A stretch of 27,479 nt of DNA, taken from IMG/VR virus record IMGVR_UViG_3300027861_003180, positions 1 through 27,479 of that record; one strand, written 5' to 3'. The notes beneath the pieces were generated by a model that worked only from the letters and a program-made list of their open reading frames with translations, did no database searches and was not told the DNA's origin. Positions 1-27,479 of this stretch are shown piece by piece. Made by a program: the position numbers and the translations under genes. Source of the DNA: a virus. Positions within the stretch are counted from its first letter, which is position 1. The number at the start of each line of letters is the position of its first letter.

Positions 1-2
1 TG

Positions 3-1376
3 GCTGCCATTGACGGCAAGCTGTATCCGCTTCACATGTGCGGCGACACGAACACCGGCATGAACTGGGATGGCTGCAGTCACGGAGTCGTGGACGACAG
101 CCAGGTATCCTGTCCATGGACTCGCACAGGCGAGACTGTCACGGCTCAGGCCTGCGTTCTAGACGAGTGTGACGGCTATGTCCTGGATACGACCAAAGAG
201 CCATATGTCCTGATCGCTCAGATCAATGGCCAGTGGTACATTGTTAATGTGATTAGTGCTGATGGGTTGCCTGACACGGACGACATGGGGTACTTGCCAT
301 GTGAGGCCTGCTGTGATCTTGGGGTTGGCACCATTGAAGCAACTATAGATGGATGTGGCGACTTCGATGGCGTGACCTTTACGATGTACGGAGGCAGCGG
401 ATATTGGACTGGATTCGCTGAGATACCCAATGGAATCTTCTACTTCAATCTGTCGTGCAGTATAAACGTCACTGATGCTGAGGATTGGGCAGCCACTGGC
501 GGTTGCGGAAACGCAGTTGCTCCGGACACTCTTGAGGTTGTCTGCAATCCTTCCTCAACCGGCACTGGGACAGGAACAGGCACAGCAACAAGTACTGCTG
601 ACGGAAGAATGAGTGGCTCTGCGGAGTTTTCTAATTCCGGGTGCTCAGAGTGTAGCTCTGGTCCAATTACTGTGAATTTCCATTCTGTCCCGGGTCGTGC
701 CCGAGACGAGTGTCGCACAATGACAAGGACGGGTCAGCTCGTTACTGCCGAGGCTTGCGGTCTTGATGACCTGGCTATCGGTGACGAAGTTATTCTGGCT
801 TCTGTCCCAAAGCTTTCGATCAGCGAGACAGGTACTGGCACGGGTCCGACCGAGGGATCACAAGAGCACATTATTCAGGTGTGCCGTGGCGAAGGGGAAT
901 GCCAGCCTTGTCCTCCCCCGCCGCCAGGTGACCCGATCGACTGCTGTGACCTGACTGATGACACGGTCCCCTTGACGCTAACAGGAACAGTCAGCGTAAG
1001 CAGTGCAGTCTATGGCTGCAACTGCACATCCAAGCCAATCAGTTTCGCTTATCAGGCAGGCTCTAATCCACCAGAGTGGCACCAGACCGGCATTATCGAC
1101 TGCGAGAACGCTACCGGAACCTCGGTTGAACTGAGTAACCTTTCTGGAATGGTAATAAGCTGTAGCGGTGGCACAGGCACAGGAACAGGCGGGGCTGACT
1201 TCTTCTTGACTCCACCAGGCTGCTATGCCGACCCGGCCGTCGAGTCTACTTCTGGTCAGTGCGAGCCACTTACCATGGAATGGGAAGACATAGACATTCA
1301 AGGCTGCTGCGGTGTTATTCTTGATCCAAATGATTTTGGCGTACCTATCCTTATGACGGTTGAGGTATCAGAATGA
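3..1376 (+). CDS. Cys-rich, Thr-Gly-repeat structural-type protein (5' partial)
   Basis: The reading frame is open to the left edge (first full codon at 3), so the N-terminus is missing; an internal ATG lies at 36. The visible chain has several dozen cysteines, many as CC or CxxC, and three Thr-Gly runs (near residues 173-184, 270-276 and 375-382 counted from the ATG at 36) that look like linkers between beta-rich modules. A module recurs: 'CPWTRTGETVTAQAC' near residue 26 resembles 'CRTMTRTGQLVTAEAC' near residue 228, and blocks beginning 'CCDL' occur twice. A Pro run (PCPPPPPGDP) sits mid-chain. I do not recognise a family. Its position before tail-type genes suggests an exposed virion protein, with the disulfide potential stabilising it outside the cell; this is inference. 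It overlaps the next gene by 4 nt (ATGA). Confidence 0.8.
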   Translation, partial: AAIDGKLYPLHMCGDTNTGMNWDGCSHGVVDDSQVSCPWTRTGETVTAQACVLDECDGYVLDTTKEPYVLIAQINGQWYIVNVISADGLPDTDDMGYLPCEACCDLGVGTIEATIDGCGDFDGVTFTMYGGSGYWTGFAEIPNGIFYFNLSCSINVTDAEDWAATGGCGNAVAPDTLEVVCNPSSTGTGTGTGTATSTADGRMSGSAEFSNSGCSECSSGPITVNFHSVPGRARDECRTMTRTGQLVTAEACGLDDLAIGDEVILASVPKLSISETGTGTGPTEGSQEHIIQVCRGEGECQPCPPPPPGDPIDCCDLTDDTVPLTLTGTVSVSSAVYGCNCTSKPISFAYQAGSNPPEWHQTGIIDCENATGTSVELSNLSGMVISCSGGTGTGTGGADFFLTPPGCYADPAVESTSGQCEPLTMEWEDIDIQGCCGVILDPNDFGVPILMTVEVSE

Positions 1377-3601
1377 GTGATGATTTTGACTGCGATTCCC
1401 TTAAAGGCCTGAAGAGGATGCTTTGCCAGGGATACAAATACGACACTGAGGGGAATGAGATCGAGCTCACCCCGAATGAGCACGCCAGATGGATGGCTTC
1501 GTTTCAGGGAAAGCCTGTCCCTCCCCGGGAGAAAGTCGTTCGCGAGCCAATCCGGCGACAGCCCCCCAAGAAAGAAGGAGTCGGCACAGAGTTGGAGCGG
1601 CTATTTCATACCGTTCGTTTTGCGACCTGCGGGGCCTGCAAGGCTCTTCGTGACCAGATGAACGAGTGGGGCCCGGACGGCTGCAGAGAACATCGGGACG
1701 AGATCATAGACAAGCTAAAGCAGAACGCTCGCAGGAGAAAGATACTGCGGCATGTGTTTTCTGAGAGTGCGGCTCATTTATTTCTTGACCAAGCAATAAC
1801 CAACGCTGAGCTTCGAGAAGACGGTATGGATCCGCCTGTTAACATCTTCGAGAATGTGATTGACCGAGTCTCAAAGGTCTTCTCGCCTAAAAAAAAAGTA
1901 GATAAGTTGCCTCGATCTCTTGTTTGGTCCTATGGCGTGACGACAGTTCCGTCACGCGAGAAGGAGTTGTTGCCAAGGACTCTTGAGTCTCTTGCTTCTG
2001 GCGGATTTGACAGTCCTCACCTGTTTATTGACGGATGCGAGGACCTTTCAAGATACGAGAAGTATGGACTCCCAATGACTGCCCATACCCAGAACGTCAG
2101 AACCTTCGGCAACTGGGTAATGGCCCTTTGGGAACTGTACGTCCTGAACCCTCAAGCTGATAGATTTGCTATCTTCCAGGATGACATGCTGACGTACCCT
2201 AACCTCAGAGATTATCTCGACTCCTGTAAGTACCCTCACAATGGGTATTTAAATCTCATCACTTCTCATGAGAATACTAAGATTGCCTCAAGCAAAAGCA
2301 TTGGCTGGCACAAGGCGAGCCAGCGTGGGCGAGGAGCTGTCGGGCTAGTGTTCAGTCGCGAGGCCGTGACTACTCTATTGTCTCACGATCACATGGTTAA
2401 TCGACCTAAGAGCAGAAGAGATGGACACCGGAAAGTTGACGGTGGAATTGTTGAGTCGTTCCGTAAAGCTGGCTGGGCAGAGTACATACACAACCCAAGC
2501 CTTGTGCAGCATATTGGTCACGTTTCTTCGATGGGAAACCCTCAACACCCTGCAGTAACTCTCTGGAACGGAGAAGAGTTCGACGCTTTAAGGTTTACGG
2601 AAGGCAAGCCAGTTAAAAAGAGAAGGACGAGCCCGGCTGTAACTCTTGTGGGATATCGCTGCAGGACTGGACTTGGGGAGCTTAACCGGCAGATTGCCAC
2701 GTACTGCGACATAGAAAACTGGCTCATAAAAGGCCATAAAAACAAGCCTGAAAATGGATCGCCTTCCGAGAGAGGCGACATTAACCTGGCTAGGGGCGAA
2801 TCTAATGTCTCGACAGTAATCGATCAGTCTGACGTGATCCTTTTCTGCGAGACCCCTTACTTCAAAGATCTCACTTCGGTTGCTAAGTCGAAAGGCAAAA
2901 GGGTCGTGTGCGTCCCGATGATTGAATGGACGCCCAGAAAGGGATGGGTAAAGGATGTTGATTTGTTTATATGTCCGACGGTCCAATGCTACGAGAAGTT
3001 GAAGACTGATGGGCTTCCGTGCGTCTTATTTCCTTGGCCGGTCGACTCATCCAGGTTCAAGCACAGAAGCAGGAACAAGTGCGAGAAATTCCTCTTTCTT
3101 AACGGGAACGGTGGATGGAATGAGCGAAAGGGACTAGCTCCTATTGTTAAAGCCACTAAGCTATGGCCAGAGTTTCCTCTAGTCGTACGTAGCCAGAGGA
3201 ATGTACGAGGCCTGAAGATCGACTCGGGAGAAGTGGCTTCGAATCAAGATCTCTACTCACTCGGAGATGTGCTAATATCTCCCCATACCGTGGATGGACT
3301 CGGCCTTGAACCCATGGAAGCAATGGCCTGTGGAATGCCTGTAATCTCAACCGATGGTCAGCCTTGGAATGAGATACCTTCGATTGGAAAAATTCAATGC
3401 GAAACATCTCAGATGAAAATCGCTAGAGACATGGACTGGCATATATGTGATCCGCAATCGATCGTCGATATCTGCAAGAGATTGCTAGGCCAGGATATAT
3501 CAAAAGAGAGCGATTCTTCTCGGGAGTGGGCTGAAAGCCTTTCGTGGGAAAGTCGATCAGGGGAATTCTTCAATCTAGTTGTAAATGGAGCCGCGATATG
3601 A
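1373..3601 (+). CDS. Two-domain glycosyltransferase (GT-A-like plus GT4-like GT-B)
   Basis: 742 residues; the start is fixed by an ATGA overlap with the preceding gene. Residues 1-180 are a charged N-terminal region with a possible metal site (C86, C89, C104, H107). Residues about 183-400 look like a GT-A fold: a 'YGVTTVPSRE' first strand, 'FIDG', then 'IFQDDM' at 267-272 as a DxD-type metal/nucleotide-sugar motif, and 'GYLNLIT'. Residues about 421-740 resemble the GT-B/GT4 family, with the signature 'GLGLEPMEAMACGMPVIST' at 642-660, which in that family binds the donor phosphates. Two catalytic domains in one chain suggest sequential sugar additions, perhaps on a virion protein or a host surface polymer. 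The following sulfotransferase, overlapped by 4 nt, fits a glycan-building pair. Donor and acceptor cannot be told from sequence. Confidence 0.82.
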   Translation: MSDDFDCDSLKGLKRMLCQGYKYDTEGNEIELTPNEHARWMASFQGKPVPPREKVVREPIRRQPPKKEGVGTELERLFHTVRFATCGACKALRDQMNEWGPDGCREHRDEIIDKLKQNARRRKILRHVFSESAAHLFLDQAITNAELREDGMDPPVNIFENVIDRVSKVFSPKKKVDKLPRSLVWSYGVTTVPSREKELLPRTLESLASGGFDSPHLFIDGCEDLSRYEKYGLPMTAHTQNVRTFGNWVMALWELYVLNPQADRFAIFQDDMLTYPNLRDYLDSCKYPHNGYLNLITSHENTKIASSKSIGWHKASQRGRGAVGLVFSREAVTTLLSHDHMVNRPKSRRDGHRKVDGGIVESFRKAGWAEYIHNPSLVQHIGHVSSMGNPQHPAVTLWNGEEFDALRFTEGKPVKKRRTSPAVTLVGYRCRTGLGELNRQIATYCDIENWLIKGHKNKPENGSPSERGDINLARGESNVSTVIDQSDVILFCETPYFKDLTSVAKSKGKRVVCVPMIEWTPRKGWVKDVDLFICPTVQCYEKLKTDGLPCVLFPWPVDSSRFKHRSRNKCEKFLFLNGNGGWNERKGLAPIVKATKLWPEFPLVVRSQRNVRGLKIDSGEVASNQDLYSLGDVLISPHTVDGLGLEPMEAMACGMPVISTDGQPWNEIPSIGKIQCETSQMKIARDMDWHICDPQSIVDICKRLLGQDISKESDSSREWAESLSWESRSGEFFNLVVNGAAI

Positions 3602-4173
3602 TTGTTTGCTCTGGAGTAGGGTATTCTCACATTGGAAGAACTGGCGGGGAATCTGTAAGGATTGCCTTGATGACGAGTGGCTTGCCATGTTACTACATCG
3701 GTAAGATTTGGGAGCCAGAAGAAGACATAAAAAGCAACAGTAACCGATATCGACCGCACTATCCTCCGAGCATGGTGTCCTCGGTCATATCTCCTGACTT
3801 GAAGCTAGTGACCTGTGTCAGAAACCCATGGGACCGATACGTAAGCTGGTTTCATTGGCATCTAGGAAAACGAAAAGAGCAACCAGAATGGCCTGTCTTT
3901 CTTGAGAAGATCCTTGACGAGACGAACCCTCGTCGAATAACCACCCAGAAGGAATTCATTGAAGGTATCGACTGGTCGTTGATAATGAGATTTGAGAACC
4001 TTCGAAGCGAATGGCTCAAAGTCCAGGAGATGATGGGGCACAAGATTGAGCTCCCTCATTCAAATCAAGGCGAAGGAAGGTCTTCATACCAAGGCTACTA
4101 CTCTCCTCGGCAAAAGAAGGCTGTAGCCAAATCTGAGTCTTACGTTATCGACCGGTTCGGCTACAAATTCTAA
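3598..4173 (+). CDS. Sulfotransferase (Sulfotransfer_2-like, PAPS-dependent)
   Basis: 191 residues. An upstream in-frame ATG at 3544 lies inside the previous gene; the ATG at 3598 overlaps that gene's TGA (ATGA) and places the catalytic motif right at the N-terminus, as usual for the family. 'HIGRTGGES' (11-19) matches the 5'-phosphosulfate loop (HIPKTGGTS type) and 'RNPWDRYVS' (75-83) matches the 3'-phosphate loop RNPxxRxxS. 'RFENL' (131-135) and the C-terminal 'YYSPRQKKAV...DRFGYKF' also fit. Family knowledge: transfer of sulfate from PAPS to a hydroxyl, often on a sugar. Translational coupling to the double glycosyltransferase suggests it sulfates the glycan made by that enzyme. Confidence 0.88.
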   Translation: MIVCSGVGYSHIGRTGGESVRIALMTSGLPCYYIGKIWEPEEDIKSNSNRYRPHYPPSMVSSVISPDLKLVTCVRNPWDRYVSWFHWHLGKRKEQPEWPVFLEKILDETNPRRITTQKEFIEGIDWSLIMRFENLRSEWLKVQEMMGHKIELPHSNQGEGRSSYQGYYSPRQKKAVAKSESYVIDRFGYKF

Positions 4174-4189
4174 GCGAATCCTTCACGGA

Positions 4190-4218
4190 TTGACCCTCAG
4201 AGCCTTCCTTGGTATAGA
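4190..4218 (+). promoter_or_regulatory. Sigma70-like promoter TTGACC-N17-TATAGA
   Basis: The -35 hexamer TTGACC (4190-4195) and -10 hexamer TATAGA (4213-4218) are separated by exactly 17 nt in the 77-nt gap after the sulfotransferase. The predicted start near 4225 leaves a leader of about 26 nt holding the AAGGAA ribosome site of the next gene. The upstream edge overlaps a small inverted repeat (AATCC-TTCAC-GGATT, 4177-4191) that could be a weak terminator or operator. Confidence 0.55.
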
Positions 4219-4250
4219 TCATTGTGTCTCTCCAGCAAGGAAGCTGCCTG

Positions 4251-5744
4251 ATGCCCGAATTTGTACCCACATTCTGGAATACGCTCACACAGCACAATGT
4301 GGGTAGTCGCACGTCTAAGGTGGCTACAGGGCAGGTCGCGTACAAGAAGAAGGGTGCTGCGTGGGGTCACGTAGATTCTTCTGTTCAGGGCGACTTCACT
4401 GTAGAGTCATTCCCCGGATGTGTTCAGTTCCCAGCGAATGCCCAAGACTGGGTGGATCTCTCCTTCGATGGAGAGTATTCCGCCAAGAGCCAGATCGTTA
4501 ACAGCGACTGGCACAACTCCGAGGACGCCCTTGGGTTGCGTTTCCGCTCTGACGCACCCACGAACTCAATAGGCATCATTAACCCTGAAAAGCCTTGGCA
4601 GGTCATTTACTACAACGCATTCGGCTCAGGCTGCAATCTCATCTACGGCATCTGGAGAGGCAAGACGTCTCGCTTTGAGCATGTGATTGAGATTACGGAG
4701 ATGCCTCCCGGGGACAGCGAGTTCCTTGAGTACGATTTCTATGTCGAGTCTGACGATGCCACGACTTTCGTTGGGGCAAACCATGACAGTCGCCCATGGG
4801 CAGGTAATTCTGGGGATGGAGCGACCGTAGAGGGCTTCTCTATTTTCCTTGCTAAGGGTGACGACCCTGCAACGCCTCGCGGGTCAGTGCTGCGGACTCC
4901 TGTCTGCTGGTGGACGAACCTTGACGGAACCCAGACAAAGAAGAACGTCAGGATTGACGTTGAGATTCAGTCTGACTTGGCGACCGTCAAGGCTACCAAA
5001 TACGTAAGACGATCAGATATTCAGGAAGCATTGAGCCAAGGGTCAGTCTATCGCGCTGATGTGACTTTCAATCCTGATGCGAATCCCGAAACGACCTGCT
5101 TTGATGGATTGACTTTGGACGCGAACAATTCCCTGTCCTGGACTGATATCGTTGCCGCGACCGATGCCTCAAACCTCTATGAGTCGGACTCTACCGCTGA
5201 TTTCAGAATCTGGGCCAAAAGTTCAACGGACAAGTGGGACTTTTTGAGTCGTGGTCACTTCCTTTTTGACACAAGCTCGATCGGCTCAGGGCAATCAGTT
5301 GATTCAGCTTCATTAAGCTTGAGCGTTGACAAGAATTATTTCGACGAGTTTGACTTTTATGCAAACATTTACTCAACATCTCCAGCCAGCAACACCACGA
5401 TTGCTACAGGTGACCATGATTCTCTAGGAACAACTCCATTTTCTACGGGGAAAAAAATTACAGACATGTCTACGAACTGGACTACCGAGACGTGGACGTT
5501 TAACACTGACGGAGAAGCTGCTGTTGATATGGAGGGCATTTCTAAGTTTGGACTTGCCGTGAACTATGACCGAGAGGTCGGAACCACTGGTGACCCTACG
5601 TGGGTAGCCAGTGACAGATCAGGGTTCGTAATTAGATTCGCGGAGAAGGGCGGCTCTCACATTCCGGTCCTGACTGTGACTCATTCAGCGGCGTCCAGCG
5701 GCTCTCCTCACTACTACTACCAAAACAACCAGCACGCTAGTTAG
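4251..5744 (+). CDS. Tail/appendage-type protein with C-terminal DNRLRE-like domain
   Basis: 497 residues from the ATG at 4251, chosen over an upstream GTG (4224) because AAGGAA lies 8 nt before it. The N-terminal half is beta-rich and Trp-rich ('SFDGEYSAKSQ', 'NSDWHNSEDALGLRFRSD'), like a lectin-type sandwich. The C-terminal half (about 280-485) has 'FDTSSIGSGQSVDSASLSLSV' style strands followed by 'TWTFN' and a closing 'PVLTVTHS', the pattern of DNRLRE-type beta-sandwich domains that occur in secreted and phage fibre proteins. The C-terminus ends in a Tyr/Asn/Gln/His-rich tail. First gene of the unit driven by the promoter at 4190; probably a tail fibre or baseplate adhesin. Function inferred from position and fold type only. 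Confidence 0.75.
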   Translation: MPEFVPTFWNTLTQHNVGSRTSKVATGQVAYKKKGAAWGHVDSSVQGDFTVESFPGCVQFPANAQDWVDLSFDGEYSAKSQIVNSDWHNSEDALGLRFRSDAPTNSIGIINPEKPWQVIYYNAFGSGCNLIYGIWRGKTSRFEHVIEITEMPPGDSEFLEYDFYVESDDATTFVGANHDSRPWAGNSGDGATVEGFSIFLAKGDDPATPRGSVLRTPVCWWTNLDGTQTKKNVRIDVEIQSDLATVKATKYVRRSDIQEALSQGSVYRADVTFNPDANPETTCFDGLTLDANNSLSWTDIVAATDASNLYESDSTADFRIWAKSSTDKWDFLSRGHFLFDTSSIGSGQSVDSASLSLSVDKNYFDEFDFYANIYSTSPASNTTIATGDHDSLGTTPFSTGKKITDMSTNWTTETWTFNTDGEAAVDMEGISKFGLAVNYDREVGTTGDPTWVASDRSGFVIRFAEKGGSHIPVLTVTHSAASSGSPHYYYQNNQHAS

Positions 5745-5753
5745 GGCATTAAG

Positions 5754-6746
5754 ATGATTCATATAGATGTAGACGCAGCGGTGACTGTTCCTGTCAATAT
5801 TATGCCGTTGATGGACGATACGGATTTCATCACTCGGGAGACTGGCGTTGCCTACAACCAGGCCGGCATGGACCTGGTGTGGAATTTTGTCACATCTGCT
5901 GGCGTAATCACGCAGACAGCCGTCACTCCCACAACCTCAGGTGACTACGATTGGACGCATGTCGGAGATGGCATGTACAAGATCGAGATTCCTGCCTCGG
6001 GCGGAGCTTCGATCAATAATGATACCGAGGGTACTGGTTACTTCTCGGGGATCTGCACTGGAGTTCTTGCTTGGAGGTCCCCGGATATCATCTTCAGGGC
6101 TGCTGCTTTGAATGATGCTTTGATCGATGGTGGTGATGCTCTTGATGTGAACCTGACGGAGATTGGCGGAGCCTCGCAAAGCGCCGCCGACCTGAAGGAC
6201 TTTGCGGATGCTGGATACGACCCAGCGACCAACAAGGTTCAGGGTGTTGTTCTTGTTGATACAACTACCACGAATACGGACATGGCTTCATCAGCTCCTT
6301 CTGCGGCTTCCATTAGATCTGAAATCGACTCTAATTCAACTCAGCTTGCTGCTATTGTTGCAGACACGAACGAACTGCAGACTGATAACGTCCCAGGGCT
6401 GATCGCTGCATTGAACGACATCTCTACTGCAGACGTGTGGACTGCCGCCAATCGATCATTGTCCGACCCGGCCGGCTTCAAGAAGAACACAGCTGTCAAC
6501 AACTTCACCTTCCTGATGGTCGACTCTACGGATCACGTTTCTCCGATCACCGGAGAGACTGTCACAGCAGAGCGATCGCTTGACGGTGCAGCATTTGCGG
6601 CTTGCACTAACGCCGTTTCTGAGATATCAGATGGCATGTACAAGATTAACTTGAGCACCTCAGACATGAATGGCGATATCGTCGCCCTTAAGTTCACGGC
6701 TGCGGGCTCTGATCCACGATACGTAACTGTTGCAACGGAGACATAA
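5754..6746 (+). CDS. Phage structural protein with N- and C-terminal related beta domains
   Basis: 330 residues, ATG preceded by AGGG at 6-8 nt. The N-terminal segment (about 10-110) and the C-terminal segment (about 245-328) share a layout: a first strand, an acidic turn with 'ITRETG' or 'ITGETV', an aromatic strand, then 'VGDGMYKIEIPAS' against 'ISDGMYKINLSTS'. They therefore look like a duplicated sandwich. Between them is an Ala/Thr/Asp-rich region (about 140-235: DLKDFADAGYDP, AIVADTNELQTD) of helical, possibly coiled-coil character, like trimeric fibre shafts. No catalytic motif. Most likely a tail accessory or fibre protein. Confidence 0.75.
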   Translation: MIHIDVDAAVTVPVNIMPLMDDTDFITRETGVAYNQAGMDLVWNFVTSAGVITQTAVTPTTSGDYDWTHVGDGMYKIEIPASGGASINNDTEGTGYFSGICTGVLAWRSPDIIFRAAALNDALIDGGDALDVNLTEIGGASQSAADLKDFADAGYDPATNKVQGVVLVDTTTTNTDMASSAPSAASIRSEIDSNSTQLAAIVADTNELQTDNVPGLIAALNDISTADVWTAANRSLSDPAGFKKNTAVNNFTFLMVDSTDHVSPITGETVTAERSLDGAAFAACTNAVSEISDGMYKINLSTSDMNGDIVALKFTAAGSDPRYVTVATET

Positions 6747-6747
6747 G

Positions 6748-6885
6748 ATGATCTTTGATTGGCGACAATTCTGCGATACGCACACCTATTTCGACCACTC
6801 CTACGAGTGGAGTCACGGTGGTGCGGTCATTTCCAGCTCAACTACAGCCGATGGCTGTTTCATGCTCATGATGCAGCAAGGATAA
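6748..6885 (+). CDS. Small 45-residue protein, unknown
   Basis: A short frame filling the space between two structural genes: the ATG is one base after the previous TAA and the stop is 3 nt before the next ATG. The sequence has a Trp/His/Tyr/Asp-rich first half (MIFDWRQFCDTHTYFDHSYEW) and a Ser/Thr then Met-rich end (CFMLMMQQG). No family recognised. The exact fit in a tightly packed operon is the main support. Confidence 0.5.
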   Translation: MIFDWRQFCDTHTYFDHSYEWSHGGAVISSSTTADGCFMLMMQQG

Positions 6886-6888
6886 ACC

Positions 6889-7218
6889 ATGTCTTCATTT
6901 ACTGATCCAGCCAAGCTCTCGATTGCGACTGACACACTCACTGAAGTGATTGCCGCTCAGGGTGCCCGGTCATTCATTAACGTGCATTCGATCACTTTCT
7001 CGAATGAGTCGGCGACCGCCACGTTTGTGGATCTGTACGACGGAGCCACTGTCGAGGTTCCAAAGGTTGCTGTGCCGGCCGGTCTTGGCCACACGATTAA
7101 CCTGTCCAAGCCGTGGCGACTCGCTGAGAACTCGGCACTAAGCATCAAGGCTTCCGTGGCGGTCACGACACTTAATATTACATTCTGGTACGATGTTGAG
7201 CCATCAGGGAACGGCTAA
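6889..7218 (+). CDS. Small beta-rich virion-type protein
   Basis: 109 residues, ATG preceded by AAGGAT at 5-6 nt. The sequence alternates hydrophobic and Thr/Ser residues in the manner of a jelly-roll or decoration protein ('SITFSNESATATFVDLYDG', 'ALSIKASVAVTTLNITFWYDV'). It has no cysteine and no signal or TM segment. It is the last gene of the plus-strand structural unit and converges on the minus-strand operon. A small tail or head accessory protein is likely; no family name can be given. Confidence 0.7.
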   Translation: MSSFTDPAKLSIATDTLTEVIAAQGARSFINVHSITFSNESATATFVDLYDGATVEVPKVAVPAGLGHTINLSKPWRLAENSALSIKASVAVTTLNITFWYDVEPSGNG

Positions 7219-7221
7219 GCG

Positions 7222-7575
7222 TTAGCTCATCCGTGAATGGTTGGTCCCATTCACGGCGTCTAAGGCTTTGACAATCTGGGCCCCCGGGGCGATTTTCTTC
7301 AGCTCTGAGTAAGTCAGCATCATAAACGATTGGTCGTGGAGTAGTTGCAATTGCACCATTCCACGGCCTTTTTCTTCGCTTAGCACTCGGGCCGGTTGTG
7401 TCTTTCCGTTGTGTTTGATTTCGATGACGTCGTCGTCCTGCTCAATGAAGACTGTGTCCTCGATCCTAGACGCCAAATACGGAATCAGCTTATCTGTGTT
7501 TGGAATCGGACCCATCATGGACTCAAACTCAGTGATCCATTTGGTTAGATTTCCTCTTAGTTCACTGTTTTTCAT
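7222..7575 (-). CDS. Hypothetical 117-residue protein
   Basis: Start at 7575 is set by an ATGA overlap with the methyltransferase gene and replaces a longer frame beginning inside it. The protein is mixed alpha/beta and hydrophilic, with an acidic 'EQDDDVIEI' turn and 'KGRGMVQLQLLHD'; no motif recognised. It is the last gene of the long minus-strand operon, and its final codons contain the convergent hairpin at 7231-7256. Confidence 0.7.
   Translation of the reverse strand: MKNSELRGNLTKWITEFESMMGPIPNTDKLIPYLASRIEDTVFIEQDDDVIEIKHNGKTQPARVLSEEKGRGMVQLQLLHDQSFMMLTYSELKKIAPGAQIVKALDAVNGTNHSRMS
7231..7256. terminator. Perfect 10-bp hairpin between convergent operons
   Basis: CCGTGAATGG, a 6-nt TTGGTC loop, then CCATTCACGG. 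It sits 13 nt past the last plus-strand stop and inside the last codons of the minus-strand gene. Neither side has a clear T run, so intrinsic termination is not proven, but the position suits a bidirectional transcription stop or RNA 3'-end stabiliser. Confidence 0.5.
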
Positions 7576-8102
7576 ATTGTCGCCCTGTCGTAATGCAGTT
7601 TCTCTTCCCGGGGCACGCACACGAACCAACTCCGATCCTCTGTATGCTTCTTCGTCTGCATGACGAAGTGACCCGGAAACAGCTTCTCTCTAATGTACTT
7701 GATTGACGGAATGACCGGTAGCGGCTCACTGCTTTCAGTTCGATTGCGAGGCTCGCCATTCTCTTCAGACTCAATGTAGTGAGTGTCGAGAAAGACTAGC
7801 TTTCCGCGTAGCCGGTCACAGACCTTAGCTTGTGACTCTAAGGATAAGTGATACAGCAGCCCGGCCAGTATTACGCACTCGTACCCTTCCAGGGGAACCT
7901 TAGTGGCTGAAAACTTAGTGAATTTCTGTGACCACTTTTCCGGCACTCGGTGATCAACAATATCTGACACATGCACATAGTGGCCATGCTTTGAGAAGAT
8001 GTCGGCAACAGTGCAAGCTCCACAGCCGATATCCATGATTGTCATTGGCAAAAAGGAGCTTGCAATGTCGTTAATAACATCCACTCTCTTTAGCGGAAAC
8101 AT
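7572..8102 (-). CDS. Class I SAM-dependent methyltransferase
   Basis: 176 residues; ATG at 8102 with AGGAAT upstream. Motif I 'IMDIGCGACTV' (22-32) is the SAM-binding Gly-rich loop, D47 in 'VHVSDIVD' is the likely ribose-binding acidic position, and 'CVILAGLLYHLS' (76-87) corresponds to motif IV and the following helix of small-molecule-type methyltransferases. There is no DPPY or ProCys motif, so a DNA methylase is not indicated. Substrate unknown. It lies directly after a zinc-ribbon gene and overlaps the last operon gene by 4 nt. Confidence 0.82.
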   Translation of the reverse strand: MFPLKRVDVINDIASSFLPMTIMDIGCGACTVADIFSKHGHYVHVSDIVDHRVPEKWSQKFTKFSATKVPLEGYECVILAGLLYHLSLESQAKVCDRLRGKLVFLDTHYIESEENGEPRNRTESSEPLPVIPSIKYIREKLFPGHFVMQTKKHTEDRSWFVCVPREEKLHYDRATI

Positions 8103-8105
8103 GCC

Positions 8106-8426
8106 TTATTCCTGCCCTTCGTCTGGTTCCACGATCTCTATCGAATCTGACTTGCCGCAGTTCTTGCATTCGAAGTTCATGATATCGCGATCCGGGTCAG
8201 TGTTATCTGCAATCGCGATCACCGCTTCCCCGCAAGACGGACAGTTCAAGGTAACCTGCTCGATTGATTCTTGAGCAAACATCATCTCCAGGTCGACCGG
8301 GCCTTGAGCTTTAAGCCAGTGAGCAAAGTCGTCCTGTTTGAAGAATGGACTGATCTCCCAGCCGCCGTCGACAGAGACTCCGATCGGGTACGCCTCGTCA
8401 GTTTCACAGTTCGTTATAAATAGCAT
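8106..8426 (-). CDS. Small zinc-ribbon protein
   Basis: 106 residues, ATG preceded by AAGGAA. Two CxxC pairs, C62/C65 ('NCPSCGEAV') and C87/C90 ('ECKNCGKSD'), spaced as in a zinc ribbon; the N-terminal 50 residues are a separate small domain. The tail is acidic (EIVEPDEGQE). It could bind nucleic acid or serve as an adaptor; no specific family recognised. Confidence 0.75.
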   Translation of the reverse strand: MLFITNCETDEAYPIGVSVDGGWEISPFFKQDDFAHWLKAQGPVDLEMMFAQESIEQVTLNCPSCGEAVIAIADNTDPDRDIMNFECKNCGKSDSIEIVEPDEGQE

Positions 8427-8454
8427 TATTCTTCCTTGATGTTACCTTGCGATC

Positions 8455-9267
8455 TTAGAAGTACAGCCCTTGATAGGCCTTGAATAGATACTGCAACCGA
8501 CGAATGTCGACCCTGCAGTGAGTGGCGATCGAGTCGTAGTCGCCATTCCGGTACGCCTTAGCGACATTTGCACCGCTTACGAGCGTATCGACGGCATCAT
8601 CCTCAGGTGGCATCCCTACGGCCATCGCAGACGGCCTCAGGCCTCTCCAGTCGCGAGGAAACCGAACCTTCATCAAATCCATCATGTTGTACTCGACGCC
8701 CGAGAATGAGTGGATTTTGTACCGCTCATAGGGAATCTGAAGCTTGCGAGATTCCTGCATCAAGACAGGAATGTCAAAGCCAGCTGAATTCCATCCGCAG
8801 ATCTTAGTTCGTTTAGCTAATCCCCAGAAGTCTGACAAAGTGTCCGTGAGCCATTCGTCGTAATTGATGCCGTAGTCGCTGCCATCTGCTTCGTCCTGCT
8901 CGTACTGCCGGACCTCGATCTCGCCGTCCGGCCCTTGGGACCAGGCGATGGTGATAATCTGCTGCGTCTCGGGCGTTGTGAGCCACTTCTTGTCAATGGG
9001 GTTGCGGAGCGTGTCAAGCCTCTTGTTGAGCTCATCGAAGACTCCCTTGCGAGCCTTGCCTTCATGCTCTCGCAGGTAGTGAAGTTCCAGCCATGCAATG
9101 GAAGGATTCTCTCGAGCAATCAGTGACTTCACTTTATCGACAGTGAGCGTGCTCATGTTCTGCACCTCAATGTCTTCGTTCGTCTCGATCTCGTAGGCAT
9201 GCCGGAGATTCTCCAGCAGTCTCTGGTTTGGTCGCGTCTCAATATCAAAGAGTAGATACTCGTCCAT
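8455..9267 (-). CDS. 3'-5' exonuclease, PolB-exonuclease/DnaQ-like
   Basis: 270 residues, ATG preceded by AAGGAA. 'FDIET' (7-11) is Exo I with D8 and E10. 'CGWNSAGFDIPVL' (157-169) is Exo II with D165. 'YDSIATHCRVDIRRL' (244-258) supplies the last acidic residue D254. This is the arrangement of stand-alone predicted exonucleases related to the PolB proofreading domain, and the ribonuclease-H fold then uses two metal ions to remove 3' nucleotides. There is no polymerase domain and none elsewhere in the window, so it may proofread in trans or act in recombination alongside ERF and the helicase. Residues 30-100 form a family-variable insert. Confidence 0.85.
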   Translation of the reverse strand: MDEYLLFDIETRPNQRLLENLRHAYEIETNEDIEVQNMSTLTVDKVKSLIARENPSIAWLELHYLREHEGKARKGVFDELNKRLDTLRNPIDKKWLTTPETQQIITIAWSQGPDGEIEVRQYEQDEADGSDYGINYDEWLTDTLSDFWGLAKRTKICGWNSAGFDIPVLMQESRKLQIPYERYKIHSFSGVEYNMMDLMKVRFPRDWRGLRPSAMAVGMPPEDDAVDTLVSGANVAKAYRNGDYDSIATHCRVDIRRLQYLFKAYQGLYF

Positions 9268-9275
9268 GTGTTTCC

Positions 9276-9950
9276 TTACACGTAGAATTTATGGGTTCTA
9301 TTGTCGAATCGCTTCATGCGGGTAAATCCGCACTCTGAGTACAGAGCAGAGATCGTTCTGTCGTACCAGTCTGTATTCTTTGCTCCATTGCCGGCGATCA
9401 TCAGGATTCCATTATCCAGCAGAGATGCTCGCATGCACTTCAGGAACTTCTTCAGTCCGTCTCGCCCTCGCTTCATGTCCCATGTCATGAGATTGCAGTT
9501 CTGGTGCTTGTCATGCGGCTCGCCGTTCAGGCAACTAGAAAGTACCTGTTCGATTGATCCGCGTAGGTTAATCACCGACAAGGCATTACGGAAGCGAACC
9601 TCAATCGGGGAAAAGTCATTACAGTACGTGACGTCCAGATCCCGCAGTTTGTGTGACAAGCGAGAGAACTCCAGGTATGCATCACCCATGCCACCTTCCG
9701 GAGTCTCAGCGTCCCATCCGTAGGCGTCCATCTGCTTCGACATTGCCAACTCAATAAGCTCACCTGGCCCGGGCCCAATATCCAGGAAGCCACCCAGCTT
9801 GCGGTCTTCTAGCTCTGGCAGGTACTTGGCAACGTACGCGTTCAACTCAGTGACTCGACGGTTGCGATTGGTCTTCTTTCGGAGCCAGTCATCCTCAAGT
9901 AGCTCGTCCATGCTATCAAGGATCTGGGCTCGACTCTCTTCATTCATCAT
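9276..9950 (-). CDS. Methyltransferase-like protein (class I Rossmann)
   Basis: 224 residues; tandem ATGs at 9950 and 9947 follow AAGGAG at about 8 nt. 'GGFLDIGPGPGELIELA' (53-69) is a clear SAM motif I, and D80 at the end of 'DAYGWD' could be the acidic ribose position. The C-terminal half (MRASLLDNGILMIAGNG, then NGAKNTDWYDRTI) fits the late strands of a methyltransferase. The N-terminal 50 residues are helical and charged. Substrate unknown; the second methyltransferase in this operon. Overlaps the upstream small gene by 11 nt. Confidence 0.75.
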   Translation of the reverse strand: MMNEESRAQILDSMDELLEDDWLRKKTNRNRRVTELNAYVAKYLPELEDRKLGGFLDIGPGPGELIELAMSKQMDAYGWDAETPEGGMGDAYLEFSRLSHKLRDLDVTYCNDFSPIEVRFRNALSVINLRGSIEQVLSSCLNGEPHDKHQNCNLMTWDMKRGRDGLKKFLKCMRASLLDNGILMIAGNGAKNTDWYDRTISALYSECGFTRMKRFDNRTHKFYV

Positions 9951-10185
9951 CTCTCAGCTCCTTCAGCTTGTCGACGACCTGCTCAATGTCACCCAGTGAT
10001 AGCGAGTGAGCAGTCCACTCAACTTGCCACGACAGTTCTTTGAATTGGTTAGCTTGCAGTGACCACTTAATCTTTGCAATAACGATTGCTCCTAGTCGAG
10101 CGGTCAAGGTATCGTCTGTGACATCCCCAGTAGTGCAGTCTGTTGTGACTGACCTGCTGAATTTAACCTTTGGTCGAGACTTCAT
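9940..10185 (-). CDS. Hypothetical 81-residue protein
   Basis: ATG preceded by AAGGAAG. A basic start (MKSRPKVKFSR) is followed by a Thr/Asp-rich stretch, a hydrophobic 'LGAIVIAKI' strand and a helical acidic end (DIEQVVDKLKELRDDE). No family recognised. It overlaps the methyltransferase start by 11 nt, so translation is probably coupled. Confidence 0.65.
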   Translation of the reverse strand: MKSRPKVKFSRSVTTDCTTGDVTDDTLTARLGAIVIAKIKWSLQANQFKELSWQVEWTAHSLSLGDIEQVVDKLKELRDDE

Positions 10186-10193
10186 GATCTTCC

Positions 10194-10709
10194 TTAGAAT
10201 GGGTTCTTAATCAGCCACAACAGCTCCTGCGACCACGGTTCCATCTCAGCCTCAAGCTCACTGGCTTCGTCGAGGGTGACCCACTTCGGCTCCCTCAGCT
10301 CTTCCTTGGGCTCCGCCTCGTCCGTGTCGACGATAAATGCGATTCCGAGATGCACCTTGTCAACTTCCGTGTCACTCAGCTCAATCTTCCCGAGGTAGCT
10401 CTTCCCACAATTCATGATCGCCGCTTCTTCGTACAGCTCGCGATCCATACCTTCCATGAACTCTTCCCCGGCATCAATGTGCCCCCCTACTCCGATACTG
10501 AGCAAGCCATGAAGTCGACTTTCGTTTCCTTTGCGACGGTACGAAAGGATCTTGCCATCGTCTCGCCTCACTGCACAGTAGGGAATCACCTGACGGAAGC
10601 TCTCGTCAATATCGGCTTCTTTGTGAGGAACCCAGCAAGTCCCAATCTTCGAATCGTACTTGTAGGCGTAGGCTTTATTCGTCGGTACGCACAGAATCAG
10701 TTCTTCCAT
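10194..10709 (-). CDS. Nudix hydrolase
   Basis: 171 residues from the ATG at 10709, preferred to an upstream start at 10739 because AGAGGA lies 5 nt before it. The Nudix box Gx5Ex7REUxEExxU is present at 76-98: 'GHIDAGEEFMEGMD' then 'RELYEEAAI', with Ala replacing the usual Gly near the end. The N-terminal 'MEELILCVPTNKAY' and 'HGLLSIGVGGHID' resemble small phage and bacterial Nudix proteins. Family role: hydrolysis of a nucleoside diphosphate linked to another moiety, such as dNTP, ADP-ribose or a cap. Substrate not predictable. Overlaps the upstream gene by 35 nt. Confidence 0.9.
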   Translation of the reverse strand: MEELILCVPTNKAYAYKYDSKIGTCWVPHKEADIDESFRQVIPYCAVRRDDGKILSYRRKGNESRLHGLLSIGVGGHIDAGEEFMEGMDRELYEEAAIMNCGKSYLGKIELSDTEVDKVHLGIAFIVDTDEAEPKEELREPKWVTLDEASELEAEMEPWSQELLWLIKNPF

Positions 10710-11136
10710 CGCTATCCTCTTTCGGTAGCTTGAGTTCAATTTGCTCAGTACAGCTTTCGATCAACTGCACAACATTCAACTTCGTCTCGCTCGCCTTTTC
10801 GTTGTCTACCCACTCCGGGAGATTGCTTGACAGTAGCAAATCCAGGGCACACTGCATTCTTGCCCTGGACGCAATCAAGTCGGCCGCGTCCATGACTCCG
10901 AGCCCATCCGGCTCCGGATAGTCGCACGACAGTATCTTCTCTCCCTCGGTGATTTGCAAGGAAACAGACTCTGGTTCTCGTGCTAATTCGAAGAATCGCC
11001 TCAGCTCGTTCGTGAGATTGAACTCCAGACTGGAGTTGATCACGATTCCATCACTGTTGAACGTAGCGATTAACAGGCTGTGTTTGCCGCTTCGCAACCT
11101 GATTTGTCGGCCGGTACTCGGAGCTGAATAGCTCAT
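10675..11136 (-). CDS. Hypothetical 153-residue protein
   Basis: Start at 11136 has GAGGCA upstream and overlaps the previous gene's stop by 4 nt. The N-terminal half is beta-rich ('LRSGKHSLLIATFNSDGIVI'), the second half helical and acidic ('ALDLLLSSNLPEWVDNEK'), with a Ser/Asp/Arg-rich end. No catalytic motif or known family. The C-terminus overlaps the Nudix start in another frame. Confidence 0.65.
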   Translation of the reverse strand: MSYSAPSTGRQIRLRSGKHSLLIATFNSDGIVINSSLEFNLTNELRRFFELAREPESVSLQITEGEKILSCDYPEPDGLGVMDAADLIASRARMQCALDLLLSSNLPEWVDNEKASETKLNVVQLIESCTEQIELKLPKEDSDGRTDSVRTDE

Positions 11137-11492
11137 TTCTGCCTCATAACCTGAATCATGTACTCCATGTCTTCGATCTTCTTCTTGCGAAAACGATCAA
11201 TCGAGTACAGTCTGTCGAACTGTGCTGCAAGCTTCTTTCGGAGCTGACAGGTCTCCCATTGCCGGAACGTCGTCCGAGTTGGCAGCATGATGTTTGCTGT
11301 CTTCTTCAGTCCATTCCCGTCGAGGTCGAACTGATTGCTTCCGCCGCAGCGAACTACATCATCCCCTGTAGACGTAATTCGCATCTTCACGAACTCATGC
11401 CCGTTCTGCTTGACGATCACATCGTCCCCTGCAGTCAGGCAATCCATATACGTCATGAAAATTTCGTCACTGTACTTCTCGTGGAGCTGCAT
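11133..11492 (-). CDS. Hypothetical protein with small beta-barrel-like segment and basic coiled tail
   Basis: 119 residues from the ATG at 11492, which follows AAAGGA by 7 nt; a TTG one codon upstream is less likely. Residues about 20-60 ('AGDDVIVKQNGHEFVKMRITSTGDD' in part) look like an SH3-type barrel of the kind used in many small phage proteins. Residues 75-119 are Arg/Lys-rich and helical. It may bind nucleic acid, which is inference. Overlaps the upstream gene by 26 nt. Confidence 0.65.
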   Translation of the reverse strand: MQLHEKYSDEIFMTYMDCLTAGDDVIVKQNGHEFVKMRITSTGDDVVRCGGSNQFDLDGNGLKKTANIMLPTRTTFRQWETCQLRKKLAAQFDRLYSIDRFRKKKIEDMEYMIQVMRQK

Positions 11493-11904
11493 CAATCAGT
11501 CCTTTGATTGTGTCAAGTGCTTTGATCATATCGTCCTTTTTGCCGACGTGGCCTGTTGTCATGAGAGTCTCAACTATCATGTTTGCATGGAAGGCGAGTG
11601 CGTGTGTTGCAACCTGCCTTCGCTGAGCTTCAAATAGCTCTTTCTTGCACCCGGACGATTCTGATCCCCAGTCCGCAAGCCCCTTCTTCTTCATGTAAGT
11701 CTTGAGCTGAAGGTTCTTTGCAGCCGTTAGCTTATCGGACTTCAGCTCCCGGATCAACGTGTTCATGTCGGGGTCCATGAAATCGCTGGCCTCGAAGATC
11801 TTGATCAGCTGAGGGTTCTCGATGATCCGACCGAGATTCATCAGTTGAACTTCATAGGGGGCGTTGAATACTTCCCCGTTGTACTCATCTGGCTCCATGG
11901 CCAT
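11467..11904 (-). CDS. Hypothetical 145-residue helical protein
   Basis: ATG preceded by CAGGAG. Mostly helical, with Lys-rich middle ('KSDKLTAAKNLQLKTYMKKKG') and a C-terminal 'KDDMIKALDTIKGLIDAAP' helix. No signal, TM or known motif. Confidence 0.65.
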   Translation of the reverse strand: MAMEPDEYNGEVFNAPYEVQLMNLGRIIENPQLIKIFEASDFMDPDMNTLIRELKSDKLTAAKNLQLKTYMKKKGLADWGSESSGCKKELFEAQRRQVATHALAFHANMIVETLMTTGHVGKKDDMIKALDTIKGLIDAAPREVQ

Positions 11905-11907
11905 GCG

Positions 11908-12162
11908 TTAGCTCCTGCATTGTTCGATCATATCGTCGATGGTTTTCTTTAGAATTGGCCATTCCACGCGGTCGATCTCGAATTCCTTCAGAGCGTCCTT
12001 GCACTGCCGAATAACCAAGTACTCGCCAGCAGCTTCGTCGACAATCTCTATAGATGTTGCCCTTTCATGAAAGAGCGGATCACCATACGGGATTATCGTC
12101 ACCTTGGTCGTGCGAGCCTCTAGTTCACCTGGCTGTATCCGAGTCTTAACTTCAACTACCAT
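11908..12162 (-). CDS. Hypothetical 84-residue protein
   Basis: ATG preceded by AAGGAG. Compact alpha/beta sequence: beta strands 'TKVTIIPYGD', 'TSIEIVDEAAGEYLVIRQ', then one helix 'WPILKKTIDDMIEQC'. No family recognised. Confidence 0.65.
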   Translation of the reverse strand: MVVEVKTRIQPGELEARTTKVTIIPYGDPLFHERATSIEIVDEAAGEYLVIRQCKDALKEFEIDRVEWPILKKTIDDMIEQCRS

Positions 12163-12171
12163 GCCTGCTCC

Positions 12172-12336
12172 TTAGAAAGTTGGATCGCTCACAAGGCTCC
12201 ATTCGCCTTCCTCTTCCGTCTCGTCAATAATCTCGGGCGACCAGTCGTAGTAGTCCAGCCCGTTCCGGATAGCGTACTCGCAGTACTTCTCCATTTCAAG
12301 CTTCTCGCGATCGGTAACTTCTCTTTTTGTCGCCAT
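12172..12336 (-). CDS. Small acidic 54-residue protein
   Basis: Start at 12336 chosen because AGGAG lies upstream and the longer frame to 12399 would start inside the SPFH gene. Sequence is charged, with 'EKYCEYAIRNGLDYYDWSPE' followed by an acidic 'DETEEEGEW'. No family recognised. Confidence 0.6.
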   Translation of the reverse strand: MATKREVTDREKLEMEKYCEYAIRNGLDYYDWSPEIIDETEEEGEWSLVSDPTF

Positions 12337-12347
12337 TGGTTTCTCTC

Positions 12348-12914
12348 CTATTGTGGTCCGACTACGCCCTCGACTCCCCACAGGGCAATAGCTCGGCACT
12401 GGCTGAAGTCACTCAAGGTAAACCGTATCGTCTTGACGCCATATGGATTTAGCTGAGCCCGCAGAGTTCTTCCCAGCTCCTTGTCGATCGCTTTTCCATT
12501 GTCCCTCAGATGAGAGAACTCGTGCTGCACGATCACTTCCTTGACGGCTGCCAGGGAAAGGTCGCGTATCGTGTCTTCGTAGTCGTAGCATTCAGTCAGT
12601 AGCTTCACAACGTTGTTGACTTCATAAACCAGAATGCCCCTGACTCCGATGGTCTTCTGATCCTTGGTTGTCAAGTACTGTGGCTGCAGATTGGTCGTCT
12701 GCCTCTTGACTGGAACAATCTCGCATTCAGTAACCAGGGGCCAGTAGACATGAATGCCTGTCCTGAATATTCCATTCCCCGGCTTCATCTCGATAGCGTT
12801 ACTGCCGTTGCGAAACCTCACTCCTGCGTGTGTGGACCTCACGAGTATCAGCTGAGGTATCGTCTTGAGGATCGCCCTGAATACGTCCCCCAGCCAGCTT
12901 AGTGCAGATTCCAT
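12348..12914 (-). CDS. SPFH/Band 7 (stomatin-prohibitin-like) domain protein
   Basis: 188 residues, ATG with GGGAG upstream. An amphipathic/hydrophobic N-terminus ('WLGDVFRAILKTIPQLILV', 7-25) precedes 'HAGVRFRNGS', then 'GNGIFRTGIHVYWPLV' and 'LTTKDQKTIGVRGILVYEV', the order of strands in SPFH domains, ending with the helix rich in 'DLSLAAVKEVIVQHEF'. Cellular SPFH proteins form large membrane-attached oligomeric cages or microdomains and often guard membrane proteases. In a phage this could remodel or protect host membrane. The long coiled-coil tail of host prohibitins is absent, so this is a minimal form. Sits directly downstream of the helicase gene. Confidence 0.8.
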   Translation of the reverse strand: MESALSWLGDVFRAILKTIPQLILVRSTHAGVRFRNGSNAIEMKPGNGIFRTGIHVYWPLVTECEIVPVKRQTTNLQPQYLTTKDQKTIGVRGILVYEVNNVVKLLTECYDYEDTIRDLSLAAVKEVIVQHEFSHLRDNGKAIDKELGRTLRAQLNPYGVKTIRFTLSDFSQCRAIALWGVEGVVGPQ

Positions 12915-12943
12915 GATCGATCTCCCTGATTAGACAGGAGGCA

Positions 12944-15787
12944 CTATAGCAGATCCTTCTTCTGCACGTCACGAACTTTCTGACTCCACAGGTATTCATT
13001 GTTCACAGGCGGCGTCATCGGTAAGAATGTGACTGTACCGTTGTTTTCCGCCACAGCGACCCGCTCCTTGCCCTTGCTGTCGGTTGTATTGAACACGGTC
13101 AGATGCCTGTTCTTGTTCTTGTACTGCGACAAAGCCTGCTTGAAGGTCATTGCCTTGTTGCTTCTGCTCTTGCTGGACGGGAAATAGATACTGAACCAGG
13201 CCTTGGTGGCGTCCGAGGTGGTCTTCGCCTTGCGTTTGACGTACGGGCCTTTTACCTGACGAAGAGTGCCGTCATGCTGCAGGATATTGACTCCGCTATT
13301 GCTGCTCTTGTGGCCGCACTCATGACACTCAGGTCCTGATAGTCGCATTGCTGAGCAGCGAGGACAGATGATCGGCTCTTCGCTTTTTCCTTCCTTGCGG
13401 TCCTTCAGGGTCTGATCGGTGAGGGACTTCGACGAGTCGCTCAGATCCCAGATGCGGTCGTCATTTAGGCTGCCATGCACGTGGCAATTTGCCCCGTGAT
13501 CCTGACAGTTATGAACAAGTTTATCGCTTACTGTGAATCTTTGCCTTGGGCCGCAATTGACGATGTCCCACACCTCTTGCTTTTCCCCCAAGCATTCTGT
13601 ATCTCCTTTGCTGACATTCCTCGCCTCAGGAGCTTTCTTATGTGTCCCGCAGTGTATCCTACTTCTGGATATTTTTCTTTCATTTCCTTGAGAGTATTCG
13701 CATGATCTAAGTGAGGATTCGCCTCCCCCTTCGATGCAATCTTCGACCAACTCTCTTCTATGTCTCGGTAGGTTGCTCCGTTTCTTATCAGCTTGTGTAT
13801 GTGCGACTTTGAATACCCCACGTGAGGAGATTCCCTCATGAAAGTATTCAACTTTGAGTTCGGCGACCTCTGGCCTCTTTCCCCTTTCTGGTACCTCTCC
13901 CACGAATTCAAGATGTCTTGACCAGAAAGACCCTTCCTGAACAAAGAGTCTATGGTATGCCTCGAATAGCCAACTGATGGAAAGTCTCTCAGGAATGTTC
14001 GATACCTTGAGGATGGACACTGGCGACTCCTCTTGTTTTTCGCCTGCTGGCTGGCAGTTGCCCATCTGAGGTTCCCAGGCTCGTAGTGTCCCTCGTTGTC
14101 TATCCTGTCTATGCTCAAACTTCGGTCCTCTGGAATCCCTAGATTCTTTGCTATCCAGCAAGCCCCTTCGTACACTGAAGGGAAGCGAAACTCTATTCCT
14201 CTCCCTCCATATAGCTCGTAACCAACGTCCTCGACTCTTGTGCATCTGTGCTTTTGATGCTGGACCCTTCTCCATAGCCATTCTGGGCAATGAGGACCGA
14301 ACTTGTTCATGCAATGGGCACACCCTCTCGATTTCGCTCTCTTCATTGCGTAAAAACGTTTTTGTGAGCTTTTTCCACATTTTTCGCAATGAACCTGCAC
14401 CTTCAGGCTTGATCCGGTCCCCTGTGTGCTTCTGCCTGATATCCTCAGACAGCCTGACTGGAACCCTACCCATTCCGGTTCTAGCAATCCTTCTCTTGTA
14501 ACTCTTCGCCGTTTCGATCGTTTCCCATCCATGACTTGTGTAAACCTCATGCTCAGGCGTTGCTGTTACTCCATCCCACTCAATGACTTTCTGCACACCC
14601 TTGCAGATTGCACCGTCATGGGAAACAAACTCTACTCCGTCCCACACTTTGTCTGCCAGTGAGACATCTTGAATATTTACGAGACCTCTATCAGTTAAAA
14701 CCTTAGAGCCTCTCGCGATGCAAGTTACGTAGTCTAGGCTGTCGTGTGCCCTTAACACTCGCCCACCGGCCTGTAGGAACATTTTCAGGCTGCCGTAGGA
14801 TGTAGCAAAGATCAGATGGCCGACTTGTGGCAAGTCGATACCCTCGGTTAACAGAAACCTTGAGCTGATGATTTTAATCTCGCCGTTCCGTACCTCGTCG
14901 AATAGCTTCTCGCGGTTCTTGATCTTCATGGAGTCTTCCATGACCGGTCGGCCGTCCGCGTCCTTCTCTCCGTAATAGATATGCTTGGCGTCGATGTGAG
15001 CGGACGGGATCCCGGCGTTCAAAAACATGTCTGTGATCGTAATGCTTCCACGCACGGAAGGAGCGAACACGATAGTCGGACGCTGCATCGGATTCAGGCG
15101 ACGGTAGTGCGGTAGGATATGCCCGAATACGATCTCGGGCTTCATATTCTCGTTTACTGTCTTCTCTGAGTACTCTCCCTCAGCGTTTCGCTTCATGCTC
15201 ATGTAGTCCGGCATGGTCGGACAGTACTCTTTACAGATCAGGTGAGCCCCACACTCGCGGAGTTCTGAGTTAATGCCAGCCAACACAAGCGTGTCATAGA
15301 TATGAGAAATATCGAGCGGAGTCGCGGTCAAGCCACAGAAAACCACATTTGGATTGCTTTCCTCATACTTCTTGATCAATGCAAGAGAACGAGCAGATCG
15401 TTCGTTGTGAGCCTCATCAAAGAAGACGATGTCTGCGTTGTGTATATTCCAACTCGGGTTCTTCCCTAGCGTTCTCACGCCCTCTGTGGGAGTCATGGAT
15501 ATCTGAAGAGGTTTGTCGAAATCAGTCTTGTAACCAGACGCACGCATCCCGGGGTCAAGACCTAGCCCCTCTAGTACCTTGCGAGACTGCTCGGCCAGAC
15601 TCTTGCGATTTACAGAGAAAACCGTCTTCAGGTTTCTGCGATTAGCTTCCTTGATTATCTCAGATGAAAGCCTTGTCTTGCCGGCCCCGCAAGCACCCAC
15701 AGTGCAGATTCTCTTTTTGCCTGCATCCACATGAGCCCAGAACTGGTCAAACGCTTTTTGTTGGTGAGGCCACATAGGAAAGGTCAT
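12944..15787 (-). CDS. SF2 DEAH-type helicase interrupted by an intein
   Basis: 947-residue precursor; ATG at 15787 overlaps the upstream endonuclease stop by 4 nt. Helicase motifs: Walker A 'GACGAGKT' (31-38), DEAH box 'FFDEAHNE' (122-129), 'GLTATP' (152-157), motif V region 'LLTEGIDLP' (312-320) and motif VI 'QAGGRVLRA' (339-347). The intein runs C356-N760, inserted nine residues after motif VI. The C-extein restarts with Cys761 and holds a zinc ribbon (C808, C811, C821, C824) and a basic C-terminal domain. Removing the intein leaves a 542-residue helicase. Role: ATP-driven duplex or D-loop unwinding in phage replication or recombination; the ERF, ParB-like and exonuclease genes in the same operon support this. 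Splicing is required for an intact helicase because the insertion separates the motor from the C-terminal domain. Confidence 0.88.
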   Translation of the reverse strand: MTFPMWPHQQKAFDQFWAHVDAGKKRICTVGACGAGKTRLSSEIIKEANRRNLKTVFSVNRKSLAEQSRKVLEGLGLDPGMRASGYKTDFDKPLQISMTPTEGVRTLGKNPSWNIHNADIVFFDEAHNERSARSLALIKKYEESNPNVVFCGLTATPLDISHIYDTLVLAGINSELRECGAHLICKEYCPTMPDYMSMKRNAEGEYSEKTVNENMKPEIVFGHILPHYRRLNPMQRPTIVFAPSVRGSITITDMFLNAGIPSAHIDAKHIYYGEKDADGRPVMEDSMKIKNREKLFDEVRNGEIKIISSRFLLTEGIDLPQVGHLIFATSYGSLKMFLQAGGRVLRAHDSLDYVTCIARGSKVLTDRGLVNIQDVSLADKVWDGVEFVSHDGAICKGVQKVIEWDGVTATPEHEVYTSHGWETIETAKSYKRRIARTGMGRVPVRLSEDIRQKHTGDRIKPEGAGSLRKMWKKLTKTFLRNEESEIERVCPLHEQVRSSLPRMAMEKGPASKAQMHKSRGRWLRAIWRERNRVSLPFSVRRGLLDSKESRDSRGPKFEHRQDRQRGTLRAWEPQMGNCQPAGEKQEESPVSILKVSNIPERLSISWLFEAYHRLFVQEGSFWSRHLEFVGEVPERGKRPEVAELKVEYFHEGISSRGVFKVAHTQADKKRSNLPRHRRELVEDCIEGGGESSLRSCEYSQGNERKISRSRIHCGTHKKAPEARNVSKGDTECLGEKQEVWDIVNCGPRQRFTVSDKLVHNCQDHGANCHVHGSLNDDRIWDLSDSSKSLTDQTLKDRKEGKSEEPIICPRCSAMRLSGPECHECGHKSSNSGVNILQHDGTLRQVKGPYVKRKAKTTSDATKAWFSIYFPSSKSRSNKAMTFKQALSQYKNKNRHLTVFNTTDSKGKERVAVAENNGTVTFLPMTPPVNNEYLWSQKVRDVQKKDLL
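13508..14722 (-). mobile_element. Intein in helicase, 405 codons, with out-of-frame endonuclease insert
   Basis: Block A begins at C356 ('CIARGSKVLTDRGLVNIQDV'), followed by 'DKVWDGVEFVSHDG'; block B is 'DGVTATPEHEVYTSHGW' with the TxxH motif; block F is 'VWDIVNCGPRQRFTV' and block G ends 'KLVHN' with Cys as the +1 extein residue. These are all class 1 intein splicing elements. The Hint halves (about 75 N-terminal and 25-35 C-terminal residues) are separated by about 300 residues of Arg/Ser/Glu-rich, low-quality sequence with no LAGLIDADG or HNH motif. That linker is the shadow translation of the endonuclease gene at 13528-14550, which lies in the +1 frame. The intein frame has no stop anywhere in it. 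Confidence 0.9.
13528..14550 (-). CDS. Homing endonuclease nested out of frame inside the intein
   Basis: 340 residues in the +1 frame relative to the intein, same strand. A zinc knuckle (C55, C58, C77, C80) precedes a nuclease core (about 85-175) containing 'YELYGGRGIEF', 'LSIDRIDNEGHYEPGNLRWA' and 'QQAKNKRS'. This is the pattern of phage HNH/EDxHD-type endonucleases (as I recall, the I-Bth0305I-like family). The C-terminal part has three DNA-binding-type repeats (about 183-217, 234-268 and 286-321) of the form 'P.VGYS..HI..L.R.G....I..SW'. The first ATG (14550) is inside intein block B and the stop (13530-13528) falls within block G, so both ends overlap splicing sequence. The true start is not settled: no good ribosome site is seen before 14550 or 14532. 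Translation could be from an internal start or by frameshift. Confidence 0.8.
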   Translation of the reverse strand: MRFTQVMDGKRSKRRRVTREGLLEPEWVGFQSGCLRISGRSTQGTGSSLKVQVHCEKCGKSSQKRFYAMKRAKSRGCAHCMNKFGPHCPEWLWRRVQHQKHRCTRVEDVGYELYGGRGIEFRFPSVYEGACWIAKNLGIPEDRSLSIDRIDNEGHYEPGNLRWATASQQAKNKRSRQCPSSRYRTFLRDFPSVGYSRHTIDSLFRKGLSGQDILNSWERYQKGERGQRSPNSKLNTFMRESPHVGYSKSHIHKLIRNGATYRDIEESWSKIASKGEANPHLDHANTLKEMKEKYPEVGYTAGHIRKLLRRGMSAKEIQNAWGKSKRCGTSSIAAQGKDSQ

Positions 15788-16710
15788 ACTTCATTCCTCT
15801 TGCTGATTCTCTTCTCGCCTACAGGCGTCTCGATTGCGTCCTCTACGCTCCACCCACTTCTGATCCTAACACCGAGCGTGGCCCCTTTCATTCCAATTGC
15901 CTCAGCCCATTCAGTAATGCATTTCCTCTCCCCCTTGTAATCCAACAAGACGTTCGTGGATACGTTCCTTGCCTGCTCAGTAGCTGTCGCCCATCGGCAG
16001 TTTCCCGGCTCATAGTTTCTGTTTCCGTCAATGCGATCGATCGAATGCTTCGGAGTTGGCTTCCTTCCCATGTCCTCAATGAAGTTTTTGTACTCAGCCC
16101 ATCGGTCGCATACGGTGATGCCCTTTTCTCCGTAAATCCGATAACTCTTGTTTGTTGGATCTCCACATCTCCTTCTCATGTTTGACCAAGCCTCATGCTC
16201 AGGCTCTATCTCTACGCCTCTTCTCTTTCTTTTTTCTCCGCCGCATCCACAACTTCTCACGTCTTGGGAGCCAAGCCTTGTTGAGCTTACGACCCTCATG
16301 TTTCCACAGTCACAAATACACTTCCAGAAGTTTCTCTCGGTTTTCCTTCCATCAAACGCTAGAACGAACAATCTGCCGAACCTCTTCCCCAGTAGGCTTT
16401 TGAAGTTTGCGTTAGTGGGCGTCTTGACGGTGTCGTACTTCCCTGCAGGCTTTTCCTTAGCCTTTCTTTTGACTCCTTTAGTTCCAATCCTGTTAACCCT
16501 AGCGCAGCCACAACTGTTTGTCGTCTTCCTGTTCAGCTCCTTTTGGCTTCTGACACACATTTCCCCACAGTCGCAAACGCACATCCAGTAGCTATGTCCT
16601 TTCCTATTTCCAGCAAAAGCAAGAACAAATAGCAGGTCAGTTCTCTTGCCAATAGGACTCTTGAAACGCGGACCACTCGGGAACTTTAAGTTGTCATACA
16701 ACGCGGTCAT
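15784..16710 (-). CDS. Second HNH/EDxHD-type homing endonuclease with duplicated zinc modules
   Basis: 308 residues from the ATG at 16710, chosen for GGAG 9 nt upstream; the longer frame begins with a GTG inside a hairpin loop. Two tandem modules: residues about 17-72 and 104-160 share 'GKR...LFVLAF.G' and the Cys set 'CVCDCG...SCGC' (C44, C46, C48, C67, C69) against 'CICDCG...SCGC' (C131, C133, C135, C154, C156). The core (about 171-250) has 'EAWSNMRRRC', 'RIYGEKGITVCDRW' and 'HSIDRIDGNRNYEPGNCRWA'. The end has an 'ITEWAEAIGMKGATLGVRIRSG' helix-turn-helix-like unit. Same family as the endonuclease nested in the neighbouring intein. Its TGA overlaps the helicase ATG, so it sits exactly at the helicase gene boundary without disrupting it. 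Probably a free-standing mobile gene that cuts the helicase locus of related phages. Confidence 0.85.
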   Translation of the reverse strand: MTALYDNLKFPSGPRFKSPIGKRTDLLFVLAFAGNRKGHSYWMCVCDCGEMCVRSQKELNRKTTNSCGCARVNRIGTKGVKRKAKEKPAGKYDTVKTPTNANFKSLLGKRFGRLFVLAFDGRKTERNFWKCICDCGNMRVVSSTRLGSQDVRSCGCGGEKRKRRGVEIEPEHEAWSNMRRRCGDPTNKSYRIYGEKGITVCDRWAEYKNFIEDMGRKPTPKHSIDRIDGNRNYEPGNCRWATATEQARNVSTNVLLDYKGERKCITEWAEAIGMKGATLGVRIRSGWSVEDAIETPVGEKRISKRNEV

Positions 16711-16739
16711 AAACTCTCTCTCCATTCTCTCGCAAACGA

Positions 16740-16774
16740 AAGGCAGGGCCTTGCATTGCACAAGACCCTGCCTT
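16740..16774 (-). terminator. Long hairpin upstream of the endonuclease-helicase genes
   Basis: AAGGCAGGG (16740-16748) pairs with CCCTGCCTT (16766-16774), with an inner CTTG/CAAG stem, a C-A mismatch and a 7-nt loop. On the minus strand it is followed by TCGTTTG, a modest T-rich tail, so it may be a weak terminator or attenuator between the Tat-like genes and the endonuclease gene. The rest of the 152-nt gap (16711-16862) holds no convincing gene. Confidence 0.5.
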
Positions 16775-16862
16775 CTTCAAAATCAGCGCCGAGTTTCAGC
16801 TTGATGCCTGTGCCTCAGCGGCTGCGGATTTGCTTACTCTTGCCGAGTGAAAACTTTCCAGT

Positions 16863-17087
16863 TCATCCCATTATCTCCCTGTCGATTCTCTCACTCAACG
16901 CCTCTACCATTCGTGACCTGATGATGTGCCCAATTTCATCATCCAGCATCTCATTTGGAATCTGGATATTTGATGTGTACTTCTTTGCCTCAAGCGAAGT
17001 CGTCATCAGTACTTGCTTGGCAGGGACCGGTAGCCTCGCCCCAAACAGCCCTGCAGAGATCGCACCAAGGAAACCCCTACGTTGCAT
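16863..17087 (-). CDS. Short protein with Tat-like signal (74 aa)
   Basis: Start at 17087 overlaps the upstream stop by 11 nt and has GGAGAGGAT before it; the longer frame to 17195 runs through the neighbour. The N-terminus 'MQRRGFLGAISAGLFGARLP' has a twin Arg followed by x-Phe-Leu, a hydrophobic stretch and a Pro/Ala c-region, as in Tat leaders. The remaining 45 residues are polar with an amphipathic helix ('GHIIRSRMVEALSERIDRE'). No family recognised. Export through Tat would place a tiny soluble peptide outside the inner membrane; alternatively the N-terminus simply anchors it. Confidence 0.6.
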   Translation of the reverse strand: MQRRGFLGAISAGLFGARLPVPAKQVLMTTSLEAKKYTSNIQIPNEMLDDEIGHIIRSRMVEALSERIDREIMG

Positions 17088-17397
17088 TCCAGATCCTCTC
17101 CAAGCTCTCCTCCGACTCCGCAAACACAGACATCGACACCACACCAACTGACTCCGACCGGCCGTACTTCGCCCCACTCGCAGCTTGCACTTCACAGCCT
17201 GGTGGAATGATCACGAACTTGTAGCCCGTTCGCTTCTCCTCGGTGTCGAGTTGCTCACGCCACTGCTGTTGCTGCTTCGGAGACAGATTATCTTCAGGCG
17301 ACAGGAAGCAGACCATTGAATCTGCCTTGTCAGTGCTCACTATCTGACTCGTGGCCGGGATCAGAGTTGAGCTCAGCAACATTTCTCTACGATTCAT
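17077..17397 (-). CDS. Small protein with Tat-like signal (106 aa)
   Basis: ATG at 17397 follows GGGAG by 6 nt and overlaps the upstream gene by 11 nt; an adjacent ATG at 17400 is possible. The N-terminus 'MNRREMLLSSTLIPATSQI' resembles a Tat leader (NRRExLL, then a hydrophobic stretch). The mature part has a Gln/Lys/Glu-rich helix ('SPKQQQQWREQLDTEEKR') and a beta strand 'YKFVIIPPGCEV'. One or two free Cys. No family recognised. Second of two consecutive short genes with such leaders. Confidence 0.6.
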   Translation of the reverse strand: MNRREMLLSSTLIPATSQIVSTDKADSMVCFLSPEDNLSPKQQQQWREQLDTEEKRTGYKFVIIPPGCEVQAASGAKYGRSESVGVVSMSVFAESEESLERIWNAT

Positions 17398-17566
17398 CAT
17401 TGACTCCCGTGAAATACATAACTGCATGGAAAGCCGTGAAGCCCGAACAGACAACAGCGGCGACCACATTGATGTTGTATGTCTCACCTATGAAGCACGC
17501 CAGTAGATTAAAGAGCCCTAAGAGCCCATCAAGTATTGCAAGCTGCCCATGAGTCTTACGATTCAT
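17387..17566 (-). CDS. Small two-TM membrane protein (59 aa)
   Basis: ATG at 17566 has GGAAAGG at about 9 nt. Two hydrophobic segments: about residues 8-29 ('LAILDGLLGLFNLLACFIG') and 33-54 ('INVVAAVVCSGFTAFHAVMYF'), with a short polar turn and a tiny acidic C-terminus. Small two-TM phage proteins are sometimes holins, but no endolysin is adjacent, so membrane anchoring or a complex with the Tat-like neighbours is equally possible. Overlaps both neighbours (11 nt each). Confidence 0.65.
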   Translation of the reverse strand: MNRKTHGQLAILDGLLGLFNLLACFIGETYNINVVAAVVCSGFTAFHAVMYFTGVNDES

Positions 17567-17981
17567 CACTCATCGCCTTTCCGATTGGATCACCAACCTT
17601 CTTTGACAATCGCACGTGGATTATTCCATTGAAGCTGATTGGGTCATTCAGTACATCACACTCAAGCTGCAGCTTTAACTCTGCCATCGCCAGCTCAGAC
17701 TTAGATTGATGCAGACTGATGATTTCTCGAGTGAACTGCTGTTCGCCGTATTTCTCGATCGCTTCCAGGAGCAGATTAGACGAACCCCAGTACGTTTTCC
17801 AGTCAGATTCCACGTGATCGATTCGGTGTCTCTTTTTGCCTTTCAGTGGCTTCCGGCGAATCCGTCTTTTGAACTGTTTCTTGCCTATGTAGAACGCACC
17901 ACTTTCGTGAGTGATTCGGTAAACGAACCCGAAATGGTCCATCGGGTCGTCCGGCACGTTTACCCATCGACTTTCTGACAC
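17556..17981 (-). CDS. GIY-YIG family endonuclease (homing type)
   Basis: 141 residues if the GTG at 17981 is used; this GTG overlaps the ParB-like gene's TAG (TAGTG). An ATG at 17942 is the alternative. 'GFVYRITHESGAFYIGKKQF' (18-37) is a GIY-YIG core with the YIGK signature, followed by a basic stretch ('KRRIRRKPLKGKKRH') and 'ESDWKTYWGSS', then 'EKYGEQQFTREII'. This resembles free-standing phage GIY-YIG endonucleases of the Seg type. The catalytic Glu probably lies in the helical part (ELAMAELKLQLE). It sits as an extra cistron between replication genes, consistent with a mobile gene. Confidence 0.8.
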   Translation of the reverse strand: MSESRWVNVPDDPMDHFGFVYRITHESGAFYIGKKQFKRRIRRKPLKGKKRHRIDHVESDWKTYWGSSNLLLEAIEKYGEQQFTREIISLHQSKSELAMAELKLQLECDVLNDPISFNGIIHVRLSKKVGDPIGKAMSDES

Positions 17982-18730
17982 TAGCTCACTTCTTTCGCAC
18001 ACTGGTCTTCCCACCGCTTAATGTCTTCTCCAATGGCAGAGATAGCACCAGGCACGTCAAGGTCCTGCACACCAGGGAACGCCTGCTTTGCCTTCATGAC
18101 GGCACGTGACAACTTCCCCAGCAGCCCTTGTACTGACTCAAACACCATCAAGGGACTCGGCTCCGTGGCATTCAAATCCTTCACTGCCTGTATTGCCCCG
18201 GACGCGGTTGCCTCTTCGTCACCAAGTATCTGATCCCTGAACCCTGGCGACTCGTCCTCTCCTTCGTCGATCGTCTCTGCAAGCTTCGCGGCATGGCCAG
18301 CCTGGCTTGGAGTTACGTCGTTGGCTTCTGCGTAGTCCTTGATTGTGCCGCCCATCTCGCGAGCATCAAGGACTTCCTGGCCCATTTCGTACTGTTCGCT
18401 GAGTGTCGGGTTATTTCTCCTGCCCTTCTGGTGGTTGCGAATCCACTCGACAACTTCCTCTTCCGTGGAGCCGCTCAGTTCCGACACGTCCTTGAAGGAC
18501 GGAGCCTCTACGTCGACATTGCCCTCATGCTCCTGCCAGATCGCGTACCGATGATGACCATCCACGATCACTTCTTCGCCGCCCTCTGACAGGTGATACA
18601 GGATCGGTGACAGGAATCCCCCTTCCTGCAGGATGTTCATCTCAAGCTGAGACGACTCCTTTTCAGTAAGCGGACTCAGCGTGTCCCGGTAGACGGGATT
18701 GATCATCATTCTATCTGCAAGCTTAGGCAC
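17981..18730 (-). CDS. ParB/sulfiredoxin-fold nuclease-like DNA-binding protein
   Basis: 249 residues from a GTG at 18730, chosen because AAGGAG lies 7 nt upstream; the longer frame begins with TTG inside the ERF gene. Residues about 14-85 form a ParB N-terminal domain: 'LSPLTEKESSQLEMNI', 'SPILYHL' and the signature 'DGHHRYA' (57-63), the counterpart of GERRxxA. It is followed by 'TLSEQYEMGQEVLDAREMGG' and an HTH-like 'TIKDYAEANDVTPSQAGHA', then an acidic linker and a helical C-terminus. Members act in segregation, regulation or as CTP-dependent or nuclease DNA-binding factors. Position next to ERF suggests a role in replication/recombination rather than plasmid-style partition, since no ParA is present in the window. 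Confidence 0.82.
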   Translation of the reverse strand: MPKLADRMMINPVYRDTLSPLTEKESSQLEMNILQEGGFLSPILYHLSEGGEEVIVDGHHRYAIWQEHEGNVDVEAPSFKDVSELSGSTEEEVVEWIRNHQKGRRNNPTLSEQYEMGQEVLDAREMGGTIKDYAEANDVTPSQAGHAAKLAETIDEGEDESPGFRDQILGDEEATASGAIQAVKDLNATEPSPLMVFESVQGLLGKLSRAVMKAKQAFPGVQDLDVPGAISAIGEDIKRWEDQCAKEVS

Positions 18731-19442
18731 TGAAATGCTCCTTAACCAGGTCGCGTACAATCACGTAGTCAGCCTTGTCCATGATGCCCTCTTCTTCGCA
18801 CATGTCCTTGACTGACTTCTCGATCCTTTCAATGAGCCCGTTTATCTCAACGGCATCATTCGGGCTTTCTTTGATTCTCTTCTTGTGAGCCAGAATCTTG
18901 GCAACCGCAGCTTCTCGCAGTTCCAGGGAAGATCGAGACTCCCTGGGCTTCTCCTTGGGTTTCTCGGCAGGCTTACTCTTTGGCGGAGCCGATTTCGGTG
19001 GAGCTGACTTGGGCGGCTCTTTCGGCGGATCCTTCTTCTTCGGCACGGAAGAAGCGCCGTCATCATCCTTCTCGGAGACCATCCCCAGCATTGAGCCCGC
19101 CGAGTACCGCCGAGCGTAAGTGATTGCTGAGCCTGCCTTCTGTGGGTCCAACTGACCGTAAGGCACAGAGAAGGTTCCGGAGATGAACTCTCCCGACTCG
19201 TGAATGATTACCGTCTCCATGTTAACCAGGTTCGCAGTCTGGGATATCTCCCCGGGCTGCAAGATCACCATGCCGTGCTTATTCAACGCTTCTTTGGCAG
19301 CTTTCAGTAGTGAGCCGAGCGAAGTGTACCGATAGCTCCTGCCCTCAATGTTTGATTCTTCATCGGTTGGAATTGTATTCAGCTCTGCTTGTGCCGCGAG
19401 CAGGGCTGGAGCGATATTCGTTAATGACTCACTGTGCTTCAT
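18723..19442 (-). CDS. erf: ERF-family single-strand annealing protein
   Basis: 239 residues, ATG preceded by AAGGAA. The core matches the ERF family: 'SYRYTSLGSLLKAAKEALNKHGM' region (36-58), 'GSAITYARRYSAGSMLGM' (104-121) and the acidic 'DDDGA' (126-130). These proteins anneal complementary single strands in phage recombination. Residues 134-168 are a Pro/Lys-rich linker with tandem PPKSA repeats, followed by a helical C-terminal tail (200-239) that could contact an SSB or partner. It starts the recombination block with the ParB-like gene (8-nt overlap) and lies upstream of the helicase and exonuclease genes. Confidence 0.9.
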   Translation of the reverse strand: MKHSESLTNIAPALLAAQAELNTIPTDEESNIEGRSYRYTSLGSLLKAAKEALNKHGMVILQPGEISQTANLVNMETVIIHESGEFISGTFSVPYGQLDPQKAGSAITYARRYSAGSMLGMVSEKDDDGASSVPKKKDPPKEPPKSAPPKSAPPKSKPAEKPKEKPRESRSSLELREAAVAKILAHKKRIKESPNDAVEINGLIERIEKSVKDMCEEEGIMDKADYVIVRDLVKEHFSA

Positions 19443-19445
19443 CGT

Positions 19446-19499
19446 CTATTCCTTGATTGAAATTAACCACTGGTCGGGGCCGTATCCCGTAAGCATCAT
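19446..19499 (-). CDS. Possible 17-residue mini-ORF before erf
   Basis: ATG ATG at 19499/19496 opens a frame (MMLTGYGPDQWLISIKE) whose stop TAG lies 3 nt before the erf ATG and whose last codons form erf's AAGGAA ribosome site. This is exactly the junction style of real gene pairs here. It could be a leader peptide coupling erf translation, the 3' end of a decayed gene, or chance; upstream codons are also open for 15 codons. No ribosome site is obvious for it. Confidence 0.3.
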   Translation of the reverse strand: MMLTGYGPDQWLISIKE

Positions 19500-19524
19500 G
19501 CCGTTTGCTCTAGTCCATTTAAGC

Positions 19525-20469
19525 TTAGCGATTCTGAATCGCCGATATCAGGCAAGCCGACCAGTGGTCATGAGAAAAGTTGTCAGATGCAACTCGTTTC
19601 GTTTCTTCGCTTCGTTCTCGCAACTCGGAATCAGACACTGAGTTGATCTCGTGTGCGATATCCGCTGGACTCATGTCGCTCTCGAGCTGAATACACAGAG
19701 GCCACAGTAGTCGTTCAAACTCCGGACACTTCGGCAGGTCGGTCGCCACTACACAACCGCACATGGCAGACTCGAACATCTTCGCGAGAGGGTACTTATA
19801 AATACTGCTGCAACAGATTGAAACCTTCGACATGGACAATTTCCGAAGATATTCAACATACTGCTCTCTCACCTGGTCCCGATTGCCGACTCGGTAGCCG
19901 GGGTGGCCAATGATGTGAGGACTCTTCAGCAGGCCGGACGTGATCGCCTCCGACGCTGCAAACCTAACAGGATAAATACTTTCCGCCAGGCACCCTGACA
20001 GTATAGAGCCGTAAATTCTGTCTTCCCAAGGAGTGTACGGGACCTTCGGGGCGGCGTGACACCACGTTTCCGGTCTCTTTCCCTGTTTGAGCAGCTCGCC
20101 CTTCCATTTGAGATAGTCACCGTAGTGGTGAAAGACGACAATGTCAGCCCCGGCTTCGGATATCTCTCGCGGTACTGAATTGGTATCGTGAGCCTCGTTA
20201 AAGATGATTACGCGGGTTCGCTGAACATCTTCGATCCCAATGAGCTGGTCGCCTTTGTAGACGACAACTGCGTCAAACTTAACACCCAGTTCTACCGATT
20301 CGATAGACTCAATGTTTTCCTGGACACTTTTCGTTGCGTCGTAATTCGGCCATCCACAGCCAGACCAAACCACGTCATGGTCTCGCCCTGTATGATTCAG
20401 GTAGATGGTTCGTCCGATAGACATCTTCGTATCGTAAAGATTCTTCGGGAACAGCGATAAGATTTTCAT
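19525..20469 (-). CDS. GT-B-type glycosyltransferase (Glyco_trans_1_2-like)
   Basis: 314 residues. The C-terminal half has the GT-B donor-site pattern 'KYPLAKMFESAMCGCVVATD' (225-244) and the trailing 'SDSELRERSEETKRVASDNFSHDHWSACL' block typical of spore-coat/CgeB-like glycosyl transferases. The N-terminal half is a Rossmann-like domain with 'DAVVVYKGDQLIGI' and 'RVIIFNEAHDT'. This is the third glycosyltransferase domain in the window and the only one among replication genes, so it may modify host surface or a virion component, or possibly modified DNA bases; the sequence does not decide. It starts the minus-strand unit, and no ribosome site precedes its ATG, in line with a leaderless mRNA. 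Confidence 0.75.
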   Translation of the reverse strand: MKILSLFPKNLYDTKMSIGRTIYLNHTGRDHDVVWSGCGWPNYDATKSVQENIESIESVELGVKFDAVVVYKGDQLIGIEDVQRTRVIIFNEAHDTNSVPREISEAGADIVVFHHYGDYLKWKGELLKQGKRPETWCHAAPKVPYTPWEDRIYGSILSGCLAESIYPVRFAASEAITSGLLKSPHIIGHPGYRVGNRDQVREQYVEYLRKLSMSKVSICCSSIYKYPLAKMFESAMCGCVVATDLPKCPEFERLLWPLCIQLESDMSPADIAHEINSVSDSELRERSEETKRVASDNFSHDHWSACLISAIQNR

Positions 20470-20475
20470 ACGCTC

Positions 20476-20504
20476 AATTTACCTCTGCTGCACAACATAG
20501 TCAA
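20476..20504 (-). promoter_or_regulatory. Promoter TTGACT-N17-TAAATT giving a leaderless mRNA
   Basis: On the minus strand TTGACT (20504-20499) and TAAATT (20481-20476) are 17 nt apart. The -10 box ends 6 nt before the ATG at 20469, so transcription would start at or next to the start codon. It lies in the 52-nt divergent gap shared with the lipase gene, and may drive the whole 13-kb minus-strand unit. Confidence 0.55.
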
Positions 20505-20521
20505 GCATTAAGGACGAGAAA

Positions 20522-21265
20522 ATGGACTGGTCTCCCCTGAAAAGAGTAAATGGCTTCTGTCGACAGATGGCTCACATGCTGGCGATCGCCTCAGAGGACG
20601 CCTATTGCAAGGAAGGACTGGACGCCGTTAAACGAAGATGGGGTTGTGAGGTTGACCTGATCGACCATAAGGGCTCGCAGGCGATCGTGATTCACGGGCC
20701 AGCCCTGATTATTGCTTTCCGGGGAACAGAACCGGACGAAATCAAAGACTGGCTTTCAGATCTGAATGTCGGCAAAACCGAGATCGAAGGCGGATTCTAC
20801 CTTCACGATGGATTCCTGAAAGCTTATCGACTGCTTGCTGCTGACGTGACCAAAGTCTGTAAAGCCAATGAAGACAAGGACATATTCCTGACGGGGCACT
20901 CCCTGGGTGGAGCTTTGGCGAATGTCGCCATGTGGGAGCTTGAGACTCACCGAGGGGTCAGAATCAAGCGATCCTACACCTTCGGAGCCCCAAGAGTCTT
21001 TGGACGAAAGATGTCTCGCCGAGTCCGGAATGAGCTGAACGGCCGGCAGTTCAGAGTCGTCAACAGAAATGACATTGTTCCGAGAGTGCCTTCCTTGTTA
21101 CGTTTTCAGCATACCGGAGCGGTGGCGTACATTAATCGCCGTGACAGAATACAAATCAATCCCAGCTTTTTCTATGTGGCCATCGACAGAATCCTGGGGT
21201 ATCGGGCGAATATAATCCGGTCACATTTCATGGAATACTACACGCAGGGAACCGGCAGTGAATAA
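20522..21265 (+). CDS. Class 3 lipase (alpha/beta hydrolase)
   Basis: 247 residues, ATG preceded by AAGGACGAG. 'GHSLGG' (125-130) is the nucleophile elbow with S127; 'AFRGTE' (65-70) is the oxyanion-hole strand; D184 in 'NRNDIVPRVP' and H235 in 'RSHFMEYY' complete the Lipase_3 triad. 'YTFGAPRVF' (152-160) is also characteristic. No signal peptide is visible, so secretion would need lysis or a holin, or it acts on the inner leaflet. Family reaction: hydrolysis of acylglycerol or phospholipid esters. It begins a plus-strand unit with two secreted proteases, which suggests envelope degradation at the end of infection. Confidence 0.9.
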   Translation: MDWSPLKRVNGFCRQMAHMLAIASEDAYCKEGLDAVKRRWGCEVDLIDHKGSQAIVIHGPALIIAFRGTEPDEIKDWLSDLNVGKTEIEGGFYLHDGFLKAYRLLAADVTKVCKANEDKDIFLTGHSLGGALANVAMWELETHRGVRIKRSYTFGAPRVFGRKMSRRVRNELNGRQFRVVNRNDIVPRVPSLLRFQHTGAVAYINRRDRIQINPSFFYVAIDRILGYRANIIRSHFMEYYTQGTGSE

Positions 21266-22868
21266 AATCATCTTCGCAATGGCAGTATCGTTCTGCACAT
21301 TGTCACCCGCCTCAGATGCGGTCGTCTCGATCGGTAGCGGAAAGGGAGTCATTATCTCTCCTTCTGGTCTGGTGATGACAGCAGAGCATGTCTCGAACAG
21401 CCGCCAGATTGAAGTCACGCTTCATGATGGCACGAAGCGGCAGGCTGTCCTGAAGCGAATGCCGCAGAAGAACTTCAGGGACGAGGTGCAGGTCTACCAC
21501 ATCCTTGGCGGCGGCGAGTTTCCTTACATCCTGATCTCTAATCGACAACCTAAGGTTGGAGACATTGTTACATCCCCTGGAGTCTCCGGTGAGGTGGTCA
21601 ATGAGAACGTCAGCTTTTCTCTCGGGCCTGGTTTTCAAACTGGCCTGCAGAATGGATTGGTGACAAATTGGCCGTCTCCGGAGCGGGATTCCGGTTCCCC
21701 TTTGATCGACAGTGACGGAAAGCTGATTGGCATCCTGTCGATGAGCGGGGAATGGCCTCTGACTTACTGGATCGGCCTCGGAGAAATCCATACGGCTATT
21801 AAGGCGTCTCAGCCATATCGCGGACAGCGAAGACTGGTGATGTTCTCGACTCCCGGAAACAAGGACTGCGAGCTGTACCAGAAAGAGATCACAGCAACCG
21901 GAAGCCCTGTGACCGTAATCAGCACGGACGATCCTGCCTACGAGCAGTGGAAGGCATCCTACGAGTATTACACAAAGCAAAAGCTGACGCAGTTTCCAAC
22001 CTTCTGGGTAGAAGCCACAAACAAGACTCGATCCGAGTCTTACCGTCCTGGTCTTCTTGGAACGATCTTCGGATGGTTCAAGTCGATCATCGATGCTTTC
22101 GTGTCGCTCTTCTTTGGAGCACCCGCTCCTCGAGCTGACTTGCCGCCTATGCCAGACGGGCTGGATCCCAGCGAGCTGACGATCATCGCACTCGCTAAGA
22201 AACAGGACGTGAACGCAGTCAAGGCAAAGGCAATTGTCCTCGGGCTTGACAAGATCGCTGGCCCCTTGCAGCGTAAGATCAACGAGGAGATGGAAGGCAA
22301 GGCTCGAGTTGAGATCGTCCCAGAACGGACTCGGCCTGAGATGTTTAAGGCAATCACGGAAGCTGCTGGATTGCCGGCCGACCCGGGCGTGATTCTGGTA
22401 CTGGTTCGGTCTCGTAATCTGGGTCTAAAAGGGTTGATCGCAAAGAAGGTCGAGAAAGCAATCGAAGGCAAAGTTCCAGACACAGTGCCGATCGAGATCA
22501 TCTTTGAGCGAGTTCACGCTGACTCGTTCCGGACAATCGAAGCGGCTCTGTCAACACCTGAGGCGTATCGCCGTGAGTCAACTCCGGTAATCACGGACGT
22601 GAAGACCGCAATCAAAGACAAGGCACAGGACTTGATTCTGAAGCGAATGGAAGCCTCAGAGAACAAGCTGATCAACCTGATCGGCAAGAAGGCATCAGAG
22701 CCTAAGAAGGAAGGCGAAGAAGGCCCGTTCAGCAACGGACTAATTGCCTCTCTGTTGGGCGTACTGATGGCGGGGTACACCGGCCGAGAAGGATACAAGT
22801 CTCGGAAGCTGCACCTTCTCAAGAAAGCAGCTGAGACTGCACACGGATTTGTGAAGGGCCAGGAATGA
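21258..22868 (+). CDS. Signal-anchored trypsin-like protease with Trx-like and repeated C-terminal domains
   Basis: 536 residues from a GTG (21258) overlapping the lipase stop, with CAGGGA 7 nt upstream. 1-21 is a signal peptide (MNKIIFAMAVSFCTLSPASDA). A trypsin-like domain follows (about 22-185): H44 in 'TAEHV', D75 as candidate Asp, and S145 in 'RDSGSPLI', with 'GKLIGILS' after it. Residues about 190-262 look like a thioredoxin fold ('RRLVMFSTPGNKDC', cis-Pro in 'QFPTFWV') with a single Cys204 instead of CxxC. 266-287 is hydrophobic/amphipathic. Residues 306-434 hold two copies of a module ending 'VEIVPERTRPEMFKAI' and 'IEIIFERVHADSFRTI'. A predicted TM is at 494-508. The nearby metalloprotease shares the last three elements. 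Likely faces the periplasm. Confidence 0.85.
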   Translation: MNKIIFAMAVSFCTLSPASDAVVSIGSGKGVIISPSGLVMTAEHVSNSRQIEVTLHDGTKRQAVLKRMPQKNFRDEVQVYHILGGGEFPYILISNRQPKVGDIVTSPGVSGEVVNENVSFSLGPGFQTGLQNGLVTNWPSPERDSGSPLIDSDGKLIGILSMSGEWPLTYWIGLGEIHTAIKASQPYRGQRRLVMFSTPGNKDCELYQKEITATGSPVTVISTDDPAYEQWKASYEYYTKQKLTQFPTFWVEATNKTRSESYRPGLLGTIFGWFKSIIDAFVSLFFGAPAPRADLPPMPDGLDPSELTIIALAKKQDVNAVKAKAIVLGLDKIAGPLQRKINEEMEGKARVEIVPERTRPEMFKAITEAAGLPADPGVILVLVRSRNLGLKGLIAKKVEKAIEGKVPDTVPIEIIFERVHADSFRTIEAALSTPEAYRRESTPVITDVKTAIKDKAQDLILKRMEASENKLINLIGKKASEPKKEGEEGPFSNGLIASLLGVLMAGYTGREGYKSRKLHLLKKAAETAHGFVKGQE

Positions 22869-23098
22869 GTATCGCAATTGCCTTAATTCAAGTCGCAGCC
22901 CCTAGCCTACTGACAGGTGTCGGTGGAGCAATCCTTGCTCACTTACAGAATCCTCTTGCTGCTGGAGTGCTCAAACTTGGAAAGAGACTGCTCAAGGGTG
23001 ACCACTTGAGTGAAGAAGACAAACAATTCATTCACGAATACAACAAGACTCATGGAGTAGGATCGCCGGGATATCACCCATCAGATACTTACCGATGA
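22865..23098 (+). CDS. Small hydrophobic protein between the two proteases (77 aa)
   Basis: Starts by an ATGA overlap with the serine protease gene, preceded by AGGG. Residues 3-27 ('IALIQVAAPSLLTGVGGAILAHL') form one hydrophobic segment; then 'KLGKRLLKGDHLS' basic and a hydrophilic tail. One TM plus charged tail is compatible with a pinholin or a membrane adaptor; no named family recognised. Its place inside the lipase-protease set suggests a membrane role in the same process. Confidence 0.65.
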   Translation: MSIAIALIQVAAPSLLTGVGGAILAHLQNPLAAGVLKLGKRLLKGDHLSEEDKQFIHEYNKTHGVGSPGYHPSDTYR

Positions 23099-23120
23099 GC
23101 AGTCCAGGGAAGGACACCAC

Positions 23121-24797
23121 ATGCTTACGAGAATCATTGTAATTCTGTCGCTGTGCGCGACGACCTGCCAGGCCCAGAACTTCGTGGGTGACCGAGACCT
23201 TGTGGAAGCGGCTGAGAAGGCACGTATCCGTTCCGCTGAATTCTGGACTGGCAAGAAACTCAAAGACTGGGATGAGCCTTGCGAGATTTCCTGGTCCCGA
23301 GGAGAAAATAATCTGGACTCCGGGAAGACGAACTTCTCATATCGACCAGGGGGCATAACCTCAATGGTTATGATTCTGTCTGGTCCTCGCGATCTCGCCA
23401 TTGAGAACACTCTCCCACATGAAGTTGACCACGCGGTTCGACACTCGATCATCGGTAAGCCTATCCCAAGGTGGCTGGACGAAGGGTGTGCTGCTCAGTT
23501 CGAGTCCCGTGAAGCCAAGAAGCGAATTCGGTCAGCCTTGGTTCACGGCAACCTTAAGTCTTCTGTCTGGGATATGTTCGGCAGTAAAGAATACCCGCAG
23601 GATGCGGACCAGCTGACAGCTCTTTACTCAGGTTCCGCGTCTCTTGTTGAGTGGATGCTGGAGATGTCAAGCCCCCGCGATCTGATGCGAGCACAGGAAG
23701 CTGGCATGGACTCTCACCAGAAATGGAAGATGTACGTTGGTGAAGACGCATCGGTTTCCCGGCAGCGATACGAGAAATGGTTTGCTGCCAAGTACGGCGG
23801 CGGCAACCCGGAGCCAGCCCTGCCGTCAAGAGAATACATCGACGTGTGGGTCGCTGGTGATTTCCATTGCCCACCATGTGAAGACTTCAAGAAGTACGCT
23901 CGATCGACCACCAAGGCTCGCGGGTTCGATTATCACTTGCATCCCCTGTCCTTCAAGGATTGCCAGGAGCGGGGCATCTCCGTGCCAATGTTTACTTCGA
24001 ACAATATCGTATTCGAAGGGCCGATTAACACATGGGAAGACGTCGACAACTGGGCTCGCAATCAACTAAAGGTTAACAGGGAGCCTGTCACTAAGGTTCC
24101 GCATCCGCCTAAGGAAAGTGAGCCACTTCCGGTAAGGGAGCCACAACTGGATCCGCCACCAATCCCGAACAGTGTCGCACCTGGAATCACTGCTACTCCG
24201 GAAGCGATTCGTGTGATTGGTGAGATGCTCGATCCGAGCTCTAGCCCTAAGCCAGAACCAGTCATTAAGTGGGAAGGGCTAACGATCCTGATCGCGATCT
24301 CTGACGAGTTCCCAGCCCTGGCGATGGCAGGGGAAGGCCCAGGTCGCCGAGCTATCGAACGCCTGTCAAGCGGCAAGTCGAAGATTGAAGTCATCTCTGA
24401 GCGAGCCCGTCCCGCGATGTTCGCTGACTATGAGAAAGCTCTTGGGCTTAGTATCTCCAAGTTTCACGTATCGATCCTAGTTCCTTCCGGTTCCGGAATA
24501 GAGTACGTCGAGCCTGCAGTACTGAAGATCGAGCACATCCTGAATGGCAGCGTCTCGAACTTCGCGGAAGAGGACGCCGGTGACATCCCTGTGGAGATTA
24601 TCTCCGAGGTCGTGTCTCCAGCGGACTACATCGCAGTGAGTTCAATCTCTGACGATCCGAAGCCTGGAGAAGAGTTTGGCTTGAAGATCAAATGGGACAT
24701 GACAAGGAACACCCTGTACGGTATCGCAGCCACGGTCGCAGCCTATGGGTATCTCCTTTTCTATCGAAGAAAGAGGAAGAGTGAATCCGTATCTTAA
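23121..24797 (+). CDS. Signal-anchored zinc metallopeptidase with CPPC thioredoxin-like and repeated C-terminal domains
   Basis: 558 residues, ATG with GGGAAGGA upstream. 1-18 is a signal peptide ending 'CQA'. A gluzincin-type site follows: 'LPHEVDHAV' (98-106; H100, E101, H104) and 'WLDEGCA' (118-124, E121 as third ligand), the arrangement of Peptidase-MA-like enzymes. A thioredoxin-like domain (about 237-316) has 'DFHCPPCEDF' with C250 and C253. A Pro-rich linker (320-382) leads to two module copies ending 'IEVISERARPAMFADY' (422-437) and 'VEIISEVVSPADYIAV' (491-506). A C-terminal TM lies at about 531-547, with a basic tail. The last codons overlap the terminase start. Same domain order as the serine protease gene upstream. 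Confidence 0.87.
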   Translation: MLTRIIVILSLCATTCQAQNFVGDRDLVEAAEKARIRSAEFWTGKKLKDWDEPCEISWSRGENNLDSGKTNFSYRPGGITSMVMILSGPRDLAIENTLPHEVDHAVRHSIIGKPIPRWLDEGCAAQFESREAKKRIRSALVHGNLKSSVWDMFGSKEYPQDADQLTALYSGSASLVEWMLEMSSPRDLMRAQEAGMDSHQKWKMYVGEDASVSRQRYEKWFAAKYGGGNPEPALPSREYIDVWVAGDFHCPPCEDFKKYARSTTKARGFDYHLHPLSFKDCQERGISVPMFTSNNIVFEGPINTWEDVDNWARNQLKVNREPVTKVPHPPKESEPLPVREPQLDPPPIPNSVAPGITATPEAIRVIGEMLDPSSSPKPEPVIKWEGLTILIAISDEFPALAMAGEGPGRRAIERLSSGKSKIEVISERARPAMFADYEKALGLSISKFHVSILVPSGSGIEYVEPAVLKIEHILNGSVSNFAEEDAGDIPVEIISEVVSPADYIAVSSISDDPKPGEEFGLKIKWDMTRNTLYGIAATVAAYGYLLFYRRKRKSESVS

Positions 24798-26976
24798 TGC
24801 CGATCAACTTCACATTCTTGCTAACTCGTTCGGCAAAGCAGGTCATCACTCTGCCTCGAAGCTGATCACCCGCAAGGGGATCGCTGCGTCTGAGGTCGAG
24901 CAACTCTTTGTTGAGGGATACCTGTCCAAGAAGGGCCGTCGATACTTCGCTAATCGCCGCACGGAAACTGCTCTTGAGGAACACGGGTTCGACCTGTCGG
25001 AAATGATAGTCGAGGATGAACCTGAAGAGACGCCCGTCCAGAAGATCTCCAAGGAGAAGAAGCTGGAGAAGCACATCCTCTCTGAGCGTGCTGAGAGTAC
25101 GATGCGGAGCCGTGCAGAGATACAGGCAATCTTACTCAAGCGAGCGAAGGACAAGGCATTAGCAGGCGACCCATGGGACTACGTGCGACGACAGTGGCCT
25201 GAGTTAGTAATCCGCGACGAGCTGGACCTGCGATACTTCGCCAAGCACTGCACTCGAAAGCATGCCCTTGATCTCAGACTGGACGACGCACAGGTTGAGT
25301 TGATTGGCCACGCATTCGACCCCAGCATTCGCGAGATAGCAATTAAGGGGTCTACATCCCCTGGCAAAGGTTTTGCTACGGCCCTGTTGTTGAATATTAG
25401 ATATTCACTCTACGAGAACGACCGCATTACTCTTTTGTCTCAATCCACGAAGCATGCCAAGGATGTTATGTTTGCTGAGATGGTTACGTGGCGTAAGAAG
25501 ATGCGATACCCAGACGGATGCGAGACTTTAGCCGCTGGAGTGAAGGATCCCAACGAGCCAAAGCACTTCGTGGCAATCGCCAATCCAGAAACAGGAGAAG
25601 GTCTATCTGGTGGCCACGGAGCCCATGTAACATTTTGCTTCGACGAATCGAGCTCTACCCCACCTGAGCTGCCCATTAATGCACGCAAACAAGCCAACCT
25701 GATTATCTACATCTCGAACCCTCGAGTCCTTTCAGGGTTCTTCTATGACCTGTACCCGAAGGTAGAGCCTGACAAGAATCAAGTAATCGTTGACAAAGGT
25801 ATCAAACGGGCGTGCCTGACGTTCGGCGGACATGGAGCCTTGAACGTCCGAGCCAAGCGACTCTCGATTCCTTACGGCCCGCCAGGTGGACTTGAAGGCG
25901 AGACGATCGATGGCGAGAAGTTCTTCATTGCTGAAGGCGACAAAGTTCCTGACCATCTGATCCCACACACTCGGCCGTTGATTCCTGGCCAGATGGACTA
26001 CGCCAAGTATAAGACCATCATGTTGTCTCCCAACGAGACGGAGCGTGCATGGTCTGGCGAAGGTAAGTTTCCACCTGAAGATGCTGATTTCCAGATCATT
26101 GTTCCGACATGGCTTAAAGAACCTTGCGCAATGTGGAATTTGCACAAGGACAAGATCGAAGTCACAGCGCTCGGCCTTGACCTTGCGGCATCTGTAGAGG
26201 GCGACGAGACGGTCCTGGTTGCCGGCGGACCCCTGGGCATTAAGAAGATATTCCGTACCCGCAAAGCGAACTCCATGCAGACTCTTTCGTGGATCGTCCA
26301 GTGTTGCAAAGAGATGGGCTTCGATCTTTATAGTGGGGAAGTCCCGATTGCAGTCGATGCGATCGGTGCTGGCGGTAACGTGATCGCAGAGATCATGGAG
26401 AAGAACGGAGCGATCGTTTATGCCATGAAAGGAAACCGCTCAGCGTCTAACCCCAGCCTGTATGTCAATGTGCGGGCTGAGCTGTATGGCGTGCTCGGCG
26501 TTCGACTGGATCCAGACTCAGCATACGCCGACCTGTTCATGCTGCCGGATGATGACAAGCTTCGTGAAGAATTAGTCGCTCATGAAAAGCACTACACTTC
26601 TGACATGACCAGGTTTCAAGCCACGCCGAAGATCAAGAGCCGAGGAGCCTTGGCGAACGTCCAGCCGATTAAAGAGAAGATCGGCCGCTCGCCAGATACC
26701 GCTGACGCCGTTGTGCTGTGCCACTGGGCGATCATGGACACTGAGGGCGACGGACATGTCGTAGATCAGTTCAACCCCGCAGAAGCTCTTGAGGCGTACC
26801 GTAAGACGGACACGGGCTCAGTACTGGAAGGGCGAGGCGACGGAAATGTCTCGGAAGTCTCACAGGAAGACTTCGACAGCTCCTGGGGATCGAACCCGAC
26901 CACAATCGAGGACGAAATGGAAGGGTTCAGACGGGCGATGGCCGAGGTTCGGCGATCTGGTGGCGGATTCAGGTAA
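24781..26976 (+). CDS. terL: Terminase large subunit
   Basis: 731 residues if the GTG at 24781 is used (AGAGG upstream, overlapping the protease gene by 17 nt); an ATG at 24745 lacks a ribosome site. The first 120 residues form a helix-rich, HTH-like domain. ATPase: 'KGSTSPGKGFATALL' (from residue 189) with an unusual Gly after the Walker A Lys, and Walker B 'FCFDE' (285-289). Nuclease (RNase H-like): D467 in 'LGLDLAAS', D526 in 'IAVDAIGAGG' and the Asp cluster near 639-642 in 'SPDTADAV'. Role: cuts concatemeric DNA and drives packaging into the prohead. The C-terminal 60 residues are acidic and Gly-rich. It marks the start of the packaging and head genes expected to the right. Confidence 0.9.
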   Translation: MNPYLNADQLHILANSFGKAGHHSASKLITRKGIAASEVEQLFVEGYLSKKGRRYFANRRTETALEEHGFDLSEMIVEDEPEETPVQKISKEKKLEKHILSERAESTMRSRAEIQAILLKRAKDKALAGDPWDYVRRQWPELVIRDELDLRYFAKHCTRKHALDLRLDDAQVELIGHAFDPSIREIAIKGSTSPGKGFATALLLNIRYSLYENDRITLLSQSTKHAKDVMFAEMVTWRKKMRYPDGCETLAAGVKDPNEPKHFVAIANPETGEGLSGGHGAHVTFCFDESSSTPPELPINARKQANLIIYISNPRVLSGFFYDLYPKVEPDKNQVIVDKGIKRACLTFGGHGALNVRAKRLSIPYGPPGGLEGETIDGEKFFIAEGDKVPDHLIPHTRPLIPGQMDYAKYKTIMLSPNETERAWSGEGKFPPEDADFQIIVPTWLKEPCAMWNLHKDKIEVTALGLDLAASVEGDETVLVAGGPLGIKKIFRTRKANSMQTLSWIVQCCKEMGFDLYSGEVPIAVDAIGAGGNVIAEIMEKNGAIVYAMKGNRSASNPSLYVNVRAELYGVLGVRLDPDSAYADLFMLPDDDKLREELVAHEKHYTSDMTRFQATPKIKSRGALANVQPIKEKIGRSPDTADAVVLCHWAIMDTEGDGHVVDQFNPAEALEAYRKTDTGSVLEGRGDGNVSEVSQEDFDSSWGSNPTTIEDEMEGFRRAMAEVRRSGGGFR

Positions 26977-27012
26977 GCCCCATAATATTGCACTCTCGCC
27001 TTTGCAAGTCTT

Positions 27013-27042
27013 TTGCCCTGAAGGCCTTAAGCCTCAGTGCAA
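27013..27042 (+). terminator. Imperfect hairpin after terL
   Basis: TTGC-c-CTG-a-AGGC, loop CTTAA, GCCT-CAG-t-GCAA: an 11-bp stem with one bulge and one mismatch, 36 nt after the terL stop and before a gene on the other strand. A larger TTGCACT/AGTGCAA inverted repeat surrounds it. No T run follows, so intrinsic termination is not certain. Confidence 0.4.
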
Positions 27043-27077
27043 CATAATGGGATCGGGTGAAGTAATTAAGTTATCCC

Positions 27078-27353
27078 TCAACATTGGTACTCGTACACGT
27101 TCAATCGGTTGCACGCTCTGCAAATCTCCGCTGGCGGCAAACACCCGTGACACGCATGGCACGCTTCAGCATTGCCACAAGGGTACTGGCTTCGATGCAG
27201 CCCACGTTCGTCTGGTCGTTCCCCTGTGTCGCACATCGAGCACTTCCCGTGCTCTGCCTGCCAATCTGTTTGTGCCGCGTCAATGGATTGCTCAAGCGAA
27301 CTTTTATTTGCTTGCTGAGACAGTCGGTACAGCTCGTCCTTTACTGCATGCAC
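27078..27353 (-). CDS. Small Cys-rich zinc-finger-type protein
   Basis: About 91 residues if the GTG at 27353 is the start (the frame continues to a GTG at 27413); start uncertain. The C-terminal half has CxxC pairs: 'KCSMCD', then 'CHACHGC' and 'EICRACNRL', with further Cys and His between, consistent with two zinc sites. The first half is a Lys/Gln/Glu-rich helix. No family recognised. It runs against the terminase unit, unusual just after terL, where portal genes normally follow. A competing plus-strand frame exists here but looks antisense-like. Confidence 0.5.
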   Translation of the reverse strand: MHAVKDELYRLSQQANKSSLEQSIDAAQTDWQAEHGKCSMCDTGERPDERGLHRSQYPCGNAEACHACHGCLPPAEICRACNRLNVYEYQC

Positions 27354-27420
27354 CTCTCGCTTTGGGTTCAATAGACATGTTTTATGCAATAGGCTATCGA
27401 GAGGATGGAGCACAAAAAGA

Positions 27421-27479
27421 ATGCTCGAAACTCCAACTCAAAAGAAACCTGCTGTCGACAAAAGAAACCGAAGGCAAAG
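27421..27479 (+). CDS. Possible start of the next plus-strand gene (3' partial)
   Basis: An ATG with GGAG 10 nt upstream opens a frame to the right edge (MLETPTQKKPAVDKRNRRQ). A portal or head gene is expected after terL, but too little is visible to say more. A second open frame from the ATG at 27405 competes. Confidence 0.3.
   Translation, partial: MLETPTQKKPAVDKRNRRQ

Follow-up and report, generated by a model that had tools for sequence, protein, structure and literature searches.

The window analysed here is a whole IMG/VR viral contig of 27,479 bases. On its minus strand, an uninterrupted open reading frame (ORF) of 947 aa (12944-15787) encodes an SF2/ResIII-type phage DNA helicase precursor with an intein. 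Helicase profiles were matched in both Pfam (ResIII, E = 1.3e-16; Helicase_C, 1.6e-9) and PHROGs (phrog_16, DNA helicase, 6.8e-51). All parts of this locus lie on the same minus strand. The N-extein of 355 aa (14723-15787) ends just past helicase motif VI (QAGGRVLRA...DYVT) and is followed by the intein frame from Cys1 to Asn405 (13508-14722), which reads CIARGSKVLT...TATPEHEV...VWDIVNCGPRQRFTVSDKLVHN, and then by the C-extein (12944-13507), whose first residue is Cys+1 (CQDHGANCHVHG). The intein boundaries proposed in a first, sequence-only reading of this DNA proved to be exact, Cys1 being at 14722 and the codon of the last residue, Asn, ending at 13508. The residue set of a class 1 intein was complete: the N-terminal Cys; the TxxH of block B (TPEH, intein residues 55-58; 14549-14560), in which T and H do not vary across alignment A3/A4; the block F Asp (VWDI, residue 386; 13565-13567), also invariant in A3/A4; and the penultimate His and terminal Asn of block G (13508-13513), followed by Cys+1, with the Asn and Cys+1 invariant in the intein alignment. 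Removal of the intein in silico joins DYVT to CQDHG. In 566 records, the joined exteins matched a phage helicase in one place over 80% or more of their length, and the best matches of the unspliced 947-aa protein covered at most 45% of its length. The intein is an in-frame insertion at a conserved site of the helicase, and intein-free homologues exist. A group I or group II intron was rejected, as an Rfam scan of 12900-16800 gave no match at E-values up to 1. Judged from its residues and predicted fold, the insert is most likely a class 1-like, cis-splicing intein.

A second gene is nested wholly within the intein, in the +1 frame of the helicase strand. It encodes an HNH endonuclease of 334 aa plus stop (13528-14532, minus strand) with a predicted start at ATG 14532; an alternative ATG at 14550 gives an HNH ORF of 340 aa (14550-13528). 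The earlier reading had the endonuclease running from within block B to within block G: the strand and the +1 frame stand, and the stop codon (13530-13528) comes after block F and before block G begins. The start at 14550 that it named, alongside a nearby one, is less likely, as this ATG lacks a Shine-Dalgarno sequence and is absent from the nearest relative (L017), the shared ATG being 14532. Position 14532 is therefore probably the start codon in the window. Pfam and NCBIfam scans gave no name to the nested protein; PHROGs did, with E-values of 2.5e-21 and 1.7e-18 against HNH families. The protein contains a zinc-binding CxxC...CxxC motif (14311-14388), whose four cysteines were invariant in alignment A2, and an HNH core, YGGRGI ... 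SIDRIDNEGHYEPGNLRWA (14034-14295), assigned from the PHROG profiles, the alignment and a weak match to the PacI HNH enzyme (Z 5.3); the invariant positions of the HNH alignment were the zinc cysteines and the DR...Y..GN core. Three helical repeats at the C-terminus (13573-14004), recognised from the sequence, the alignments and the helices predicted by AF2, are probably DNA-binding.

Predicted folds of the two frames were compared. The AF2 model of the intein frame, built from an alignment of 24 relatives, reached a pLDDT of about 95 only at model residues 11-90 and 390-415, and these confident halves form a Hint fold (Z 17.7, rmsd 2.0 over 120 residues, against the Mtu RecA mini-intein). The approximately 300 residues between them mostly had a pLDDT of about 40, so that the splicing halves lie at the ends and a shadow peptide without structure lies between. 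The model of the HNH frame had a mean pLDDT of 82. Its best structural match was the PacI enzyme mentioned above, and a Foldseek search against the PDB gave no match below E 1. Because the structural match is weak, the HNH assignment comes mainly from the profile matches and the invariant zinc cysteines and core.

Several neighbouring genes should be mentioned. Directly upstream of the helicase, and overlapping its start by ATGA, is a free-standing HNH gene (15784-16761, minus strand; phrog_374, E = 9e-77), which is distantly related to the nested HNH (the cores share 30% identity). A SegE-like GIY-YIG endonuclease is encoded at 17556-18014 (minus strand; Pfam, 6e-29). Together with the HNH genes, it brings the number of homing-type endonuclease genes on this 27-kb contig to at least three. 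A large glycosyltransferase gene with a GT1-like C-terminal domain (1373-3601, plus strand) and an ORF resembling a sulfotransferase (3544-4173) are unusual cargo beside structural genes. The ORF at 36-1376 (plus strand), which has many Thr-Gly runs, encodes a repeat-rich putative structural protein.

To what extent this layout occurs elsewhere was examined in a survey of relatives. When the HNH protein was used as a tblastn query, matches fell within genes annotated as DNA polymerase I in phages of Streptococcus and Gardnerella; they lay, however, in the +1 frame of these genes. The survey was therefore seeded on the intein N-terminus alone, a seed that is blind both to the presence of an HNH and to its reading frame. 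It comprised 80 loci kept from 224 confirmed relatives in viral contigs, together with fetched isolate phages and 32 bacterial-genome loci. Among inteins in one ORF, counting near-identical records, the HNH was in the +1 frame in 101 and in the +2 frame in nine, namely eight plus Salmonella phage EnJE6, for which the C-block was read by eye. None of the approximately 110 HNH-bearing inteins surveyed had the HNH in the intein frame, and some 18 mini-inteins of 110-185 aa had no HNH. The layout is present in viral contigs, in isolate phages (those of Streptococcus, Gardnerella, Caulobacter, Shewanella and Salmonella, and APSE-1) and in prophages. Helicases and family A polymerases serve as hosts, with insertions at many different sites; in some polymerases (L010, L065 and L080) there are two of these inteins, and each has an HNH of its own. 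The closest case to the window is L017, identical in kind in helicase, insertion site and layout, with a shorter HNH that has about two C-terminal repeats versus three in the window. A search for related loci with the whole 947-aa protein found none, and the same search with the 449-aa joined helicase found one contig only, that of L017.

A sequencing indel that had shifted the endonuclease out of the intein frame was rejected, because the layout recurs in more than 100 inteins from viral contigs, isolate phages and bacterial chromosomes. The observation is confirmed as real, and it is not a one-off. Another arrangement to be considered is a fractured-gene or split-intein locus, in which a free-standing endonuclease gene lies between separately translated intein halves. 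Such loci are reportedly found with some phage split inteins, and the first intein of L001 looks similarly broken. However, the window has a single stop-free ORF, as do the complete copies examined with three exceptions (the broken L136 and the broken first intein of both L001 and L107), which makes this arrangement highly improbable for the window. Stops in the linker frame, which the first reading had regarded as evidence against itself, are thus exceptional, and its claim of one continuous cis-splicing intein with an endonuclease open in another frame is supported on both counts. As for individual loci, the first polymerase intein of L001 (1125-1904) has intein-N, HNH and intein-C in three successive frames, possibly by an indel or as a split form. 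In L136 (3501-4430; Eubacterium plexicaudatum), the polymerase intein is frame-shifted near its start, which would seem to reflect either decay of a prophage copy or an error in sequencing. The Jerseyvirus polymerase intein of EnJE6 (L100, 4001-4900) has its HNH in +2. In addition, the intein N-terminus matched 147 Salmonella phage records, many of which are annotated merely as intein-containing polymerase or DNA polymerase.

We then analysed whether the two frames are maintained. For the stop test, the synonymous codons of the HNH gene were shuffled without altering the encoded protein or the codon usage of the gene. In a set of 51 members that share less than 75% DNA identity, each required to have one ORF (few failed this requirement), the intein frame across the HNH gene contained no stop, compared with 406 expected, and the third frame of the same members contained 604. 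In the window alone, 14.2 stops were expected over 300 codons and none was present (stop-free shuffles, 0 of 2000). All ten free-standing HNH relatives had at least two stops in each of the two other frames. For the selection test, changes in pairs of relatives were classed by their effect in both frames. The dNN/dSN of the HNH protein was 0.03-0.13 in most close pairs and 0.3-0.45 in distant pairs, whereas the dNN/dNS of the shadow peptide was mostly 1-1.9 and noisy in close pairs. For the pair of the window and L017 the dNN/dSN was 0.54, a weak measure of selection on the window HNH because this pair is near saturation. The strong constraint on the HNH, with usually none on the shadow peptide, indicates that the HNH is a working gene and that the intein frame is a filler there which must stay open. 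Thus, the suggestion that both frames are kept open agrees with a stop-free length far beyond chance; as regards constraint in both frames, it was found for the HNH at the protein level, and the middle of the intein frame was selected only against stops.

It might be argued that the openness of the shadow frame is accidental, or that the HNH gene is a relic that no longer functions. Shadow frames can indeed stay open through GC-rich sequence and codon bias, and few stops were expected in two of the +2 members (0.8 in L010_1382 and 0.9 in L096). The absence of all 406 expected stops, the dNN/dSN values down to 0.03 in close pairs and the stops in the free-standing controls nevertheless leave chance or decay with hardly any likelihood.

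Signals that could allow the HNH to be translated on its own were searched for within the intein, a start site being counted when an ATG in the HNH frame had a pairing energy no weaker than -6 kcal/mol. A textbook site at intein nt 145 (for example, aaaggaggtaatcgagtATG) is present in many +1 members, and other +1 members have alternative start positions at intein nt 133, 184-190 or 202-223. Among 43 +1 members, a ribosome-binding site (RBS) with ATG could be identified for the HNH frame in 34, for the intein frame in three and for the other frame in none, and the signal of the +1 members exceeded that after synonymous reshuffling of the intein codons (combined p 1.5e-7). No significant signal could be observed for the eight +2 members as a group (p 0.16). 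An RBS-like site was also present in 10 of 17 HNH-less mini-inteins, compared with 34 of 43 HNH-bearing inteins (p 0.10). Because these mini-inteins retain the site, part of the signal may be dictated by the intein codons or be vestigial. In the window, the position at which family members usually start (intein nt 145-148) is followed by a stop, and a Shine-Dalgarno-like GAGGT (14544-14548, minus strand), made by the block B 'HEV' codons, is located 11 nt before ATG 14532. This motif is weak, with a duplex energy of -6.3 kcal/mol that is no better than in synonymous shuffles (p 0.35).

The weak RBS of the window, and the fact that most members use +1, could also fit programmed +1 ribosomal frameshifting, which would yield a fusion of N-extein, intein-N and HNH in place of a protein from internal initiation. 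We consider this unlikely: many members have strong AGGAGGT...ATG sites, +1 and +2 classes both exist, and the fusion product would include the N-terminal half of the helicase. Internal initiation is thus the route adopted in our proposed mechanism.

Presence/absence patterns provided further information on the mobility of both elements. In two contigs from one metagenome (L027 and L029), the second intein occurs with and without an exact 531-nt HNH segment, with 99.5-99.8% identical flanks and a 4-nt microhomology at the HNH junction. In the intein tree the HNH-less forms were scattered, corresponding to at least eight changes, and in the HNH tree the +2 members were on one side with modest support (73/54). 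At the level of the whole intein, Streptococcus phages whose PolA proteins are approximately 85-89% identical either have the intein (Javan255 and Javan101) or do not (Javan181 and Javan639). Such presence/absence patterns are what bears here on cleavage of the empty site and on homing, both of which are inferred. Out-of-frame HNH genes do not by themselves imply splicing. The ShiLan domain of actinobacteriophage methylases, a hidden HNH endonuclease, is exactly such an insertion with no splicing domain (Arsenault, Gosselin and Gogarten, 2025; PMC11855218), and by analogy the extra peptide might simply be tolerated in the mature helicase. However, the ends of the present insertion form a Hint domain, its nucleophile, TxxH, HN and Cys+1 are conserved across many sites and host genes, and HNH-less mini-inteins persist at similar sites; insertion of the ShiLan type is therefore quite improbable here.

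Taken together, we propose that the window very probably contains a cis-splicing mobile intein whose HNH homing endonuclease is overprinted out of frame and made separately by internal initiation. Ribosomes starting at the helicase ATG would translate through the 405 intein codons, after which the two intein ends would fold into the Hint domain and excise themselves, with the middle as a floppy filler peptide. Other ribosomes, starting within the intein coding region at the predicted ATG 14532, would produce the HNH as a separate polypeptide, which could cut helicase genes that have no intein and so lead to its being copied into them. Over the length of the HNH gene, the only thing preserved in the intein frame would be its freedom from stops. 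A broader generalisation, to which we give slightly less than an even chance, is that of a large and so far unrecognised class of 'overprinted inteins' in phages, in which the HNH is always out of frame, the RBS is encoded by the block B region of the intein, the HNH is gained and lost as a discrete module, and splicing and homing share one stretch of DNA but are performed by separate polypeptides.

Such a layout would decouple splicing from the endonuclease: the polypeptide that splices would not have to accommodate an endonuclease in its fold, and the endonuclease could be independent of the full host protein. On the other hand, each gene restricts the mutations of the other, because any stop arising in the shadow frame would cut short the polymerase or helicase that hosts the intein. 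A natural overlap of 140-300 codons, with one frame selected only for openness, offers a clean case for the origin and persistence of overlapping genes, and it could be tested in isolate phages that carry an overprinted intein, such as Caulobacter phage RW. Automated annotation mostly names just one of the two overlapping genes.

Inteins are normally described with the endonuclease in frame, as one polypeptide. Canonical endonuclease-bearing inteins (PI-SceI, VMA; LAGLIDADG or HNH) resemble the present ones in that Hint halves flank an endonuclease and mobility by homing is proposed. They differ in that the endonuclease is fused in frame, whereas in the phage inteins described here it is in another frame and predicted to be a separate protein. 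The fractured genes that Dassa et al. reportedly described in 2009, with split inteins and an endonuclease between the halves, share an endonuclease with its own gene apart from the splicing polypeptide; their halves are stop-terminated and spliced in trans, whereas the intein here is one continuous frame. The DNA polymerase P45 of APSE-1 (GenBank NC_000935) has an intein of the same family, with a +1 nested HNH, P46, annotated as an overlapping CDS. That record gives two CDS and states neither an intein nor a mechanism, and its annotated P46 ATG is later than the beginning of the open frame. In the literature covered, which was incomplete, we found no paper describing an intein with an out-of-frame endonuclease. 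As cited in PMC11855218, a bioRxiv preprint (Gosselin, Arsenault and Gogarten, 2025; 10.1101/2025.01.02.630785) reports that overlapping frames are frequent in actinobacteriophages; its title, 'Actinobacteriophage Inteins: ... Non-Canonical Architecture', refers to actinobacteriophages only, and it may describe part of the out-of-frame HNH architecture. The earlier suggestion that the arrangement may be undescribed is thus weakened by the annotated HNH of APSE-1, by the published sister arrangement without an intein and by this possibly relevant preprint, and there is real uncertainty about priority. The ShiLan domain is similar in its out-of-frame HNH within a stop-free host frame, its patchy distribution and a start codon within the insertion, but it has neither a splicing domain nor a recognised RBS (PMC11855218). 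In the inteins described here, the Hint domain could remove the shadow peptide, and an RBS is present in many members.

Follow-up and report, generated by a model that had tools for sequence, protein, structure and literature searches.

How two adjacent genes for predicted exported proteases of different catalytic classes came to lie side by side in a phage, and what the phage may use them for, are the questions raised by a stretch of viral DNA of 27,479 nt (IMG/VR record IMGVR_UViG_3300027861_003180, positions 1 to 27,479), here called the window. The two genes, P1 and P2, belong to a cassette in the region 20,522-24,797. A sequence-only reading of the window had described both products as built from the same domains in the same order, and had explained the pair by a duplication followed by a swap of the catalytic domain.

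Layout of the cassette and its two proteases

The open reading frames of P1 and P2 were found exactly where they had been claimed, and the common order of leader, protease, thioredoxin-like domain, module and C-terminal helix, as judged from the sequences, was borne out (Table 1). Signal peptides and membrane helices of both proteins were called from hydropathy; the N-terminus of P1 is hydrophobic and is predicted to be a leader. The genes run head to tail in the order lipase, P1, small membrane protein, P2, terminase. The 3' end of the lipase gene and the start of P1 share 8 bases, the gene of the 77-aa protein is ATGA-coupled to the end of P1, and P2 lies directly 5' of the terminase gene and overlaps it. 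The longest terminase reading frame opens at 24745; the probable GTG start, 17 bases inside the end of P2, was chosen by alignment with the terminase starts of two related contigs, L003 and L004, together with an upstream purine-rich GAGGA. The phage origin proposed for the pair was also borne out. Promoter and terminator scans gave no signal above shuffled sequences. The 77-aa protein has one membrane segment by hydropathy and no family match in Pfam or PHROGs; it is a possible holin-like component, and a single small membrane protein per cassette is no evidence of a holin.

Table 1. Positions of the cassette features in the window
Feature	Position	Strand	Description or basis
Class 3 lipase	20522..21265	+	alpha/beta hydrolase, GHSLGG; Pfam Lipase_3 E 7e-26; first gene of the cassette
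P1, 536 aa	21258..22868	+	signal peptide, trypsin-like protease, degenerate thioredoxin-like domain, module, C-terminal membrane helix
P1 trypsin-like domain, H44/D75/S145	21324..21752	+	Pfam Trypsin_2; kept in L004
P1 thioredoxin-like segment 189-255, Cys204, FPTFW cis-Pro motif	21822..22022	+	secondary-structure order, low-confidence model
P1 amphipathic helix 267-286, conserved	22056..22115	+	mean hydrophobicity 0.64, moment 0.46; similar in L004
P1 module 305-433	22170..22556	+	hhalign E 1.9e-9 to P2 module
P1 C-terminal hydrophobic segment, predicted membrane anchor	22737..22784	+	hydropathy; helix 496-534, low-confidence model
77-aa protein, N-terminal membrane segment	22865..23098	+	hydropathy; L004 homologue 4194-4418
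P2, 558 aa	23121..24797	+	signal peptide, gluzincin, CPPC thioredoxin-like domain, Pro-rich linker, module, C-terminal membrane helix
P2 gluzincin domain, HEVDH 100-104 + E121	23178..23801	+	23 relatives; fold Z 13.7
P2 thioredoxin-like domain 237-316, CPPC 250-253, cis-Pro 289	23829..24068	+	AlphaFold model, profile match
P2 module 385-512	24273..24656	+	hhalign; AlphaFold model; P1 search of the window's record
P2 C-terminal membrane helix, then RRKRK	24693..24764	+	model helix 525-555
Terminase large subunit	24781..26976	+	phrog_2 E 1.1e-16

The trypsin-like triad claimed for P1 was confirmed by a match to Pfam Trypsin_2 (PF13365; E 1.7e-8; 35.8 bits, cut-off 27.6), with H44, D75 and S145 also found in L004. 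The catalytic domain resembles those of Trypsin_2/DegS-like periplasmic serine proteases, and the only match of P1 in the phage collection was a DegS (31% identity). DegS is also membrane-anchored; no PDZ domain was seen in P1, which has the thioredoxin-like segment and the module instead, and the anchor of P1 is C-terminal. Since the AlphaFold model of P1 is poor (mean pLDDT 42, about 51-64 in the thioredoxin-like segment), the putative thioredoxin fold of this segment rests on its similarity to the WCGPC domain that is fused to a metalloprotease in L039, a locus of another, phage-like contig (hhalign E 1.1e-5). In the same low-confidence model residues 189-255 follow the strand and helix order of the thioredoxin-like residues 239-316 of P2, and Pfam Thioredoxin_2 gave E 0.26 only. 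The domain is degenerate, as had been noticed before: the first motif cysteine is gone (NKDC, or DKDC in L004), which leaves the single Cys204 and no two-cysteine, redox-active CxxC site. The amphipathic helix that follows, residues 267-286, is similar in L004, whatever role it may have.

The zinc site of P2 had likewise been read correctly, and HEVDH (100-104) and the glutamate of WLDEG (E121) are invariant in 23 aligned relatives. The AlphaFold model, built from 23 sequences, has a mean pLDDT of 74 (protease mostly >80, thioredoxin-like domain ~80, module ~50-83). The nearest solved folds to the protease were the M9 collagenase unit and the M30 lugdulysin (Z 13.6-13.7, rmsd 3.7-4.0 over ~203 residues), at about 11-12% identity, and the unit matched in these enzymes is without thioredoxin domain or anchor. 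By its motif, glutamate ligand and modelled fold P2 is predicted to be an active gluzincin metallopeptidase (clan MA); the likeness of the predicted fold to M9 does not show collagenase activity. P2 and its L004 counterpart had no Pfam match and stayed below the cut-off of PF13485 (Peptidase_MA_2), which a relative in contig L136 passed (35.0 bits, cut-off 32.4).

The CPPC thioredoxin-like domain claimed for P2 was recovered in the model, with a beta-alpha-beta-alpha-beta-alpha order, the CPPC motif and cis-proline P289 at pLDDT ~80. A profile of P2 and its relatives, compared with solved thioredoxins and protein disulfide isomerases, gave a best E of 1.6e-7 over the thioredoxin-like segment. 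Model and profile agree on a thioredoxin fold with CxxC and cis-proline, for which redox activity is predicted. The motif is CPPC in the window and CDPC in L004, and none of the aligned P2-like fusions has lost CxxC. P2 shares CPPC and cis-proline with thioredoxin and protein disulfide isomerase; unlike in those proteins, the domain lies downstream of a protease and is predicted to be exported, and the copy in P1 is without the nucleophilic cysteine.

One module behind two different N-terminal halves

The C-terminal modules of the two proteins proved to be homologous, as had been suspected. Residues 305-433 of P1 aligned with residues 385-512 of P2 at hhalign E 1.9e-9 when the L004 copies were included, and at 4.4e-7 singly, where ten unrelated window proteins gave 0.08-0.83. 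The Smith-Waterman z against shuffles was 13.8, and P1, used as query against the record of the window itself, picked up the P2 module independently (E 2.4e-6). The module comprises ~130 residues in a two-part beta-alpha arrangement. Its description as a twice-repeated unit held clearly for P1 (p 0.0005) and more weakly for the window P2 (0.015), and could not be upheld by sequence for the L004 P2 (0.28); a (beta-alpha-beta-alpha)x2 order was seen in the module of both models, that of P1 being of low confidence. The suggested search for the module elsewhere succeeded in both genes of L004, with no other convincing match among 21 records. Foldseek returned rows to 4-OT-type or designed proteins and to multi-thioredoxin proteins, none of them significant. 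Two matches in 392 Planctomycetota genomes (E ~0.002) were rejected as chance, because they lie antisense to a conserved sugar-isomerase-like gene. Among the sequences searched the module was found only in the window phage and in L004.

The proposed history of the pair, duplication and then a catalytic swap, agrees with the module and anchor common to both proteins and fails at the thioredoxin domains, which have no detectable sequence relationship to each other (hhalign 0.36; Smith-Waterman p 0.64). The nearest relative of the P1 segment is the metalloprotease-fused domain of L039, followed by those of L136 and L129. Because the thioredoxin domains of P1 and P2 are not detectably related, a single duplication with one swap was rejected, and since that of P1 is closest to the L039 domain, piecewise domain shuffling fits better. 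All that is demonstrably common to P1 and P2 is the C-terminal module plus anchor. One module and anchor would thus have been joined to two different N-terminal halves, and a single duplication with one swap is not the simplest account.

Relatives in phages and planctomycete genomes

No relatives came up when viral contigs were scanned with P1 or P2 as single proteins, and profile scans gave L004 only; a search with the terminase led to the relatives L003-L009. L004 carries the entire cassette, in the order glycosyltransferase (-), lipase, P1, small membrane protein, P2, terminase, with the catalytic residues kept. Its P1 is 46% identical to that of the window (substitutions per codon position 0.45/0.34/0.69) and its P2 45% (0.45/0.34/0.62), and this codon-position pattern suggests purifying selection on both genes. 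At least one protease gene was present in all six contigs of the terminase clade that were examined. At the terminase-proximal place L005 has a trypsin-like protease with a collagen stalk; in L006 and L007 the cassette is absent beside the terminase, trypsin-like collagen proteins occur elsewhere, and a lipase is found elsewhere in the record of L006. The terminase-proximal region of L003 (234-3037) encodes a protein with a signal peptide whose tail, by eye, may be thioredoxin-like, a protease of papain type (Pfam E 8.7e-4, slightly short of the cut-off) and a protein with a WCAPC thioredoxin domain; here the theme recurs with yet another, third class of protease.

The pattern HEVxH-11 residues-PRWxDEG was scanned in genome contigs and viral contigs. 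Among the genome matches listed nearly all were labelled Planctomycetota and a few just 'bacterium'; the viral contigs gave 15. On this motif rests the link to the host, which is most likely a planctomycete by sequence, so the generic Gram-negative test host suggested earlier would miss the point. No lysogen with this terminase was found in a terminase scan of the genome contigs. The chromosomal Peptidase_MA_2-like metalloproteases (PF13485) of Planctomycetota have the motif spacing and the N-terminal domain of P2. They differ in that the shared module is absent and that 117 of 119 loci among the matches listed carry no thioredoxin domain, as judged by CxxC inspection and a profile built from the phage domains; the two fusions are L039 and L069. 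The L039 contig looks phage-like. The fusion is present in 8 of the 12 assessable viral metalloprotease proteins, the window's included (Fisher p ~1e-8 against the genomic loci, with relatedness ignored).

In the lineage of L134 and L139 gluzincin and trypsin domains stand in one chain, followed by collagen. As the combinations vary across the phage relatives, protease class, thioredoxin domain and stalk have been exchanged freely. There is apparently a wider, undescribed set of such proteins in planctomycete phages, with a gluzincin and/or trypsin domain, often a thioredoxin domain, and then a coiled coil, collagen or a membrane anchor. The impression that the pair is new is right in that no described counterpart was found in the sources searched, and has to be corrected in that so many viral metalloproteases are thioredoxin-fused and the pair is not isolated. 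The parts are known, namely Trypsin_2, a gluzincin with M9/M30-like fold, thioredoxin and Lipase_3, as are exported proteases and lysis cassettes. The whole combination had no counterpart in PHROGs, Pfam, PADLOC or the literature searched, and the phage protease-thioredoxin-anchor design is new as far as these sources show. Even apart from its function, the family illustrates clearly how catalytic domains can be shuffled on a scaffold made for export, redox exchange and anchoring.

A possible role at the host envelope

The reading that we tentatively favour, at somewhat less than even chance, is that the cassette serves to lyse hosts whose protein envelope is stabilised by disulfides. One point against it is that planctomycetes are now accepted to have peptidoglycan, and it would be odd for a phage to lyse them with no hydrolase against it. 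For P. maris, an envelope that resists SDS was reported to consist of protein with much proline and cysteine, held together by disulfides (PMC3035269), and a protein sacculus with disulfide bonds has been reported for planctomycetes (PMC2754498). P1 and P2 would be late-expressed envelope-degrading proteins, making up a lysis cassette with the lipase and the small membrane protein. Both would be exported by the Sec route and tethered by the C-terminal helix to the inner membrane with their enzymes facing the periplasm, the module between tether and enzymes being a docking or stalk element common to the two. The CPPC domain of P2 would reduce or reshuffle disulfides in Cys-rich envelope proteins, while the degenerate domain of P1 would serve for binding, not catalysis. 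The loosened envelope proteins would then be cut by the two protease domains, trypsin-like and gluzincin, and the lipase, once released, would attack membrane lipids. Direct observation covers the architecture, the module homology, the conserved catalytic residues, purifying selection, the gene order that overlaps the terminase, the recurrence in phages of planctomycete type and the lipase neighbours; secretion, topology, redox activity, docking and lysis we infer.

Several neighbourhoods bear on this lysis reading. Co-expression with a late gene is likely, because the gene order is kept in L004 and the genes overlap or nearly abut in both phages; the terminase lies directly downstream in both, as in a lysis cassette. 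A lipase gene is found directly upstream of the protease gene in five phages, i.e., the window and L004 (before P1), L131, L136 and L138. By eye, and with no Pfam match, L133 has another alpha/beta hydrolase near its protease gene, and NlpC/YiiX-like proteins occur in L069, L130 and L143 and near L134. In L129 the protease gene has head genes on one side and that of the major tail protein on the other; in L131 it adjoins portal and major head genes, and in L137 it follows a head/maturation-protease gene. Against lysis count some non-late neighbours, ParB-like or methyltransferase genes, in L136 and L138. A periplasmic thioredoxin domain also needs an electron source, which speaks against lysis as well.

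In classical cassettes, lambda S-R-Rz is upstream of the terminase, and the cassette described here likewise lies just before it. The difference is that no peptidoglycan hydrolase was found here, and proteases and a thioredoxin-like domain are present instead: eight peptidoglycan-hydrolase Pfam families gave zero matches in 16 fragmentary records (~620 kb), with control genomes positive. In L142 one protein has an endolysin PHROG among its matches, next to further large multidomain families, which again counts against the lysis reading. A precedent for host-tailored lysis is given by the lipolytic enzymes of mycobacteriophages acting on the mycolic-acid outer membrane, and the lipase of the cassette may be likened to this envelope-adapted enzyme of the LysA/LysB system (PMC6116114). 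That planctomycete phages lyse their hosts without any peptidoglycan hydrolase, by means of exported, tethered fusions of protease and thiol-disulfide exchange domains that, with a lipase, dismantle a disulfide-crosslinked protein envelope, we consider doubtful; if true, the principle was not described before in the sources searched. No description of how Planctomycetota viruses leave their host was found in the literature searched. Should the proposed action hold, the protein-rich and unusual envelope of planctomycetes would be linked to a dedicated viral machinery for dismantling it, and ready-made enzymes for opening and studying planctomycete cells would be at hand.

Instead of lysis, the tethered proteases may serve superinfection exclusion, by destroying or altering host proteins at the surface or in the periplasm that competing phages need, or, as a variant, strip receptors so that progeny is protected from rebinding. 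The predicted export and anchoring, and a stalk and catalytic class highly variable between related phages, are as in an arms-race factor, and the glycosyltransferase and sulfotransferase genes of the window suggest other surface-active functions. The tight coupling to the terminase and the late-region location fit a late role better, however, and the lipase partner is left unexplained; we hold exclusion or receptor stripping, taken together, to be rather unlikely. Virion-associated enzymes digesting the envelope at entry, as tail or particle components, are improbable: one would not expect tail proteins to have an N-terminal signal peptide or a C-terminal membrane helix, and P1 and P2 of the window have no collagen stalk, although the collagen-like stalks in L005, L006, L007, L131 and L134 resemble tail-fibre stalks and some copies lie among structural genes. 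About equally improbable is a DegP/Dsb-like quality-control pair that processes or refolds periplasmic envelope proteins. Protease plus thioredoxin-like domain resembles such a combination, and the conserved CxxC of the P2-like fusions would suit it, but tailed-phage virions assemble in the cytoplasm, so there would be no phage substrate in the periplasm, and the neighbouring lipase would stay unexplained. Least probable is that the genes are idle cargo, host protease genes taken up by the phage without a function of their own in it, since synteny with L004 and purifying selection argue for a maintained function and the thioredoxin fusion is absent from nearly all genomic loci among the matches listed, even though planctomycete genomes contain many homologues of the metalloprotease domain. 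A role in anti-phage defence found no support, as PADLOC gave no match for the window proteins and weak protease-domain matches for the L004 P1 (LmuA, E 2.2e-5).

Other genes of the window and its relatives were noted in passing. A helicase at 12944-15787 (-) has 947 aa, compared to 540-552 aa in its L005 and L006 relatives, and carries an insert starting with CIARGSKVLTD and ending with VHNC, typical of an intein (Hint). Near it lie a possible HNH/AP2-like homing-endonuclease-type protein (15784-16761, -), recognized by eye, and a SegE GIY-YIG endonuclease (17556-18014, -; Pfam E 6.2e-29). A sulfotransferase (3544-4173, +; Pfam E 8.1e-8) and a glycosyltransferase (1373-3601, +; E 4.2e-8) suggest by sequence that the phage may modify a glycan. 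An SPFH/Band 7 protein (12348-12914, -; Pfam E 2.3e-23) is unexpected in a phage. Gly/Ala-rich membrane proteins, possibly a recurrent second component, are encoded near the protease genes of L129 (6315-6836), L133 (7666-8625) and L134 (3564-4175), with less clear cases in L005 (9270-9809) and L006 (17934-18320); each has an acidic tail with a terminal motif resembling (D)(E/K)(N/D)T.Y.L.L. Finally, L133 (7224-7850), L136 (5566-6066) and L138 (755-1321) encode, near the protease-thioredoxin gene, proteins that are related to one another and resemble thermonucleases, each with a VxDGDTxxV motif and a membrane segment at the N-terminus.
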